Of a DNA stretch of 64,000 nucleotides, positions 1 to 64,000 are shown in pieces. The DNA lies in the NCBI GenBank assembly GCA_965371225.1, contig CBDUXP010000013.1, positions 19,247-83,246 on the forward strand, given 5' to 3'. The notes under the pieces are model-generated. The model was not told the DNA's origin, searched no databases, and saw only the letters and a program-made list of their open reading frames with translations. Position 1 is the stretch's first letter. Each line of letters begins with the position of its first letter. This stretch comes from CBDUXP01 sp965371225 [NCBI: uncultured bacterium] (GTDB taxonomy: Bacteria > Abyssobacteria > SURF-5 > CBDUXP01). The translations under genes were made by a program, and so were the position numbers.

Positions 1-1
1 C

Positions 2-136
2 CAAAAGGCCGGCACGCCGGAGGAGATCGCCGAGGCCGTGGTGTGGCTCCTCGAAGCGGGCAAGCTGGTGACGGGCGAAACCCTGCTCGTGGACGCCGGC
101 CTTCACCTGGGGTACGCCCCCCTGGTCGCCCGGTAG
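2..136 (+). CDS. short-chain dehydrogenase/reductase, C-terminal fragment
   Basis: Only the last 44 residues lie in the window, because the gene enters from the left edge. They read GTPEEIAEAVVWLLEAG, then a VTGETLLVDAG stretch. This is the usual C-terminal signature of classical SDR enzymes: the GTPEEIA helix followed by the 'VTGE.l.VDgG' strand that closes the Rossmann subunit. The substrate cannot be inferred from this piece. The stop (TAG, 134-136) is 13 bases from the stop of the convergent desaturase gene. Confidence 0.85.
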   Translation, partial: QKAGTPEEIAEAVVWLLEAGKLVTGETLLVDAGLHLGYAPLVAR

Positions 137-149
137 GCCCGCGCGAGGG

Positions 150-1100
150 TTACGCGCCGGCGGCGGCCGCGGGTCGGCGGATCAGGCGCGCGAGCACGGT
201 CCCGTAGCCCGCCGTGGGAGCCCATGCCGGCTCGGTGTCGGCGCGCGCCCGTGTCACGGCGGGCAGGTGATAGTAGGGCACGTTCGCGTCCAAGTGATGC
301 GCGGCGTGGTCGTCGAACCCGTACATGCCGAAGACGTACCACGTGACCCGGTTACACCGCAGATTGCGGATCGCGGCGTGCCCCTCCACCGCAATCTCGC
401 CGGCACCGATCTGATGCTCCGCGATGCCACGCAACGCGGCGAGGAAATTCGTGAGCGCAGCGCCGCTATAGAAGTACACGCCGAAGTACACGAGGGCGAC
501 GGTGCCTACAATGGCCAGAGCGTCGTTCGGGTGGTGCACCTGGGCCGCCGCCGCCATGCCGCCGACGATGAGCATGTGGGCCGGCACGGCGCGCCACATC
601 CACGCCGGGAGCCCGGCCGGCCGCGCCTGCGCGCGTGCGCCCTGCCCGACCTGCATGCGAATTTTGCCCCACGCTTCCGTTAGCAGGACGGAGCGCAGCA
701 GCAAGGTGACTACGCGGAACCCGCGAATGTTGAGCAGGTAGATTTCCTTCGTGTCGCGCTCCGTGCCCAGATACGCGTGGTGTCCCCAGTGGCGCTCGCG
801 ATAAGCGTCGAAGTCGGCGGACAGGATGGGGCCTAGCACCCAGCGGCCCAGCACTTCCGAGGCCCATTGGGGTTGAAACGTGAGGTAGTGCGACGTCTCA
901 TGCATGAGCGAGACCAGACCGTTCAGCGTCACCCCGGTCCACACCCAAATCGCGAGCCACCACCAGCCTGCGCCCCAGACGATGCCCACGTACATCGGGC
1001 CTAACGCCGCGGCGATGTGGCTCACCACCACGGCCAGCGACACCAGGTCGGAGCGTTTCCCGGTGTCCAGCCCGAGTTGTTGTGCGGGGGACTGCGGCAT
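150..1100 (-). CDS. fatty acid desaturase family membrane protein
   Basis: A 316-residue integral membrane di-iron enzyme of the fatty acid desaturase/hydroxylase family. Three histidine clusters are visible: HETSH at 67-71, HWGHH at 104-108, and a C-terminal DDHAAHH near residue 270 followed by NVPYYHLP, the normal late-box context. Hydrophobic segments lie at about residues 20-60 and 170-215. Such enzymes introduce double bonds or hydroxyl groups into acyl chains, carotenoids or related lipids at the inner membrane; sequence alone does not fix the substrate. It is transcribed alone, away from the ribonuclease Z-like gene. ATG at 1100 is the first start that gives a complete N-terminus. Confidence 0.85.
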   Translation of the reverse strand: MPQSPAQQLGLDTGKRSDLVSLAVVVSHIAAALGPMYVGIVWGAGWWWLAIWVWTGVTLNGLVSLMHETSHYLTFQPQWASEVLGRWVLGPILSADFDAYRERHWGHHAYLGTERDTKEIYLLNIRGFRVVTLLLRSVLLTEAWGKIRMQVGQGARAQARPAGLPAWMWRAVPAHMLIVGGMAAAAQVHHPNDALAIVGTVALVYFGVYFYSGAALTNFLAALRGIAEHQIGAGEIAVEGHAAIRNLRCNRVTWYVFGMYGFDDHAAHHLDANVPYYHLPAVTRARADTEPAWAPTAGYGTVLARLIRRPAAAAGA

Positions 1101-1217
1101 GCCCTAGCCCGGCCCGCGCGTGCGGCCGGTCAGCGGCGCGGCCGCGCCCTTCGCGGACGGAAGGCGTGTACGTTTCTGGTGAATCTCAAACCCCCTGCAA
1201 GACGCCGCAACACAAAC

Positions 1218-1226
1218 TATATACCA
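1218..1226 (-). promoter_or_regulatory. possible extended -10 promoter for the desaturase gene
   Basis: Read on the minus strand, this AT-rich spot gives TGG followed by TATATA, an extended -10 arrangement (TGnTATATA), about 115 bases before the desaturase ATG. No good -35 is present. It is the only AT-rich stretch between the two divergent genes. Confidence 0.3.
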
Positions 1227-1314
1227 CATACCACCAGCCGGGCGCCCGGAAGCCGTTGATCGTGCTACGGTGCGCTCCGAGGAGCACGATGGGCGACCGA
1301 CGGAGCGGCGGCGC

Positions 1315-2229
1315 ATGAGTGTCCGCGAACTGGTCGTGCTGGGGACGGCGAGTCGCGTCCCCACGCGGCACCGCAATCACAACGGCTACCTGTTGCGCTG
1401 GGATGGCCGCAGCATCCTCTTCGATCCCGGTGAGGGGATGCAGCGGCAGTTCACGTTCGCCGGCATCTCGCCCGCGGCGGTCACCGACATGTGCATCACG
1501 CACTTTCATGGCGATCACTGTCTGGGCCTCGCCGGCATGATCCAGCGCTTGGCCCACGAACAGGTGACGCGGCCCGTGCACGTCGCGTTCCCCGCCTCCG
1601 GCGCAGAGTACGTGCAGCGTCTGCGCACCAGTAGTATCTTTCACGACACCACGACTCTCACCCTGCGGCCGCTGGCGGAAGCCCCGCAACAGTGGGAGCG
1701 GGACGGGTTGCGGTTTGACGCCCTGCCGCTGGACCACAAGGTGCCGACCATGGGATACCGCGTGAGTGAGCCGGACGGCGTGCGATTCCTTCCGGACCAG
1801 CTCGCGGCCGCGGGCGTGCGCGGCCCGGACGTCGCGCGATTGCAGGCAGCGGGGGAGATCCGTATCGAGGACCGCACGGTGCGGCTTGCCGAGGTAAGCG
1901 TTCCCCACCCCGGCGCAAGCTTCGCGTTCGTGATGGATACGCGCCCATGCGCGAACGCCGTGGCACTCGCGCGCGGTGCGAGCCTCGCCGTCATCGAGGC
2001 CACGTTCCTGGAGTGCCACGCGGACCTTGCCGACAAGTACGGCCACACCACCGCGGCGGGCGCGGCGCGGCTGGCTCAGGAGGCCGGCGTGGACCGGCTC
2101 GTGCTCTCCCATTTCAGTCAACGGTATGCGGAGCCGCAGCAGTTCCTCGACGAGGCCGTGCCGATCCATCCGGACACCGTCCTGGCCAACGACCTGGATC
2201 GGATTCCCGTGCCCAAGCGGGCGCCCTAG
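1315..2229 (+). CDS. rnz: ribonuclease Z-like metallo-beta-lactamase-fold hydrolase
   Basis: A 304-residue protein with the ribonuclease Z layout, an enzyme that removes 3' trailers from tRNA precursors. The N-terminus ELVVLGTASRVPT matches the family's 'lGTg.g.Pt' strand. The zinc motif HFHGDHCLGL sits at residues 63-72. PLDHKVPTMGY and the C-terminal LSHFSQRY also follow RNase Z order. The length fits short-form tRNase Z. An in-frame ATG at 1270 would add 15 unconserved residues; ATG 1315, beginning right at the conserved strand, is preferred. The DMT transporter gene follows 6 bases downstream. Other MBL-fold phosphodiesterases share the zinc motif, so the exact substrate is inferred from family. 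Confidence 0.8.
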   Translation: MSVRELVVLGTASRVPTRHRNHNGYLLRWDGRSILFDPGEGMQRQFTFAGISPAAVTDMCITHFHGDHCLGLAGMIQRLAHEQVTRPVHVAFPASGAEYVQRLRTSSIFHDTTTLTLRPLAEAPQQWERDGLRFDALPLDHKVPTMGYRVSEPDGVRFLPDQLAAAGVRGPDVARLQAAGEIRIEDRTVRLAEVSVPHPGASFAFVMDTRPCANAVALARGASLAVIEATFLECHADLADKYGHTTAAGAARLAQEAGVDRLVLSHFSQRYAEPQQFLDEAVPIHPDTVLANDLDRIPVPKRAP

Positions 2230-2235
2230 CCGCAC

Positions 2236-3129
2236 ATGGCCCGCGACCAGCGGCTTGCCCTCTTCGCGCTCGTGTTCGCGAACGTGCTGTGGGGCAGCGC
2301 GTTCGTGGCGGCAAAATACCTCTTGGACACCCTGTCGCCGCCCCTGGTCGCGTTCATGCGGGTAGCCCCGGCCGTGCCGTTCATGTTCGCGGTGCTGGTG
2401 TGGCGCCGCATCCCGCTGCGGCTGTCGGTGCGCGACGCGGCCGCCTTCGCCCTGTTGGGCCTTTTCGGCTTCGCCGGGGCGAAGTACTTGCAGTACTCGG
2501 GGCTCGCAATGTCGACCGCCGTGGACGGGGCGCTGTTGGTGTCCATCGAAGCGATTCTCACGATGCTCGCCGCCGTGGTGTTCCTGCGCGAGGCGCTCAC
2601 GCGCCGCAAGCTCGCCAGCGCGGCGCTGGGCTTCGTCGGCGTATGCGTGCTCTCCCGCGTGCGGCCGTGGCAGGGGTTCGCCGTCCTCGCGGATCAACAC
2701 GTGCTCGGCAACGCGATCATGGTGCTGTCCCTGTGCTGCGAGGCGGGGTACACGGTCTGGGGCGCGCGCCTCATGCGCACGCACGATCCGTACCGCGCCA
2801 TGACCTGGTCCGTCTGCTTCGGTGCCCTGTTGCTGCTGCCGGTCCTGCCGGGCGGGGCGCTGGACGAACTGCGGCAGGCGACCCCCGGCGTGTGGGCCGC
2901 CGTCCTGTTCCTCGGGCTCGGGCCCACGGCGCTGGCGTACACCATCTGGCTGGTGGCGGCGCGCGTGCTGGAGGCAAGCCACATGGCGATCACGCTCTAC
3001 GTGCAGCCGCTGAGCGGCAGCGTCATCGCGATCCTGCTGCTCCGCGAGCGCGTGTCGTGGGCCACCGCCCTCGGCGGGGCGCTCCTGCTGCTCGCCGTGC
3101 GGATCGCCGCGCAGGGGCGGCGGGCGTGA
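2236..3129 (+). CDS. EamA/DMT-family transporter
   Basis: A 297-residue protein made almost entirely of hydrophobic helices, about ten in number, arranged as two EamA halves. The first half opens with FANVLWGSAFVAAKYLL and carries a typical FLREALTRRKLASAALGF loop. The second repeats the pattern with LLLRERVSWATALGGALLLL. Such drug/metabolite transporters sit in the inner membrane and export or import small metabolites; the substrate is unknown. It starts 6 bases after the ribonuclease Z-like gene, so the two are probably co-transcribed. Confidence 0.85.
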   Translation: MARDQRLALFALVFANVLWGSAFVAAKYLLDTLSPPLVAFMRVAPAVPFMFAVLVWRRIPLRLSVRDAAAFALLGLFGFAGAKYLQYSGLAMSTAVDGALLVSIEAILTMLAAVVFLREALTRRKLASAALGFVGVCVLSRVRPWQGFAVLADQHVLGNAIMVLSLCCEAGYTVWGARLMRTHDPYRAMTWSVCFGALLLLPVLPGGALDELRQATPGVWAAVLFLGLGPTALAYTIWLVAARVLEASHMAITLYVQPLSGSVIAILLLRERVSWATALGGALLLLAVRIAAQGRRA

Positions 3130-3136
3130 CGGGTTT

Positions 3137-3165
3137 TTGACCCGCGCCCGGGACCTGCCTACACT
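3137..3165 (+). promoter_or_regulatory. sigma-70-type promoter for the FG-GAP gene at 3174
   Basis: TTGACC (3137-3142), a 17-base spacer, then TACACT (3160-3165). Transcription start is expected at about 3171-3174, on or next to the ATG at 3174, so the message would be leaderless or nearly so. Confidence 0.6.
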
Positions 3166-3173
3166 GGTTCCGT

Positions 3174-5039
3174 ATGTGCGCGCTGCAACGCTCCGACTTT
3201 GAACGGGCGCTTCGCGGAGAGGCGTCGCTCGGGGGGACGGAGGATGTGCTGCGCGAGTTCGAGGCGCGGGTGGAGCGGGTGGAGCGCGACCTGCGCGGCG
3301 CGCTCGAGCGCCGCCAGCAACATGCCGACGCCGCGCGGGAGGCGCGCCAGCGCATCGCGGACCTGACGGCGCGGGCGGGGACGGCGCGGGATGCGGCAGC
3401 GACGAAGAAGCTGCGCGCGCAGCGAAAACGGAAGCAGGCCGCTCTCACAGACGCGGAACAGGGCTTCGCGACCCAGAATGCGTGGTGCGAGAAGCTGCAC
3501 CGCGAGAAACTCCAATTGGAGAAGGCCCTGGCGAAGTTGGTGCGGCTGCGGAAGCGCGCGCGCTGGCGGCGCTTCCTCGGACGGCTCCGCGGGCTGCGCG
3601 ATGAGGACGACAGCGGCGCGGCGGCCAACACCCAGATTCCCGCGCCGGTGCTCGCCCTGGGGGGCGTGCTGCTGGTGGTGCTCGTTGTGGGCGTAGTCGG
3701 GGTTGGCGCATTCTCCACGGACGCGGACGGCGCGGCGGCAAATCCTGTCGCGCGCCTCATCGCTTGGGTCCGCGGCGAGCCCGAAGTCGATCCCACCACG
3801 AGCGAGAACGTGACCGCGGGCCGGGCGGCGGCCGAACGTTTCGGCTACATCCGCGGCCAGGCGGCGCAAGCACCGGCGCCACCCGAGCGGCCGCCGCCCC
3901 CACCACGCCTCCGGGTCCGGACGGGTGGCCCACTGACTCGCTTGAACGGTGCGCTGTGGCGCGCGGCCCTCGAGGCGCCGGTGGTGTACGAACGGCCGGG
4001 GAAAACCTGGCGCACGCCCTTTGCCGACCTGGATGGGGATGGACGCGCTGAATGGTTGTTCTACGACAAACCGGGGCAGCGCATTCTGGTGTACGCCCAA
4101 GGCCGCCGCGGCGGCGATTACGCGTTTCAGCGCCAGCTTCTCACGGAACCGTTTCCGCAGACGTTGCACATTGCAGATATCAATGCCGACAGCGCACCGG
4201 ACTTGCTGATTCCGCACGCGACGCGTGACTCCCCATTTTGGTATTTGCGCAACCGCGGCGATGGTACGTTCGAGCAGCGGGTGATCGGCCAAGGCCAGGC
4301 CTACTGGCGGGTCGCGACAGCGGACATGAACGGGGACGGTGCAGTCGACATTGCGACGGCAGGTTATCGGGGTGCCTGGATCTTCCGTGGCGTCGGCGAC
4401 GGCGACTTCGCCCCGCCGCAGCGCGCACACGATCACGGGAAACAAACCTTCATCGCGGTGGCGGACTTCAACGGCGACGGCGTGATGGATGTGGCGACGG
4501 CGGACGCATATAGCTGGGATACGCCGCAGGCGACTGCGGTGGTGACTGTGGCGCTGATGACGTCGGCCCTGCAGCCCGCAGGGCCCGTGAAACGGACGCA
4601 GGTGTCTCCGGCCATTCTCGCACTGGCGCCAATTGATCTGGACGGTAAGGACGGCATGGATCTGGTGGCGTTGCGCTACGCGGGCAAGCGCAAGAACGCC
4701 AACGGGGACGCCGTCTACGACGTGGTGCTCCTGTGGAATAGCGGCACCGGCCGGTTCGACGTGGTGGAGTGCGGGCGCACGCTGGCCGGCAACGCGCTGG
4801 TCGTGCTCGATGTGAACCATGATGGCCGTGAAGACGTGCTCGCCGGGAATCGCGTGTTCCTCAACACCGGCCGCGCACTCAAACCGCACGCGGACACCCT
4901 GCACTCCGGCTACCCCTGGTGGTACCAACTCGCGGACATCGACGGCGACGGCACGCAGGACCTGGTGTGCAACACATGGGGGGCCAGGTCGCGGTGTATG
5001 CGCTCCGTCGCCCGTCCGCGTTTTGATCGGCGGAATTGA
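3174..5039 (+). CDS. membrane-anchored FG-GAP/VCBS repeat protein with N-terminal coiled coil
   Basis: 621 residues with an unusual architecture. Residues 1-150 are charged, Arg/Glu/Ala-rich and predicted coiled coil. They are followed by one transmembrane helix around residues 161-181 (PVLALGGVLLVVLVVGVVGV), then a Pro-rich linker. From about residue 280 there are at least six FG-GAP/VCBS-like repeats with calcium-loop motifs: DLDGDGRAEWL, DINADSAPDLL, DMNGDGAVDI, DFNGDGVMDV, DVNHDGREDV and DIDGDGTQDLV. FG-GAP repeats normally fold as an extracytoplasmic beta-propeller. The topology is therefore coiled coil inside, propeller outside. No signal peptide is present. ATG 3174 has no Shine-Dalgarno and coincides with the predicted transcription start. 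A later in-frame GTG near 3246 is an alternative. Function unknown. Confidence 0.75.
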   Translation: MCALQRSDFERALRGEASLGGTEDVLREFEARVERVERDLRGALERRQQHADAAREARQRIADLTARAGTARDAAATKKLRAQRKRKQAALTDAEQGFATQNAWCEKLHREKLQLEKALAKLVRLRKRARWRRFLGRLRGLRDEDDSGAAANTQIPAPVLALGGVLLVVLVVGVVGVGAFSTDADGAAANPVARLIAWVRGEPEVDPTTSENVTAGRAAAERFGYIRGQAAQAPAPPERPPPPPRLRVRTGGPLTRLNGALWRAALEAPVVYERPGKTWRTPFADLDGDGRAEWLFYDKPGQRILVYAQGRRGGDYAFQRQLLTEPFPQTLHIADINADSAPDLLIPHATRDSPFWYLRNRGDGTFEQRVIGQGQAYWRVATADMNGDGAVDIATAGYRGAWIFRGVGDGDFAPPQRAHDHGKQTFIAVADFNGDGVMDVATADAYSWDTPQATAVVTVALMTSALQPAGPVKRTQVSPAILALAPIDLDGKDGMDLVALRYAGKRKNANGDAVYDVVLLWNSGTGRFDVVECGRTLAGNALVVLDVNHDGREDVLAGNRVFLNTGRALKPHADTLHSGYPWWYQLADIDGDGTQDLVCNTWGARSRCMRSVARPRFDRRN

Positions 5040-5064
5040 CCGCGCTTAGGGCCTCTGCCATACT
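5036..5064 (+). promoter_or_regulatory. sigma-70-type promoter for tRNA-Ser
   Basis: TTGACC (5036-5041), a 17-base spacer, CATACT (5059-5064). Start of transcription is expected near 5071, ten bases before the mature tRNA. The -35 box overlaps the TGA stop of the preceding FG-GAP gene. Confidence 0.6.
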
Positions 5065-5080
5065 GGCGCCGCGTTTCCTT

Positions 5081-5168
5081 GGAGCGGTGTCCGAGCGGTC
5101 GAAGGAGCACGCTTGGAAAGCGTGTGTGGTGCAAGCCACCGTGGGTTCGAATCCCACCCGCTCCGCCA
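5081..5168 (+). tRNA. tRNA-Ser(GGA)
   Basis: An 88-base cloverleaf. The acceptor stem GGAGCGG pairs with CCGCTCC. The anticodon stem CACGC/GCGTG encloses the loop TTGGAAA, giving anticodon GGA (reads UCC/UCU). It has a class II variable arm and the T-arm GTGGGTTCGAATCCCAC. Discriminator G and an encoded CCA end the gene at 5168. The long variable arm is what identifies it as serine, along with the anticodon. Confidence 0.97.
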
Positions 5169-5289
5169 CGTTCTCCGCCCCAGCCGCTAGCCCCGCACCC
5201 CGCGTGAGATCGGTTCCCCCCCCATCCCCCCCGGCGCGGCTTCCGATCCGCCGTGGCCGATTCGCGCACCGCCGCCCCGTAAGGTCCTG

Positions 5290-7170
5290 ATGGCGCATCC
5301 CGAACCGACGCTGGTAATCGCACTCGCGCTAGGGGTCGGCGTGCTCGCTCAGGTCGTGGCGAGTCACCTGCGGTTGCCGAGCATCGTGCTGCTGTTCGCG
5401 CTCGGCGTCGCACTCGGTCCGGACGGGGCCGGCTGGATCGTGCCCGCCGCGCTCGGCGACGGCCTGTTCGGCATCGTGGAGCTGGCGGTCGCGATCATTC
5501 TGTTCGAAGGCGGCCTGAACTTGGACCTGCGGCAATTGCGGCGGCAGAGCGCGCCCATCCGCGGGCTGGTAACCGTCGGCGTCGCCGTGACCGCCGTCGG
5601 GGGCGCGACGGCAGCCGCGCTGCTCATGGACTGGTCGCCGCCGCAGGCCGTACTGTTCGGAACCTTGGTGGTGGTCACGGGGCCCACTGTCGTCCGCCCA
5701 ATCTTGCGCAACGTGCCGCTGGCCCCGCGGCTCGCCACCGTGGTGGAAGCCGAAGGCGTGCTCATCGATCCGATCGGGGCGATCCTGGCCACGGTCACGC
5801 TCCAGATCGTGCTGCACGCGACGCTCGAGTCCGTGGCGTTCGGCATCGCCGGCCTGTTCCTGCGGTTGGGGTTCGGCACGGCGGTCGGGCTCGCGTTCGG
5901 CTACGTGCTCGCCCGCGGCCTCAGCACGCCGCGCATCGTCCCTCGCGACTTGGTGAACATCGTCACGCTCGGGCTCGTGCTGGCGTTGTTCGCGCTCTGT
6001 GAGCACACGCTGTCCGAAACCGGTATCCTGGCCGTGACGCTCGCGGGCATCGTCGTGGCGAACTTCGGCGCGCACGTGACCGAGGACTTGCGCGAGTTCA
6101 AGGAGCACCTGACCGTCGGCTTCGTCGGGATGCTGTTCGTGCTGCTGGCGGCGGACGTGCGCGTCGCGGAGGTGATGGAGCTGGGCCGCGGCGGCATCCT
6201 GACCGTCGCCGCCCTGGCGTTCATCGTCCGCCCCGTGGCGGTCGCGGTGAGTACCATCACTTCCGACCTGTCCGTGCGCGAGAAGCTCTTTCTCGCGTGG
6301 ATGGGCCCGCGGGGTATCGTCGCCGCGGCAATCGCGTCCATCGCCGCCGGGTTCATGGAGGCGCAGGGCGTGCCCGGCGGCCGGGAGCTGCGCGCGCTGC
6401 TGTTCCTGACCATCGCGTTGACCGTGGTGGTGCAGGGCGGCACGGCACCGCTGCTGGCGCGCGCGCTCCGCGTGCGGCGCCCAGGCCGCGACGGGGTGGT
6501 GATCCTCGGCGCCGGCGAGCTGGGCCTGGCGCTGGCCCGCGCCGTCCGCAGCGATGCGACGCGTGTCCTGTTGCTCGATACGAATCCCGGCCACATCCAC
6601 GGGGCGCAGGAGGAGGGCTTCCCGTGCGTGTACGGGAACGCGCTGGCGGAGCGCACGCTCGCACAGGCAGGCTTGGACCAGGCGAAGCTGGCCGTCGCGG
6701 TCACCTCGAACGAAGAGGTCAACAGCCTCTTCGCGCGCGAGGTGGCCGAGCAGTTCGACGTGCCCGCGACGCTCGCCGCGATCGACAGCAGCACGAGCGG
6801 CATCACGCCGGACATGCTCGCCCGCCAGGGCACGGGGGTGCTGTTCGACGGGCCGACGGATGTGGAGCGCTGGAACGTGCGATTCCGGCACGACATGGTC
6901 CGCGTGCGGCCCTTCCGCTACGCCGGTGCGCCGGTCCCGGCCCAGGAAGCTGAGGCTACACCGCCCGCCGACGTGCATGCGCGGCCGTTTGTAATCCTCG
7001 CGGTCGGTGCGGACGACCGGCGCGACCCCATGTCTGCCGCATACGTGCCGCAGCCCGGGGACGACGCGACGATCGCGCTGTACACGCTGGAGGCCGAACG
7101 GGCGCACGAGGCGCTGCGAGTGCTTGGCTGGCATCCCGCTGAGGAGGAGCGGCCCGCGGTGGACGGTTAG
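5290..7170 (+). CDS. cation:proton antiporter with C-terminal TrkA-N domain
   Basis: A 626-residue inner-membrane antiporter of the CPA (NhaP/Kef-like) superfamily. Residues 1-395 contain about 12 hydrophobic helices, with ILFEGGLNLD in the early part and the acidic EGVLIDPIGAI motif that carries the ion-translocating aspartate. From about residue 398 there is a Rossmann-like TrkA-N/RCK domain beginning VVILGAGELGLALARAV, with a LLDTNP acidic strand end, indicating NAD(H) or nucleotide gating. The last 100 residues form a second regulatory region. It probably exchanges Na+ or K+ for protons. It lies after tRNA-Ser with a 121-base gap in which I see no convincing promoter. Confidence 0.85.
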   Translation: MAHPEPTLVIALALGVGVLAQVVASHLRLPSIVLLFALGVALGPDGAGWIVPAALGDGLFGIVELAVAIILFEGGLNLDLRQLRRQSAPIRGLVTVGVAVTAVGGATAAALLMDWSPPQAVLFGTLVVVTGPTVVRPILRNVPLAPRLATVVEAEGVLIDPIGAILATVTLQIVLHATLESVAFGIAGLFLRLGFGTAVGLAFGYVLARGLSTPRIVPRDLVNIVTLGLVLALFALCEHTLSETGILAVTLAGIVVANFGAHVTEDLREFKEHLTVGFVGMLFVLLAADVRVAEVMELGRGGILTVAALAFIVRPVAVAVSTITSDLSVREKLFLAWMGPRGIVAAAIASIAAGFMEAQGVPGGRELRALLFLTIALTVVVQGGTAPLLARALRVRRPGRDGVVILGAGELGLALARAVRSDATRVLLLDTNPGHIHGAQEEGFPCVYGNALAERTLAQAGLDQAKLAVAVTSNEEVNSLFAREVAEQFDVPATLAAIDSSTSGITPDMLARQGTGVLFDGPTDVERWNVRFRHDMVRVRPFRYAGAPVPAQEAEATPPADVHARPFVILAVGADDRRDPMSAAYVPQPGDDATIALYTLEAERAHEALRVLGWHPAEEERPAVDG

Positions 7171-7186
7171 GATGCGGGCGCGTCCC

Positions 7187-7215
7187 TTGCGGCGCGCGGG
7201 GGACCGGCGGATACT
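7187..7215 (+). promoter_or_regulatory. sigma-70-type promoter for the SagB-type gene
   Basis: TTGCGG (7187-7192), a 17-base spacer, GATACT (7210-7215), in the 69-base gap before the ATG at 7240. Expected start is about 7222. The same spacing and -10 type occur at 3137-3165 and 5036-5064. Confidence 0.5.
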
Positions 7216-7239
7216 GGGGGCACGGGGGGACAGGGACGC

Positions 7240-8787
7240 ATGAGTCGCAACCGGGAGATTGCCGCGGCGTGGGAGTATCACCGGGCCACATGCCATTCCG
7301 AGGCGGGCCTGCGCACGGGCGACCACACGCTCGATTTCGCCAACCGGCCGCTGCCGTTCAAGGTCTACACCACGCTCGACGCGATCCCCCTCACACCGGA
7401 CGTGGCCGTGTCCGGCATGCCCACTCTGGCGGCGCTGGCCGCGTCGGCCGCGGATGCGGGGGTGGGCGGCGACGAGGAACGCATCCCGGACCTGGCGGCG
7501 CTCACGCGTGTGTTGTACCTGTCCGCCGGGGTTCTGCGGCGCATTGCACGGCCCGGCGGGGAGATGTACTTCCGCGCGTATGCGAACACGGGCGCGCTCT
7601 ACCACATCGATCTGTACGTGGTGTGTGGCGCCCTGCCAGGCCTGGAGGCGGGTGTGTACCACTTCAGTCCGCACGACTTCGCGTTGCGGCGGCTGCGCGC
7701 CGGGGACTACCGTGGGGTGCTGGTGGAGGCCAGCGGCGTCGAGCCGGCGGTGGCGCACGCGCCCGTCATCCTTGCGAGCGCGTCCACCTACTGGCGCAAC
7801 GCATGGAAGTACCGCGCGCGCGCCTACCGGCATTGCTTCTGGGACGCGGGCACTCTGCACGCGAACTTGCTGGCGGTGGCGGCGACCGCGCAACTTACGC
7901 CACGAGTCGTGGTGGGATTCGCGGACCGTCCTGTCGAGCAGCTGCTGGGGCTTGACCCGCAGACGGAGGGCGCGCTGACGCTCGTGCCACTCGGCCGCAC
8001 CGCGACCCCGCCACCGGCGCCGCCCCACGCGGCGGCATTGCAATACGACACCTTGCCCCTGTCGGACCATCCCATCGACTACCCGTTGATTCGGGAGATG
8101 CACGCCGCGTCATCGCTGGAGACGGGCGCCGACGCCGCGGCTTGGCGCGGCGGCACGCCCGAGGCCGCTCAGCTACCGGCCGGGGACGGGCTCGTGCCGT
8201 TGCGTGCTCCTGCGCCGGAGGCGCTCCCCACGGACCCGGTGGAGCAGGTGATCACGCGCCGCGGCTCCACGCGGCATTTCGATCCGCACCGGGCTATCAC
8301 GTTCGAGCAGTTGTCGGCCGTGCTCAAGGCCGCGACCTGCGGGATGTCCGCCGATTTTCTCGGTCCGGCGGCGTCGACGCTGCTCGATACGTACCTCATC
8401 GTGCAGAACGTGGAAGGGCTGGCTCCCGGCTCGTACCGCTACCGGCGCGGCGACGGGGCGCTCGAACGGCTGGCGGAAGGCGACTTTCGCGCGCGCGCGG
8501 GGCGGCTCGGCCTGTTCCAAGCGTTGCCCGCCGACGCGGCGGTGAACATTTATATGCTCACGGATTTGGACGCGGTGCTCGCGCGCTTCGGCAATCGGGG
8601 ATATCGTGCGGCGCAATTGGAAGGCGGCATTGTTGGCGGGCGCATGTACCTGGCCGCGTACGCGCAACGCTTCGGGGCCACGGGCCTGACCTTCCTCGAC
8701 GATGAGGTGACCGACTTCTTCTCGCCGCCCGCCGCCGGCAAGAGCGTCATGTTTCTCATGGCCCTGGGCCGCTCCCGGCGCCGCTGA
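7240..8787 (+). CDS. tandem-domain SagB/ThcOx-type nitroreductase-family oxidoreductase
   Basis: 515 residues with two nitroreductase-like halves. Residues 1-260 resemble the first half of SagB-type proteins, with RVLYLSAGVLRR, MYFRAYANTGALYHIDLYVV and a LHANLLAVAATAQ helix. Residues 305-515 form a second copy, starting VIRRGSTR-like (VITRRGSTRHFD) and ending QLEGGIVGGRMYLAAYAQR and TFLDDEVTDFF. SagB-type enzymes use FMN. Some oxidise azolines in thiazole/oxazole-modified peptides; most stand-alone members have unknown substrates. No YcaO or precursor peptide gene is nearby, so a role in peptide maturation is not supported here. It is monocistronic, with its own promoter. Confidence 0.8.
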   Translation: MSRNREIAAAWEYHRATCHSEAGLRTGDHTLDFANRPLPFKVYTTLDAIPLTPDVAVSGMPTLAALAASAADAGVGGDEERIPDLAALTRVLYLSAGVLRRIARPGGEMYFRAYANTGALYHIDLYVVCGALPGLEAGVYHFSPHDFALRRLRAGDYRGVLVEASGVEPAVAHAPVILASASTYWRNAWKYRARAYRHCFWDAGTLHANLLAVAATAQLTPRVVVGFADRPVEQLLGLDPQTEGALTLVPLGRTATPPPAPPHAAALQYDTLPLSDHPIDYPLIREMHAASSLETGADAAAWRGGTPEAAQLPAGDGLVPLRAPAPEALPTDPVEQVITRRGSTRHFDPHRAITFEQLSAVLKAATCGMSADFLGPAASTLLDTYLIVQNVEGLAPGSYRYRRGDGALERLAEGDFRARAGRLGLFQALPADAAVNIYMLTDLDAVLARFGNRGYRAAQLEGGIVGGRMYLAAYAQRFGATGLTFLDDEVTDFFSPPAAGKSVMFLMALGRSRRR

Positions 8788-8846
8788 CGCTATCACTAAC
8801 GGCATTCCCGCACCCGAAGTGCCGATTCGCGGCGCCCGGCGCCGCG

Positions 8847-8865
8847 GCGTGCATAACATGCACGC
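8847..8865. repeat. perfect inverted repeat between genes
   Basis: GCGTGCAT, loop AAC, ATGCACGC: an 8-base perfect stem about 60 bases after the SagB-type stop and 195 bases before the lipoprotein start. No T-run follows, so it may be an operator or a weak terminator. Confidence 0.45.
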
Positions 8866-9059
8866 AGTCGTGCACCCAATCCCGTAACACTTGTCAACCG
8901 ACACACGGTAGTTCGGGTCATGCACCGCCGGATGTGATGTTCGGTGGTACGTTTCCTGTGGAAGACCAAACGGGGGCAGCGAGTACCTGTAGGGGGAGAG
9001 ACGGCGCCACGGGAAGGGCGCCGGACCCCAGGGATGCTCGACCTCTCTTAGGACGGATT

Positions 9060-10451
9060 ATGCAGTACATCAACGGTGTTTTTGGTTCACGCGCGAACCT
9101 GCGCGCGGCAGTCAAGGTTGGGGCGGGACGCCTCGCGCTCGCGGGCGCGCTGGTCGGCATGATCGGCTGCGATGGCGGCGGCGGAGGCGGCGGGATCATC
9201 CCACAACTGGATCCGCCTCCGCCGGGCGTCATCTCCATCGGGTTCGATAGTTCCCAGGCTTCGGGCGGCAGCACGGTGCTCGTCCTGGCGGCCGGAGTGC
9301 TGGACCCCGGCATCGGCGAACCCTTAGGCTCGGTCGACTTTGTGGCGATCACGGACGGCGGCACGCCCGTGCTGCCGCAGTTGTTCGACGACACCGCGCC
9401 GGGGGGCACGTTCCCCTTCATGCTGCCGCTGGCGCCCGGCGGACCCTACGCCAGCGGGTTGACCGCGCCGGGCACTGTGGCGAATAAGGCGCCGGGCGCG
9501 CATCGCCCGGGCGGGGCGATCCTCGCGGACATGGACGGCGACGGGCGGAACGACTTGGTGGTCGGCGACGGGACGACGGGCATGGGCCCGGACCTGGAAG
9601 TCGCCCTGAACGATGCCAACATGACGGGCAATGAGGGCGAGCTGGCCAGCACCGGTCTGACGGTGAGCTACGGGCCGCCCGGCGGGCAGCCGCGGCGCAT
9701 CGCCATGGCCGACTTCGACGGCGACTTCGACGTGGACGTGGTCACGGCGAACGAAAAGAATGACAGTTTTACCATCCTCCTCAACACGCCGCCACCCGCG
9801 AACATTCTGGTGGACACTCCGCACCTGGTCGCGCCGGGCGCCGCTATCGATGTGGCCGTCGGCCGCTTCGATGACGACGCGGCCGCGGACATCATCGGCT
9901 TGGTGGGGACCGGCACAAATGTGCGCGTGGTTGTGTGGCTGGACGAGGGGCTTCCGTTTCCGCCGCCGCCGCAGAACCCGGACCTGACCTTCCCCATGGG
10001 CGGGCCGGCCGTGGGTTTCGCCGTGGCGAACTTCGACAACGATCCCGCGAGGCTGGCTGACGTTATCGTGCTCCGAACGGACGGCACCCTGGAGATTGCG
10101 ATCAACGATCCGGCCAACCCGGGCACCCTGTTGCCGGCCATCTCGGTGGCGACGGGATTCGGTCCCGGCGAAGCGCACGACTTGGTCGCGGCGTCCTTCA
10201 GTGACCTGGGCCCCGCAGGCGTGGACTTGGTGGTTATCGGCGACGCCGCGGACGACGGATTCGACATTCGGTTCTTCGCGAACAACGGCGTCGGCATGTT
10301 GTTCGGTTCCGCGAAGTTTTCCACATCCACCGGCGCGGCGCCGACGGCGGTCATCGCCGGCGATTTCGATGGGGACGGGGACAACGACGTGGTGGTCGGC
10401 CTGGAGGATGGGACTCTGGAACTGTACGGAAACCTGCTGGTGGTTCCGTAG
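9060..10451 (+). CDS. secreted FG-GAP-repeat lipoprotein
   Basis: 463 residues. The N-terminus has basic residues, a hydrophobic stretch and the lipobox-like VGMIGC with Cys37, followed by a glycine run and a Pro-rich linker. This suggests an outer-membrane or surface lipoprotein. The mature part carries FG-GAP/VCBS-type calcium loops: DMDGDGRNDLV, DFDGDFDVDVV, a degenerate FDDDAAADII, FDNDPARLADVI and DFDGDGDNDVV. It probably forms a beta-propeller that mediates adhesion or binding; the ligand is unknown. An in-frame ATG at 8934 would add 42 residues before the signal peptide. ATG 9060, with AGGA seven bases upstream, is preferred. It converges with the sortase-system kinase gene. Confidence 0.75.
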   Translation: MQYINGVFGSRANLRAAVKVGAGRLALAGALVGMIGCDGGGGGGGIIPQLDPPPPGVISIGFDSSQASGGSTVLVLAAGVLDPGIGEPLGSVDFVAITDGGTPVLPQLFDDTAPGGTFPFMLPLAPGGPYASGLTAPGTVANKAPGAHRPGGAILADMDGDGRNDLVVGDGTTGMGPDLEVALNDANMTGNEGELASTGLTVSYGPPGGQPRRIAMADFDGDFDVDVVTANEKNDSFTILLNTPPPANILVDTPHLVAPGAAIDVAVGRFDDDAAADIIGLVGTGTNVRVVVWLDEGLPFPPPPQNPDLTFPMGGPAVGFAVANFDNDPARLADVIVLRTDGTLEIAINDPANPGTLLPAISVATGFGPGEAHDLVAASFSDLGPAGVDLVVIGDAADDGFDIRFFANNGVGMLFGSAKFSTSTGAAPTAVIAGDFDGDGDNDVVVGLEDGTLELYGNLLVVP

Positions 10452-10464
10452 GCGTCCGCCTACG
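10447..10464. terminator. palindrome spanning two convergent stop codons
   Basis: CGTAGGCG-TC-CGCCTACG is perfectly symmetric. It contains the TAG stop of the FG-GAP lipoprotein (10449-10451) and, on the other strand, the TAG stop of the kinase (10462-10460). It is a good candidate for a bidirectional terminator or 3'-end stabiliser. No T-run is present. Confidence 0.5.
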
Positions 10465-12631
10465 ACGCCGCATCGGTGCGGCGATGGTCGAGCGGTAGCC
10501 GCACGGTGAAGATCGTGCCGGGCCGGTCGAGGCGGTCCGCAGCCTCCACGCGCCCGCCGTGGTGTTCAGCGATGACGCGCACCACGTAGAGCCCCATGCC
10601 AAGATGCGGCCGATCGTCGTGGCTCGGCGGCCGGCCGGACACGAGCGATTCGAAGACTTGCCCGCGGAGCGCGTCGGGCAGCGGTGGCCCATCGTTGAGC
10701 ATGCTGAGATGCGCCTCGCCATTCGCCTGCGTCAGCCGGACGAGGATCGTGCTGTCGGCGGGGCTGAAGTCCACCGCGTTGTCTACGAGCTTGTCGAGCA
10801 TCTGCTCGATCATGAAATCGGCCGCGCGCACGTGGAGCGGTCCCGCCGGCCCTTCGTACCGTAGCCGGCGCTGCGGCCGCGCGGCGGCGACGTTCTCCAC
10901 GTAGCGCGCCACGAGGGCGTCCAGGTCCAGGTCCGCCCGCGTCTCCCGGCGCAGGGCTTCCTCGAGATTCGCCGCTTCCGTCAGGCTGTCCACGATCACC
11001 CCGAGCCGCTGCACGCCCCGCTCCGCCGCCGCCAGGTATTTGTCCTCGCGCCCGGCCGGAACCTGGGCCGCCAGGTGTTGCAGCGACGTACTGACCGTGT
11101 TCAGCGGGTTGTGCAGTTCGTGCTTCAGCGCCCGGGGAATCAGTTCCAGGTACCGCGTGTACTGCGCGAGCCGCTGCAACATGCCCGAGATGCCGCGCGC
11201 CAGATCGCCGATCTCGTCGCGCGCCTGCGCTTCGGCCGGCAGCCGGTCCAGGCGGACGCGCCCGTCCCGGTCGATGGCGGCCTCGCTGTCGTCCCGCAAG
11301 CGGCGGATGCGCAGGGTCAACCGCGTCGCGAACGCCAGCAACACCGCGGCGACCGCGGCGAACACCAGCAGGGTCGCGCCGGTGAGGTTTTCCATCGCGC
11401 GGCGCTGGACCCCGAGGACCTCCCGTTCGCTCTGCTCCACGACCACTGCGCCGAGCACGTCCTCGCCCGACCAGATGGGATGCGCCGCGGCGAGGATACG
11501 GGTGCCTCGCGCCGAGGTCAGGCGGCGGACCTCCGTCCGCCCGGCGAGCGCGCCCGCGACGAGTTGATCCCGGAGCGCGCTGGTTGTCGTCCGGGGATGC
11601 GATCCGTAGCCGATGCCGGATGCCGTCGTGCGGAAGAACACGTCCATGACGGCATCGCGCACGCCGCCGGACGCTTCGGCCTCAGGGTCGTATGGCGGAT
11701 CCGGTGAGCCCTTCACGGCGCGCACGCGCTGTTGCGTGTCCACCACCCAGATGCGTTCGCCGGGCCGGTCGAGGCCCGCGAGGATGCGCGCAATGTCGGG
11801 CGAGTGCACCAGGAGCCGGTTCAGGTCCTTCACCTGCGGAGTGGGCACCGTGCTCACCAGCGTATCCACCGTGCGCGCGTCGGGATCGTCCACGTCCGCC
11901 ACCACCAGGGCCAGGCGCGCGTCGCGGCCCAGCAAGCGTTCGGGAAAGCGTATCTCCACGGCGTAGCCGTCCGGCGCCGGCTGCCACTCCGAACGGATCC
12001 GGCCTTCGGGTGCACCGCCCGCCGGCCGCGCCCAGTCGTCCCCCACCGCGTAGGTGGTGCCCGTGCCCGGCCCCTCGGCGAGGAGCACGTAGCGCTGCAG
12101 CCGGCCGTCCGCGTCCTGCACGTACAGCCGCAGGTGGTCGCAGTGGTCCAGGCGCAGGTAGCGCGCGTGGCGATACAACACGCGGTCGTCGCGCACCACG
12201 GCATACGCGTAGAGGAAGCCGCCGCGCAGGCCGAACACGAGGCGAAGTTCCAAGTCGGCCGGGTTGAATGGCTGCCGCGGTTGCAGCACGTGGCTGGCGC
12301 CGAACGTCTGTGCCTCGGCGGCCACGGGCCCCCAGTCGTTCGCGCGCCCGTCGAGCCGGATCGCCCGCGGCAGGAGGTGGGCGATCACTTCGTGTTCGTC
12401 CTTGAGCGGAAGCGGCAAGCCGAACGTGGGATCGAACAGGTCGGCGCGATCGTGCAGCACGGTGGCGATCGCCCCCGCCGCAAGCACCTGGGCGTTCGCC
12501 TGGCCCTCGAGCAGGAACGCCTGCATCTCGCGCGCGTAGTAGTGCCCGAGCAAGGGAATGAGGAGCAGGATCGAGGACACGAGCATGAGCCGCGCGCGGA
12601 TGCCTACGCGCCGCGGCACGCGGAGGCGCAT
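10460..12631 (-). CDS. dedicated sortase system sensor histidine kinase
   Basis: A 723-residue membrane kinase matching the 'proteobacterial dedicated sortase system' histidine kinase family in order and context. It has an N-terminal transmembrane helix (SSILLLIPLLGHYY), then a periplasmic domain of about 370 residues. That domain includes AIRLDGRANDWGPV, a pattern typical of CBM9-like carbohydrate-binding domains. A second helix (GATLLVFAAVAAVLLAFA) leads to HAMP, a HisKA box with KHELHNPLNTV, and HATPase motifs (DNAVDFSP, HLGMGLYVVRVIAEHHGG). ATG 12631 overlaps the regulator's TGA as TGATG. A GTG at 12646 is possible but has no advantage. It is probably the sensor for the adjacent response regulator. 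Confidence 0.85.
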   Translation of the reverse strand: MRLRVPRRVGIRARLMLVSSILLLIPLLGHYYAREMQAFLLEGQANAQVLAAGAIATVLHDRADLFDPTFGLPLPLKDEHEVIAHLLPRAIRLDGRANDWGPVAAEAQTFGASHVLQPRQPFNPADLELRLVFGLRGGFLYAYAVVRDDRVLYRHARYLRLDHCDHLRLYVQDADGRLQRYVLLAEGPGTGTTYAVGDDWARPAGGAPEGRIRSEWQPAPDGYAVEIRFPERLLGRDARLALVVADVDDPDARTVDTLVSTVPTPQVKDLNRLLVHSPDIARILAGLDRPGERIWVVDTQQRVRAVKGSPDPPYDPEAEASGGVRDAVMDVFFRTTASGIGYGSHPRTTTSALRDQLVAGALAGRTEVRRLTSARGTRILAAAHPIWSGEDVLGAVVVEQSEREVLGVQRRAMENLTGATLLVFAAVAAVLLAFATRLTLRIRRLRDDSEAAIDRDGRVRLDRLPAEAQARDEIGDLARGISGMLQRLAQYTRYLELIPRALKHELHNPLNTVSTSLQHLAAQVPAGREDKYLAAAERGVQRLGVIVDSLTEAANLEEALRRETRADLDLDALVARYVENVAAARPQRRLRYEGPAGPLHVRAADFMIEQMLDKLVDNAVDFSPADSTILVRLTQANGEAHLSMLNDGPPLPDALRGQVFESLVSGRPPSHDDRPHLGMGLYVVRVIAEHHGGRVEAADRLDRPGTIFTVRLPLDHRRTDAAS

Positions 12632-13323
12632 CAGTCGGCGCTCCACCGGTAGCCGAGGCCGTACTCGTTCTCGATGCGCGCGAACGTGGGCTCGATGGCC
12701 GTGAATTTGTCGCGGATGCGGCGGATGTGCGTGGTGATCGTGTTCTTCGTCACGATCATCTGCCGAGTCGCGTCCATGAGGGCGTCATAGGTCACCACGT
12801 GGCCGGGATGCTTGACCAGGCGCAGGAGTATCTCGAACTCCGTCACGGTCAGACGCAGCCGGGCGCCCTGCCATTCCACCGTCACGCGCGCTTCGTCAAT
12901 GACGAGTGGGCCGCGGCGGAGGATGGGGTCGCTGGAGGCCTGCTTCGTCTTCGTCTCGATGATCCGAAAGAGGGCGGCCACTTTCGCGGCGAGAAAATCC
13001 AGCGTGATGGGTTTCGGAACGTAATCCCACGCCAGCAGCAGGCCGGCGACTTTGTCGACTTCGCTCGAGCGGTCCGTTAGGAAGATGACGGGCAGGTGCG
13101 GCGCGAGCCGAAGGAGCGTACGGGACAGCTCGAAGCCGCCGTCCACCTCGTCGTGCAGGACGATGTCGAGGATCGCCAGGTCGGGCAGCCGCTCCGCGAA
13201 CCCGGCCTCCGCTTCCGCGCGGCTACCGTACGTCTGCACCGCGTAGCCGCGCGTGCGGAGCGCGTCGGCGTAATTCTGCAACTGGTCCGCGTCATCTTCC
13301 ACGATGGCGATGGTCTTCGGCAC
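12631..13323 (-). CDS. dedicated sortase system response regulator (OmpR/PhoB type)
   Basis: 230 residues. The receiver domain comprises residues 1-120, with IAIVEDDADQ at the N-terminus, the phospho-acceptor in LAILDIVL, and the conserved Lys in YVPKPIT. A winged-helix DNA-binding domain follows (TEFEILLRLVKHPGHVVTYD, TITTHIRRIRDKF, ENEYGLGYRW). I chose the GTG at 13323 because GGTGGAGGAG lies directly upstream and the receiver fold begins four residues later. The longer frame back to 13473 has no homologous sequence. The gene is divergent from the sortase target and overlaps the kinase start, as in other class GN sortase loci. It likely controls the target/sortase pair. Confidence 0.85.
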   Translation of the reverse strand: MPKTIAIVEDDADQLQNYADALRTRGYAVQTYGSRAEAEAGFAERLPDLAILDIVLHDEVDGGFELSRTLLRLAPHLPVIFLTDRSSEVDKVAGLLLAWDYVPKPITLDFLAAKVAALFRIIETKTKQASSDPILRRGPLVIDEARVTVEWQGARLRLTVTEFEILLRLVKHPGHVVTYDALMDATRQMIVTKNTITTHIRRIRDKFTAIEPTFARIENEYGLGYRWSAD

Positions 13324-13529
13324 GGGCTCCTCCACCGGCAGGGTCGGGGGATGACTCCACCATACTCCACCGCGCGAGCCGAGAGGTATGCCCACGGCGC
13401 GGGCCGACACACATTCCATCGGTTCGTCATTATTCGGCGCCACATTGCCACGGTTCCGCCCCGGTAGACGCATTTTAATGTGGCTTACTTATCGCTGGGG
13501 AACGCACCCCGTCACCAAGGAGCCTCCAT

Positions 13530-15626
13530 ATGTATGACCGTATTGCTGATCTGCGCCGCCTGCTGTGGTACGCCGCCGTCACCGGCACCCTGCTCGCGAT
13601 CGTCGGGCCCGCCGTCAGCATCGCGCACGCCGCGCCCACGCCCGACCGCGACTCGCGTCCGGAGGCTGTCACCTGCGGCTCGTTGCTGCTGCGGGGCGAC
13701 GATAACAAAGAAGTCAATCCCGCCCCGATGCTGCACACGGAAGTGAGCATCCAAGTCACCGGGATGTTGGCGCGGGCCACGGTCACCCAGCGGTTCCGCA
13801 ATCCGAGCGACACCTGGGCCGAGGGGATCTACGTGTTCCCGCTGCCCGAGGGCGCGGCGGTGGATCACATGCGCATGCGCGTGGGCGCATTGGTGATCGA
13901 AGGGCAGATTCAGGAACGCGCTGAGGCGAAGCGGACCTACGATCGCGCCAAGAGGCAGGGTAAGCGCGCGAGCCTGGTAGAGCAGGAGCGGCCGAACATT
14001 TTCACCACGTCCGTGGCCAACATTGCGCCGCATGCCGAAATCGTCGTGGAGATCGAGTACCAGGAGACGCTGCGCTACGACCAAGGGCAGTACCGGCTCC
14101 GCTTCCCCATGGTGGTCGGGCCCCGGTACATACCGGGATCGGCGGCGGCAGCTCCCACGCCCAGCCCGGCCACCACGGGGCTCGGGTGGGCGCCGAACAC
14201 GGATCAGGTGCCCGACGCGTCGCGCATCACGCCGCCCGTGCGACATCCCGACTTGGGCCACATCAACCCGGTCACCTTGCGCGTCGATCTGGAAGCCGGC
14301 CTGGCCCTCACGCGGTTGGAAAGCGCGTATCACCAGGTGGTGGTGAAGGACCTGGGCGGCGAGCGGTACGACATTCGTCTGGCGGGGCCCGTGCCCGCGG
14401 ACCGCGATTTCGAGCTGATGTGGGAACCGGTACGGGAGGCCGCGCCCACCGCGGCGGTGTTTACCGAGCGGGGGGACGACGCAACGTACGCGCTCGTCAT
14501 GGTCATGCCGCCGCAACCGTCCGCCACGGCGGCGTCCCGACAGCCGCGCGAGATGATCATGGTCCTGGACACGTCGGGGTCCATGCACGGCCGGTCCATC
14601 GCGCAGGCGAAGCTGGCCATGACGCTCGCCATGCAAACCTTGACGCCGGAGGATTACTTCAACGTGGTGCCCTTCAACAGCCGGACCGAATCAATGTTCC
14701 CGACTTCGGTGCCCGCGACCGCGGCCAATCTCCGGAATGCGGCGACGTATGTGAAGCGGCTGCAGGCCGGCGGGGGAACGGAGATGCTGGGCGCGCTGGA
14801 AGAAGCGCTCAACGTGCGCGACGATTCCGGCCGCCTGCGCCAGGTGCTCTTCATTACGGACGGGGGCGTCGGCAACGAGTTGGAACTGTTCCGCATCATC
14901 AAGCAGCGTCTGGGCAACAGCCGCCTGTTCACCGTGGGTGCCGGGTCGGCGCCCAACAGTCATTTCATGACCAAGGCCGCCCAGTTCGGGCGCGGCACGT
15001 TCACGTACATCGGCAGCATCCAGGAGGTGCGGGAGAAGATGGCGGCCCTCTTCCGCAAGATGGAGCACCCCGCCCTGTCGGACATCTCGATCGACGCCGT
15101 CGGCGCCTCGGCGGCCGTGCTCTATCCCGAGTTTATTCCGGACCTGTACCTGGGTGAGCCGGTGGTGGTCGCGGCCCGGTTTCCGCGCCGGCCCCGGTCC
15201 CTGCGCATCCGGGGCCGCACGGGGGACGCGGCGTGGTCGAAGGACGTCAGCCTGACGGACGAGGTGGACCGGCCCGGCGTGTCCGTGCTGTGGGCCCGGC
15301 GCAAGATCGCGGCGCTCATGGACCAGCGCGTGACAAGGTCCACGAAGCAGGCGGAGGTGCGTGAGGCGGTGATCCAAGTCGCGCTCGACCATCATCTGGT
15401 CAGCAAGTACACGAGCCTCGTCGCGGTGGACGTCACGCCGGTGCGCCCGGATGCGGACGCGCTCCGCACGCGCGCCATGAAAACCAACCTGCCCGCCGGG
15501 TGGAGTTACGAACACGTGTTCGGCATGCCGCGCACCGCCACGTGGGCTCCCGCGCATCTACTGTTGGGCACGCTGGCGCTGCTGCTGGCGGTGTGCCTGT
15601 GGCGGCCGTGGACGCGGTACGCGTGA
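13530..15626 (+). CDS. class GN sortase target: VIT/vWA surface protein
   Basis: 698 residues with the architecture of the 'marine proteobacterial sortase target protein' family. A signal peptide ends near AHA (about residue 35). A vault/inter-alpha-trypsin (VIT) domain spans about residues 50-180 (QRFRNPSDTWAEGIYVFPLP, then RAEAKRTYDRAKRQGK). A vWA domain begins near 343 with the MIDAS motif DTSGSM at 347-352. The C-terminus is a sorting signal: MPRTAT (666-671), a hydrophobic helix, then RPWTRYA. AAGGAG eight bases before ATG 13530 fixes the start. The gene is coupled to the sortase by a GTGA overlap. It is likely the only substrate of that sortase and sits on the cell surface. Confidence 0.9.
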   Translation: MYDRIADLRRLLWYAAVTGTLLAIVGPAVSIAHAAPTPDRDSRPEAVTCGSLLLRGDDNKEVNPAPMLHTEVSIQVTGMLARATVTQRFRNPSDTWAEGIYVFPLPEGAAVDHMRMRVGALVIEGQIQERAEAKRTYDRAKRQGKRASLVEQERPNIFTTSVANIAPHAEIVVEIEYQETLRYDQGQYRLRFPMVVGPRYIPGSAAAAPTPSPATTGLGWAPNTDQVPDASRITPPVRHPDLGHINPVTLRVDLEAGLALTRLESAYHQVVVKDLGGERYDIRLAGPVPADRDFELMWEPVREAAPTAAVFTERGDDATYALVMVMPPQPSATAASRQPREMIMVLDTSGSMHGRSIAQAKLAMTLAMQTLTPEDYFNVVPFNSRTESMFPTSVPATAANLRNAATYVKRLQAGGGTEMLGALEEALNVRDDSGRLRQVLFITDGGVGNELELFRIIKQRLGNSRLFTVGAGSAPNSHFMTKAAQFGRGTFTYIGSIQEVREKMAALFRKMEHPALSDISIDAVGASAAVLYPEFIPDLYLGEPVVVAARFPRRPRSLRIRGRTGDAAWSKDVSLTDEVDRPGVSVLWARRKIAALMDQRVTRSTKQAEVREAVIQVALDHHLVSKYTSLVAVDVTPVRPDADALRTRAMKTNLPAGWSYEHVFGMPRTATWAPAHLLLGTLALLLAVCLWRPWTRYA
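15525..15542 (+). other. sorting signal MPRTAT in the sortase target
   Basis: These codons encode MPRTAT, in the place of the LPxTA-like signal of class GN sortase substrates. The Met-for-Leu substitution is unusual. It is followed by a hydrophobic segment and a short Arg-containing tail, as expected for a sortase substrate. Confidence 0.7.
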
Positions 15627-16294
15627 GCCGCCGTGCCACCGCGCTGTTGGCCGCGGCGTGTGCGTTGGTCGGCGTCGCGAACGTCGCCCGGGGCCTCTAC
15701 ATCCCCGCGAAGGCACTGCTCGCGCAACGGCTCATTCAACGCTCGTGGACGCAGGTCGAGGCGGGCCGGGCGTGGGCCCCGCCGTGGCCGTGGGCGGACA
15801 CGCAACCGGTGGCGCGCATGCGCGTGCCCGCACACGGGGTGGACTTGTTTATCCTCGCGGGCGACAGCGGCCGCACCCTCGCGTTCGGCCCCGGACACGC
15901 CACGGAAAGCGCCCGGCCCGGGGAGCCGGGCACCGTGCTCGTGAGCGGGCACCGGGACACTCACTTCCGGTTCCTGCGCCGGGTGGCGCCGGGCGAGGTG
16001 GTCGTGCTCGAGACCCCCGACCGCGCGCAGCACCGGTATCGGGTGACGCGGGCCGAGGTTGTCGACAGCCGGGACGCGCTGATCGTGCACGACCCGGACG
16101 TGGAGCGGTTGGTGCTGGTGACGTGCTATCCGTTCGATACGCCGGTGCCCGGCGGGCCGCTGCGATACGTGGTCACCGCTTCCCCGGAACCGGATGCGCC
16201 GGTCACCGGGCTTGCGCTAACTCGTGCGGGGATCCAGGAGCACGCCCGGGTTCAGGATGCCCGCCGGGTCGAGTTCCGCCTTCGCGGCGCGTAG
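15623..16294 (+). CDS. class GN sortase
   Basis: 223 residues: an N-terminal membrane helix (TALLAAACALVGVANVA) and a sortase beta-barrel. The catalytic residues are visible as H110 in VSGHRDTHFRFL, C168 in LVLVTCYPFDTPVPGG and R181 in GPLRYVV. Sortases cleave the signal of a secreted protein and transfer it to an amine; in Gram-negative class GN systems the final acceptor is not settled. The GTG start overlaps the stop of its target gene (GTGA), giving tight co-translation. The last 26 codons run antisense to the 3' end of the AGPS-like gene, so the C-terminal tail beyond TASPEPD is probably not conserved. Confidence 0.88.
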   Translation: MSRRATALLAAACALVGVANVARGLYIPAKALLAQRLIQRSWTQVEAGRAWAPPWPWADTQPVARMRVPAHGVDLFILAGDSGRTLAFGPGHATESARPGEPGTVLVSGHRDTHFRFLRRVAPGEVVVLETPDRAQHRYRVTRAEVVDSRDALIVHDPDVERLVLVTCYPFDTPVPGGPLRYVVTASPEPDAPVTGLALTRAGIQEHARVQDARRVEFRLRGA

Positions 16295-17842
16295 CGCCCG
16301 GGCGAACGGTTCCGGCCGCTGCCGGTCGTACCACGGCCGGTGATCCCGGCCGACGGCGTGGTGGTGCGTGATCGTCCCGCCGTTACTCAGGACCGCCTCG
16401 GCGGCCGCCTGTTTGATCTCGTCCCACTGTTCGATCTGGCTGCCCTTCTTCCCTTCGGCGAAGATGGTGAAGTACGGCGCCGGGCCGTCCGGGTACAGGT
16501 GCGTGAACCGGCAGGTCATGTCCCCCTGGCCGCATACGCCCTTGATCGCTGCCCGCCCCGCCTCCATCACTTCGTGGTAGAACGCTTCGAACGCGCTCCA
16601 GGGGATCGCGGTTTCGAACGTTTCGCACACGATGCCCATGCGAATGAGCGTGTCGCGCATGTACGGCGCCTGCAGGAACGCTTTGCGCCACGCGCCTGCC
16701 GCGCCGCCGCGCGTGGCGGCCGCATCCGTGCGCGTTTGGCCCGCGTCCTCGTCCGCCTCACCGCCCGCATCGCGGCAGCATTCCAGCGCGCGCGCCATCC
16801 ACGGGTCCAGGGGATGGTCCGCCGATTCGAACCCGAGCACCAGGATGGCGTGCTCGCCGGTGCCCGCGCCGCTGTTGGCCGCTTCCGCTGCGTCGAGCAA
16901 TCGACAGTTGGTCGGGTAGAGCCCGCTTTGGGCCAGCTGCCGCGCCGCCTCCGCTCCGCGGAGGAACCCGTCCTCGCCGGGAAACCGGACCGGGGCGGAC
17001 GCGCGATAGACGGGCCGGTCCTGCAGGCGCATCCACGCTTCGGTGATGATGCCCAGGGTGCCCTCCGAGCCGGCGAGCAGGCGATCCGGGCTCGGCCCCG
17101 CGCCCGAGCCGGGCAACCGCCGACTTTCCAAGATGCCCGTGGGAGTTACGCACCGGAGCGATTCCACGAAGTCTTCGATGTGCGTATATAAGGTGGCATA
17201 GTGGCCCCCGGAGCGGGTGGCGATCCAGCCGCCGAGGGTCGAAAATTCGAACGACTGCGGGAAGTGGCGCAGGGTCAGGCCGTGCGGCCGCAGCGCGTCT
17301 TCGAGTGCCGGGCCGAAGATGCCGGCCTGAATGCGCGCCGCCCGCGACATCTTGTCGATCTCGATCACCTGGTCCAGCTCGCGCAGGTCGATGGTGACGA
17401 CGCCGGCGTAGCTGTCGTCCACGGCGCCTGGCTCCACGCCGCCCACCACGGAGGACCCGCCGCCGTAGGGGATCGCGGCCGCGTTGGCGTCCGTGCACCA
17501 GTCCAGCAACGCCACCACGTCCCCTTCCGTGCGGGGTAGCGCAACCAGGTCCGGCGGCGCGTCGAACTCGCCCCGGGCGCCGCGCACCACGTCCCGAAAA
17601 GACTTGCCGTACGTGTGGGCGGCCCGTTCGTAGGGATCGGTGGTGCAGATGCCGGCCAGCGGCGCCGGCACGGTCAAGCGGGGGGCGCGGAGGTCGAGAT
17701 CGTCCAGGCGCGGTTCCGGGTCGGGGGTGAGGTCGGCGCCGGGGAAATGGTGTTGGACCACGTAATCGACCATGACCTGCTGCATGGCATCGTCCGTCTG
17801 GTCCGCGTACCCCCAGCCCCAGAATTTGCGCTGCCGTCCCAT
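16217..17842 (-). CDS. AGPS-like FAD-binding oxidase
   Basis: A 541-residue flavoprotein of the vanillyl-alcohol-oxidase/PCMH superfamily, closest in layout to alkyldihydroxyacetonephosphate synthase. The FAD-binding domain shows AAIPYGGGSSVVGG, LRHFPQSFEFSTLGGWIATRSGGHY and GSEGTLGIITEAWMRLQ. Near the C-terminus ITHHHAVGRDHRPWY matches the AGPS catalytic histidine stretch, and LDPAGILNPGVLL closes the family domain. AGPS makes the ether bond of ether lipids; related enzymes oxidise hydroxy acids such as lactate, so the reaction is not certain. ATG 17842 follows GGGGGAGCGGG. Its 3' end overlaps that of the sortase by 78 bases. Confidence 0.75.
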   Translation of the reverse strand: MGRQRKFWGWGYADQTDDAMQQVMVDYVVQHHFPGADLTPDPEPRLDDLDLRAPRLTVPAPLAGICTTDPYERAAHTYGKSFRDVVRGARGEFDAPPDLVALPRTEGDVVALLDWCTDANAAAIPYGGGSSVVGGVEPGAVDDSYAGVVTIDLRELDQVIEIDKMSRAARIQAGIFGPALEDALRPHGLTLRHFPQSFEFSTLGGWIATRSGGHYATLYTHIEDFVESLRCVTPTGILESRRLPGSGAGPSPDRLLAGSEGTLGIITEAWMRLQDRPVYRASAPVRFPGEDGFLRGAEAARQLAQSGLYPTNCRLLDAAEAANSGAGTGEHAILVLGFESADHPLDPWMARALECCRDAGGEADEDAGQTRTDAAATRGGAAGAWRKAFLQAPYMRDTLIRMGIVCETFETAIPWSAFEAFYHEVMEAGRAAIKGVCGQGDMTCRFTHLYPDGPAPYFTIFAEGKKGSQIEQWDEIKQAAAEAVLSNGGTITHHHAVGRDHRPWYDRQRPEPFARALRAAKAELDPAGILNPGVLLDPRTS

Positions 17843-17878
17843 GTGATCCCGCTCCCCCAGGTGCCGGGCACCCCACCA

Positions 17879-17896
17879 GCGTGCACTCTAGCACGC
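17879..17896. repeat. inverted repeat in a divergent intergenic region
   Basis: GCGTGC, six-base loop ACTCTA, GCACGC. It lies 37 bases upstream of the AGPS-like ATG and about 100 bases upstream of the PHP-like gene. It may be an operator for one or both. Confidence 0.35.
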
Positions 17897-17998
17897 GCCG
17901 GCTTGCCGGGCCGCGGCCGCGCGATGTCGCCGGGTCGGTGGTTGCGGTACAGTTGAAGGGCGTACGCGCAGGCCCGCCGCCGCCAGTACCACGCCGTT

Positions 17999-18862
17999 AT
18001 GCGCACCAGCACTGCTCCCGACACGTCGGGCCGGGCCGTCGGCACCAGCCGCATCCTCGCGGATGCCCACGTGCATATCTACAGCTGCTTCGCCCTGGCC
18101 CGGTTCTTCGACGCCGCGTGGACCAATTTTTCCCGCGAGGCGGCCGGCGGGCCGTTTACCGGTGTGCTGCTGCTGGCGGAGACCGCGGAGGATGACTGGT
18201 TCGCCGCGTTGGGGGTTCGAGCCGATGCGGGCGAGTCCGTCGATGGGCAGGCCGCGACTCCCTGGCGCCCGCAGCGCACGGGGGAAGCGGAATCCTTGCG
18301 CATCGCGGGGCCGGAGTCGGAGAGCTTGTTGCTGATCGCGGGACGCCAACTCGTCACGCGCGAGCGGCTCGAGGTGTTGGCGCTGGGGACGGCGGCGCGG
18401 TTCGACGATGGGCTGCCCCTGTCGCAGGCGGTGGACCAAGTGCGCGCGGCGGGCGCCGTGCCGGTGCTGCCCTGGGGCTTCGGGAAGTGGTGGGGCCGGC
18501 GGGGCGCGGTGCTCCGGGCGTACCTGGAGACGGTGGCCGCCGGGGCGCTTTTCGTGGGGGACAACGGCAGCCGCCCGCAGTTTGCGCCCACCCCCGCCCC
18601 CTTCCGGCAGGCGGCCGCGCGTGGGGTCCGCATGTTGCCGGGGACGGATCCCCTGCCGCTGGCGGCGGAATGCACCCGGGTGGGGAGCTATGGCTTTTAC
18701 GTGCGGGCGTCCCTGGACCCTGAACATCCCGCGCGCTCCGTGCGGGCGGCGCTGCAGGCTTCGGGCGTGGCCCCCGTGGCGTACGGTGCGCGCAAGACGC
18801 CGCCCCTGTTTGTCTGGCGGCAGGCGGCCCTACAGTTCCGGCAGGCGGGCAGGGCGACGTGA
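17999..18862 (+). CDS. PHP-like protein of unknown function
   Basis: 287 residues. The start of the fold, ILADAHVHIYSCF, has the D-x-H-x-H metal-binding pattern of PHP-type phosphoesterases and amidohydrolases. Later AGAVPVLPWGFGKWW, GDNGSRPQ and GVRMLPGTDPLPL resemble the barrel strands of that superfamily, although few further metal-binding histidines are obvious. A role in polysaccharide metabolism is suggested only by context: its TGA overlaps the possible GTG start of the GT4 gene downstream, so the two are co-transcribed. I cannot name a substrate. Confidence 0.55.
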   Translation: MRTSTAPDTSGRAVGTSRILADAHVHIYSCFALARFFDAAWTNFSREAAGGPFTGVLLLAETAEDDWFAALGVRADAGESVDGQAATPWRPQRTGEAESLRIAGPESESLLLIAGRQLVTRERLEVLALGTAARFDDGLPLSQAVDQVRAAGAVPVLPWGFGKWWGRRGAVLRAYLETVAAGALFVGDNGSRPQFAPTPAPFRQAAARGVRMLPGTDPLPLAAECTRVGSYGFYVRASLDPEHPARSVRAALQASGVAPVAYGARKTPPLFVWRQAALQFRQAGRAT

Positions 18863-18870
18863 GGCCGGGT

Positions 18871-20061
18871 ATGCGCGCGCTGATGGTGGAACCGCAGCCG
18901 TTCTTCTCCCCGCGCGGGTCCCCGCTGCAGGTGTATTACCGCGTGCAGGTCTTGGCGGAGCTGGGCGTGAAAGTGGACCTGCTCACGTACGGGGAGGGGC
19001 AGGACGTGGACCTCCCGGGCGTGCGGATGATCCGCATCCCCCGCTTCGCGAGTCTCGGCCACGTGAAGACGGGCCCGTCCCTGCTCAAGGCGTTTCTGGA
19101 CGTGTTTCTGGCGCTCTGGACGATCGGGCTGCTGTTGCGCCACCGGTACGATTTCGTACACGCGCACGAAGAGGCGGTGTTCTTCTGCCGCTTCTTGAAG
19201 CCGCTGTTCCGCTTCAAGCTCGTGTACGAGATGCACTCGCAGCTGCCGGAGCAATTGCGCAATTTCGATTTCACCACGTCCCGCGCATTGATCTGGGCGT
19301 TCGAGCGGCTGGAAGCGACCGCGCTGCACGCTGCCGATGCCGTGATCACCATCTGCCCGGCGCTGGCCGATTACGCGACGGGGGTGCTCGCGCAGCCGGA
19401 CAAGCACGTGCTGATCGAGAACTCGCTGTTCGAACCGGTCAAGCTGGCCGGGACGGCGGGGGACGGCGCCTCGCCCCCGGCCGGGGCCAATGGGGATGCG
19501 GGCGTCGACTTGCCCGCCGGCCGCCCGCTCATCGTGTATGCGGGAACCCTGGAGGCGTACCAGGGCATCGAGTTGCTGTTGCGCGCGTTCCGGCTCTTGC
19601 GCGCGGACGAGCCGGCGGCGTTCCTGCTGGTGGCGGGCGGCACGGCGGATCACGTGGAGCACTACCGCGCCCTGGCGGCGGACCTGAAATTGCGCGACGA
19701 CTGCGTGTTCACCGGCCGCGTGCCGCCGGCCGTGGCGAAGGCGTTCTGTGCGCGCGCCGACGTGCAGGTGTCGGCCCGCATCGAGGGCATGAACACGCCG
19801 CTCAAGGTCTACGAGCAGTTGGCCAGCGGGGTGCCGCTCGTGGCGACGGATATCTACGCGCACACCCAAGTGCTGGACGACGCCGTGGCTTTTCTCGTCC
19901 AGCCCACGCCCGAGGCTTTCAGCGCGGGCTTGGCCGCCGCGCTGGGAGACGCGCCTGCCGCGGCGCGCAAGGTGGACGCCGCCAAGCGCCTCTACGACCA
20001 AAAGTATGCACGGCACGCGTACGTGGCCAAGATGGAGGAGTTCCTCGGGAAGCTCGCGTGA
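18871..20061 (+). CDS. GT4 family glycosyltransferase
   Basis: 396 residues with the two Rossmann-like lobes of GT-B enzymes. The N-terminal lobe begins ALMVEPQPFFSPRGSPLQV, the acceptor-side pattern of GT4 enzymes. The C-terminal lobe has PLIVYAGTLEAYQGIELLLRA, FTGRVPPAVAKAFCARADV and IEGMNTPLKVYEQLASGVPLVAT, the nucleotide-sugar site. It probably transfers a sugar to a lipid-linked glycan at the cytoplasmic face. The GTG at 18859 overlaps the preceding stop (GTGA) and is an alternative start; ATG 18871 is used because the conserved strand begins there. Confidence 0.8.
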   Translation: MRALMVEPQPFFSPRGSPLQVYYRVQVLAELGVKVDLLTYGEGQDVDLPGVRMIRIPRFASLGHVKTGPSLLKAFLDVFLALWTIGLLLRHRYDFVHAHEEAVFFCRFLKPLFRFKLVYEMHSQLPEQLRNFDFTTSRALIWAFERLEATALHAADAVITICPALADYATGVLAQPDKHVLIENSLFEPVKLAGTAGDGASPPAGANGDAGVDLPAGRPLIVYAGTLEAYQGIELLLRAFRLLRADEPAAFLLVAGGTADHVEHYRALAADLKLRDDCVFTGRVPPAVAKAFCARADVQVSARIEGMNTPLKVYEQLASGVPLVATDIYAHTQVLDDAVAFLVQPTPEAFSAGLAAALGDAPAAARKVDAAKRLYDQKYARHAYVAKMEEFLGKLA

Positions 20062-20334
20062 ACGCTGCCGGCGGCTGCCCTGCCGCCATCTTCGGTAGGG
20101 GCGGGCCGCTTCAGTGAGTCCCGGCCGGGGCCGATAGGTAATCGGGGTCGGTGCCGGAGGGGGGATAGTTTCAACGCAGTCGTAGAGGGAGTCCGTGTCC
20201 GGCGCAAGCCGCGGGGCCGGCGTTCCGGGAGAGCCGCAGGGGGGGCATCGTGCTCATAAGCTGTTGTAGGTCTGGTACTTCCGGTCGTAGGCTCTTTCGG
20301 GAACGTTGCCGGTGACGTCCCGGAAAACAGAACA

Positions 20335-20347
20335 TTTAGTGACTAAA
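20335..20347. repeat. perfect palindrome next to a sigma-54 candidate
   Basis: TTTAGT-G-ACTAAA, eight bases upstream of the candidate -24 box. It is an AT-rich symmetric site in a GC-rich background, so a plausible protein-binding operator. Confidence 0.4.
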
Positions 20348-20355
20348 CAGCGTCA

Positions 20356-20371
20356 TGGATAAATCGTTGCA
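20356..20371 (+). promoter_or_regulatory. weak sigma-54 promoter candidate for the epimerase operon
   Basis: TGGATAAATCGTTGCA: TGG at the -24 position and TTGCA at -12, with the correct 12-base GG-to-GC step, but the CAC of the -24 box is missing. It would give a leader of about 240 bases. It is weaker than the two elements at 39002 and 55213. Confidence 0.35.
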
Positions 20372-20625
20372 AGACAGGAACTTGGCTCGTACGGGTGGTA
20401 GACTTGGGCACGCTGGAAGCGAGTCCGCGACCCGCCGCCCGGACCTGATCCCGCAGATCTGTCGTCGCGCGTCCCCCGTGCACAGCCCGGGCTGGTGCGC
20501 TGGAGGCCGGGGTGTCGGCGCGGATCGGCCGTTTGGGGCTTGGTCCGGCGGCTCCGGCTGCCGGGGGGTGGGGGCTCCCAGGCAATGGTAGGGTTCAGAA
20601 GGATTGCAGGATGGAGGAGGATGGT

Positions 20626-21612
20626 ATGACCCCCACGGTGTTGGTGACGGGGGCCAACGGCTACACCGGCAAGTACATGTGCGAGTATTTGGCCCAGCAG
20701 GGCGTTGCCACGCGGGGCATGTACTGGCCGCCGGACGGGGAGCCGGATTACGCGCACGAGAACCTGGAGCTGGTGCCCGGGGACCTGCGCGATCGGGAAA
20801 CCCTGAAGCCGGCGCTGGACGGTATAGAGGTGGTCTACAACATCGCGGCGCTCTACCGCACCATGACCGTCTCGGAGCAGATGTACTTCGATGTGAACGC
20901 CGCCGGGGTGGGAAACTTGGTGGAACTCGCCGCCGAAGCCGGCGTGCGCCGGTTCGTCCAGTGTTCGACCATGGGGGTGCACGGTACGGTGGCCGACCCT
21001 CCCGGGACGGAAGAGGCGCCCATCCAGCCGGACGATTACTACCAGCTCACGAAACTGAAGGGCGAAGAGATCGCCCGCGAACTGGGCCAGCAGTTGAACT
21101 TGCCCATGGCCATCGTGCGCCCGGCGGCCATCTACGGGCCGCGGGAGACGCGGTTCCGCAAGCTGGCGCAGCTGATCAGCCGCGGCCGGTTCGTCATGTT
21201 CGGCGATGGGGAGGTGCTGTACCACTTCGTCCACGTGCGGGACCTGTGCGACGGATTCATCCTCTGCGCTGAGCTGGACCAGGCCGTGGGCGAAACCTAC
21301 CTCATTGCCGACGACCACGCCGTGACGCTGAATACCGTGGTGCGGGTGCTAGCCGAGGCCACCGGCAAGAAGCCGCCGCGTCTGCACGTGCCCTTCGCCG
21401 TACTGCAAACCGCGAGCATCGCCTGCGAGTTTGCGTGTAAGCCTTTTGGGATTTCGCCGCCGCTGCACCGCCGCAGGGCCGCGTGGTTCCGCTCTACCCG
21501 GTCGTTCGATATCGGGAAGGCGCGGCGCGAGTTGGGGTACGAACCGAAAGTGAAGACGGAGCAAGGGCTCACGGAGATGGTGCAGTCATTCGCGGAGGCC
21601 GGCTGGTTATAA
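20626..21612 (+). CDS. NAD-dependent epimerase/dehydratase (extended SDR)
   Basis: 328 residues. The nucleotide-binding motif VLVTGANGYTGKYM is at the N-terminus and the catalytic Y-x-x-x-K is in DDYYQLTKLKGEE. VRPAAIYGPRETRF follows, the usual extended-SDR substrate region. It acts on a nucleotide sugar or a related compound; the product cannot be told. ATG 20626 is chosen because GGAGGAGG lies directly upstream and the Rossmann strand starts there. Longer in-frame starts at 20512 and 20611 add no recognisable sequence. It heads a plus-strand run that continues to the glycerol-3-phosphate oxidase gene. Confidence 0.82.
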   Translation: MTPTVLVTGANGYTGKYMCEYLAQQGVATRGMYWPPDGEPDYAHENLELVPGDLRDRETLKPALDGIEVVYNIAALYRTMTVSEQMYFDVNAAGVGNLVELAAEAGVRRFVQCSTMGVHGTVADPPGTEEAPIQPDDYYQLTKLKGEEIARELGQQLNLPMAIVRPAAIYGPRETRFRKLAQLISRGRFVMFGDGEVLYHFVHVRDLCDGFILCAELDQAVGETYLIADDHAVTLNTVVRVLAEATGKKPPRLHVPFAVLQTASIACEFACKPFGISPPLHRRRAAWFRSTRSFDIGKARRELGYEPKVKTEQGLTEMVQSFAEAGWL

Positions 21613-21655
21613 CGCCGCAGCCGGGCCGGGGGGCCCGGGGTGGAGGGACAGACGT

Positions 21656-22339
21656 ATGAGCCACAGCCCGGTTGCCGAGCACGAACTCGTGACGCGCGAA
21701 CGGTTCGACGCGTGGTCGGATTCCTACATGTTCGACCACGTGCGCCCGTGGCTCGCGTACAACCAGCGGCAGGTGCTCGGGCGGATCGACTGGGCGCGGA
21801 CGCGGCGGGTGCTGGACATCGCGTGCGGCAGCGGGTACGCGGTCTACGAAGCCGGCGCGCGTTTGCGCGCGACCCCCGGCGGCATGGCGTGCGGCTGCGA
21901 CATTTCCGTCGCCATGCTCGGCCGGCGCACCCCGGCGGGGGACGGAGCACCGTCCCGCACCTATTTCCAGGCAGCGAGCGCGCAGGCCCTGCCCTACGCG
22001 ACCGGCACGTTCGATGCCGTGCTTTGCACCACTGCGTTCCACCACTTTCCCGACCCGGCGGCCGCGCTCACCGAAATCCGGCGGATCCTGCGGCCCGGGG
22101 GGCAGCTCCTCATCGGCGACATCTGCCGCAACCTGTCCCTGGGCACCTGGGTGTGGGACCGGTTGCACCGGTGGTTCGAGCGGGCCCACGTGCAGTACTA
22201 CCGCACGGATGAACTGTTCGCGCTGTTCGCGGGAGCGGGATTCGAGGACGTGGCCCTGACGGAACTGGCGCCGTCGTACAGCGAAACCAAGAAGCTAGTG
22301 CGCAAGTTCGCGCTCTTCCGCGCGGTCGCGCCGGTGTAA
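21656..22339 (+). CDS. class I SAM-dependent methyltransferase
   Basis: 227 residues. Motif I VLDIACGSGYAVYEAG binds S-adenosylmethionine. TFDAVLCTTAFHHFPDP and EIRRILRPGGQLLIGDI are motifs II and III of Methyltransf_11-type enzymes. The target may be a sugar, lipid or small metabolite. It is preceded by TGGAGGGAC and lies 43 bases after the epimerase. Context suggests decoration of a glycan or glycolipid. Confidence 0.8.
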   Translation: MSHSPVAEHELVTRERFDAWSDSYMFDHVRPWLAYNQRQVLGRIDWARTRRVLDIACGSGYAVYEAGARLRATPGGMACGCDISVAMLGRRTPAGDGAPSRTYFQAASAQALPYATGTFDAVLCTTAFHHFPDPAAALTEIRRILRPGGQLLIGDICRNLSLGTWVWDRLHRWFERAHVQYYRTDELFALFAGAGFEDVALTELAPSYSETKKLVRKFALFRAVAPV

Positions 22340-22356
22340 GGGGGCGCCTGCGTCGC

Positions 22357-24138
22357 ATGCTCGTCCTGGGACTCACAGACGGTATCACCTGCGGCGCCGC
22401 GGTCATCGCGGACGGCGTGGTGCTCGCGGCGGTCAATGAGGAGCGCCTGACGCGGTTGAAGATGGCGTATGGCTTCCCGCGGCAAGCGATCGCCGAGGTG
22501 CTGCAGCTCGCCGGCGTGGAGCCGGCTGATATCGATCGCGTGGCGGCCGCGACGATCAACAACCACTTCTTCGACGGCGTACGCCCCTTTGACGGGTGGA
22601 TGGCCCAGGACAAGGGCTTCATCCGGAACGCGGTGTTCAATTCTGCCGGGCGCTTCAGTTTTCTCATCGATAGCGTGCCGGGACTCGAGGCGCTGTATTA
22701 CACCGCCCGCAAGCCGGTATTCGCTGCGCGGCGCCGCGCCATTCGCCGCATCATGGCGCAGGAGTTCGGGATCGCGGCACCGGTGCGGTTCGTGAACCAC
22801 CACCTGGCGCACGCCACGAGCGCGTACTTCACCAGCGGCTTCGCGGACGCGACGGTGGTAAGCATGGACGGCGGCGGCGACGGCGCTTCCTCCCACATCT
22901 ACGAGGTGCGGGACGGCCGGTTCCGCCGGATCGGGTACACGAGCGCCTTCAATTCCCTGGCGAATTACTACGCGTATATGACGCACATCTGCGGGTTCAA
23001 AGCGCAGAAGCATGAGGGCAAGATCACCGGTCTCGCCGCATACGGCGAGCCGCGGTACGTGGACCTGCTGGATACGTTCATCACGTTTCGGGACGGCGCG
23101 CTGCGGAACGTGGGGGGCGTGGTCTTCTCCGCGGCTGTGGAGGCGCTGCGCCGGCGCCTGCCCGCCGACTGGGCGAGGGAGGACGTGGCGGCCAGCATCC
23201 AACTGCATGCGGAGCGCTTGGCCGGGCAATACGTGCTGCACCACCTGGGGCTCGACGCGCGCGCAAACGTCGCCTTGGCCGGCGGCCTCTTCGCTAACGT
23301 GCGCATCAACCAATGCATCGCGGAGTGCGACGGCGTGGACCGGCTGTTCGTGCACCCCGGCATGACGGATGGCGGCCTCGCCGTCGGTGCCGCGCTGACC
23401 GCGTGCATGCGCGGCGGTGAAGACAGCCACATGCCGCGCGACCCGGGCGTGATCCCGGACGTGTATTACGGACGGGGGTACAGCACGGCGGAGATCGAGC
23501 GGGCGCTCACGAGCGACGGGCTCGCCTTCTCGCGGCCGGCGTGCATCGAGACGGAGATCGCGCGGCTGCTGGCGGAGGGCTACGTGGTCGCGCGGTTCGA
23601 CGGGCGGATGGAATACGGACCGCGGGCGCTCGGCAACCGCTCCATCCTGTATCAGCCGGCCGATCCCAGCGTGAACGATTGGTTGAACGACCGCCTCCAG
23701 CGGACGGAGTTCATGCCGTTCGCCCCGTCAACGGTGATGGAATGTGCCGAGGAGTTTTACGAGAACGTGGAGGTGGCGCGTGAGGCCGCGCGGTTCATGA
23801 CGGTGACGTACGGGTGTACCGCGCGCATGAAGGATACGTGTCCCGGGGTGGTGCACGTGGACGGGACCGCCCGGCCCCAGCTCGTCCGCCGCGAGGACAA
23901 TCCGAGCTACCACCGGATCATCGACGCGTTCGGCAAGCTCACGGGGGTGCCGACGATCATCAACACGAGTTTCAACATGCACGAAGAGCCGATCGTATGT
24001 TCGCCGCAGGACGCGATTCGCGCGTTCCGGCTGGGCCACTTGGACTACCTCGCGATTGGAAATTGCCTCGTGCCGTCTCCGACCCCCGTCACCCGTCCCC
24101 TCCGGCCCATGCCGGTGGACCGGGCGGCGATGACCTAG
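22357..24138 (+). CDS. carbamoyltransferase (NodU/CmcH family)
   Basis: 593 residues, the full family length. The N-terminal Kae1/actin-like ATPase half shows LGLTDGITCGAAVI, AAVNEERLTRLK, HHLAHATSAY, SMDGGGDGASSHIYEV and KITGLAAYGEP. The C-terminal half has RMEYGPRALGNRSIL and NTSFNMHEEPIVCSP, the carbamoyl-adenylate and acceptor regions. Members transfer a carbamoyl group from carbamoyl phosphate to a hydroxyl on a sugar or antibiotic. In this locus the acceptor is most likely a polysaccharide residue. It lies between two methyltransferase genes in the same run. Confidence 0.9.
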   Translation: MLVLGLTDGITCGAAVIADGVVLAAVNEERLTRLKMAYGFPRQAIAEVLQLAGVEPADIDRVAAATINNHFFDGVRPFDGWMAQDKGFIRNAVFNSAGRFSFLIDSVPGLEALYYTARKPVFAARRRAIRRIMAQEFGIAAPVRFVNHHLAHATSAYFTSGFADATVVSMDGGGDGASSHIYEVRDGRFRRIGYTSAFNSLANYYAYMTHICGFKAQKHEGKITGLAAYGEPRYVDLLDTFITFRDGALRNVGGVVFSAAVEALRRRLPADWAREDVAASIQLHAERLAGQYVLHHLGLDARANVALAGGLFANVRINQCIAECDGVDRLFVHPGMTDGGLAVGAALTACMRGGEDSHMPRDPGVIPDVYYGRGYSTAEIERALTSDGLAFSRPACIETEIARLLAEGYVVARFDGRMEYGPRALGNRSILYQPADPSVNDWLNDRLQRTEFMPFAPSTVMECAEEFYENVEVAREAARFMTVTYGCTARMKDTCPGVVHVDGTARPQLVRREDNPSYHRIIDAFGKLTGVPTIINTSFNMHEEPIVCSPQDAIRAFRLGHLDYLAIGNCLVPSPTPVTRPLRPMPVDRAAMT

Positions 24139-24150
24139 AAGGACCCGCGC

Positions 24151-25176
24151 ATGACGCAGATTCACACACCACAGCCGACCGGCCAGGACACGACGATCCA
24201 GGAGCAGGTCGTCGCCATGTACGAGCGCCATCCCTTCCCGGCGTACACGGACAAGTTCCGCAAAGCGTCCGAGGAGATGGTGCTGAAGATGCGGCTCCTG
24301 GGCTTGGCCGAGGCGGCGTACACGAACAAGCGGATTCTCGACTGCGGGTGCGGCACGGGGGAGTTCACCTGCTGGTACGCGGCGCGCGGGAACGACGTGA
24401 CGGCGGTGGACTTGTCCGGCCCCTCCATCGCGCACGCGAAGAAGTACGCGGCCAGTTACGAGCTGGAGGACCGCATCACGTTTCGGCAGCACTCCGTGCT
24501 CGAGTTGGACTTCCCGGACGACTCGTTCGATATCGTCTATTCCTACGGCGTCCTGCACCACACGCCGGATCCCTACAAAGGCTTCCAGAATATGGTGCGC
24601 GTGTGCAAACCGGGCGGTATCGTCATCGTAAGCGTCTACAGCCTGTACAGCCGGTTCATCCATCGGGAGAAGCAGCGGCTGATCGGTTGGCTGGCGGGGG
24701 ACGACATCGAGGCGCGGTACCGGTGGGGCAAGCGGCTCTTCCCGCTGACGGCGCGTAAACTCAAGCTGCGCGCGCACGACGACAGCGACGCAGTGTTGTA
24801 CGACCAGTTCAGCCAGCCGCACGAATCCCTGCACACGGCCGGGGAGATTCTCGGTTGGTATCGGGAGCATGGCCTGGAGTACCTGGGGGCGTTTGGGCCG
24901 CTGCGGATTCGCGATTACATCTACGCGGCGAGTTTGCCGGAGTACCAGGTGTTCGAGCGCACCTTCGACGGTTACGTGCTGTCGCGCTTGGCCAGCGGCT
25001 GTCTCAAGGGCCTGGCGTCGGTGATGGGCTACCGGCCGGAGGAGGCGCACCCGTTCCCGTATCCCTCAGGCGTGTCGCAGGTGATGAGTCAGCTCGGTTG
25101 GGCCGCCTTGGGCTTGCGTTTCAGTTGCTTCAGCATCGCCGGCCGGAAGCCGCCGTCCGAGGCGCCCGCCGGATGA
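24151..25176 (+). CDS. class I SAM-dependent methyltransferase
   Basis: 341 residues. The N-terminal VVAMYERHPFPAYTDKFRKA is a known pre-domain of one methyltransferase subfamily. Motif I is ILDCGCGTGEFTCWYA, followed by DVTAVDLSGPSIAHAKKYA and SFDIVYSYGVLHHTPDP. The C-terminal 120 residues are an extension of unknown role. Substrate unknown. It starts 12 bases after the carbamoyltransferase and is probably co-transcribed. Confidence 0.82.
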   Translation: MTQIHTPQPTGQDTTIQEQVVAMYERHPFPAYTDKFRKASEEMVLKMRLLGLAEAAYTNKRILDCGCGTGEFTCWYAARGNDVTAVDLSGPSIAHAKKYAASYELEDRITFRQHSVLELDFPDDSFDIVYSYGVLHHTPDPYKGFQNMVRVCKPGGIVIVSVYSLYSRFIHREKQRLIGWLAGDDIEARYRWGKRLFPLTARKLKLRAHDDSDAVLYDQFSQPHESLHTAGEILGWYREHGLEYLGAFGPLRIRDYIYAASLPEYQVFERTFDGYVLSRLASGCLKGLASVMGYRPEEAHPFPYPSGVSQVMSQLGWAALGLRFSCFSIAGRKPPSEAPAG

Positions 25177-25216
25177 CCCCAGGCTCCCGGCGCCCCGCGG
25201 ATCTGTCGGCCACGTC

Positions 25217-26290
25217 ATGAACGCGGCGCACACCACCCCGTCGGCGTCCGGCGCCGCGCCCGCCACGCGCCATGGCATGCGGTTGCTGCGCGTGGCCATT
25301 AGCGTAGGGCTGCTGTACTACATCCTGCGCAGCACCTCCCTCCAGGACATCGGTGCCGTCTTTGCGCGTGCGCTCGACCGGTGGCCGCTGTTGCTGGTGG
25401 CCACCGTGCTGCCCGGCCTCGGCACGCTGGCGGCAGTCCTCCGGTGGCGGGTGCTGCTCCGGGGGCTGGGCGCGCGGCCGAGCCTGGGCAGTCTCGCGCA
25501 CGCGTATCTCGTCGGCCACTTCTTCAACCAGTTTCTGCCGTCCACCATTGGTGGGGATATGGTGCGCGGCTGGTGGATGAAGCACACGGTCGACTCGCCC
25601 GTCCAAAGCTTGACGGTGGTGGGGCTGGACCGGGTGATCGGGATGGTGGGGATCTGCGCGGTGGGGCTGCTCGCCGCCGTGCTGAGGCCGGACACCATTC
25701 GCGAGCTGCCCGCCTTCTGGGCCGTGCTGGGCCTCGCTACCCTCGGCTTGGTGTTTCTCGCCTTGATGTCCCATCCGCGCACCGCCGCTCTCGGGCGTCG
25801 GCTGACCGTCATCCCGCTCTTTCGTCCCTTGCAGGAGACGGGCCGCACCGTGTACGACGCGCTGCATACCTTTCGCCGCAAGCGGGCGCACCTCATGGCC
25901 GCGCTCCTATACTCCATGATCCTGCAGCTCATCATCATCGGGCAATTCGTCCTGTTGTCCGTGGCGTTCGACTTGCCCGTGTCTCGCACGGGACTTGCGG
26001 CAATCGTTCCCGTCGTCACGCTGGTCAGCCTGCTGCCGCTCGCGATTAACGGCATCGGGTTGCGCGAGAGTGCCCTCGCCGTGCTCGGGGCGCCCCTCGG
26101 CCTCGCCGTGGGCGACGCCATCGCGCTCGCTTGGGCCTTCATCTTCTTTACGTTCTTGTACGCGTTGGTCGGCGGCGGGCTGTACCTCGTCGGTCGGCGA
26201 GATCGCGCCCCCGCGGCGCCGGCTTCCCCGGTCGGGCCCCAGGTAGGTGAGGTGCGCCACGGCAGCGCGCCCGCGGGAGGGCGCGTATGA
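25217..26290 (+). CDS. lysylphosphatidylglycerol synthase TM-like / flippase-like membrane protein
   Basis: 357 residues with about eight hydrophobic helices. The sequence [45 protein letters not shown] is the signature region of the UPF0104/LPG_synthase_TM family (AglD-like); shorter pieces are [10 protein letters not shown] and [13 protein letters not shown]. Such proteins are common in polysaccharide loci and may move or attach lipid-linked substrates; the exact role is unproven. Its TGA overlaps the ATG of the acyltransferase (ATGA). Confidence 0.75.
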
Positions 26291-27093
26291 GCGGCGTTGC
26301 GGGGCACTTCGATGCCGCCCTGGCGGCGCCCGATCGGCATTCCGCGAAGCTGGCCCACGCGATCACGGATAAGTCCGTCTCCCTGCTGCAGCGGTATCGC
26401 GAGTTCGTGCTCGGTACCGAGGGCGGCTTGCGCGCATTGCTCACCTACGAGTTCGTCACCCTCTTCCTCACGCCGATGCCCGGGGCGCTGGGGCTGGCGC
26501 TCCGGCGGCTTTTCTTTCCGGCAATCCTCGGCCGAGTGGGCCGCGGGGTGGTCTTCGGGCGGAGCCTTACCGTGCGCCACGGCCGCAAGATCCGCCTGGA
26601 CGACAACGTGGTCATCGACGACTACGCGGCGCTGGACGCCAAGGGGGCGCACAACGACGGGATCGACATCGGCGCGCATGCGTTCATTAGCCGGAATGTC
26701 GTCCTGAGCTGCAAGGGCGCCAACATTCGCATCGGCCGCAACGTGACGATCGGTAACAACAGCCTGGTGCGTGCGCAGGATGACAGCCCGGTGACCATCG
26801 GGGACGACACGGTCATTGCGGCGTTCGTGGACATTGTGGGCGGCGGCAACTATCACACGAACCGCTTCGACGTGCCCATGTGGCAGCAGGGGCAGTATTC
26901 CAAGGGCGGCATCACGATCGGTGAAGATGTGTGGATCGGTTCGCACGTCCAGGTGTTGGACGGTGTCCGCGTCGGTCGGGGCAGCATCCTGGCCGCCGGC
27001 GCGGTGGTGCATCGCGACGTGCCGGACTACGCCATCGTCGGCGGCGTACCCGCCAAGATCATCGGCACGCGCGGATCGCCCCCCGGAAGCTGA
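26287..27093 (+). CDS. hexapeptide-repeat acyltransferase
   Basis: 268 residues. After a helical N-terminal region (residues 1-90) come many left-handed beta-helix hexapeptides: [69 protein letters not shown] and [21 protein letters not shown]. This is the WbbJ/maltose O-acetyltransferase class, which adds acetyl or other acyl groups to sugars. ATGA overlap with the preceding gene indicates translational coupling. A polysaccharide-modifying role fits the locus. Confidence 0.85.
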
Positions 27094-27179
27094 GCCCGTG
27101 GCGACGGCGCGCGCCCCCCATTTCGCAGTGCCGCGAACCCGGCGTCTCGAATCCCGCGGGGTGCGGGCGGAGGCGCGCC

Positions 27180-28733
27180 GTGCCGCTCCCTGAACGCGCG
27201 CCCGCCACCCTGGCCCTCGAACGCTTCGATCTCATCGTGGTCGGTGGCGGCATCTACGGCGTCATGCTGTGCCTCGAAGCCGTGCGCCGCCGGCTGCGTC
27301 CGCTCCTGGTGGAACGTGCGGACTTCGGCGGCGCCACCAGCCACAACAGCCAACGCATCGTCCACGGCGGATTGCGATACCTGCAATCCGCCGACCTGCC
27401 GCGGTTTTACGAATCCGTGCAGGAGCGCCGGTGGTTCCTGCGGACGTTTCCGGATTTCGTGCAGCCCCTGCCGTGCCTCATGCCGCTCTACGGCGCGGGG
27501 CTCCGCACGCCGGGGCTGCTGCGTCTCGCGCTGGCGCTGAACGATCTCGGGTCCGCGCGCCGGAACGTCGAGGTCCCGCGCGACCGGCATATTCCGCCGG
27601 GCCGCATCCTGGACGCGGCCGCGACGCGGGACCGGTTCCCCGGCGTGGACACCCGGGACCTGCGGGGCGGGGCGCTCTGGCATGACGCATTAATGCCCAG
27701 CGCGCCACTGCAGCTCATCGAGACGTTGCGCTGGGCCTGCGAGCGCGGCGCGGCAGCGCTTAACTATGTGGAAGCGCAGGGGCTGATCGAGACGGCCGGG
27801 CGCGTCGCCGGCATCCGCGCGCGGGACCTGGTGGATCAACAGGATCTGGAATTCCACGCCGACGCGGTCGTGAATGCCGCCGGCCCCTGGGCGCGGCAGT
27901 TTTCCGCGGCGTGTGGCCATGAACATCCTCCCCTGTTCGAACCCGCCTTGGCGTGGAACGTGGTGTTCCGCCGGGAGGCGCTGGCCGACGCGGCCCTCGC
28001 GGTGGCGCCGCGACGGCGGGCCGCACAAACGTATTTTCTCGTGCCGTGGAAGGGGGCGCTGCTGGCGGGCACAGGCCACGCCCCCTGGCGCGGCGGGCTC
28101 GACCGCCCCGGCCCGACACCCGAACAACTGCTGGAGTTCATCGCCGACTTGAACGCCGCCGTGCCCGGCCTCGAGTTGACCCCGCACGACGTGCATCGCG
28201 TGTTCGCCGGTTTACTCCCCGCGACGCGGGCGGACACGAGCGAGCCCACCACGCGCGAAGTGATCGTGGACCACGGCGCACGCGGCGGGCCCGGGGGCTT
28301 CTTCAGCCTCAGCGGCGTCAAGCTCACCACCGCGCGCCGGATGGCCGACAAAGTGTTGCGGCGTGCATTTCCCGCCGCCGTGCCCCTCACCGCCGCCGCG
28401 TTCCCGCGTCCCGCTCCCGCCGTGACGGCGCCGGAGTACCCGTACTTCTGGATGCCGCCGCCCGGTGACGAGGCGTGGCAAGCGGACCTACGCCGTGCGG
28501 CGGCCGATGAGGCCGTGCAACATTTGAGCGACCTACTGCTGCGCCGGTCGAACCTGGGGGACAATCCCGACCGTGCATTCCACGTCGCGCCGGACGTGTG
28601 TCGCCTCCTGGGATGGGACGCGGGGCGTACCGCGCAGGAACTGGCGGACCTGGCGAATCAGCTCGGGCGGCCCGGCGGGGCAAGCGCGTCGGACCCGGCC
28701 ACGGCGGCTGCGGCCGCCCGCCGACGCACGTAG
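27180..28733 (+). CDS. glpD: FAD-dependent glycerol-3-phosphate dehydrogenase/oxidase
   Basis: 517 residues. The dinucleotide motif is LIVVGGGIYGVMLCLEAV, followed by LLVERADFGGATSHNSQRIVHGGLRYLQ, the hallmark flavin and substrate region of aerobic GlpD. C-terminal blocks include GGFFSLSGVKLTTARRMADKV. The enzyme oxidises sn-glycerol-3-phosphate to dihydroxyacetone phosphate at the inner face of the membrane, feeding electrons to quinones. GTG 27180 is chosen because GGCGGAGG lies seven bases upstream and the FAD fold begins about 20 residues later; the frame extends to 26931 without homologous sequence. The 3' end overlaps the convergent DUF457 gene by 76 bases. Confidence 0.82.
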   Translation: MPLPERAPATLALERFDLIVVGGGIYGVMLCLEAVRRRLRPLLVERADFGGATSHNSQRIVHGGLRYLQSADLPRFYESVQERRWFLRTFPDFVQPLPCLMPLYGAGLRTPGLLRLALALNDLGSARRNVEVPRDRHIPPGRILDAAATRDRFPGVDTRDLRGGALWHDALMPSAPLQLIETLRWACERGAAALNYVEAQGLIETAGRVAGIRARDLVDQQDLEFHADAVVNAAGPWARQFSAACGHEHPPLFEPALAWNVVFRREALADAALAVAPRRRAAQTYFLVPWKGALLAGTGHAPWRGGLDRPGPTPEQLLEFIADLNAAVPGLELTPHDVHRVFAGLLPATRADTSEPTTREVIVDHGARGGPGGFFSLSGVKLTTARRMADKVLRRAFPAAVPLTAAAFPRPAPAVTAPEYPYFWMPPPGDEAWQADLRRAAADEAVQHLSDLLLRRSNLGDNPDRAFHVAPDVCRLLGWDAGRTAQELADLANQLGRPGGASASDPATAAAAARRRT

Positions 28734-29263
28734 GCCGCGCCCAGCGCCACCGGCGCGAAAAGAACCACCTCCCGGCCCAGGGCCGCGAGGTTGTACCAAC
28801 TCATCAGCCCGCCCATCCATGCGAGCAGGCCCGGCTCGACCGCGGGCGGCCGGCGGACGCCGAGCAGCAGTTGCACGGTAGAGAGGTAATGCGCTTGGCT
28901 GAACGGCGCGAACAGGGGCAGTCCGTGCGGAGCCACCACGTCGGGGCCGCAGAGGTCCAGGGCCAGGTGCGACGCGTACGCCACCGTGAACGCAACCCCG
29001 TCGCGCCACCAGCGCTCCGTCCCCCGGCTGCACCAGAGGGCGGCGGCCAGGCCGGCGAGCAGGGCCGCTGCCAGACTGTGGGTGAATTGTTGGTGATAGA
29101 GGTTCGGCTGGCCGAGCAGGGCGCCGGGAAGAAAGTCGAGGTCCGGACCGATCGCCAGCCCGACGCAGAGGCCCAGCCGGCGCTTGGCCGCGGCATCGCC
29201 CGGTCGGTCCGCAACCGCGAAAATCGCGTACCCGATCAAGCCATGGGCGAGTGGCGACGCCAC
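28658..29263 (-). CDS. DUF457/YdjM-type membrane metal-dependent hydrolase
   Basis: 201 residues. PLAHGLIGYAI, GLAIGPDLDFLPG, QQFTHSLAAALLAG and AYASHLALDL carry the His/Asp residues that define the YdjM-like family, spread over several hydrophobic helices. These are inner-membrane proteins predicted to be metal-dependent hydrolases. Their substrates are not known, though a few are tied to envelope lipids. It is in a short minus-strand unit with the VanZ-like gene just upstream. The C-terminal Ala-rich tail overlaps the end of the glycerol-3-phosphate oxidase gene. Confidence 0.75.
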   Translation of the reverse strand: MASPLAHGLIGYAIFAVADRPGDAAAKRRLGLCVGLAIGPDLDFLPGALLGQPNLYHQQFTHSLAAALLAGLAAALWCSRGTERWWRDGVAFTVAYASHLALDLCGPDVVAPHGLPLFAPFSQAHYLSTVQLLLGVRRPPAVEPGLLAWMGGLMSWYNLAALGREVVLFAPVALGAAYVRRRAAAAAVAGSDALAPPGRPS

Positions 29264-29282
29264 ACCGGACTTCCTCTCTCCT

Positions 29283-30401
29283 TCACGCCGCGGCGTCCGC
29301 TTTGGCCCGGCGCCGCGCGTAGGCGAGAGCGCCCGCCCACGCGCCGACCGTGTTCAACAGGAGGTCCGTCGCGTCGCAGGTACGCGTCGGCAGAAACACT
29401 TGTCCGCTTTCGACGGCCGCGCTGAGACAGGCGGCGAGGACCACCGTCACCACCAGCCCGTGGCCGCGCTGCGTCAGCAGCCAACCGAACGGGAGGAACA
29501 GCAGCACGTTCAGGCTCCAGTCCACCCAAGGCCGACGCATTTGGTCGCTGTTGCGAAACGGCACGAGCGACCAGGGGGGGAGCAGCCGACCGCCTGCGAC
29601 GTCCGCAACGTGCCCGTGCCATCCCTGGGGCTGCCGCCCGTCCGCCGCGGACAGGTCGAAGAGCGGAACGGCCTCCGGCCCGGGCTGCGCGCCCGGCGCG
29701 TCGGTCGGGGCCACCCCCGCTTCGGCCAGGATGCGTGCCGGCGGTGGGCCCGCCCCGAGTTCCACGCGCCGGAGGCGCCCGTGCCATCCGCGGTCGCCGA
29801 TCGCTTCATTGCCCGCCACCAGGAAGCTGTTGCGCGACCACCGGACCGCGTGCAAGTCCGGCCCGGGATGCTCGCCGACTAGCGCGCCGTTGCGATAGAC
29901 GCGCAACGTGCCGCCCGTGCCGATCAGCAGCAGCGCCTGCCACTCGCTGGAAGCCAGGACATCGGGAAAGCGCGTTTCGTACTCGCGGCTCCGGGGGGGG
30001 CGCACGGATCGCTGGCGCACCCGCACGATGAGGTGCGGCCCGTGCTGGCCAACCATGATGGCATGGTTCGTCGGCGTGCGCGAGTACGCGAAGAGGCGGC
30101 TGGGGCCGTACTGGTCCGGACGGGCGGAGGACGCTTCCAGGTACACGTAGAACGCGCCCGCGTCCCGGATCGCGGCGCCGACCTCCGGGCTCGCGGCTCC
30201 CATGGAGTACCGGCCGATCCCGGCGAAGACCATGCCGTCCGTGGGGTGCCAGGCGGGCGGCGGCGCCGCGGCTTCGCGAAAGTAGTTCGGCGTGCCGTAA
30301 CGCAGGGGGTACTGGGTCGCGAGCACGACGGCGGCCAGATACAACCACAGGGCTGCGGCAGCAGGGCGGTGCCGCATCTGATCGGGAGGCACGAGAGTCA
30401 T
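29283..30401 (-). CDS. VanZ-like protein with an extracytoplasmic LamG-like domain
   Basis: 372 residues. A first transmembrane helix (ALWLYLAAVVLATQYPLRY) leads into about 230 residues outside the membrane that resemble a LamG/concanavalin-type jelly roll (PDVLASSEWQALLLIGTGG, GTLRVYRNGALVG, GWHGRLRRVELG). Then VanZ helices follow: VDWSLNVLLFLPFGWLL, AACLSAAVESGQVF and DATDLLLNTVGAWAGAL. The insertion of a glycan-binding-type fold into a VanZ protein suggests it may recognise a polysaccharide at the membrane. Its function is unknown. It is expressed from the gap upstream of the Wzx gene, divergently from it. Confidence 0.75.
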   Translation of the reverse strand: MTLVPPDQMRHRPAAAALWLYLAAVVLATQYPLRYGTPNYFREAAAPPPAWHPTDGMVFAGIGRYSMGAASPEVGAAIRDAGAFYVYLEASSARPDQYGPSRLFAYSRTPTNHAIMVGQHGPHLIVRVRQRSVRPPRSREYETRFPDVLASSEWQALLLIGTGGTLRVYRNGALVGEHPGPDLHAVRWSRNSFLVAGNEAIGDRGWHGRLRRVELGAGPPPARILAEAGVAPTDAPGAQPGPEAVPLFDLSAADGRQPQGWHGHVADVAGGRLLPPWSLVPFRNSDQMRRPWVDWSLNVLLFLPFGWLLTQRGHGLVVTVVLAACLSAAVESGQVFLPTRTCDATDLLLNTVGAWAGALAYARRRAKADAAA

Positions 30402-30675
30402 GGTACATGCGGGGGGCGGGCCGCGTCGCGTCTGCGTCTCGCGCGTCCGAACCGGCGCACGCCGCTGCGCGCTGGCAGGGTTCTAGTGGATGGAGTATCG
30501 TGAGAGGTCGTGACGCGCAACGATGGACAACGGGCAACGCGCAGCGTCCGCGCGTGAGCCGCCCCGGGTGGTCCGGCCGCGCGCCGCGCGTGCCTGAACG
30601 CATGCGCGATGGGAGCGGCTGGCGCGGACTCCGTCAGGCGGCGCGGCCGACCGGCGCCCTATCCCGAAGACTCCT

Positions 30676-32151
30676 GTGAGCGGCGTCGGCCAGCGAATCG
30701 TCAAGCATTCGTTCGTGTACGGGATCCACGTGGTCCTGCGGCGGGTGGCGTCCATCCTCATGCTGCCCGTCTACACGCGCTACCTGACACCGGCGGACTA
30801 CGGCACCCTCGAGCTGCTGAGCATCACCACCGAGGTGGCGGCGCTGGTGTTGGGTATAGGCCTGAATGCCGCGCTGTTCAAGTTTTTCAGCGACGCGGAA
30901 TCCGACGAGGAACGGTCGGCCGTCATCAGCACCATCCTCATCCTCGTGATCCTGTTGTTCCTGTCCGGCGCGGCGGTGGGTATCGCGTGTGCCGGCCCCC
31001 TCTCGGCCCTCGTCTTCGGGACGGTGGAGTACGCCGGGCTGTTCCGCGTTGTGTTCATGACCTTCTTTTTCCTGGCTGTGACGCAGGTCGGCTTGCGGCA
31101 TCTCCAGGCGCACCAGCGGTCGGGGTTCTTCGTGCTCGTGGGCCTCGGTCTCGTGGCGCTGCAACTGTCGCTGAACGTGTACTTTCTCGTGGCGCGCGGC
31201 CTGGGCATCCGGGCGCTGCTCTACGGCAATCTCATCGCGCAGGCGGTGACGGCCACGCTGCTGATGGGTGCGATGGTGCGCGAGGTCGGCGTGCGCTTCT
31301 CCGTCCCGCTCGTCCGCCCGCTCGTGCGGTACGGCGCGCCCCTGATCGTGGTGAACCTCTGCGCGTTTGTCTACACGTTCGGCGATCGGTATTTCCTGAA
31401 CCAGTTCGCGAGCACCGCGGACGTGGGCCTGTACTCGCTGGCGTACCGTTTCGGGTTTATGCTCACGTTCCTGCTCCAGCCGTTCAACCGCATGTGGGCG
31501 GCGGAGCGCTTCGAAGTCGCGAAGCGGCCTGAGGCGCCGCAGGTGTACCGCCGGGTGTTCAACTACTATCTGTTCTTCCTGTTGTGCGCCGCGTTGGGCA
31601 TCGCGCTTTTCGCCCGGGATGCCATCTACATTCTGGCCACCCCGGAATTCCACCCGGCCTGGCGCGTGGTGTGGATCCTGGTGCTCGCGTACACGGTGTC
31701 CTCGGTCACCTCCTTCGGCTTGATCGGGGTGCTGGTTTCCGGCCGAACGGAACAGAACAGCGTGGCGACGTTCATCGCGGCCGTCGTGGCGCTCGCCGCG
31801 TACGCCCTGCTGATCCCGCGGTGGCACAGTACGGGCGCGGCGGTCGGCACCCTCCTCTGCTTCTGCGTGCGCCACGTGATCCTCATCCACTACTCCCAGC
31901 GGCACATCCGCATTCCGTACGATTGGAACGCGATCCTCCGCATGGCGGCGCTGGCGGCGGGGTTGCTCACCGTGTCGCTGCTCGCGCCGGTCGAGCGCCT
32001 GCCGTTGTCCCTCGGGCTCCACGCCGCGCTCTGGCTGGCGCTCCCGGTGGGCGTCTATTTCAGCGGCGCGTTCCCCGCTGCGGAGCGCGCGCAGTTCCTG
32101 GCCCTGCTGGCCAACCCGCGCCGGACCCTGCAGGGCATCCTCGCGGCGTGA
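30676..32151 (+). CDS. oligosaccharide flippase, Wzx family
   Basis: 491 residues with about 12-14 transmembrane helices of the MATE/MVF superfamily (polysaccharide biosynthesis protein class). The N-terminus KHSFVYGIHVVLRRVASILMLPVYTRYLTP is diagnostic. It is thought to flip undecaprenyl-linked repeat units across the inner membrane so that the polymerase can use them. GTG 30676 begins the conserved region; no better start is seen. It stands between the VanZ-like gene and a minus-strand glycosyltransferase operon and may be monocistronic. Confidence 0.85.
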   Translation: MSGVGQRIVKHSFVYGIHVVLRRVASILMLPVYTRYLTPADYGTLELLSITTEVAALVLGIGLNAALFKFFSDAESDEERSAVISTILILVILLFLSGAAVGIACAGPLSALVFGTVEYAGLFRVVFMTFFFLAVTQVGLRHLQAHQRSGFFVLVGLGLVALQLSLNVYFLVARGLGIRALLYGNLIAQAVTATLLMGAMVREVGVRFSVPLVRPLVRYGAPLIVVNLCAFVYTFGDRYFLNQFASTADVGLYSLAYRFGFMLTFLLQPFNRMWAAERFEVAKRPEAPQVYRRVFNYYLFFLLCAALGIALFARDAIYILATPEFHPAWRVVWILVLAYTVSSVTSFGLIGVLVSGRTEQNSVATFIAAVVALAAYALLIPRWHSTGAAVGTLLCFCVRHVILIHYSQRHIRIPYDWNAILRMAALAAGLLTVSLLAPVERLPLSLGLHAALWLALPVGVYFSGAFPAAERAQFLALLANPRRTLQGILAA

Positions 32152-32154
32152 CGG

Positions 32155-32164
32155 CGCGGCCGCG
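32155..32164. terminator. palindrome between convergent genes
   Basis: CGCGGCCGCG fills most of the 15-base gap between the Wzx stop (TGA, 32149-32151) and the convergent glycosyltransferase stop (32169-32167). Possible bidirectional terminator or simply GC-rich spacer. Confidence 0.3.
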
Positions 32165-32166
32165 GC

Positions 32167-33312
32167 TCATGTGTCCCGCGCGGACGCCGGATCGCCGGCG
32201 ACCTCGGTGTACAGCCGCTCGAGCGCGCGCACCATCGTCTGCTGGCTGAACCGTTCCGCCACGGTCCGCACACCCCGGCCAACCAGGCGTTCCCGCAGCG
32301 CCTCGTCGGCCAACAGGGCGAGGATGGTCTCGGCCAGCGCCGCCGGCTGTTGCACGGGGGTCAGCAGCCCATTGACCTCAGGCTCGATGATCTCTTGGGA
32401 GGTGGGGATCGCCGTCGAGATCACGGGGACCCCGGCGGCCATGGCTTCGATGATGACGAGACCGAACCCCTCATAGTGGGAAGACAGCACGAACACGTCG
32501 AAGGCGCGCAGGAGCGCAGGCACGTCTTGCCGAAAGCCGAGGAAGCGCACGCGGTCGCCGAGGCCCAATCCCGCCGCGCGCGCTTCCAGCGTCGCGCGTT
32601 CGCGGCCGTCGCCGGCCAGCACGAGCCGGGTGTCCGGCCGCTGTTGCACGACCTGGGCGAACGCGTCGAGCAGATCCCCGTAGCCTTTCTGCGGGTGCAG
32701 CCGGCCGACGGTGCCGATGACGGTCTCGCCCGCCGGGATGCCGAGCCGCTCCTTGGCCGCGCGCCGGTCCTCGGCGGACGCGTACGCCGCCGGATCGATC
32801 CCGTTGTAAATGACGGTGCACCGATCGGGGCGGATGCCCGGCTGCTCGCAGACGAAAGCCTTGACAGATTCGGAGACGCACCGGATGCGGGCCGTTCGTG
32901 GCGCCAGCAGGCAATCCCAGCGGACCTGCCACCGCGACTTCACAGCGGTGTTGTGCTCAGACGCGATAAGACGCCGGCGCCCGGCCATCAGCGCGGCGAG
33001 CCGCCCGACTGTGTTCGCATGCGGGAGGTGCGTTTCGACCACGTCGTATCCCCCCTGCCGCAAGAGCCGGGCGAGGCGGAGGATGGCCCGGACGTTGTAG
33101 CGAAACGGCAGAGGGCGGGTGTAGTCGAACACCTTGGCCACGTGGACAGTGTAGCCCGCCTCCTGAAACGCCGGGATCAACCGGTTGTCGTCATCGTACA
33201 GGCAGAAGAACGTGAGGTTGTATTTCGCGCGATCGATGGTTCTGGCTACGCGCAGGAGCAGGGCTTCCGCGCCGCCGATGCCGAGTCCGGTAATGATGAC
33301 AGCGATTCGCAT
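32167..33312 (-). CDS. GT4 family glycosyltransferase
   Basis: 381 residues. The GT-B acceptor side begins VIITGLGIGGAEALLLRVARTI, the typical 'GGAE' start of polysaccharide GT4s. The donor side shows VIGTVGRLHPQKGYGDLLDAF, RVRFLGFRQDVPALLRAFDVFVLSS and the E-x7-E motif in YEGFGLVIIEAMAAG. It transfers a sugar to a growing lipid-linked repeat unit. It is the last gene of the minus-strand operon that begins with the asparagine synthase-like gene, 22 bases after the deacetylase. Confidence 0.85.
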   Translation of the reverse strand: MRIAVIITGLGIGGAEALLLRVARTIDRAKYNLTFFCLYDDDNRLIPAFQEAGYTVHVAKVFDYTRPLPFRYNVRAILRLARLLRQGGYDVVETHLPHANTVGRLAALMAGRRRLIASEHNTAVKSRWQVRWDCLLAPRTARIRCVSESVKAFVCEQPGIRPDRCTVIYNGIDPAAYASAEDRRAAKERLGIPAGETVIGTVGRLHPQKGYGDLLDAFAQVVQQRPDTRLVLAGDGRERATLEARAAGLGLGDRVRFLGFRQDVPALLRAFDVFVLSSHYEGFGLVIIEAMAAGVPVISTAIPTSQEIIEPEVNGLLTPVQQPAALAETILALLADEALRERLVGRGVRTVAERFSQQTMVRALERLYTEVAGDPASARDT

Positions 33313-33334
33313 GGACGGACGCGCGGCGGCGGGC

Positions 33335-34393
33335 CTACGCCCCCGCCCGCGCCGCCGGCCGGATCACCCAGCCGCGCACCCGTCGCAGTAGTTCCAGCAG
33401 GCCGCACAGTTCCGCTTCGAATTCGATGTCCGTCACGTTCTCGCCGTCCACGAAGCGCCGCAACTCCAAGCGTGGGGTGTCCCGGTAGTTCAAGCCGGGC
33501 TTCGTGGTGGTGGCGCTGACGATACCCAGCTCGGCCAGCCAGGGCCACTGCCGCGGATGGTACGCCCCGCTCGGATAACAGAGATGGGCGAGCGGCTCGC
33601 GCACGAACGGGCGCAAGGCGTCGCGGTTCTCCTGAATTTCGCGCTCGCACTCCATCCGGTCGTCCTGCGGCAGCGCGTGCCGGTGCGTGTGCAGTTGGAG
33701 GTCGAGGCCCCCGTCCACCAGCGTCTGCATCTGCGGTGCCGTCAGCAGGAGGAATAACGGCTGCCCATTCGTTCCGCACAGGCTCACATCGAGCGCCTCG
33801 GCGACCGCGACCGCCAGGTCCCACCGTTCCTCGGCGTTGAGGCGGGCTTCCCCGAATGCGAGCACGGCGTCGCACGCCCGCGCCCGCTCTGCGGCGCGGG
33901 ACAGATCGAATGGTCCCGCCAGCGTCGCATCGCGATGTGGCAGCGCGAAGGTGGAGACCGTCGTCAATGCATATGCGTACCGCACGGCCACGTTGAAGAC
34001 CGGGACTTCTTTCAGCGCGTAGTGCGTGGTGACGTACACGGTCGCGGGCATGTTGTGCTCGCGCAGGATGGGGAGGACGTCGCTGCACGTGCCGCTCCAG
34101 CCGTCGTCTACGGTGATGACCGTGGCGCACGGGGGCAGCTCGCCGCCGTCGAGTCCACGCACCGCCTCCGCGAGCGGCACCACGGGATACCCCCACGCCG
34201 CCAGTCGCGCCATGCGCCGGCGGAAGGTGGCGGGCTGCATGAAGAGCATGTCGTCGAACGTGTGTTCGTCCTTCTGGGAGATGCCGTGATAGCAGAGGAT
34301 GCGTACGCCGCGCCGCGTGAGCCACCGGCAGAGAGGAAACGCTCCTACGCGCTTGAGAGCATGGAGGATCGCGACCTTGAACCCGTGTCGCAT
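33335..34393 (-). CDS. polysaccharide deacetylase family protein
   Basis: 352 residues. RILCYHGIS and TVITVDDGWSGTCSDVLPIL correspond to the NodB-homology motif 1 (the catalytic Asp-Asp), and LQLHTHRHALPQ holds the second metal-binding His pair. LCYPSGAYHPRQW is motif 3. Such enzymes remove N- or O-acetyl groups from glycans; the lack of a signal peptide suggests action on a cytoplasmic or lipid-linked glycan. ATG 34393, with GGAGGGGGGG upstream, is used; the frame continues to 34609 without family sequence. Acetylation (hexapeptide transferase) and deacetylation are both encoded in this locus. Confidence 0.8.
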   Translation of the reverse strand: MRHGFKVAILHALKRVGAFPLCRWLTRRGVRILCYHGISQKDEHTFDDMLFMQPATFRRRMARLAAWGYPVVPLAEAVRGLDGGELPPCATVITVDDGWSGTCSDVLPILREHNMPATVYVTTHYALKEVPVFNVAVRYAYALTTVSTFALPHRDATLAGPFDLSRAAERARACDAVLAFGEARLNAEERWDLAVAVAEALDVSLCGTNGQPLFLLLTAPQMQTLVDGGLDLQLHTHRHALPQDDRMECEREIQENRDALRPFVREPLAHLCYPSGAYHPRQWPWLAELGIVSATTTKPGLNYRDTPRLELRRFVDGENVTDIEFEAELCGLLELLRRVRGWVIRPAARAGA

Positions 34394-34413
34394 CCCCCCC
34401 CTCCGGGGGCGCG

Positions 34414-35376
34414 CTACTGCCGCTTCGCCCATCGGAGCAGGGCGCTGCGCGACCAGACCATGAGGTAGCTGATGGGCGTGTAGCTGCCTTCCGCGTGCAG
34501 CCGCTGCCGCGTGGGCGACGTGGCGAGCGCGTTCCGGTTCGCTTCCTCCCCGGGTCCGCTGTAGAAAAACTGCGCGCCCCCCTCCTCCGGAATCTGCCGG
34601 ATGTACCACAGCCGCGGACTGATGACGGCCACGTAGGGATCGTAGAACCAGCTATCCCCAAACCACCCCTTCACGTGCGGGTTCAGCTCGAAGAACTCCG
34701 CCAACCGCAGGCAGAATCGGGTGAGCCCTTCGGGCGTGAACTCCGAAAAGTCGCGGCTGTCGCTGTGCGGTTCGCAGATGGTGCGGAACCCCCGGGTTTC
34801 GAACGTGAAGTACCACAGGCCTTTGAAGAACTGCCGCGGCCCGTGGCGCCAGAGCAGGCTGCGCGGGACGCCGGAATATTCCTGAATCAGCCGCATGCCC
34901 GCCGGAATCATCCGCTGGCTGCAAATGGCCACGTCCTTGCAGAAGTTCTCGTTCGGGTACAGGTAGAACCCAGGCGCGTTGGTGTCGAGGCTATCGACAA
35001 TGCGCTGCAGGGCGAGGGAGTACTGTTCCGCGATGCTCAGGGGAAGGATCCGCCCGCGGATGCGTTCGCGAAACCGCGCGATGAGGGTCATGAAAACGAG
35101 TTGATGGTACTGCTCGAGCAGCGGCTCGCGGCCCCCCGCCGCGATGGCGTTGCACATCTCCAGCGTCGCATCGCTGACAAAATGATAGGCCGCGTACCGG
35201 GGGCGCGCATCCAGGTGCTGGATATACGTGTCGATGGGATACCGCGCGAGCAGGTCGGCGTCCACGGCCGCAATCGCGTGCTGCAAGCGCTCCTGCTGCG
35301 CGCGCGTGTCCGGCACGACGACCGTCTGCCCGTTCTCGCGCACCTCCCCCGCGGCCACCACCGGCGCGCCGCTCAT
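34414..35376 (-). CDS. uncharacterised cytoplasmic protein of the polysaccharide operon
   Basis: 320 residues, no signal peptide or membrane helix. I do not recognise the family. It is rich in aromatic residues and contains FKGLWYFTFETRGFRTICEPHSDSRDFS (residue pairs His-Asp, His-Ser) and GWFGDSWFYDP. A repeated pattern of conserved-looking Trp/Tyr/His suggests an enzyme rather than a structural protein. ATGA overlap with the upstream GT4 gene and a 20-base gap to the deacetylase show it belongs to the operon. The start at 35376 is fixed by that overlap; the longer frame to 35484 lies inside the GT4 gene. Possible roles include a glycan-modifying or precursor-making step, but nothing in the sequence decides. 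Confidence 0.6.
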   Translation of the reverse strand: MSGAPVVAAGEVRENGQTVVVPDTRAQQERLQHAIAAVDADLLARYPIDTYIQHLDARPRYAAYHFVSDATLEMCNAIAAGGREPLLEQYHQLVFMTLIARFRERIRGRILPLSIAEQYSLALQRIVDSLDTNAPGFYLYPNENFCKDVAICSQRMIPAGMRLIQEYSGVPRSLLWRHGPRQFFKGLWYFTFETRGFRTICEPHSDSRDFSEFTPEGLTRFCLRLAEFFELNPHVKGWFGDSWFYDPYVAVISPRLWYIRQIPEEGGAQFFYSGPGEEANRNALATSPTRQRLHAEGSYTPISYLMVWSRSALLRWAKRQ

Positions 35377-36617
35377 CGCGGCACCGCCGCGGGCTCTGGC
35401 ACCAGTTCGGTGTAGAGGTCGAGCATCCCCTGCGCCAGTTGCGGCCATGCGAATTCCTGCTCCACCCGCGCCCGGCCCGCGCACCCCAGTCGAAGCCGGC
35501 GCTCACGGTCGGCGAGCAAGGCGACCGCGGCCGCAGCGAACGCCTCCGGAGTATCTGCGACGCACACGTCTCGCTCGGCCTCCGCATGCAGACCCTCACA
35601 GCCCACCGAGGTGGACAGCACAGCCTTCTGCATTGCCCACGCATCGAGAACCTTCAGGCGCGTGCCGCCGCCTACGAGCAACGGCACGAAGAAGACGGCC
35701 GCTGCCTGCACGAGCGGACGGATGTCCTCCACCAGGCCGGTGACCGTCACGTGCTCCGGGTCGGCCGCCGCCGCGGCCACGGCGCCCGCCGAGGGGTGGG
35801 ACCCGACGAACGTCACCGTGGCGTCCGGCCGCTCCCGGCGAATGCGCGGCCAGACGTCGCGGAGGAACCACGCGACGCCATCCCGGTTCGGGTACCACGA
35901 CATCCCACCCACGAAAATCAGGTTCGGCGCCGATCCAGCGGGATCGGGGCCGGCACGGAAGTACGCCGTGTCCGTCCCGTTCTCCACCACGTGCACGCGC
36001 GCGCCCGGCGCCATCGCCAGGAAATCCTCGCGGTCGCTTGGGGAAACGGCCACGTGCGCGCCGACGCGCTGAAAACACGCGATCTCATACCGCCGCACCT
36101 TGCGCGCCTGCACGCCGAGGTACCAGCGCGCGGCGGGATTCGCCTCCGCCTCCGCGCGCCGCGCCAGCAGCTTCGACTCCACATTCTGATGGATCAACAC
36201 CTGCGGCAGCGCCGGAGCCAGCGCCCCGTAGGGCGCTAGGGCGAGAGTTTCGAACTGCACCAGGTCGATCTGTTCCCGCCGCAACAGGTCCGCGGCCGCA
36301 GCGCGCAGCGGCGCCGATGCAAAACGGGGCACCAGGTACGGGTCGGCCGACAGGAGGTTGCGCGCGAGCAGTCCGGCATATGCGGCGCGGGACTGTTCCG
36401 TGGGAATGGGAAACACGCGGACTTCCGCGCAGAATTCTTCCAAATGACGGACGGAAGCCGCCAAGGGATCGCCGGATTTGAGCAGGACCGTTTGATTGAA
36501 GGCGTACAGGAAGATGCGGTGGTGGCGGGCCACTTCCCGGAGCAGGTTGTAGCAGCGGAGCAGCACCCCTGAGGTGAGCGGATACGGCACCAGGTTCGAG
36601 AAGAGGAGGATGTTCAT
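35373..36617 (-). CDS. GT4-type glycosyltransferase resembling exosortase-locus sugar transferases
   Basis: 414 residues. The N-terminus NILLFSNLVPYPLTSGVLLRCYNLLREVARHH is similar in design to sugar transferases found in exosortase-linked polysaccharide loci. The C-terminal donor lobe has NLIFVGGMSWYPNRDG, VTGLVEDIRPLVQAAAVFFVPL and GGGTRLKVLDAWAMQKAV, the site where most relatives have Glu rather than Asp. It starts at ATG 36617, overlapping the TGA of the amidotransferase gene; the longer frame reaches 36860 inside that gene. It acts on cytoplasmic lipid-linked glycan. Confidence 0.8.
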   Translation of the reverse strand: MNILLFSNLVPYPLTSGVLLRCYNLLREVARHHRIFLYAFNQTVLLKSGDPLAASVRHLEEFCAEVRVFPIPTEQSRAAYAGLLARNLLSADPYLVPRFASAPLRAAAADLLRREQIDLVQFETLALAPYGALAPALPQVLIHQNVESKLLARRAEAEANPAARWYLGVQARKVRRYEIACFQRVGAHVAVSPSDREDFLAMAPGARVHVVENGTDTAYFRAGPDPAGSAPNLIFVGGMSWYPNRDGVAWFLRDVWPRIRRERPDATVTFVGSHPSAGAVAAAAADPEHVTVTGLVEDIRPLVQAAAVFFVPLLVGGGTRLKVLDAWAMQKAVLSTSVGCEGLHAEAERDVCVADTPEAFAAAAVALLADRERRLRLGCAGRARVEQEFAWPQLAQGMLDLYTELVPEPAAVPR

Positions 36618-38560
36618 GCGTACAGGGATCCGGGCTGGATGTCGTGTTGCGGCCCGGGCGCCGCCGCGCTGCCGAGGTACTCGCGATGCCACAGCATGAA
36701 CGTCAGCAATCCCCAAATGTGATTCACGTAGTTCGCGCGCCGGGCGAAGTGGTCGTCCAGCAGCCGCCGCACCACGGGGTACTCGAACACCCCCGCCTGC
36801 TGCACCGCGGTCCGGGAAAGCACGTCCTCCAGAAACGGCCGCAGCTCGCCGCGGAACCACTCGGGTAGCGGCACGCTGAACCCCATCTTGCGGCGATTCA
36901 AGATGTGCGGCGGTAGCAGGTCCGCCACCGCCCGCTTCAGGATGTGCTTCCGCTCCAGGCCGCGCAATTTCAGCGCCGGGGGAATCGTGGCCGCGTATTC
37001 CAGCACGTGGTGATCCAGGAACGGCACGCGCACCTCCAGCGAGTGCGCCATGGAAATCCGATCGCTCAGGGTCAACAGGTCGCCGGGCAGATACAACTTC
37101 AAATCACAAAACAACGCGCGGTTCAGGGGCGCGGCGTCGGCCACCCCGTTCATGGACCGGCGACACAGGTCCCCCGGCTCGTCCAGGGTGACCTGTTCGC
37201 GCATGCCGGGGCTAAGCAGGTCCTGCCGCAGGGCGGTGCCGAAGGTGGAGATGAGCGCGAAGTACCGCGCGTCGAACTCCAGGTCGAGCCCATGCACGAA
37301 GCGTTTGGCGCGTCCGGTCCACTGGCCGCCCCGCCGGGAATCCGGCAACCGGTCCACCAGCGGCGCCAGTACTCCCTGCCGCAGCCACCGGGGCAGGCGG
37401 CGCAGGTGATTGCCCAGCAGCGCGCCCCGGTAGCGCTCGTACCCGGCCGCGACTTCATCGCCCCCCAGCCCGGAGAGCGCGACGGTCACGTGGCGGCGGG
37501 TCAACTCGCTCAGGTACCAATTCGGAATCGCGGAAGAGTCGGCGAACGGCTGGTCGAACGCCCGCACCAGATGGGGCACCACCTCCGTGAGGTCCGGGCG
37601 GACGACGAACTCGCGATGCTGCGTGGCGTACCGTTCAGCGATCTCCCGCGCGGCCGGCCGTTCGTCGTACAGCTCGCCACCGTCCTCGTAGCCGATGGAA
37701 AACGTGCGGACCGGCTCGGAGCTGTGCGCGGCCATGAGCGCCACCACGCTCGCCGAGTCGATGCCGCCCGAGAGAAACGCGCCGAGTGGCACGTCCGACA
37801 TGAGGCGCACGCGCACCGCGTCCTCCAGGTGGGCGCGCAGGCCCTCCGCGGTCTCGTCCGGCGTCCGCGTCTCGTCCACGTCGTACCGCAGGTCCCAGTA
37901 CTTGCGCACCTCGCAGGCGCCGTTCTCGGCGACCAGCACGTGGCCGGCCTCCAGTTCCTGGAGGTCCTGGAAAATGGTCAGCGGCGCGGGGACGTACAGG
38001 AAGGTGAGGAAGTGGTTGAGCGCTGCGGGACTCAAGCGGCGTTCAACCGCCGGGTGCTGCAGCAGGCATTTCAGTTCGGAGCCCCAGAGCAACTGGCCGT
38101 CGGCCACGGTGTAGAAGAGCTGCTTAATGCCGACGCGGTCGCGGGCGAGCAACAACCGGCCGCGCGGCGCGTCCCACACGGCGAACGCGAACATGCCCCG
38201 CAGATGGGCGACGCAGTCCACCCCATACTCCTCGTAGGCGTGCACGATGACTTCCGTGTCGCAGCGGGTGCGAAACCGGTGGCCGCGCCCTTCCAGCTCG
38301 CGGCGCAACGCCTGGAAGTTGTAGATCTCCCCATTGAACACCACCCACACGGACTCGTCTTCGTTCGCGATGGGCTGGGCGCCGCCGGCAAGATCGATGA
38401 TGGCCAGGCGGCGCATGGCCAGCCCCACGCGGCCTGGATCCTCGTAGAAGCCCTCCCCGTCCGGGCCCCGGTGGGTGATGACCCGGTTCATGGCCTCCAA
38501 CAGGCCCCGGTCGATGGGGAGGCCGCCCTCCAGGGAGTGGATTCCAGCGATGCCGCACAT
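36614..38560 (-). CDS. asnB: asparagine synthase (glutamine-hydrolysing) family amidotransferase
   Basis: 648 residues. After Met comes Cys2, the Ntn glutaminase nucleophile, in MCGIAGIHSLEGG. RGPDGEGFYEDPGRVGLAMRRLAIIDL and EDESVWVVFNGEIYNF follow. The synthetase half shows the PP-loop AFLSGGIDSASVVALMAAH and SGLGGDEVAAGYERY. The family makes asparagine from aspartate. Very similar amidotransferases occur in exosortase-linked polysaccharide loci, where they are assumed to amidate a sugar acid. The start at 38560 is fixed by Cys2; the frame extends to 38785 without meaning. It is the first gene of the minus-strand operon. Confidence 0.85.
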   Translation of the reverse strand: MCGIAGIHSLEGGLPIDRGLLEAMNRVITHRGPDGEGFYEDPGRVGLAMRRLAIIDLAGGAQPIANEDESVWVVFNGEIYNFQALRRELEGRGHRFRTRCDTEVIVHAYEEYGVDCVAHLRGMFAFAVWDAPRGRLLLARDRVGIKQLFYTVADGQLLWGSELKCLLQHPAVERRLSPAALNHFLTFLYVPAPLTIFQDLQELEAGHVLVAENGACEVRKYWDLRYDVDETRTPDETAEGLRAHLEDAVRVRLMSDVPLGAFLSGGIDSASVVALMAAHSSEPVRTFSIGYEDGGELYDERPAAREIAERYATQHREFVVRPDLTEVVPHLVRAFDQPFADSSAIPNWYLSELTRRHVTVALSGLGGDEVAAGYERYRGALLGNHLRRLPRWLRQGVLAPLVDRLPDSRRGGQWTGRAKRFVHGLDLEFDARYFALISTFGTALRQDLLSPGMREQVTLDEPGDLCRRSMNGVADAAPLNRALFCDLKLYLPGDLLTLSDRISMAHSLEVRVPFLDHHVLEYAATIPPALKLRGLERKHILKRAVADLLPPHILNRRKMGFSVPLPEWFRGELRPFLEDVLSRTAVQQAGVFEYPVVRRLLDDHFARRANYVNHIWGLLTFMLWHREYLGSAAAPGPQHDIQPGSLYA

Positions 38561-38845
38561 CGTGTCTGGCCGTAGCAGGAGGCGTGCCGCGGTCCCGGTC
38601 GCGGGGGCGTGCGCCCCGATTCGCGCCGGTTGGGGTTCGTCGTGGCACAGCATCCGCCACGGGGTGCACCCGGCTGCCCGCTCCGTCTCAGCATACCGAA
38701 TTCCGGCGAAAGGGACCACGCGAGGCCATTCGGCCGGGTCGGGAACCAGTGTTGTGCCAAGGGGTTCCGGCGCTGACCGCTCCACGGGACCCCGGCGATC
38801 TGTGTGTGAATAGTCACATGCCGGGAGCCCGAGTTTGGATCATTA

Positions 38846-38864
38846 CCCCCCTATTAGAGGGGGG
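38846..38864. repeat. strong 7-base inverted repeat with homopolymer arms
   Basis: CCCCCCT, loop ATTAG, AGGGGGG. It could be an attenuator, a transcript end, or a protein-binding site between the divergent operons. No T-run follows. Confidence 0.45.
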
Positions 38865-38954
38865 CCAGGTGTTGAAGCTCCGCAACGCGGTGATGCGCGA
38901 CCGCAACCCCAGCGGGGTAGCTGGACCGCAGCGCATCCGGGTAACGGTACGTAA

Positions 38955-38978
38955 CATATTGATATGACATAAGTTATG
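38955..38978. repeat. two adjacent AT-rich palindromes upstream of the sigma-54 promoter
   Basis: CATAT-TG-ATATG (38955-38966) and CATAA-G-TTATG (38968-38978), 24-35 bases before the -24 box. Two adjoining dyads in an AT-rich patch are what an activator or operator site would look like. Confidence 0.45.
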
Positions 38979-39001
38979 CAATATGGCAACCCGCCGCCGG
39001 C

Positions 39002-39017
39002 TGGCATTGGCCTTGCG
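39002..39017 (+). promoter_or_regulatory. sigma-54 (-24/-12) promoter of the polysaccharide/exosortase operon
   Basis: TGGCATTGGCCTTGCG. TGGCA matches the -24 consensus TGGCAC in five of six bases, TTGC is the exact -12 core, and GG (39003) and GC (39015) are 12 bases apart as required. Expected start is about 39027, 47 bases before the first ATG. The next 14.7 kb are one tight run of genes on this strand. Confidence 0.7.
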
Positions 39018-39037
39018 AAAAGTGCGGGCAGGTTTGA

Positions 39038-39055
39038 ACACGTGCGAACACGTGT
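39038..39055 (+). other. leader hairpin directly before the Shine-Dalgarno
   Basis: ACACGTG, tetraloop CGAA, CACGTGT: a perfect 7-base stem. It abuts GGAGGGG at 39056-39062. At DNA level it also reads as two tandem copies of GAACACGTG (39036-39044 and 39046-39054). It could protect the 5' end or limit ribosome access. Confidence 0.5.
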
Positions 39056-39073
39056 GGAGGGGAATGAACGCGT

Positions 39074-39334
39074 ATGGCGAGCAGAGCAGGGGGGGAATCG
39101 CCGGTTCCGGCCGACGGGGAAATCCTGACGACGGAGGAGGCCTGCCGGTTCCTGAAGATCGGCCGCACCAAGCTGTGGCAACTCACGCAGGCCAATGAAG
39201 TCCCGGCCTACCGCGTCGGCAACAGTGCGCGCAGCGAGCTGCGGTACCTGCGCTCCGAGTTGCTGGCGTGGCTGTCGGGCAACCGGCTGACCGGGAAGCG
39301 GGCGCCCAAGGAAGCGCAGCCGGATCATGGGTAG
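39074..39334 (+). CDS. small excisionase/MerR-type helix-turn-helix protein
   Basis: 86 residues. The core ILTTEEACRFLKIGRTKLWQLTQANEVPAYRVGNSARSELRYLRSELLAWL is the HTH_17-type DNA-binding fold (winged helix of the excisionase/MerR class); shorter recognisable parts are LTTEEACRFLKIGRTKLW and RYLRSELLAWL. No integrase or phage gene is near. Being the first gene after the sigma-54 promoter and in the polysaccharide operon, it may act as a local regulator or as a DNA-binding accessory. The Shine-Dalgarno GGAGGGG is 11 bases upstream, a somewhat long spacing. Confidence 0.75.
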   Translation: MASRAGGESPVPADGEILTTEEACRFLKIGRTKLWQLTQANEVPAYRVGNSARSELRYLRSELLAWLSGNRLTGKRAPKEAQPDHG

Positions 39335-39362
39335 CCGGCGCGCTCCGGCGCGGAGTGGCCCC

Positions 39363-40292
39363 ATGCGGCTGAGCATCGTCATTCCCGTCTACAACGAAGT
39401 TGAGAGCATCGGGGCCGTAATCCATGACTGCATCCGGGTGCTCGACGCGGAAAAATTGCCGGGGGAGATCGTCGTGGCGGACGACGGCAGTACGGACGGC
39501 ACGCCCGCCCTCCTGTACGACTTGGCGGCGGACCTGCCCCGGCTTCGGGTGATCTGCTTCCGGCGGAATCGCGGGCAGACGGCCGCCATGGCCGCCGCCA
39601 TCCAGTCTTCTACAGGGGACGTGATCGTCGGGATGGATGGGGATGGGCAGAACGATCCGCGCGACATCCCGCTGTTGCTGGCGAAGATGGCCGAGGGCTA
39701 CGACGTGGTGAGCGGGTGGCGCCGGGAGCGGCAAGATCGGTGGCTGAGCCGCACGTTCCCCTCACGCGTGGCGAACGCGATCATTCGTCTGGTCACCGGC
39801 GTGCCGCTGCACGACAACGGCTGCTCGCTGAAGGCCTACCGGGCGGCGGTGTTGCGCGCGCTGCCCCTGTACAGCGATATGCACCGCTTCTTGCCCGGGC
39901 TGTGCGCCGCGCGCGGGGCACGCGTGGCGGAAGTCGCGGTGCGGCACCACGCGCGAGAGCACGGCCAGTCGAAGTACGGCCTATCGCGCATCTGGAAGGT
40001 GTTGCTGGACATTCTCGGGCTGAAGATGCTCATGACCTTCTCCAGCCGGCCCGCGCAATGGTTCGCGCTGTGCGCGGTGCCGTGGCTCCTGGTGGCGGTG
40101 CTCGCGTTCGGCGCGTGGATCGTGGCGGCCTGGGCCGGGGAGAGCTTCGTGATCTTCCCCGCCATCAGTCTGCTCTGCGCGTACCTCGGCGTGCACCTGT
40201 TGGTTCTGGGGCTCGTGGGCGAGGCCTTCGTGCAGCACAGTCCGTACCGCGGCGTGGGTCTCATACTGCCCCTGGCGGAGGAAACGACATGA
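39363..40292 (+). CDS. GT2 family glycosyltransferase (active DPM1-like)
   Basis: 309 residues. The GT-A fold begins LSIVIPVYNEVESIG, followed by VVADDGSTDGT and the metal/donor motif VGMDGDGQNDP. After residue 200 it has two transmembrane helices (WFALCAVPWLLVAVLAFGAW and LLCAYLGVHLLVLGLVGEAF), as in polyprenyl-phosphate sugar synthases. It probably makes a polyprenyl-phosphate hexose used by the membrane GT-C proteins encoded downstream. ATG 39363 is preferred, with GGAG seven bases upstream; ATG 39327 overlaps the previous stop and adds 12 residues. Its own TGA overlaps the next ATG (ATGA). Confidence 0.85.
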   Translation: MRLSIVIPVYNEVESIGAVIHDCIRVLDAEKLPGEIVVADDGSTDGTPALLYDLAADLPRLRVICFRRNRGQTAAMAAAIQSSTGDVIVGMDGDGQNDPRDIPLLLAKMAEGYDVVSGWRRERQDRWLSRTFPSRVANAIIRLVTGVPLHDNGCSLKAYRAAVLRALPLYSDMHRFLPGLCAARGARVAEVAVRHHAREHGQSKYGLSRIWKVLLDILGLKMLMTFSSRPAQWFALCAVPWLLVAVLAFGAWIVAAWAGESFVIFPAISLLCAYLGVHLLVLGLVGEAFVQHSPYRGVGLILPLAEETT

Positions 40293-41305
40293 CGACTATT
40301 GCCCAGGCATCCATCCCGCCGGTTGCGGGGCCCGACACTGCGGCCGACGCGCACGACCCCGAGGCGGCGGCTGCGGCTCCTGCGGTGTCCCTCATCGTGC
40401 CGGTGGTGGAACGGGCCGGGGACCTCCGCGAAATCTACGCCGCCTATGCCGAGGCGCTGGAGGCCGCGGGCTACACGTTCGAATGTCTCTTCGTGATCAA
40501 CGCCGGCTGGGACACGGTCGCGGCACAGGCGGAGGCGCTGGCGCAGGAAGACGACCGCGTACACCTGCATCGCTTTCGGCGGAATTTCGGCGAGTCCGCC
40601 TCCTTGAGCTACGGCATTCGGCAGGCGCGCGGGGCCATTCTCTGCACCATCCCCGCGTACCTCCAGGTGGAACCGGCCGCACTGGTGCCGTTAATCCGGG
40701 CGGTGGAAGCCGGGTCGGACCTGGTCATCGCGCGCCGCTGGCCGCGCACCGACCCGGCCCTGAACCAGTTGCAGACGCGGCTGTTCGCGTGGCTCGTGGG
40801 GAAGACCGCGCACGTGCGCCTGCGCGACGTGAGCTGCGGTGTGCGCGCCATGCGCCGCGAAGTGGCGGAACGCCTGCCCCTGTACGGCGATCTGCACCGC
40901 TTCATCCCGGTGCTCGCGGACCGCGAAGGGTACCGGGTTACCGAGATCGACGCGCGCCAGAGCGCGCAGGACTCCACGCTGCGCATCTACGGCGGCACCA
41001 CGTATCTGCGCCGGCTGTTGGACCTGCTGACGCTGGTGTTCCTCGTGCGCTTCACGCACAAGCCCCTGCGCTTCTTCGGCATGATCGGTGCCGCACTCTT
41101 CGGCACGGGCGTGCTAGTGGACGGATATCTGACCTTGCAACGCCTGTTCGGGGAGACGGCCCTCGCGAACCGGCCCCTGCTGCTCCTGGGCACGCTGCTG
41201 ATCGTGCTCGGCGTGCAGATCGTGTCGGTGGGGTTGCTCGGGGAAATCGTCGTGTACGTCAATGCGCGACAGGGATCTGATGACGTCTTCCGTCCCCAGC
41301 CCTAG
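40289..41305 (+). CDS. GT2-like paralogue lacking catalytic motifs (probable pseudoenzyme)
   Basis: 338 residues, same fold and membrane layout as the gene before it: VSLIVPVVERAGDLR, then RFRRNFGESASLSYGIRQARG, and two C-terminal helices. The key acidic motifs are gone. Where the partner has VADDGSTDGT this protein has VINAGWDTV, and where the partner has MDGDGQNDP it has IPAYLQVEP. Both aspartate clusters needed for nucleotide-sugar and metal binding are thus missing, yet the reading frame is intact and the C-terminal membrane part well kept. It is likely a non-catalytic partner or regulator of the preceding GT2. The genes are coupled by ATGA overlap. Confidence 0.75.
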   Translation: MTTIAQASIPPVAGPDTAADAHDPEAAAAAPAVSLIVPVVERAGDLREIYAAYAEALEAAGYTFECLFVINAGWDTVAAQAEALAQEDDRVHLHRFRRNFGESASLSYGIRQARGAILCTIPAYLQVEPAALVPLIRAVEAGSDLVIARRWPRTDPALNQLQTRLFAWLVGKTAHVRLRDVSCGVRAMRREVAERLPLYGDLHRFIPVLADREGYRVTEIDARQSAQDSTLRIYGGTTYLRRLLDLLTLVFLVRFTHKPLRFFGMIGAALFGTGVLVDGYLTLQRLFGETALANRPLLLLGTLLIVLGVQIVSVGLLGEIVVYVNARQGSDDVFRPQP

Positions 41306-42785
41306 CCGCGCCGGACGCGGTTGGGATCGCCGCGACTGGATCTGCCTCGCGCTTCTGCTCGTGGGCGCGGCCGCGTTGCGCCTGCCTACGTTGGGGCGCT
41401 GGAGCATCTGGATGGATGAGGCGTTCACCATCCACGATGCGTTCGTGCCCCCGGGGGCCGCGTCCAGCGCCGCGATTGGGCTGTCGGGACCGCAACCGCT
41501 GAACTACTGGCTGGTGAGTTTCGCGCTCCGGTGGTGGGGCACGAGCGAAGTCAGCGTGCGCTTGCTGCCCTGCCTCACGGGCATCGCCGCGGTGGGCGTG
41601 CTGTACGCCGGCATGCGCCGGAATGTGGGGCGGGGGTGTGCGTTCCTGGCCGCCAGCTTCTTGGCGCTCTCCTCGTGGCACGTGTACTGGTCGCAGAACG
41701 CGCGGCATTACGCGCCCATGATGCTGGCCGCCACGGTGGCGGCCTTCGCCGGCTTCGAGGCGATTCATCGGCGCCGCATCGGGTGGGGGGTCGTGGCGCT
41801 CGCGGCGCTGGCGGTCGCCACGTTGACGCACCTGACCGCCGTGCTGTTGGCGGGCGCGCTGGGGCTCTTCGCGGTGTGGCGGTACGCCGGAGAGTGGCGG
41901 CGGCTGTCCGCGCGCGGGTGGATGGTCGTGGCGCTGCTGGTCGGGGGCTTGGGGACGCTGTTCATGCTGCGCGCCTGGACCGTGTTCGAACAACTGGCGG
42001 CAAAAGTGCAACCCGGCGGCAGCCTGCCGTACTTCCTCGCCACAGTCCTCCAGTATGTGGAAATTCCCTTGCTGGTGGCGGCCGGCGCGGGCCTCATCGC
42101 GGCGTGGAACGCCGACCGGGCGTGGGGCGCTTTTCTCGGCGCGTACGCGCTCGTACCCCTGGCCGGCATCATGGCGTGTGCGCTGGTGTGGAACGTCAGC
42201 GCCTTGTATGCGTTCGCCGTGCTGCCCGGCGTGTGCGCCCTGGCAGCGCACGCGGCCACCGGGCTGGCGCGCGCGCCGCTTGGGGGACCGCTCGCGGGTG
42301 CGCTCGTGGCGCTGGTGGTCCTGGGCCATCAGGCGGGCGAGACGCTGCTGTACCACACGCATCGGCATGGGAACCGCCCGCGCTGGCGGGAAGCGGCCGC
42401 GTACCTGCAGCAGCAGGGCGTGCCCCCCGCCGCGATCGCGAGCACCGGGGCGCCCGCCCTGGCGTACTACCTGGACTATGCGCCGACGGAGTTGCGCGCG
42501 CCCCAACCCATCACGTGGTTAGGGCCGCCGGAGAGCGTCGACCGCGTGATCCGTGCGCCGGGCCGGCAATGGCTCGTGGTGAAGGCCGATCGGCTGGCCC
42601 TGACGGACCCGGATGGCCGGTTGCGCGCGTGGCTGGCGGACCATGCGGTGATCGTGGCCGAGTACCCCGCATGGACGAACGTGAAAGACCGGACGATTCG
42701 GATTTATCGGTCGGACCCGGCCGCGCCCTCGCCCACGTCGCGCGCCCATGCGCCGGCGACCGCGCCGCCCCGGGAGGCCACATGA
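41280..42785 (+). CDS. GT-C membrane glycosyltransferase (family 39/ArnT-like)
   Basis: 501 residues with about 11 transmembrane helices. The first extracytoplasmic loop after helix 1 has WMDEAFTIHDAF, where the DE pair is the catalytic acidic site of polyprenyl-phosphate-sugar-dependent GT-C enzymes. A soluble C-terminal domain begins near residue 370. It would transfer a sugar from a polyprenyl carrier outside the membrane, consistent with the two upstream GT2-type proteins. The start at 41280 lies inside the previous gene (26-base overlap); ATG 41262 is an alternative. Confidence 0.75.
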   Translation: MTSSVPSPSRAGRGWDRRDWICLALLLVGAAALRLPTLGRWSIWMDEAFTIHDAFVPPGAASSAAIGLSGPQPLNYWLVSFALRWWGTSEVSVRLLPCLTGIAAVGVLYAGMRRNVGRGCAFLAASFLALSSWHVYWSQNARHYAPMMLAATVAAFAGFEAIHRRRIGWGVVALAALAVATLTHLTAVLLAGALGLFAVWRYAGEWRRLSARGWMVVALLVGGLGTLFMLRAWTVFEQLAAKVQPGGSLPYFLATVLQYVEIPLLVAAGAGLIAAWNADRAWGAFLGAYALVPLAGIMACALVWNVSALYAFAVLPGVCALAAHAATGLARAPLGGPLAGALVALVVLGHQAGETLLYHTHRHGNRPRWREAAAYLQQQGVPPAAIASTGAPALAYYLDYAPTELRAPQPITWLGPPESVDRVIRAPGRQWLVVKADRLALTDPDGRLRAWLADHAVIVAEYPAWTNVKDRTIRIYRSDPAAPSPTSRAHAPATAPPREAT

Positions 42786-43990
42786 CCGGGAGCGCGCGCG
42801 GGACGGCGATGGCGGGGCCGCCGCTTACTGCGAAGCCGGCCGCCGTGCCCGTGCTGTACGTGGACGCGAGTTTGACCGTGGGCGGTGCGCCCACGTCGCT
42901 CGCATTGCTGTTGCGCCACGTGCAGGGGGTCCGGCCTGTGGTGCAGTACAGCCTGCCCGAGTCGCAGGCCACGCCGTTTTCGGCATGGGACGCCACGTAC
43001 GTGCCCCACTGGGATCCCCCCGTTACCGGCAAGGGCTGGCGTAAGGATGGCGCGCGCAATGGGGGCGTGCCGGCATTGCTGCACGTGGGACAGCGTCTGT
43101 GGCGCCAATTGCGCCCCGCGGCGCAACGGACGGCGGCGCTGGCGCGCGCTTCGGGTGCGCGGCTGATTCACTGCAACAACCAGATCAGCACGAACTTGCC
43201 CGCGATCCTGGCGGCGCGCTGGCTGGGCATTCCCTGCATCGTGCATCACCGGGGTTATGAGCGTGGCGCCCGGCTGCCCCGCGCCTTGTCGCGCTTCGTC
43301 GCCCACCACATCTGCGTGTCCCAGAGCATCGCGGACCACTTGATCGCGTGGGGCGTGCCGGCCGCCAAGGTCAGCGTGATCCACAACGGGATCGCCGTCG
43401 AAGCGGGACCACCGCCGCGGCCGTGCACGCCGACGGTGACCGTAGGAGCGGTGGGCCGGTTCGTGCGCTGGAAAGGTCTTCACGTGGCGGTCGAGGCGGC
43501 GTTGCGCGTCGCGGTGGATTGTCCCCAGGCGCGGTTCATGTTCGTCGGCGGCGTCCACCCGAACATCCCCGAGTATCACGCCGAGCTGGAAGCACTGGTG
43601 AAAGCCGGCCCGCAGGCGGACCGGATTGCGTTCCTCGGCCATCGGGCCGATGCGGCGGCGCTTATGCAGCAGATGGACATTCTCATGCACACGTCCATCG
43701 AGCCCGAACCGTGCGCGCGGGTGCTGCTCGAGGGCATGGCCGCCGGTTGCGCGGTGGTCACCACCGATGTGGGCGGATCGCCCGAGCTGGTGGCCGATGG
43801 CGCGGGCCGCGTGTTGCCTGCGGGGGATGTGGACGCCTTGGCGCGCGAACTGCGCGCGCTCATTACCGACCCGGCGGCGCGGCGGGCGTTGCAGGAGCGC
43901 GGGCTGGCCCAAGTGCAGGCCCGCTTCAGCGCCGCGCGCGTGGCGCGGCAAGTGGAGGGGTTGTATGCCGTCTGCCTCGGCACGGCGTGA
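42782..43990 (+). CDS. GT4 family glycosyltransferase
   Basis: 402 residues. The GT-B acceptor lobe has VLYVDASLTVGGAPTSLALLL. The donor lobe shows VTVGAVGRFVRWKGLHVAVEAA, RIAFLGHRADAAALMQQMDILMH and the E-x7-E motif in EPCARVLLEGMAAGCAVVTT. ATGA overlap with the GT-C gene. It adds a sugar to a lipid-linked intermediate in the cytoplasm. Confidence 0.85.
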   Translation: MTGSARGTAMAGPPLTAKPAAVPVLYVDASLTVGGAPTSLALLLRHVQGVRPVVQYSLPESQATPFSAWDATYVPHWDPPVTGKGWRKDGARNGGVPALLHVGQRLWRQLRPAAQRTAALARASGARLIHCNNQISTNLPAILAARWLGIPCIVHHRGYERGARLPRALSRFVAHHICVSQSIADHLIAWGVPAAKVSVIHNGIAVEAGPPPRPCTPTVTVGAVGRFVRWKGLHVAVEAALRVAVDCPQARFMFVGGVHPNIPEYHAELEALVKAGPQADRIAFLGHRADAAALMQQMDILMHTSIEPEPCARVLLEGMAAGCAVVTTDVGGSPELVADGAGRVLPAGDVDALARELRALITDPAARRALQERGLAQVQARFSAARVARQVEGLYAVCLGTA

Positions 43991-45284
43991 GCGGGTAGCG
44001 GGCGGCACGTTCGCCCGCTTCGCGTGGGGGCTGCTGCTCGTCTTCGTCATTCTGTACTTCGCGCGCCCGCAGGACACGTACGGCTTCGCGTTTCCCGGCC
44101 TGCTGAAGATCGTGGCGCTGCCCATGTGCGGGTGTTGGGTGCTCGCCATCGTCGTGGAGGGGTGCTGGCCCCCGCTGCACGTCCGGCAGGTGCGCTGGCT
44201 GTTGGGCCTGCTCGCGCTGATGGCGTTCTCCACGGTATTCGCGCTCGTGTTCCGCTACGCCATCCTGAGCACCATCTACGTGGGGCAACACATCGTGTTG
44301 CCCGTCATCGTCGCGGCGACCTTGGTGTCCACCCGGGAGCGCTTCTATACGTTGATGCACTGGTTCGCCGGCGCGGTAGCCCTGCTCGCGGTGGAGGGGG
44401 TGCGGATTTACGTGTTGCCGGGCGGCCGCCGCTGGGCGGGCGGCATCAGCGGACACTTCGTCGGCGGCCCGAACGAATTCGCGCTCTTCGTCGCCATGTT
44501 CCTGCCGCTGCTCGTGTTCATGGCGCTCACCCGGAAGACGGTGCGCTGGCGCCGGGTGTGGTGGGTGCTCAGCGCCTGCGCCCTCGCCGGTGCCGTCTTC
44601 ACCTTTTCCCGCGGCGCGTTCCTCGCCCTCGCGGGCATGGGGTGCTACATGCTGTATCGGTCGTCGGGCCATCGTGGAGGCTTGGCCGCCATGGCGGTGG
44701 GCGTGCTGCTGGTGCTCTACCTGGCGCTGCCCGCGTCGTACTGGGAGAATCTGCAAGGGGTCGGGCCCCACCGGACCCGCAGCGGGAAGGTGGAGTTTGC
44801 CGACGGCTCCGCGCAGGGCCGGTACGAAGCCTGGCAGGCGGCGGTCCTCATGGCCAAGGATCGTCCGCTGACCGGCGTCGGCCCCGGCAACTCCTGGGCG
44901 GCCATGTGGGAGACTTACCGGCCCGAGGGGGTGAAACGCGCCCGGCCGGCGCACAGCATGTACTTCGACATGCTGGGGGACCTGGGTATCCCCGGCGTGC
45001 TCTGGCTCGTCGGCCTCGGCGTGCTCAACGTGCGGACGGCGCGTGCCGTCCAGCGCAAGGCGGCGCAGGACGGCGATCGGGATGCGGCGCTCCTGGGCCA
45101 GGCGCTTGAGCTGAGCGTGGTCGGGCTCATGGTGGGCGGCGCGTTCCTGTCCGTCGCGTTCCACCCGCAGCTGTACTGGCTCGCGTTCTTTATCGGCGCG
45201 CTGGGCGACGTGGGCATCGCCGCCCCCGCCGCGGCGCCGGTGCCGGTCCCCGTGCGGCCGCGCTACGGGTTGGTGCGCACGTGA
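43965..45284 (+). CDS. O-antigen ligase/Wzy-like polymerase
   Basis: 439 residues with about 11-12 transmembrane helices. The large periplasmic loop contains EAWQAAVLMAKDRPLTGVGPGNS and HSMYFDMLGDLGIPGVLWL, the Wzy_C/O-antigen ligase pattern. Related 'O-glycosylation ligase' proteins sit in exosortase-linked loci. It is either the polymerase of the repeat units or a ligase that moves the finished glycan to a protein or lipid. ATG 43965 has GGAGGGG upstream and overlaps the end of the preceding gene by 26 bases. Confidence 0.8.
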   Translation: MPSASARRERVAGGTFARFAWGLLLVFVILYFARPQDTYGFAFPGLLKIVALPMCGCWVLAIVVEGCWPPLHVRQVRWLLGLLALMAFSTVFALVFRYAILSTIYVGQHIVLPVIVAATLVSTRERFYTLMHWFAGAVALLAVEGVRIYVLPGGRRWAGGISGHFVGGPNEFALFVAMFLPLLVFMALTRKTVRWRRVWWVLSACALAGAVFTFSRGAFLALAGMGCYMLYRSSGHRGGLAAMAVGVLLVLYLALPASYWENLQGVGPHRTRSGKVEFADGSAQGRYEAWQAAVLMAKDRPLTGVGPGNSWAAMWETYRPEGVKRARPAHSMYFDMLGDLGIPGVLWLVGLGVLNVRTARAVQRKAAQDGDRDAALLGQALELSVVGLMVGGAFLSVAFHPQLYWLAFFIGALGDVGIAAPAAAPVPVPVRPRYGLVRT

Positions 45285-46441
45285 CCCCGCGGTGCCAGGT
45301 CGACGTGCTGCAGGTGGTGCCCACGCTCGCGGTCGGCGGCCTCGAGCGGGTGGCGACGGACTTGTGCGTGCAGTTGCGCGACCGGTTCCAGATCGGCGTC
45401 GCGTGCCTGCGGGGCGAGGGCCCTCTGGCCGAGGTGCTCCGCGACGCCGGCGTGCCCGTGTACAGCTGGGGCCCGCAACACGGACGCCGGGGCGGATACT
45501 CTGCGCCCCTTCGCCTGCGCCGGTTGCTGCGCGACAGCCCCGTGCGCGTGGTGCATTCCCACAATCCGCCGTCGCTGTTCAGCAGTGTCCCCGCCACGCG
45601 CGGCCGTCCTGGTATTCAGCTCATCCACACGGACCACGCCCGCAAGTTTCCCGGCCGGCGGCACTACATGCTCGGCGAACGGCTGTGCGCGCCGGCGACC
45701 TATCGTTTTGTGGCGGTCAGCGAGCGGGGCAAGCGGGACGTGATGCAGTACGAACACATTCCCGCCGCGCACATTCAGGTCATTCCAAACGGGGTAGAGA
45801 CGGCCCGCTTCGCGTCGGTGCCGCCGCCGGCGTTCGATCCCGAGCGCGGAATCGTACTCGGTGCAGTCGCGCGCCTCACCCAGGAAAAAGCGCTCGGCGC
45901 GCTGCTCGACGCTGCCGCGACGCTCGTAGCGGAAGGCCTGTCCATCCGGGTGCACCTGGCCGGCGATGGTCCCTTGCGCCCGCACCTGGAACAACAGGCG
46001 CGTACGCTCGGCCTGGCCGACCGCGTGCACTTCCTCGGGTATCGGGCGGACGTGCCCGCCGTGCTGGCCGCGGTGGATGTGGTGGTGTCATCCTCGACGC
46101 GGGAGGGGATGCCGCTCGGACTCTTGGAGGCCATGGCGGCGGGACGGCCCGTGGTGGCGACCGCGGTGGGGGGCGTGCCGGAAGTGGTTGTCGACGGTGA
46201 GACGGGGCTGTTGGTGCCGCCGGGCGATGGGCCCGCGCTGGCCGCAGCGGTGCGGCGGGTAGTGGTGGACCCTGCGTGGGGCCGCGCGCTCGGCGCGGCG
46301 GGCCGCGCGCGGGCGACGGCGCACTTCTCGCTGGCGCGCACCGTGGCGCAGTATGCCGCCCTGTACGACGAGGCGTTGGCGAGCCTGGGGGCGTGCGCGC
46401 GGGCGACCGCCTCCGCCGCCGCGCTGGGAAGGCTGCTGTAG
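45281..46441 (+). CDS. GT4 family glycosyltransferase
   Basis: 386 residues. VDVLQVVPTLAVGGLERVATDLC begins the acceptor lobe. The donor lobe carries VLGAVARLTQEKALGALLDAA, RVHFLGYRADVPAVLAAVDVVV and TREGMPLGLLEAMAAGRPVVAT. Its starting pattern resembles a class of sugar transferases in exosortase loci. The GTG start overlaps the TGA of the ligase (GTGA), so its synthesis depends on translation of that gene. Confidence 0.85.
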   Translation: MTPRCQVDVLQVVPTLAVGGLERVATDLCVQLRDRFQIGVACLRGEGPLAEVLRDAGVPVYSWGPQHGRRGGYSAPLRLRRLLRDSPVRVVHSHNPPSLFSSVPATRGRPGIQLIHTDHARKFPGRRHYMLGERLCAPATYRFVAVSERGKRDVMQYEHIPAAHIQVIPNGVETARFASVPPPAFDPERGIVLGAVARLTQEKALGALLDAAATLVAEGLSIRVHLAGDGPLRPHLEQQARTLGLADRVHFLGYRADVPAVLAAVDVVVSSSTREGMPLGLLEAMAAGRPVVATAVGGVPEVVVDGETGLLVPPGDGPALAAAVRRVVVDPAWGRALGAAGRARATAHFSLARTVAQYAALYDEALASLGACARATASAAALGRLL

Positions 46442-46443
46442 TC

Positions 46444-47559
46444 ATGGCCGTGGTGTTCTGGGTGAGCCTCGGCGTGGTGGCTTACACGTACGTCGGCTAC
46501 TTTGTGGTGCTCGTTTTGCTGCGCGGCCTGCGGTCCCGTCCCGTTCATGCGGCCCCGGCCACACCGGCACTCAGCGTTATCGTCCCAGTGCACAACGCCG
46601 GTTCCCGCATCGGGGCCAAGCTCGACAACCTCCTGGCCTCGGACTATCCGCGGGAGGCGATGCAGATCATCGTCGTGTCCGACGGGTCCACCGACGACAC
46701 GGTGTCTGTGGTGAACGCCCGTGCCGACGAGGGCGTCACGTTGCTCGCGCTCAGCGTGCGGGGCGGCAAGGAGGTGGCGCAGCGGGCGGCCCTGGCGCAC
46801 GCCACCGGCGACATCTGCGTGTTCACGGATGTGGCGGCGCGGATCGAACCGGACGGGCTGCGGCGCATCGTGGAGCCGTTCGCCGATCCCACAGTGGGCG
46901 CGGTCACGGGGCACAACATCGCGGGCGCCGGGAGCGCGGAGCGCACGTTCATCGGGTACGACATGATGCTGCGGGAACTGGAATCGGCGCTCGGCAGTGT
47001 GGTGGGGCTCAGCGGCGCGTTCAGTGCCCTGCGGCGCGAGCTGTGCGATGTGTGGCCGGAAGATGTGCCCAGCGATTTCTACATGATGCTAGTCACCGTG
47101 CTGCGCGGGTACCGGGGCGTCTACGCGCGGCGCGCGACGGTGCGATACGGAGTGGTGCACTCCCTGCCGGCGGAGTTCCAGCGCAAGGTGCGTACCGTGC
47201 AACGCGGGTTGGCGGCGCTCATGCGCGTGCCCCGCGTCCTGCTCCCGTGGCGCACCGGGGTATTCGCGCTGCAGGTGTTCAGCCACAAGCTGCTCCGCTG
47301 GTGCGTCCCCTTCTTCCTCGCCCTCGCGCTCGCGAGTAACATCGCCCTCAGCGGGTCCGCGCCGTACGCGTCGCTCCTGCTGGTGCAACTGGTTGCCTAC
47401 GCCGTGGCCGCGGCGGCGCTGCTGCGCCCGCGCCTGCAAGCCTTCTTCCCCTTCCGGCTGCTGGGATTTTTCATTGTGTCGAACGCGGCGGTAGTGGTGG
47501 CGTGGTTGCGCTACTGGCGCCAAGGGGGGGTGCAGGTATGGCAGCCGTCCGTGCGGTAG
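46444..47559 (+). CDS. GT2 family glycosyltransferase with membrane helices
   Basis: 371 residues. An N-terminal helix (VVFWVSLGVVAYTYVGYFVV) precedes the GT-A domain: ALSVIVPVHNAGSRI, IIVVSDGSTDDT and ICVFTDVAARIEPD, with a single Asp in the donor motif region. VVGLSGAFSALRREL replaces the usual ED-type acceptor motif, and RKVRTVQRGLAAL follows in the place of the Q/RxxRW motif. Three C-terminal helices follow. It is of the processive-type class (cellulose/hyaluronan synthase-like topology) but could be non-processive. Confidence 0.78.
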   Translation: MAVVFWVSLGVVAYTYVGYFVVLVLLRGLRSRPVHAAPATPALSVIVPVHNAGSRIGAKLDNLLASDYPREAMQIIVVSDGSTDDTVSVVNARADEGVTLLALSVRGGKEVAQRAALAHATGDICVFTDVAARIEPDGLRRIVEPFADPTVGAVTGHNIAGAGSAERTFIGYDMMLRELESALGSVVGLSGAFSALRRELCDVWPEDVPSDFYMMLVTVLRGYRGVYARRATVRYGVVHSLPAEFQRKVRTVQRGLAALMRVPRVLLPWRTGVFALQVFSHKLLRWCVPFFLALALASNIALSGSAPYASLLLVQLVAYAVAAAALLRPRLQAFFPFRLLGFFIVSNAAVVVAWLRYWRQGGVQVWQPSVR

Positions 47560-48716
47560 CCGGCGCCCCCCTGCGGGTTGGCCACGTGCTCACCGGCGAC
47601 GCGTGGGCCGGCGCCGAAGCGCAGGCGTGGCACTTGGTGCACCGGTTGCCGGAACATGGCGTGCAGCCGCACGTGGCGCTCCTGAACCCGGGCGAAACGG
47701 CGGAGCGGTTCGCAGCGCTCGGCGTGCCGGTCACGCTGCTGGACGAGCACGTCCTCGGCCGGCGTGCGCTGGCGCGGCGGTTGCGCGCGTGGATGGGGGA
47801 CGCGCGTCTGAACCTCGTGCACACACACAAGTACAAGAGCCACCTGTTCAGCGTCTGGGCGACGCGCGGCGACGCGGGGCCCGCGATCGTCCGCACACTC
47901 CACGGCGCACCGGAGGTGCCCGCCGGGTGGCGCTGGGTGAAGGGCAGCGTCGCGAACGCGCTCGACGGCTGGGCCCTGCGCGGGCGCACGGCGGCGGTCA
48001 TCGCGGTGTCCCAGGAACTGGCGGCCCGGTTCCGTTCACGTCTGGGCCGGACGCCTTTGCACACGATTCCCAACGGGGTGGTCTGTCCGCCGGTGCCGCC
48101 GGCCGTCCCGCCACATCCGCCGCGCTTGGTCTTCTGCGGCCGGCTGGCGCCGGTGAAGCGTGTGGACCGGCTCATTCGCGCGCTCGCGGTGATCCGCGCC
48201 GCCGTTCCCGAGGCGGAACTCTGGATCGTCGGCACCGGGTCGGAGGAGCCGGCGTTGCGCGCACTCGCTCGCTCGGTGGGCGTGTCCGAGGCGGTGCAGT
48301 TTTGCGGGTGGCGGCCGGACGTACCGGACCTGTTGGCGCAGAGCGATGTAGTCGTGATGAGTTCACGGCACGAGGGGTTGCCCATGATCGTGTTGGAGGC
48401 CGGCGCGGCGGGGAAGCCCGTCGTCGCGCCCCGCGTCGGTGGCATTCCGGAAGCCGTGCGCGACGGGGAGACCGGCGTCCTGGTGGATGACGCCACGCCG
48501 ACGGCACTCGCGGCGGCGTGCGTGTCGGTGTTGCAGGATCGCGCGCGCGCGGACGCCATGGGCCGCGCAGCGCGCCAGCATGTGGCGACGAACTTTTCGG
48601 TGGAAGCCATGACGGCGGCCACGAGCGCGCTGTACACCGCGGTGCTCGCCGGTGCGGTAGATGTGAACCTGCGGCCGGCGCCGGCTGCGTCTGCGGTGGG
48701 GGAGGGGGCGGCATGA
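47538..48716 (+). CDS. GT4 family glycosyltransferase
   Basis: 392 residues. The acceptor lobe starts LRVGHVLTGDAWAGAEAQAWHLV. The donor lobe has PRLVFCGRLAPVKRVDRLIRAL, AVQFCGWRPDVPDLLAQSDVVV and RHEGLPMIVLEAGAAGKPVVA with the E-x7-E pair. The ATG at 47538 overlaps the end of the preceding GT2 by 22 bases, and GGGGGG precedes it. Its own stop overlaps the exosortase start. Confidence 0.83.
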   Translation: MAAVRAVAGAPLRVGHVLTGDAWAGAEAQAWHLVHRLPEHGVQPHVALLNPGETAERFAALGVPVTLLDEHVLGRRALARRLRAWMGDARLNLVHTHKYKSHLFSVWATRGDAGPAIVRTLHGAPEVPAGWRWVKGSVANALDGWALRGRTAAVIAVSQELAARFRSRLGRTPLHTIPNGVVCPPVPPAVPPHPPRLVFCGRLAPVKRVDRLIRALAVIRAAVPEAELWIVGTGSEEPALRALARSVGVSEAVQFCGWRPDVPDLLAQSDVVVMSSRHEGLPMIVLEAGAAGKPVVAPRVGGIPEAVRDGETGVLVDDATPTALAAACVSVLQDRARADAMGRAARQHVATNFSVEAMTAATSALYTAVLAGAVDVNLRPAPAASAVGEGAA

Positions 48717-49561
48717 GCGCTCCCAGCCAAGCGGACCGCCGCGCCGTGGTGCAGGGCGCGGTCCTGTGGGGCGCCGGACTCCTGGCGCTGGGCCTGCTGT
48801 ATCGCGAAACCCTCTGGGATTGGTACCGGTTCCTGAAGGGGGACTTGGAAGAGGGACTGGGCATGCTGGTGCCGCCGCTGGTGGGGTATCTGGTTTGGCG
48901 GCGGCGCGACGCGTTGGCGCAGACGCCGGCCGGCGTGTCGTGGGCCGGGGCCCTGGCATTCGTCGTTGCGATGGCCTTCACGGCGGGGACGGAAGCGCTC
49001 TGGTTCGGCACCGGTGCCCGGTTGGGCCTGTGGTGCGCCGTCGCAACCTTGACGTGGGCCGCGTGGGGCGGCTCGTGGACGCGAGTGCTGGTGGTGCCGC
49101 TGCTGTTCCTGTTCTTCGCGCAACCCATGCCGGTCACCCTCTCGGACCTTCTCACGCATCCGTTGCGGTTGCGCGTGACGGCGCACGCGGCGCAGGTGCT
49201 GTCGCTGGGTGGGTTGCCCGCCGTGGCCGAGGGCGTGCTGCTGCACATGCCGCGCGCCACATTGGAGACGACGGCGGCGTGCAGTGGGGTGCGCGGGTTC
49301 GTGGCGGCGGTGGCGGTGGCGCTGCTCTTGGCGGACTTGGTGCCGGGGCCGCGGCTCACCACGGCGGCGATGTTCCCCGGCGCGTTGCTCGTAGCCTATG
49401 TGTTGAATCTGGTGCGCGTGATGATGGAAGCGGTGTGGACCAGCGTCGCGGGCGGCCCGTCGGCCGCGATAGTCCACACGAGCTTTGGGCTGTTCACTTT
49501 CGCCGGTGTGGCGTGGATCCTTGCGATATGGCAATTACGGACGAGCGACGGTTTCAGCTAG
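48713..49561 (+). CDS. exosortase
   Basis: 282 residues with about eight transmembrane helices. The catalytic triad of exosortase/archaeosortase proteins is visible: Cys190 in TAACSGVRGFV, Arg235 in NLVRVMMEA and His255 in HTSFGLFTF. VVPLLFLFFAQPMP precedes these and is another family block. Exosortases cleave PEP-CTERM or related signals at the C-terminus of exported proteins in polysaccharide-producing Gram-negative bacteria. The ATG overlaps the previous stop (ATGA). No protein in this window ends in a recognisable PEP-CTERM signal, so its substrates lie elsewhere. Confidence 0.92.
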   Translation: MSAPSQADRRAVVQGAVLWGAGLLALGLLYRETLWDWYRFLKGDLEEGLGMLVPPLVGYLVWRRRDALAQTPAGVSWAGALAFVVAMAFTAGTEALWFGTGARLGLWCAVATLTWAAWGGSWTRVLVVPLLFLFFAQPMPVTLSDLLTHPLRLRVTAHAAQVLSLGGLPAVAEGVLLHMPRATLETTAACSGVRGFVAAVAVALLLADLVPGPRLTTAAMFPGALLVAYVLNLVRVMMEAVWTSVAGGPSAAIVHTSFGLFTFAGVAWILAIWQLRTSDGFS

Positions 49562-50220
49562 TCGCGGTCTGCGTGGCCGTGACGCTCGCGTGCGCGTGGG
49601 GGGTGCAGTGGACCGCCCGCGGTGCAGCGCGCGAACCGGTGCCGGGGCAGCCCGCGGCTCCGCTGGACCGGCTGGTGCCGCTGCAGTTGGCGGGCGCGAC
49701 GGCGCGGTCGGTGCCCGTGAGCCAAGGGGTGTTCGACCGGCTCGCGGCGGCGGGGTACCTTTTCCGCGAGTACACGGACGGCGACGGGGCCGTCGTGTGG
49801 CTGTGGATCGGCTATTACGACAACCAGCGGGACGCCACGGTCCACAGCCCGCGCGGCTGCTATCGCGGCAGTGGCTGGATCGCCACGGTGGACCGGAACG
49901 TCTCGGCGGAGGACGCACCGGTCGAGTGGCCGTTGCGGTGGTTGCGGGTGCGGCGCGAGTCCGAGGAGCGGCTCGTGCTCTACTGGTATGAAACGGCGTA
50001 CGGGCCGGTGGCGTCGGAACTCCAGCGCAACCTGCACCGGCTGCGGGGCCGCATCGGCGGCAACACGGCGTTGTTCTTCGTGCGGCTGTCGACGCCGGTC
50101 GGCGGCGGCGCGGATGATGCCAGCCGGCTGCTGCGCATGGCCCGTGCCGTGCGCCAGGCGCTCGGCGCGCACGTGGCGGCGGCCCCGGGGACGCCCCTGC
50201 GCGTGAAGGCGGAGGGGTAG
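49528..50220 (+). CDS. EpsI-domain exosortase-associated protein
   Basis: 230 residues: an N-terminal transmembrane helix (QLVAVCVAVTLACAWGV), then an extracytoplasmic domain. YYDNQRDATVHSPRGCYRGSGW is the EpsI core with the H-S-P-x-x-C motif. Proteins of this domain are encoded next to, or fused to, exosortases. The role is unsettled, perhaps in transferring or presenting the polysaccharide that accepts the sorted protein. Its start overlaps the end of the exosortase by 34 bases, indicating strict co-expression. Confidence 0.88.
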   Translation: MAITDERRFQLVAVCVAVTLACAWGVQWTARGAAREPVPGQPAAPLDRLVPLQLAGATARSVPVSQGVFDRLAAAGYLFREYTDGDGAVVWLWIGYYDNQRDATVHSPRGCYRGSGWIATVDRNVSAEDAPVEWPLRWLRVRRESEERLVLYWYETAYGPVASELQRNLHRLRGRIGGNTALFFVRLSTPVGGGADDASRLLRMARAVRQALGAHVAAAPGTPLRVKAEG

Positions 50221-50221
50221 G

Positions 50222-51562
50222 ATGCCCGTGGACGTCTGCCCGAGCCCGGTGGCCTGGCGGCGCGTGTGGCCCGCGTGTGCGGTGGCGGTGCTGTTGCGGG
50301 TGTTGCTCATTGCCGCCACCCCGGCGGACGCGGTGGGGCACGGGGACACGTTCGTGTATCACAACGTGGCTGTGCGCCTGGCCGAGTCGGCCGAGGCGTG
50401 GCTGCAGCCGGGGAGCGAATTCGGTTATCGCGCGCCGCTGTACTTCGCGTATCTGGCGGCGGTGCACTGGATGACGGGCGCGCCGGGGTATCACGTCTCG
50501 CAACTGGCGAACGTGCTGCTCGTGCTCGGCATTCTCGTGTTGCTGTACCGCGTGACGGCCCCGGTGTTCGGCGCGACCGTGGCCACGCTCGCGGTCTGGC
50601 TCCGGGCGGTGCTCCCCACGTTCGTGATGACGGATGTGTTGGTGATGAGCGAACCCCTGTTCGACGTGTTTCTGCTGGGAAGTCTGGCGATCCTGCTGCC
50701 GCGGTGGCGGGCGGGGTACCGGCCGGGCGCGGCCGTCGGCTTGGGTCTCCTCTTGGGGGCGGCGGTGCTGACGCGCCAATCCGGGCAGGGGCTGGGGCTG
50801 ATCGCCCTGGTGGCCGTAGCTGCCGGCGCGCGCGGCGCGAAGGAGGCGGCCACCAACGTCGGCCTGGTGGGGCTGGGCATGATGTTGCTCTGTGCGCCGT
50901 GGCTGTGGCGCAACACGGTAGTGTGGGGTAGCGCCCTGCCCCTCGCGTTGACGGCCGGCCCGAATCTACACATGGGCAATTCGCCGGATGCGACGGGGAC
51001 CTACGCGGTCATCCGCGATCCCGCGCACGCCGCTCCCGCGGACATCGCGTGGGGGACGCGCGCGTACGACCGTTGGCATAAGGCGCGGGCGGTGGAGTAC
51101 ATCGGCGAGGCCCCGGGGCGGTTCGTGGCCATGAGCGTGCGGAAGTGGGCGTACCTGGTGTGGCCGCGGCCGCTGCGCACGACGTTGCTGTCCGCGGGCG
51201 TTTTTCCCGCGCTGCCGCGGAGCGTGTCCCTGACGCTGGTGGCGGCCAGCGGGCTCGGCATGGCGGCGGTGTGGATGTTCGGGGTCGTGGGCTTGGCCGT
51301 GCGGCCGATGGATCGCTACGGGTGGGCCACGGTGGTGGTCACCGGGTACGCGTTCCTGACCGTCGCCGTGGCGTTCGGTTCGCCGCGGTTCGCCGACCCG
51401 ATCCATCTGCTGCTGTTGGCCCCTGCGGTGCACGCGGCGCGCGAGTTCCGCGTGGCGGGACGGACGCTGCGGCACGCCTCGCTCCAGACGGCTACCGCCT
51501 GGTCCGCGCTGGGCGGTTTGGGGATCCTGTGGACGTGGCTGCTGGCGGACAAGTTGCTGTAG
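50222..51562 (+). CDS. membrane GT-C-like mannosyltransferase (family 39/PMT-like)
   Basis: 446 residues with 9-11 transmembrane helices. GHGDTFVYHNVAVRLAES and FGYRAPLYFAYLAAVHW in the first large loop are typical of polyprenyl-phosphate-dependent GT-C proteins, although the classical D-E pair is not as clear as in the gene at 41280. TDVLVMSEPLFDVFLLGS and AVLTRQSGQGL are further family blocks. It follows EpsI by one base. It probably adds a sugar outside the membrane. Confidence 0.7.
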   Translation: MPVDVCPSPVAWRRVWPACAVAVLLRVLLIAATPADAVGHGDTFVYHNVAVRLAESAEAWLQPGSEFGYRAPLYFAYLAAVHWMTGAPGYHVSQLANVLLVLGILVLLYRVTAPVFGATVATLAVWLRAVLPTFVMTDVLVMSEPLFDVFLLGSLAILLPRWRAGYRPGAAVGLGLLLGAAVLTRQSGQGLGLIALVAVAAGARGAKEAATNVGLVGLGMMLLCAPWLWRNTVVWGSALPLALTAGPNLHMGNSPDATGTYAVIRDPAHAAPADIAWGTRAYDRWHKARAVEYIGEAPGRFVAMSVRKWAYLVWPRPLRTTLLSAGVFPALPRSVSLTLVAASGLGMAAVWMFGVVGLAVRPMDRYGWATVVVTGYAFLTVAVAFGSPRFADPIHLLLLAPAVHAAREFRVAGRTLRHASLQTATAWSALGGLGILWTWLLADKLL

Positions 51563-52737
51563 TGCAACGCGCAGTCCAGGCCCCGCGCGAGGCGGCGAGG
51601 GGGAAGCAGTTGGTCGGCATCATCGGCAGCGGCATGATCGGGCGCGATCCGTTCGATGAGCGGGCGTGGTCCGGAATCAGCCGGCAATTCTTTCGGGCGT
51701 GCGAGCGGGAGGGCTTGCTGCACCGGGCGTTCGGGGTGGAAGCGCCACCCCACGTGCGCTATCCACTCATGGTGAAGAACCTGACATTTGGGCGCCACCG
51801 GTGGGAAGCCAAGTTCAACCTGGATACGCAGTACTACGACGCGCTGACCGCGGCGATCGGCCGGGGACTGGCGCCGGCGGATTTCGAGCACGACTTCCTG
51901 CAGATCGGCGGTATCTACGACGTGCCGGCGCTCGTGAACGGCCGGGCCCGGTGTTTCTCCTACCATGACGGGAATGTGGCGCAAATGGTGAAGAGCCCCT
52001 ACATGCCGGCCGTTCCGGAGCGGTGCGTGCGCGCCGCGGTCGATTATGAACGCCGGGTGTACGACGGGCTGGACAAGATTTTCACCATGGCCGAGTATCT
52101 CCGGGCCTCCTTTATAGAGGACTTCGGCATTGACGCGGACCGGGTCGTCACTCTCGGCGCCGGGATCAATTTTGACCCGTGCGACGCGCCCGCGAAGGAC
52201 TACGCCCGGCGGGACATCCTGTTCGTCGGGATCGACTTCGCCCGCAAAGGCGGCCCCTCGCTGGTGCGTGCATTCGAGCAGGTGCGGCAGAAGTTCGCCG
52301 ATGCGACACTGCACATCGTGGGCCCGCGCCACCGGCCCCCCCTCCTCCAAACGCCGCGCGCGGGGGTGGAGTTTCACGGATTCCTCTCGCGGGCGGATGC
52401 GGCGCAGCGACGGCAGTTCGACACGCTGTTGCAGCGATCGTCGCTCTTCGTCCTCCCGTCCACGTATGAACCCTTCGGTGTGGCGGTGCTGGAAGCCATG
52501 GCCCACCAATTGCCCTGCCTCGTGACGGACGCGTGGGCATTCCCGGAGATGGTCACGCCGGGGGTGCACGGGGACCTGGTCGCGAGTGGTGACGTGGACG
52601 ATCTGGCGGACAAGATGATTCACCTGTTGGGCGATCCGGATGCGTTGGCGCGCCAGGGGGCCGCCGCACGCCGCAAGGTGCTCGAGCACTACACGTGGGC
52701 GCACGTGGCCGGGCGCCTGCGGGAGCAGGTGGCGTAG
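51562..52737 (+). CDS. GT4 family glycosyltransferase
   Basis: 391 residues. The first lobe is less typical (QLVGIIGSGMIGRDPFDERAWSG, RCFSYHDGNVAQM). The donor lobe is clear: DILFVGIDFARKGGPSLVRAF, GVEFHGFLSRADA and YEPFGVAVLEAMAHQLPCLVT with E-x7-E. GTG 51562 overlaps the TAG of the gene before it; no good Shine-Dalgarno is visible, so the start is uncertain and could be a TTG near 51609. Confidence 0.8.
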   Translation: MQRAVQAPREAARGKQLVGIIGSGMIGRDPFDERAWSGISRQFFRACEREGLLHRAFGVEAPPHVRYPLMVKNLTFGRHRWEAKFNLDTQYYDALTAAIGRGLAPADFEHDFLQIGGIYDVPALVNGRARCFSYHDGNVAQMVKSPYMPAVPERCVRAAVDYERRVYDGLDKIFTMAEYLRASFIEDFGIDADRVVTLGAGINFDPCDAPAKDYARRDILFVGIDFARKGGPSLVRAFEQVRQKFADATLHIVGPRHRPPLLQTPRAGVEFHGFLSRADAAQRRQFDTLLQRSSLFVLPSTYEPFGVAVLEAMAHQLPCLVTDAWAFPEMVTPGVHGDLVASGDVDDLADKMIHLLGDPDALARQGAAARRKVLEHYTWAHVAGRLREQVA

Positions 52738-53763
52738 GTGACGCCGGAGCAGTCCCCCCTCCCCAGCGGCAGCGTGGTCGCGGCGGATCAGCCTCCCGCC
52801 GCCGCGGCTGTCGACCGGGTGCCCTTCTTTGTGGTCGGCGCCGACCGCTCCGGCACCACGCTGCTGCGGCTCATGCTGAACGCGCACCCGCGGCTGCGCA
52901 TCCCGCGGGAGACGCACTTTCTGACGGACCTCATGGATGCGCTGCCGCCGGACCGGCCCCTTCGCGCGGAGGAGGTGGAGCAGGCCTACACCATCATCTC
53001 CACGCACGAATGGTGGCCGCAGTGGGGTGCGGATACTGAGACGCTCCGCAAGACGCTGCTCGCGCTGGCGCAACCGTCGCTCGCCGAGGTGATCGATGCG
53101 GTGTACCGGCGGGTGAACAATCCGGACGGCAAGCCGCGGTGGGGGGACAAGACGCCCATCTACATCCGCGACATCCGCCGCCTCCACGCGGTGTTTCCCG
53201 CCGCGAAGTTCGTGCACGTCATCCGGGACGGCCGGGACGTGTGCGTCTCCCTGCGCCAGGTGGCATGGTGGGGGCGCAACATCCTGAAGCGGGCCTACTA
53301 CTGGAGCACGAGCGTCCGCCGGGGCCGCGACGCGGGGGCGGCGCTGGGGCCGGACCGGTACCTGGAGATTACCTACGAAGCGCTCGTGCTGGATGCGGAG
53401 GGAACGCTCCGGCGCGTGTGCGCGTTCCTGGACGAGGCGTACGATCCGTGTATGGCGGAGTATTACCGCGGGGCGGCGGACGAAATCGCGCCGGGCGAGC
53501 AGGCCATCCACGCCAAGACGCTCCGGCCCCCACAGCCGGCGGACGTGGGTCGCTGGCCCGCTGAGCTGAACGGCGTCGATGTGGCCGCGTTCGAACTCGT
53601 GGCGGGGGAGACGATGGATCTGGTGGGGTACGCGCGCAAGTATCCCGCGCTCGCCCCGTGGTCGCGGCTCCTGGGGCGGATGCGGCGCGCACTGGGCCCA
53701 TCCGTACGGCCGCTGCGGGACCGCCTGGTCACCGCGATCCCCGCCCTCCGCCAACATATATAA
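52738..53763 (+). CDS. PAPS-dependent sulfotransferase
   Basis: 341 residues. The 5'-phosphosulfate loop is FVVGADRSGTTLLRLML, with the conserved Arg-Ser-Gly-Thr-Thr, and the 3'-phosphate site is KFVHVIRDGRDVCVSL. Sulfotransferase-3-type proteins move sulfate from PAPS to a sugar hydroxyl or amine. It follows the GT4 without a gap, and its GTG start has weak initiation signals. It is the last gene of the operon. The product is likely a sulfated exopolysaccharide. Confidence 0.85.
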   Translation: MTPEQSPLPSGSVVAADQPPAAAAVDRVPFFVVGADRSGTTLLRLMLNAHPRLRIPRETHFLTDLMDALPPDRPLRAEEVEQAYTIISTHEWWPQWGADTETLRKTLLALAQPSLAEVIDAVYRRVNNPDGKPRWGDKTPIYIRDIRRLHAVFPAAKFVHVIRDGRDVCVSLRQVAWWGRNILKRAYYWSTSVRRGRDAGAALGPDRYLEITYEALVLDAEGTLRRVCAFLDEAYDPCMAEYYRGAADEIAPGEQAIHAKTLRPPQPADVGRWPAELNGVDVAAFELVAGETMDLVGYARKYPALAPWSRLLGRMRRALGPSVRPLRDRLVTAIPALRQHI

Positions 53764-53769
53764 AGGAGG

Positions 53770-53786
53770 GGCGCCGGTCGGGCGCC
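53770..53786. terminator. hairpin between convergent sulfotransferase genes
   Basis: GGCGCC, loop GGTCG, GGCGCC, seven bases after the first sulfotransferase stop and 40 bases before the other gene's stop. It could end the 14-gene operon. No T-run. Confidence 0.4.
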
Positions 53787-53825
53787 ATGTCCGCCGCGAC
53801 GCCGGCCGCGTCCGCCGATGCGACC

Positions 53826-54731
53826 CTAGTCGTCGAAGGTGTACCCCGCCAGAAACGGGTACTCGCCGATTTGCTCGGTGACGCGGCGGGTGAGTTCCGG
53901 CGCCCAGCGGATTTTGCTCCGGCTCTGGTGCGGGCTGGTCTTGATGATGCTGGTCGCATCGCGCAGGTACGCGGCCGAACAGTCCTCGACCCCGAGCGCG
54001 GTCACGAGCCGCCGCAGGTGGGCCTCCGGATCCTGGAGGAAGGCCTCGTGCCGGATCTGCACGAGTTCCTCCGGCGGGAGCGTCCGCTCCAGATCGACGA
54101 CGAGCCGGCACTTGCGGAAGAAGGCGTCGACCGCCTCGTCGTCGACCGCGTCCAGGCCCGCCCGCCGGCAGTTGGTGGCGATGCAGTCGAAGGGATTCCG
54201 GATGTGGATGACGATGCGGAGCGCCGCGGCCACCGTCTGCCGCAAGTCCGACAGGAGGCCGGGGTGGTGCAGCAGGTGCTCGCTGGAATCGCCGCCCTTC
54301 TTATCGCCGATCACCGTCAGCCGCTCGTACCGCCCTTGCCACTGATTGGGCACCGCGTAGGAATAGCCGGACCAGGCGCGCTCCACCGCGGCGAACCCCG
54401 CGGAGTTGGCGAGAATGCAGTGGAACAGTTGCGCGCGGCGGAAGCCCGCCTGGATCAGTCGGAGCGCGTCCAGTTCGTGCGCGATGACGATCTGGGGATG
54501 CGCATCCAGCAGGGCGCCCAGGAGGCTGTGGCCGCTGCGCGGGAAGCCGACGAAGAAGCAGTAGGTCTCCACCTCGGCGAAGGGGTCGGCCGGGCCCCGC
54601 GTGGCGAGGGCGGCCTGGATGTACCGCGCCAGGAGCCAGCGGTGCCGGAACACCTCCTGGTGGTCCGCGGTGGGGGCGGCTTCGGTATGCAAACCGAACA
54701 GCAAGTGGTACAACTGCGGCCAAGGCTTCAT
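53826..54731 (-). CDS. second PAPS-dependent sulfotransferase
   Basis: 301 residues. The 5'-PSB loop is CFFVGFPRSGHSLLGALLDAHPQ (core FPRSGHSLLG) and the 3'-PB is RIVIHIRNPFDCIATN. The first motif has His in place of the usual Thr after Ser-Gly. The frame runs to 54929; ATG 54731 is chosen because family similarity starts there. It is convergent with the other sulfotransferase and not very similar to it, so two sulfation events are likely. It is outside the 14-gene operon and may have its own promoter in the AT-rich gap to the right. Confidence 0.83.
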   Translation of the reverse strand: MKPWPQLYHLLFGLHTEAAPTADHQEVFRHRWLLARYIQAALATRGPADPFAEVETYCFFVGFPRSGHSLLGALLDAHPQIVIAHELDALRLIQAGFRRAQLFHCILANSAGFAAVERAWSGYSYAVPNQWQGRYERLTVIGDKKGGDSSEHLLHHPGLLSDLRQTVAAALRIVIHIRNPFDCIATNCRRAGLDAVDDEAVDAFFRKCRLVVDLERTLPPEELVQIRHEAFLQDPEAHLRRLVTALGVEDCSAAYLRDATSIIKTSPHQSRSKIRWAPELTRRVTEQIGEYPFLAGYTFDD

Positions 54732-54973
54732 GGTGGGATCCCGAGACGACGCGGTGTCATAGCCTATGTGGCGTCGACGCTCCCGACAACCACGCCCGGG
54801 ACCGGCCGGCGGCGGGCCCGGGGAACCCACGTCCTGCGCGAGGCCGGCCCCTCGACCCCATGCGGGCAACCGTGGATGGGGTGTGAGGCGGCACCGAAGG
54901 GGGCGGCGTGTTTCTTTGCATTCCACCAATAATCAAGATATAGTGGTCTTGAAAGTCAAACGCTAAGATTATA

Positions 54974-54988
54974 CGGCAATAATTGCCG
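54974..54988. repeat. palindrome in the lyase upstream region
   Basis: CGGCAA-TAA-TTGCCG, about 225 bases upstream of the -24 box. The half-site AATTGCC recurs at 54996-55002. Candidate binding site for an upstream activator. Confidence 0.4.
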
Positions 54989-55212
54989 GATAGAAATTGC
55001 CATCGGGCCGGGACATGTGTCGTATAAGCACTCAGACTTACTATTCCGTGTCCCAAGTGGGTTCAGGATTGTCGTTTTCATGGCATGCACCGGTCAGAAT
55101 CCCGAATGGACCCTACCCCCTCTCGCAGCATCCGCACATGGAAGTTTCAAAAGGCGTTGGGAATACACCACTTGCGGTACTGTGCTCATCCGGTACACCT
55201 CGATCTCCAATC

Positions 55213-55228
55213 TGGCACCCGGCTTGCG
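55213..55228 (+). promoter_or_regulatory. sigma-54 (-24/-12) promoter of the lyase
   Basis: TGGCACCCGGCTTGCG. TGGCAC is the full -24 consensus, TTGC the full -12 core, and GG (55214) and GC (55226) are 12 bases apart. Expected start is about 55239, 75 bases before the ATG. Confidence 0.75.
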
Positions 55229-55268
55229 GTGCAGAAGACGCCAATATTGGCATTAATGGAGACGAGAT

Positions 55269-55296
55269 GCGACTCCGCGCTGAGAGATGGAGTCGC
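55269..55296 (+). other. leader hairpin before the lyase Shine-Dalgarno
   Basis: GCGACTCC, 12-base loop, GGAGTCGC: a perfect 8-base stem ending five bases before GGAGG (55302-55306). The loop contains an out-of-use ATG (55287), which would give a nine-codon extension of the lyase; the ATG at 55314 is better placed. Confidence 0.5.
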
Positions 55297-55313
55297 TTCC
55301 CGGAGGTGCTGAG

Positions 55314-58300
55314 ATGACCCGCCGCCTGACTTTGCTCAGCCTCGTGTGCCTCGCAGCCACGTGGTTCGCCCCCCCGGCTGCCGCCGAATTTACTGTGGTG
55401 CCGGACCACCCCCGGATTTTCATCCGGCCGGCGGACTTGCCGGGCTTGCGCGCGAAGTGCGGCATCCCGGGCTATGAGAATGTGGCCGGCGTAACGTTCG
55501 GCGACAGCGCGGCGGACTATCAGGATCTGAAAGCGAAAACCAACGCGAATAGTCTGCCCATGGGCGCGGCGTTCGTCTATCTCATCGAGGGCGGCGACAA
55601 CTATCTCAACATCGCGAAGGGCGGCATCAATTACGGCGACGTGCGGATGATCTCCGGGCCGGTGATCTACGACTGGATCTACAACGGCCTCACCCCCGCC
55701 GAGCGCACCACCCACGCCGTGGGGTTCCTCGAGAAGGGCCCGTTCAATACCTACACGTCGCACACCCGGCCTTTCTGGAATCAAAAGTACACGTACGGCG
55801 TCGCCCCCACCGTCCTGGGCGCGCTCGCCATCTACGGCGACCCGGGGCTGACCGCGGCGCAGCAGGCGATCGTGCAGGGCGCGCTCGACAGCCTGGACGT
55901 CTTCTTCAAGGATTACCTGTTGCCCCTGGACAACCGGGTGAGTCTCGGCGGCGGGCATCCGGAAAGCATCATGTACTTCACCTCGAAGTTCCGCGCGATG
56001 GGCTCCTGCCTGGAGGCGTGGACCACGGCCACGGGCCAGAACCTGTGGCACTGGAACGGCAAGCCGTACGAACTGCTGTCCGGGGTGGGGGCGTGGCTGG
56101 TGCACGGGCTCGTGCCGGCGACGAACTGGACCGGCGTGCCGAACGACAACGGGAAGCGGACGATCGGGGTGCGGCGCATTACGCCCCTGGTGGCGAAGCG
56201 GTATCAGGATCCGCTGCTGCAGTGGCGGTGGCTCAGCTGGTCGAACCGCGGCCAGAAGCTGTTCGGCGATGCGATTCCCGGCGAGTGGAAGTGGGTCCGC
56301 ATCGTCTGGGAAGACAAGTCGCTCGCGCCCGTGGACCCGAGCACGCTCCCAACGTCGACGATCCTGCGGGGCAAGGGCCTCGTCTACATGCGCTCGGACT
56401 GGGACGGCTATTCGGTCTCGGGGCCGTGGCGGGGGAGTCCTACCGCCGAGAGCCGGGATGCCACGTGGGCGCATTTCCGGGTCGGCGACTACTACACGGG
56501 CCATCAGCATGCCGATCAGGGTTCGTTCGTCATTCATAAGGGCGAGGAGCTGGCGCTCGATAGCGGGGGCAAGAGCGATTGGCATACGGTCCGGTACGCG
56601 GCCCGCACCGTGGCGCACAACTCGCTGCTCATCCACGATCCGCAGGAACGGTGGGACTACGGGCAGATCAACGACGGGGGCGACCCGCGGGACGGGGGCC
56701 AGGTTTACGCCGCGTACTCCGAGGGCTGGTTCACCAAGAACGCGCCTGAAGGGTTCGATGCCGGCACCATGCTGGCCTACAGCCACGATCCGTCCAGTTA
56801 CACCTACGCCCGGGGCGACATCACGGGCGCCTACCAATCTACGCGGCGCACGATTTCGAATAACAATGGGCCGAACCGGGCCAAAGTCTCGCTCGTGGAG
56901 CGGGAGTTCACGTATCTCCGATCGCCGGACGGCAACGAGGATTACTTCGTCATCGCCGACCGGATCTCGAAAACCGATCCCACGTTCACGACCCAGTTCA
57001 TTTTGCACGCACAGAACGAACCCACCGTTACGGGGAGCGTGCTCGCCTCGCTGCCGGCGGAAGGCGCGACAGAGTACAGCGGCGATTCCGTCATCATTAC
57101 CGAAGGCGGCAGCACGCTCTACACCCGCACGCTGCTGCCGACTAACCGGGTCATCCGCAAGCGCGGGGGCACCGGGTACGACTTCTGGGTCGATGGCCAG
57201 AATTACCCACCGCCGAAGGTGGAAGACGTGGCGCGCCGGCGTTTCGGTCACTGGCGCTTGGAGATCGAGCCGACGGATATGGTCAGCGATCATTTTCTCC
57301 TGCACGTGTTGCATCCCACGGTCACGAGCGCGCCCCCGGCGCCCATGTCCGTGGTGACGACGCAGCAGGGCGGGATGCAGGGTGCGTTCATCGCGGCCAG
57401 CTACGAAAACCGCGTCGTGCTCTTCACCGTGGACCCCACCGGCGCGGCGCCTGTCGGTCCCATCGCGTATAGCGTGCAGCCGAACACCGCCAGCGTGAAC
57501 CACTTGCTCGTGGACATGCCCTTCGGCCAGCGGTACACGGTCACCCGGTCCGTGTCCGGCGCCACGCTCAGCGTGACGGTCACACCGGACGCAGGCGGCG
57601 CCGTGGTCGCCAACGCCGAGGGTGTCATGAATTTTACGACGGACGCGTCCGGCGTGATCAGCAACCAGCCGCCCACGGTGGATACGGTGATGGCGACGCC
57701 CACCACCGCGCCAACCGGCATGCCCATTACTTTTACCGCGTTCGCGTCCGATCCCGACGGGACCATCGCGTCGTACGCGTGGGAATTCGGCGACGGCACG
57801 AACGGGTCCGGCGCCAGCGTCGATCACACCTACAGCCTGTCCGGCAGCTACAGCGCCCGGGTCACCGTCATGGACGACCAGGGGGGCACCGCTCAGGGGA
57901 GCGTTGTGGTCGCCATCACGGAGGGGCTCGGCATCTCGCCGAGTGCTGCGACCCTGGAGGTGAACGCGACGCAGACGTTCGCCGCCACGAACGGCACCCC
58001 GCCTTTCACGTTCTTAGCGACGCTGGGCACCATCGACCCGGCCACCGGGGCCTACACGGCGCCTGCCGCCCTGGGGTCCGCCACCGTCCAGGTGACCGAC
58101 CAGACGGGGGCCACGGCCAGTGCGGCGGTGACGATCGTGCCGGTGCCGCCGCTGGGGATCGCGCCCGACGCCGCCACGATTATTGTCGGTGACTCGCTCA
58201 CATTCACCGCGTCCGGTGGCGCGCAGCCGTACACGTTCAGCCTGGACTCCGGGCCCGGCACCCTCTCGGGCGCGACCTACACCGCAGGGTCCAGCACCGG

Positions 58301-61300
58301 GATCGCCACGATCCGGCTGACCGATGCCGACAGTACGGCCGTGTTCGCGACCGTGACCGTGGTGGAACAGTCCGCGGCGCTCCTGTGGCTGCGGGCGGAC
58401 AGCTTGGCCGGCCTGACCGACGGCGCGGCCGTCGGGACCTGGTCGGACGTCAGCGGCCAGGGCAACGACGCGACGCAGAGCGACGGCGCGATGCGGCCGA
58501 CGTACCGCACCAACGTGGTCAACGGCCTCCCCGCGGTCCGGTTCGCCGGTAATGGGCAATGGATGCGCACTCCCGTGGTGCCGGCGATGGGCACCGGACC
58601 GCGGACCCTGGTGGTGGTCGTGGCTAACGCCCAAGGGACCGCCGCGAACGGCTACAACCACATTCTGCACTACGGCAACAAGTCGACCCTGCGCGCGTAC
58701 GGGTTGGCATGGCGCACCCTCTCCAACCAGGCCGGCGGCACCAATCCCGGCAACCACTACTGGTCGGACGGTTTCAGCTCGCAGTTCGCACCGACGACCG
58801 CGCCGACGATCCTCGCCATTCGCTACGACGGCGCGGTCGACGAGATGTTCGTCAATGGCCAGACCGCCGGGAGCAAGCCGGTGGTGTTGAACACGGGCGG
58901 CACCCACGCGCTCAAGATCGGCGCACGCCTGGACGGGGGCATGGAATTCTTCCAGGGGGACGTGCTGGAAGTGGTCGCCTTCGGTACCGCGCTGACGGAC
59001 AGCGAGCGGCAATCCCTCGAGTGCACACTCGGCGCGAAATACGGCATCAGCTTGGGTATGCTCTGTGGGCCGCTCCCGCCGCCGAACGATCCCCCCACAG
59101 CGAGCCTGACCGCCGCGCCGACGACGGCGCCCGTGGGCGACACGATTACCTTCACCGGCAGCACCGCGGATGCAGACGGCACCGTGGCCTCCGCTCTCTG
59201 CGACTTCGGTGATGGGTCGACCGCCCCCTTCACGGGCAGCGACCTCATGCACGTCTACGCCGATCCGGGCGTGTACACCGCCACCTTGACGGCGACGGAC
59301 GACGGGGGCGCCACGGGCAGCGCCAGCGTGCAGGTCACGATTTCCGGGCAGGCGCCCACCGTGACGGTCAGCGTGTCTCCCGCATCCGCCGTCGCCGGCG
59401 ACACCGTGCAGTTCACCGCCACCGCGAGCGATCCGGACGGCACCATCGCGTCCTATGCCTGGGCGTTCGGCGATGGGATACAGCTCATGACCACGGCCGC
59501 AACGGTGACGCATGCGTACGCCAGCGGCGGCACGTACACGGCCACGGTGACGGTCTCGGATAACCACGGGCTCACGGCCACGGCGACAGTGAGCGTGTCC
59601 ATCGCCGCGCCGAACCAGGCGCCGACGGTGAGCGTCAACGCGTCGCCGACGAATGCCAACACGGGCGAAACCGTGCAGTTCACCGCCACCGCGTCCGATG
59701 CCGACGGCACCATCGCGTCCTACGCATGGACCTTTGGCGACGGCGCGACTGCTACCGGCGCGGCCCCGAGCCATGCCTACGGCACGGCCGGCTCATACAC
59801 GGCCACGGTGACCGTGACGGACAACGAGGGCGCTACGGGCACCACGATGGTGACGATCACCGTGCAAGACGCGGTCCCGATCGTCTCGGCGTCCGCCACG
59901 CCCTCCACCGCGAATCTTGGTGAGACGGTGACCTTCACGGCCACAGCGTCCGTCGCCGGTGGCACCATCGTGTCCTACGCGTGGACCTTCGGCGATGGGG
60001 CCTCTGGTACGGGCGCGACCGTCACCCACGCCTACGCGAGTCCCGGCACTATGGCGGCTACCGTCACGGTAACGTCCGATCTGCCGACCACGGCGACGGC
60101 CTCGGTCACTGTCGAGGTCCAGAACCAGGCGCCGACGGTGAGCTTGGGTGCGAATCCGACCTCGGCGCTCACGGGCGAAACGATTACGTTCACCGCCGGC
60201 GGCTCGGATCCGGACGGCACCATCGTGTCGGCCATGTGCGACTTCGGCGATGGCACGAGCGCGATCCTGGCCGGATCCACGACGACGCATGCCTACGCGA
60301 GCGCGGGTGTGTACACGGCGGTGCTGACGGCGACGGACAATTTCGGCGCCACCGCGACGGCGAGCGTGCAAGTCACCATCGCCGGCCGGCCGCCCACCGT
60401 GACGGCCAGCGTCTCCCCGGCCACCGCCGAGACGGGCGACAGCGTACAGTTCACCGCCACCGCCACCGACCCGGACGGGACCATCGTGTCGTACGCCTGG
60501 GACTTCGCGGATGGCATGCAGCTCACGACCAACAACAGTACGGTCGGGCATACCTACACGACCGCCGGCGACTACGCGGCCACGGTCACCGTCACGGATA
60601 CGGATGGGCTCACGGCCAGCGACACGGTGTCGATCTCCATCACCGCGCCGAACCAGCCGCCGACCGTCTCCGTCTCGGCGACCCCGACCACTATCGACGC
60701 CGGGGGCACCGTCCAATTCACGGCGACGGCCAGCGATCCGGATGGCACCGTCGTGGCCTACGCATGGACTTTCGGCGATGGGACGAGCGGTGCAGGCGCC
60801 ACGGTGAGCCATACGTACCTCGTGTCCGGGACGCACACGGCCACCGTGACGGTCACGGACAATGAGGGAGCGACCAGCTCCGCCAGCGTGGAGATCGCGG
60901 TCACCCACCTAGCGACTACGGACGCGACCGCGACGACCAGTCTGCCGAGCCCGCAGGATTCGGGCACCCCCCTGACGCTCACCGGCCAGGGCCTCGGCGG
61001 CAGCGGCACTTACGAGTACGAGTTCTGGCGCCGCGCGGAGCAAAGCAGCCGCGCAACCCTGGTGCAATCCTATTCGCCCGTGGGCACGTGGACCTGGAAC
61101 ACGGCGGGGTACACGGGCATGTACCACCTTACGGTGAAGGTCCGGAGCGCGGGCTCCACCATGCAGGCCGAGGCGGTCTCGACCGTGACGTTTGTCCTGG
61201 AGCGGCCCACGGACGACCCGAATGCCGCTACGGGCGTCACGCTCGATGCAAACCCTGCGAGCCCGCAGGACGCCGGCACCGCGGTGACGTTCACCGCCCA

Positions 61301-61559
61301 GGGCAGCGGCGGCCCCGGCCCGTATGAGTACCAGTTCTGGTGGCGGCCGCCCGACAGCGCCATCTGGACGGCGGTGCAGACGTACTCCACTACGAACACG
61401 TGGACCTGGGACACCACGGGCGCCGCGGGCACGTACGGGATCGTGGTGTACGTGCGGACCGCGGGCTCCACCGTGGACCTGGACGTGGTCACGGGTCTGG
61501 ACTACGAAGTCTCGGCGACCGGGGCGCCGGACCCGCCGGCCGGCGTGACCCTGGAGTAG
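55314..61559 (+). CDS. secreted heparinase II/III-like protein with PKD and LamG-like repeats
   Basis: 2081 residues. A signal peptide ends at FAPPAAA (about residue 24). Residues 25-760 form a heparinase II/III-type region: an alpha/alpha-toroid-like start (HPRIFIRPADLPGLRAK), then YYTGHQHADQGSFVIHKGEE and TVAHNSLLIHDPQ, the family's His-containing core. Next come one PKD domain, two short Ig-like segments (ISPSAATLEVNATQTF type), a LamG-like domain (LLWLRADSLAGLTDGAAVGTW), seven further PKD domains and two related C-terminal modules. The class breaks acidic polysaccharides by beta-elimination, so it may trim the polymer made by the neighbouring locus. No C-terminal sorting signal. ATG 55314 has GGAGG upstream. 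Confidence 0.82.
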   Translation: MTRRLTLLSLVCLAATWFAPPAAAEFTVVPDHPRIFIRPADLPGLRAKCGIPGYENVAGVTFGDSAADYQDLKAKTNANSLPMGAAFVYLIEGGDNYLNIAKGGINYGDVRMISGPVIYDWIYNGLTPAERTTHAVGFLEKGPFNTYTSHTRPFWNQKYTYGVAPTVLGALAIYGDPGLTAAQQAIVQGALDSLDVFFKDYLLPLDNRVSLGGGHPESIMYFTSKFRAMGSCLEAWTTATGQNLWHWNGKPYELLSGVGAWLVHGLVPATNWTGVPNDNGKRTIGVRRITPLVAKRYQDPLLQWRWLSWSNRGQKLFGDAIPGEWKWVRIVWEDKSLAPVDPSTLPTSTILRGKGLVYMRSDWDGYSVSGPWRGSPTAESRDATWAHFRVGDYYTGHQHADQGSFVIHKGEELALDSGGKSDWHTVRYAARTVAHNSLLIHDPQERWDYGQINDGGDPRDGGQVYAAYSEGWFTKNAPEGFDAGTMLAYSHDPSSYTYARGDITGAYQSTRRTISNNNGPNRAKVSLVEREFTYLRSPDGNEDYFVIADRISKTDPTFTTQFILHAQNEPTVTGSVLASLPAEGATEYSGDSVIITEGGSTLYTRTLLPTNRVIRKRGGTGYDFWVDGQNYPPPKVEDVARRRFGHWRLEIEPTDMVSDHFLLHVLHPTVTSAPPAPMSVVTTQQGGMQGAFIAASYENRVVLFTVDPTGAAPVGPIAYSVQPNTASVNHLLVDMPFGQRYTVTRSVSGATLSVTVTPDAGGAVVANAEGVMNFTTDASGVISNQPPTVDTVMATPTTAPTGMPITFTAFASDPDGTIASYAWEFGDGTNGSGASVDHTYSLSGSYSARVTVMDDQGGTAQGSVVVAITEGLGISPSAATLEVNATQTFAATNGTPPFTFLATLGTIDPATGAYTAPAALGSATVQVTDQTGATASAAVTIVPVPPLGIAPDAATIIVGDSLTFTASGGAQPYTFSLDSGPGTLSGATYTAGSSTGIATIRLTDADSTAVFATVTVVEQSAALLWLRADSLAGLTDGAAVGTWSDVSGQGNDATQSDGAMRPTYRTNVVNGLPAVRFAGNGQWMRTPVVPAMGTGPRTLVVVVANAQGTAANGYNHILHYGNKSTLRAYGLAWRTLSNQAGGTNPGNHYWSDGFSSQFAPTTAPTILAIRYDGAVDEMFVNGQTAGSKPVVLNTGGTHALKIGARLDGGMEFFQGDVLEVVAFGTALTDSERQSLECTLGAKYGISLGMLCGPLPPPNDPPTASLTAAPTTAPVGDTITFTGSTADADGTVASALCDFGDGSTAPFTGSDLMHVYADPGVYTATLTATDDGGATGSASVQVTISGQAPTVTVSVSPASAVAGDTVQFTATASDPDGTIASYAWAFGDGIQLMTTAATVTHAYASGGTYTATVTVSDNHGLTATATVSVSIAAPNQAPTVSVNASPTNANTGETVQFTATASDADGTIASYAWTFGDGATATGAAPSHAYGTAGSYTATVTVTDNEGATGTTMVTITVQDAVPIVSASATPSTANLGETVTFTATASVAGGTIVSYAWTFGDGASGTGATVTHAYASPGTMAATVTVTSDLPTTATASVTVEVQNQAPTVSLGANPTSALTGETITFTAGGSDPDGTIVSAMCDFGDGTSAILAGSTTTHAYASAGVYTAVLTATDNFGATATASVQVTIAGRPPTVTASVSPATAETGDSVQFTATATDPDGTIVSYAWDFADGMQLTTNNSTVGHTYTTAGDYAATVTVTDTDGLTASDTVSISITAPNQPPTVSVSATPTTIDAGGTVQFTATASDPDGTVVAYAWTFGDGTSGAGATVSHTYLVSGTHTATVTVTDNEGATSSASVEIAVTHLATTDATATTSLPSPQDSGTPLTLTGQGLGGSGTYEYEFWRRAEQSSRATLVQSYSPVGTWTWNTAGYTGMYHLTVKVRSAGSTMQAEAVSTVTFVLERPTDDPNAATGVTLDANPASPQDAGTAVTFTAQGSGGPGPYEYQFWWRPPDSAIWTAVQTYSTTNTWTWDTTGAAGTYGIVVYVRTAGSTVDLDVVTGLDYEVSATGAPDPPAGVTLE
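59091..59864 (+). repeat. three-PKD cassette, copy A
   Basis: It encodes PKD domains 2, 3 and 4 of the lyase. Copy B (60129-60902) starts exactly 1038 bases later. All three domain starts (59091, 59352, 59619) recur at the same offset (60129, 60390, 60657). The domain types match in order: a CDFGDG domain, a QLMTT-type domain, and an APNQAPTVSV domain. Confidence 0.85.
60129..60902 (+). repeat. three-PKD cassette, copy B
   Basis: It encodes PKD domains 6, 7 and 8, each corresponding to domains 2, 3 and 4 of copy A without net insertion or deletion. One unpaired domain (PKD5, 59865-60128) separates the copies. This points to duplication of a three-domain block, not single-domain expansion. 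Confidence 0.85.
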
Positions 61560-61565
61560 GCCGGG

Positions 61566-61579
61566 CGCCCGCGCGGGCG
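61566..61579. terminator. palindrome between convergent lyase and regulator genes
   Basis: CGCCCGCGCGGGCG in the 22-base gap between the lyase stop (TAG, 61557-61559) and the regulator stop (61584-61582). Possible bidirectional terminator. No T-run. Confidence 0.4.
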
Positions 61580-61581
61580 AA

Positions 61582-62973
61582 TCAGCTGCGGCGGGACGCC
61601 GGCGGCTGGAGCAGGTCCAGCTTCTTCATCTTGTGGAAGAGCGTGGTGCGGTTGATGTCGAGGACCGCCGCCGTCGCTTGCCGGTTCCATCCCTGGGCCT
61701 CCAGCGCGCGCAGGATGATGCCCCGTTCCGCATCCTCCATCGACATCCGCAGGGGCTGTGGGGGCCCGTTGGCCGAGGGGGGGGCGGCCGGTGGGGACAC
61801 GATCTGGTCCGGCAGATCCTCCACCGTCACCAGATCCGTCCGGCAGAGGATCACCGCCCGCTCGATCACGTTCTCCAACTCCCGGATGTTGCCCGGCCAG
61901 GGATAGTGCACCAGCACCTCTACGGCGGCGTCGTCCACACCGGTGAGCTGTTTCTCGTGGTGGGCGCAGAAGGCGGCGAGGAAATGCCGAATGAACTCGG
62001 GGATGTCCGTCAGGCGGTCCCGCAGGGGCGGGAGGGTCAAGGAAATGACGTTGAGGCGATAGTACAAGTCTTGCCGGAACGTGCCGGCGCGCATGCACTC
62101 GTTCAAGTCCTGATTCGAGGCGGCGATGATGCGCACGTCCGCCGTCCGCGTGTCCGTGCCGCCCACGGGTTCGAAGCGCCGCTCCTGAAGCACGCGCAGC
62201 AACTTCACCTGGAGGGCCAGGTCCAGCGTGTCGATTTCATCGAGCAGGATAGTGCCGCCCCGGGCCTGCTGAAATCGCCCGACCTTGTTCGCAATCGCCC
62301 CGGTGAAGGCGCCGCGCACGTGGCCGAACAGTTCACTCTCCAGCAGGTTCGGGGCGAGCGCCCCGCAGCTCACTTCCACGAGCGGCCCCTTCCGCCGCCG
62401 GGAATGCCGGTGCATGGCGCGCGCAATGCTCGACTTGCCGGTCCCGCTCTCGCCCCCCAGCAGCACGGTCGTGTCCGTATCCCCCACCGTGGCAGCGAGA
62501 TCGAACAGTTTTCGCATCTGGTGGTCCCGGCCCACCAACTCCTCGAAACCGATCACGTCCCCCAACCGGCGCTTGAGCTGCGAGTTCTCGCGGCGCAGGC
62601 GACTCTCTTCCAGGGCGTGGCGCATGGTGCGCAGCAGCGCCGCGTCATCGACCGGCTTCGTGACGTAATCGTAGGCGCCGCCGCGTATGCCCGTGACCGC
62701 GTCCTCCACCCGGGCGAACCCGGTGAGGAGGATGACGGCGGTGTCCGGCGCCTGCGCCTTGACCTGCCGCAACAGGTCCAGCCCGTTCTGGCCGGGCAGG
62801 TACATGTCGGACAGGATCAGCGGAAAGTCCCGCTCGTGTAATTGCGCGAGCGCGCTCTCGGCGGAGTCGGCCTCGGAGGTGGCGAAGCCCTCCAACTGGA
62901 GAAAACTGGTCAGCGAGGTGCGAACGAGGGGATCATCGTCGACCACCAGCACGGTGGTTGCCGGGGTCGTCAT
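61582..62973 (-). CDS. NtrC-family sigma-54-dependent response regulator
   Basis: 463 residues. The receiver domain (1-120) has VLVVDDDPLVR, the phosphorylatable Asp in LILSDMYLPG and Lys in VTKPVDD. The AAA+ domain (about 145-380) has Walker A GGESGTGKSS, GAFTGA in HVRGAFTGAI for contact with sigma-54, Walker B GGTILLDEIDTLD, and the R-finger region. The C-terminal Fis-type helix-turn-helix (GWNRQATAAVLDINRTTLFHKMKKL) binds DNA. It resembles the response regulators that control exosortase-linked genes in other bacteria. The start at 62973 is set by ATGA overlap with the kinase gene. It is convergent with the lyase. Confidence 0.9.
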   Translation of the reverse strand: MTTPATTVLVVDDDPLVRTSLTSFLQLEGFATSEADSAESALAQLHERDFPLILSDMYLPGQNGLDLLRQVKAQAPDTAVILLTGFARVEDAVTGIRGGAYDYVTKPVDDAALLRTMRHALEESRLRRENSQLKRRLGDVIGFEELVGRDHQMRKLFDLAATVGDTDTTVLLGGESGTGKSSIARAMHRHSRRRKGPLVEVSCGALAPNLLESELFGHVRGAFTGAIANKVGRFQQARGGTILLDEIDTLDLALQVKLLRVLQERRFEPVGGTDTRTADVRIIAASNQDLNECMRAGTFRQDLYYRLNVISLTLPPLRDRLTDIPEFIRHFLAAFCAHHEKQLTGVDDAAVEVLVHYPWPGNIRELENVIERAVILCRTDLVTVEDLPDQIVSPPAAPPSANGPPQPLRMSMEDAERGIILRALEAQGWNRQATAAVLDINRTTLFHKMKKLDLLQPPASRRS

Positions 62974-64000
62974 GCCGGGGTCTCGCTGTGCGCGGGTGTC
63001 TGCACGGGCAGTTCCAGCCGGAAGGTGGCTCCGACGCCCCCTTCCGAGGTGCAGGTCAGGGTCCCCCCGTGGGATTCCACCATCTTCCGGCACATGGCCA
63101 GCCCCAGGCCGGTGCCCTCTCCGTAGGCCTTCGTCGTGAAGAAGGGCTCAAAAATCCGCTCCAAGAGCGCGGCGTCGATGCCGGGGCCCGTGTCCTGGAC
63201 CTCCAAGATGTACGTATCTTCGCGCGTCTGGCCGTACACGACGAGCGTGCCCTCCCCCTGCATGGCGTCGCACGCGTTGCGCACGAGATTGTCGATCACC
63301 GCGGCGAAATCCGTACAGGGGATGATGGGGCCGAGGCCGCGGTAGTCCCGGATGATGCGCACCTGCGGGTAGCGCTCGACGGCTGACAGTTCGGCGAAGT
63401 ACCGGTCGAGCACCTGCGTCAAGGGCAGCGGGCCCGCCCCGGCATGGATGTCCCGCCGGGCGAACACGAGGACTTCCTTGAGGATGCCCATCATGCGATT
63501 CATGGCGCGCAGCGCATCGTCCAGGTGCGCGTCCATGGCCGCCGCATCGTCCCGCTTGCGCCGGGCCAACTGCACCAGGCGGCGGGTGCTGTCCAGGGGG
63601 TTGGCGAGTTCGTGGGCCACTTCCGCCAGGAGCCGGCCCAGCGCCGAATCCTGTTCCGCCGCAACCAGCTGTTCATTCAGGCGTACGGTGGCCGTGCGAT
63701 CCGAGAACACCAGGCAGCCGCCGTCCACGGTGTTATCCGCGCGGCGGAACACGGACCCGCGGCACTGCAACAGCACCGGCCCGGCCCCCGCGGTCGCCGG
63801 GATATTCACGTCGCCGAGCGGCGGAAACTTTCCATTGGCCAGGCCGGCTTCCACGAAGCTGGTCCAGTCCGCCGTCGGCACCTGGAGTGGGAGCTTCCAG
63901 ACGGACGTGCCGATCCAATCGTCGTGCCCGGGAAACAGGCCCCGGCCGGCCCGATTGATCCAGGTGATCCGCCCAGTGGGGTCGAAGCACACCACCGCCT
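62970..64000 (-). CDS. sensor histidine kinase, 5' end outside the window
   Basis: The visible part (about 343 residues) holds a PAS-like sensor region (VCFDPTGRITWINRAGRGLFPG), the HisKA box EVAHELANPLDSTRRLVQLARR with the phospho-acceptor His, and HATPase_c motifs NLVRNACDAMQ, DTGPGID and GTGLGLAMCRKMVESHGG. The gene continues beyond 64000, so any membrane-spanning part is unseen. It is transcribed just ahead of the NtrC-type regulator with a 4-base overlap, so the two form a two-component system. The signal it detects cannot be told. Confidence 0.88.
   Translation of the reverse strand, partial: AVVCFDPTGRITWINRAGRGLFPGHDDWIGTSVWKLPLQVPTADWTSFVEAGLANGKFPPLGDVNIPATAGAGPVLLQCRGSVFRRADNTVDGGCLVFSDRTATVRLNEQLVAAEQDSALGRLLAEVAHELANPLDSTRRLVQLARRKRDDAAAMDAHLDDALRAMNRMMGILKEVLVFARRDIHAGAGPLPLTQVLDRYFAELSAVERYPQVRIIRDYRGLGPIIPCTDFAAVIDNLVRNACDAMQGEGTLVVYGQTREDTYILEVQDTGPGIDAALLERIFEPFFTTKAYGEGTGLGLAMCRKMVESHGGTLTCTSEGGVGATFRLELPVQTPAHSETPA

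What the first reader, a model, noticed from the sequence alone, without database searches (positions are those of the whole stretch)
39002..39017. Near-consensus sigma-54 promoter drives the whole polysaccharide/exosortase operon
TGGCATTGGCCTTGCG has the conserved GG and GC 12 bases apart, TGGCA in the -24 box and an exact TTGC. It lies 57 bases before a run of 14 genes that overlap or nearly touch. The operon includes exosortase, EpsI, polymerase, glycosyltransferases and a sulfotransferase. It suggests that the entire pathway is under one enhancer-dependent switch.
Basis: partly seen in the sequence, partly recalled or inferred. Interest (0 to 1): 0.72.

Follow-up and report, generated by a model that had tools for sequence, protein, structure and literature searches.

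The report
Sigma-54 promoter before sugar-polymer operon
A bacterium for which no close sequenced relative was found appears to place a 14-gene pathway for a surface sugar polymer, and a nearby secreted enzyme that may cut such polymers, behind two on/off switches of the same type, close to genes for the kind of regulator that flips such switches.

Summary
The site is real: TGGCATTGGCCTTGC at 39002-39016, correct -24/-12 spacing, 57 nt before a tightly packed 14-gene run. The letters alone prove little: against the full (recalled) consensus it scores 9 of 12, as do 43 other sites in the window. Position makes the case. TGGCAN6TTGC occurs twice in 64 kb; both copies are intergenic, correctly oriented and close upstream of genes (0 of 3000 shuffles of the upstream DNA give two). 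The second, at 55213, precedes a secreted heparinase-like/PKD protein. A sigma-54 activator with GAFTGA and a kinase lie at 61582-63998. The window's only IHF-consensus match lies 37 nt upstream. In an Acidobacteriota family the motif recurs downstream of an XrtA-type amidotransferase in 6 of 6 closest orthologues, the starting genome included. Published Proteobacteria use sigma-54/PrsKR for PEP-CTERM proteins, reportedly not for polymer synthesis, so this would be a variant. Not shown: transcript start, RpoN dependence, enhancer, the acting regulator, the organism. 'Entire pathway under one switch' overreaches: other polysaccharide genes in the window have no exact site.

The parts
39002..39016 (+). 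Proposed sigma-54 promoter P1 (-24 TGGCA, -12 TTGC); predicted transcript start near 39028
   Evidence: start position inferred from the usual -12 geometry
38952..38964 (-). IHF-consensus match TATCAATATGTTA, 37 nt upstream of P1; contains a weak sigma-70-like -35 (TTGATA 38959-38964, + strand)
   Evidence: only match in the window; 4 of 3000 local shuffles have one
39074..39334 (+). g1: 86-aa HTH_17 DNA-binding protein, first gene of the operon
   Evidence: Pfam PF12728 1.3e-11
39327..40292 (+). g2: family 2 glycosyltransferase (start 39327 or 39363)
40289..41305 (+). g3: family 2 glycosyltransferase
41262..42785 (+). g4: PMT_2-type membrane glycosyltransferase
42782..43990 (+). g5: GT4 glycosyltransferase
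43965..45284 (+). g6: Wzy_C / exosortase-A-associated ligase-like protein (TIGR03097 164 bits, cut-off 188)
45281..46441 (+). g7: GT4, XrtA-system type (stp2-like, below cut-off)
46444..47559 (+). g8: GT2
47538..48716 (+). g9: GT4
   Evidence: longer reading from 47502
48713..49561 (+). g10: exosortase (EpsH family; XrtA nearest named subfamily)
   Evidence: PF09721 1.2e-39 (longer reading from 48518); TIGR03109 114 bits, cut-off 208
49528..50220 (+). g11: EpsI (DUF3485)
   Evidence: longer reading from 48766; start
50222..51562 (+). g12: PMT_2-like membrane protein (22.5 bits, below the Pfam cut-off 26.1)
51562..52737 (+). g13: GT4; start uncertain (GTG at 51562, or 51529 in my gene call)
   Evidence: longer reading from 51145
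52738..53763 (+). g14: sulfotransferase, last gene of the operon
   Evidence: PF13469 3.2e-41
55213..55227 (+). Second proposed sigma-54 promoter P2 (TGGCACCCGGCTTGC), 86 nt before the start at 55314
   Evidence: (best matrix score in the window; 0.9 as good expected in shuffles)
55314..61559 (+). Secreted heparinase-like protein with PKD repeats; no PEP-CTERM-like tail
   Evidence: (HepB model 107 bits, cut-off 600)
61582..62973 (-). NtrC-family response regulator: receiver, AAA+ with GAFTGA, Fis-type HTH
62970..63998 (-). Sensor histidine kinase, N-terminal side cut by the window end; overlaps the regulator gene
36614..38560 (-). XrtA-system-type amidotransferase, divergent from the operon; no convincing sigma-54 site of its own
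   Evidence: TIGR03108 699 bits, cut-off 817

Best explanation
39002-39016 is a sigma-54 (RpoN) promoter for the 14-gene operon 39074-53763. RNA polymerase with sigma-54 sits there in a closed complex. An NtrC-family activator, perhaps the one at 61582-62973 phosphorylated by the kinase beside it, binds an upstream enhancer not yet identified. The DNA between may be bent by IHF at 38952-38964. ATP hydrolysis through the GAFTGA loop opens the promoter, giving a transcript from about 39028 through the sulfotransferase. A second sigma-54 promoter at 55213 co-expresses a secreted heparinase-like/PKD protein that could trim or bind the polymer. Shown here: both sites, their non-random position, the operon layout, an activator with its key motifs. 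Inferred: promoter activity, RpoN in the genome, activator identity, IHF, lyase function.
For: Two of two exact TGGCAN6TTGC sites in 64 kb are intergenic, sense-oriented, 57 and 86 nt before genes, though only 5.4% of the window is noncoding by my gene calls (0 of 3000 shuffles). Only the sigma-54 spacing gives upstream hits. Both distances fit the published range for such sites before PEP-CTERM genes (mean 71, SD 38.5; PMC1569441, passages read). A sigma-54 activator with receiver, Walker motifs, GAFTGA and Fis HTH lies with a kinase in the window. The sole IHF-consensus match in the window lies just upstream. In an Acidobacteriota family, 6 of 6 closest amidotransferase orthologues (the starting genome and five others, 67-85% identity) carry an exact site downstream of that gene, while 20 of the other 24 loci carry none; each of the five longer stretches read holds no other exact match; 5 of 6 of those genomes gave an RpoN match.
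Against: Full-consensus score is ordinary (9 of 12) and the matrix score is 4th in the window. No enhancer shared by P1 and P2 was found, and TTTACA, the end of the published activator motif, is absent near both. In 119 other loci 4 of 26 exact matches are intergenic, against about 2.2 expected from their noncoding share, so the pattern alone is a poor predictor. No relative with the same operon was found, so this very site has no conservation test. RpoN, IHF and the organism are unknown because no genome is held. PMC9012009 (passage) says that polymer synthesis was unaffected in Zoogloea prsK/prsR mutants and not regulated by RpoN1 in Aquincola and Azoarcus. A housekeeping-like pair at 54915-54944 (9 of 12; 1.3 expected in shuffles) lies upstream of P2.
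Confidence: 0.74

Rival explanations
1. The operon is driven by a housekeeping (sigma-70 type) promoter in the AT-richer stretch 38950-38990, for example TTGATA-17-TATGGC (38959-38987), and the sigma-54-like letters are chance.
For: The last 100 nt before P1 are 57% GC in a 69% GC window, and TTGATA matches 5 of 6 of the -35 box; read by eye.
Against: The hexamer pair is only 8 of 12 and was not listed by the scan, whose limit is 9. The stretch equally matches IHF. Chance does not easily explain two well-placed sigma-54 sites.
Confidence: 0.15
2. Both kinds of promoter act: a basal housekeeping start plus inducible sigma-54 control, so RpoN modulates rather than switches the pathway. (This overlaps with the best explanation; the odds are not exclusive.)
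For: A 513-nt divergent gap leaves room. Published Proteobacteria keep polymer synthesis without RpoN1 or PrsKR (PMC9012009, passage).
Against: The only housekeeping-like pair listed in 38300-55600 is at 54915, outside the operon; other promoter types were not scanned.
Confidence: 0.3
3. The sites are genuine sigma-54 promoters, but the activator is another regulator elsewhere in the genome, not the one at 61582-62973. (Also not exclusive of the best explanation.)
For: No shared enhancer found. The regulator and kinase resemble AtoC/AtoS models more than PrsR/PrsK and pass none of the cut-offs among the 25 models shown for each.
Against: The regulator gene ends 22 nt after the P2 gene, in convergent orientation, within the same cluster.
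Confidence: 0.35

Closest known systems
PrsK-PrsR / RpoN regulon of proteobacterial PEP-CTERM genes (Haft 2006, PMC1569441; Aquincola pepA, PMC9850573)
   Same: Sigma-54 sites a few tens of bases before genes of an exosortase/polysaccharide system; NtrC-family regulator and kinase near polysaccharide genes.
   Different: Here the predicted target is the assembly operon with exosortase and EpsI, and a lyase-like protein without PEP-CTERM-like tail; regulator and (incomplete) kinase fall below PrsR/PrsK cut-offs; TTTACA absent near the sites.
Desulfovibrio vulgaris DVUA0057 regulator (PMC3333781, passages read)
   Different: I saw no statement that the assembly operon is a target.
Recurring TGGCAN6CTTGC-type site in front of a glycosyltransferase/amidotransferase run in an Acidobacteriota family (found here)
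   Same: Same core letters and the same kind of XrtA-type amidotransferase neighbourhood, outside Proteobacteria.
   Different: The site follows the amidotransferase on the same strand; in G017 the exosortase is about 32 kb away and the 60 kb read hold no other exact site.
Predicted sigma-54 regulation of polysaccharide genes in Myxococcia (PMC12316311, passages read)
   Same: A matrix survey reports enrichment of glycosyltransferases and a polysaccharide export protein family among predicted sigma-54 targets.
   Different: No mention of exosortase or PEP-CTERM in its main text.

Membership tests
Sigma-54 (-24/-12) promoter | GG and GC at the fixed spacing with TGGC and TTGC boxes | tested here: met
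Sigma-54 (-24/-12) promoter | Position a short distance upstream of a gene, more often than chance | tested here: met
   (2 sites, 0 of 3000 shuffles)
Sigma-54 (-24/-12) promoter | Enhancer for an activator upstream | tested here: inconclusive
   no significant shared element between P1 and P2
Sigma-54 (-24/-12) promoter | Activator with GAFTGA available | tested here: met
   link to these promoters not shown
Sigma-54 (-24/-12) promoter | rpoN in the genome; transcript start about 12 nt after GC; RpoN dependence | not testable with these tools
   no genome held
PrsK-PrsR PEP-CTERM regulon | PrsR and PrsK equivalogs (TIGR02915, TIGR02916) | tested here: not met
   372 bits, cut-off 503; 101 bits, cut-off 300, kinase incomplete in the window
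PrsK-PrsR PEP-CTERM regulon | Motif 1 ending TTTACA, 32-92 nt before the sigma-54 site | tested here: not met
   single exact TTTACA in the window, at 32805; the full 17-nt motif was not available to me
PrsK-PrsR PEP-CTERM regulon | Target genes encode PEP-CTERM proteins | tested here: not met
   P2 gene: no PEP-CTERM family hit, tail read; a crude tail scan of the window printed nothing. Not every operon protein was scanned with NCBIfam
XrtA (exosortase A) type polysaccharide locus | Exosortase with EpsI and XrtA-associated glycosyltransferases, ligase, amidotransferase | tested here: inconclusive
   relatives of all present; EpsI passes its cut-off, but the XrtA-specific models score below theirs

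The most novel reading that the evidence does not exclude
Outside the known proteobacterial scheme, where sigma-54 controls exosortase substrates, this lineage and some Acidobacteriota use sigma-54 to switch polysaccharide assembly genes themselves; here one local two-component pair would co-induce synthesis, sulfation and surface attachment of a polymer together with a secreted lyase for it.
Probability: 0.35. Interest if true: 0.5.

Novelty: new variant of a known kind. Interest (0 to 1): 0.4.

Why it matters
Sigma-54 promoters are silent without their activator, so this would make synthesis of the surface polymer strictly conditional. In the published cases whose passages I read, RpoN governs anchored PEP-CTERM proteins and not polymer synthesis; a switch placed on the assembly operon and exosortase would be a different wiring. 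The recurring Acidobacteriota site gives a testable parallel in a second lineage.

Tried and rejected
Relatives: a genome-contig scan with the amidotransferase gave 80 loci, best 49% identity, none with this operon; the nearest in content, L017, has exosortase, EpsI and ligase relatives in another arrangement. Exosortase searches over nine genome sets (43, 19, 294, 95, 347, 82, 247, 246 and 244 genomes, some genomes in two sets) listed nothing above 34% identity, under E-value limits that differed between calls. The phylum of the window stays unknown and the site itself has no footprint.

Enhancer: best ungapped matches between the two upstream regions and shared words stayed within or near shuffles; the candidates CAGCATCCGC and CGGTAC are over-frequent in the window at large and so not specific. 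Known RNA element in the gap: none; the fold is somewhat stable (z -2.2). A divergent sigma-54 site for the amidotransferase (CGGCACGCCTCCTGCT, 38574-38589, -, 10 of 12) was set aside as likely chance, since transcription would begin about 3 nt before the start codon that I infer from the conserved MCGI start; my gene caller puts the start at 38653 instead. PEP-CTERM substrate in the window: none found by a crude scan. Geobacter paper PMC10599522 (passages) did not bear on the question.

The sigma-54 consensus and weight matrix are recalled, not taken from a call; the first IHF pattern was recalled, the second follows PMC7962754.

Full report
What was claimed and what is there. The sequence TGGCATTGGCCTTGCG stands at 39002-39017 on the + strand, with GG and GC at the sigma-54 spacing. 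It precedes by 57 nt the start of an 86-aa HTH_17 protein, the first of 14 genes that overlap or lie at most 2 nt apart up to 53763 (with g2 at 39327, since my caller's 39363 would leave 28 nt). The genes are: HTH_17; two GT2; a PMT_2-type membrane transferase; GT4; a Wzy_C/exosortase-A-associated ligase-like protein; GT4; GT2; GT4; exosortase; EpsI; a second, weaker PMT_2-like protein; GT4; sulfotransferase.

Is it more than chance? By letters alone, hardly. TGGCAN6TTGC is expected 0.48 times in a shuffled window and 7 of 100 shuffles have two or more. With one mismatch allowed the count equals chance (15 against 14.8). With the full recalled consensus the site scores 9 of 12, as do 43 other sites, and five score 10. 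With a recalled matrix it ranks 4th, with 3.0 equal or better expected.

Position changes this. Only 5.4% of the window is noncoding by my gene calls. Both exact matches fall there, both in sense orientation, 57 and 86 nt before genes. Among 21 upstream segments (2957 nt) the shuffle mean is 0.006 and none of 3000 shuffles has two. Of 14 spacer lengths tried, only 6 gives upstream hits.

The second site. It precedes a protein of about 2080 residues (start 55314) with a signal-like N-terminus, a heparinase-like part and PKD repeats. Two sulfotransferase-family genes lie between the two sites (g14 and 53826-54929). That suggests a sulfated polymer and an enzyme acting on it, which is inference. 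A housekeeping-like pair at 54915-54944 is a rival start for this gene.

The activator. At 61582-62973 (-) lies an NtrC-family response regulator with receiver, Walker motifs, GAFTGA and a Fis-type HTH, overlapping a histidine kinase cut by the window end. It scores below the PrsR cut-off (372 of 503) and higher against AtoC (454, also below cut-off), so it is not filed as PrsR. GAFTGA activators work with sigma-54 (established knowledge), which suggests that the organism has RpoN, but no genome is held.

DNA between enhancer and promoter. The only IHF-consensus match in the window is at 38952-38964, 37 nt upstream of the -24 box; by whole-window shuffles one match somewhere is not rare (18 and 40 of 100 for the two patterns), but 4 of 3000 local shuffles contain one. 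IHF commonly binds between enhancer and promoter at RpoN promoters (PMC7962754, abstract and passages). Against this: the same letters contain a weak housekeeping -35 (TTGATA), P2 has no such match, and IHF in this organism is unknown. I found no enhancer shared by the two promoters.

Comparative evidence. I found no relative that carries this operon, so the site itself could not be footprinted. In 119 other loci, 26 exact matches were found and 4 are intergenic, against about 2.2 expected from their 8.5% noncoding share: the pattern is not predictive by itself. One of the four (L026) led to an Acidobacteriota family. Of 27 genomes searched there, 23 had amidotransferase matches and 30 loci were given. 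The six closest orthologues (the L026 gene itself, and five others of 67-85% identity) all carry an exact site downstream of the gene; of the other 24 loci, three show the same physical sites from a neighbouring amidotransferase, one has a separate site, and 20 have none. From the coordinates, the site follows the amidotransferase by about 80-140 nt in five and by about 0.9 kb in G714, where another gene intervenes. In five of these genomes I read 181 kb around the site; no other exact match is there, and the site points into a glycosyltransferase and/or amidotransferase run (in G873 my caller found no glycosyltransferase next to it; in G883 it misread the amidotransferase itself). In the six-sequence alignment TGGCA and TTGC are invariant by construction, because the stretches were cut out by that pattern; the added invariant letters are the C before and the TC after TTGC, while most flanking columns vary. 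Five of six genomes gave an RpoN match; the sixth (G885) gave none. In G017 the exosortase lies about 32 kb away on the same contig without an exact site of its own.

Known background. Haft 2006 (PMC1569441, abstract and passages) found a sigma-54 motif before 99 of 167 proteobacterial PEP-CTERM genes, on average 71 nt (SD 38.5) before the start, with an upstream motif ending TTTACA, and only in Proteobacteria among the species discussed. RpoN1 dependence of one such gene was shown in Aquincola (PMC9850573, abstract and passages). PMC9012009 (passages) states that polymer synthesis was unaffected in Zoogloea prsK/prsR mutants and not regulated by RpoN1 in Aquincola and Azoarcus. In Desulfovibrio a related regulator binds PEP-CTERM gene regions (PMC3333781, passages). 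A survey of predicted sigma-54 regulons (PMC12316311, passages) reports glycosyltransferase and polysaccharide export families among enriched targets in Myxococcia, so sigma-54 control of polysaccharide genes in general is not new; its main text does not mention exosortase. My searches listed no paper that I recognised as describing sigma-54 control of an exosortase assembly operon; I read passages only of the papers named here, and the library lacks most subscription journals.

Verdict. 'Entire pathway under one switch' overreaches: other polysaccharide genes in the window, including the divergent amidotransferase group, have no exact site, and a second promoter extends the set to the lyase-like gene. 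It is a variant of known exosortase-linked sigma-54 control, of moderate interest.

Noticed in passing
13530-16294: A VIT/von Willebrand protein followed by a sortase-domain protein (PF04203): perhaps a second surface-sorting system beside the exosortase.
   Followed up: no
39038-39055 and 55240-55251: Perfect dyads ACACGTGCGAACACGTGT and GCCAATATTGGC just downstream of the two predicted transcript starts; possible operators, significance not tested.
   Followed up: partly
54970-54992: Near-perfect 23-nt palindrome TATACGGCAATAATTGCCGGATA about 220 nt upstream of P2; possible enhancer, or operator of the divergent sulfotransferase-like gene.
   Followed up: no
38846-38864: C6-TATTAGA-G6 hairpin in the divergent gap; no Rfam family there.
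   Followed up: partly
L120-L125; G017 contig C98, about 122277: Recurring sigma-54-like site downstream of an XrtA-type amidotransferase in an Acidobacteriota family.
   Followed up: yes
10460-13473: A further two-component pair (regulator with Trans_reg_C output domain, and kinase) on the minus strand.
   Followed up: no
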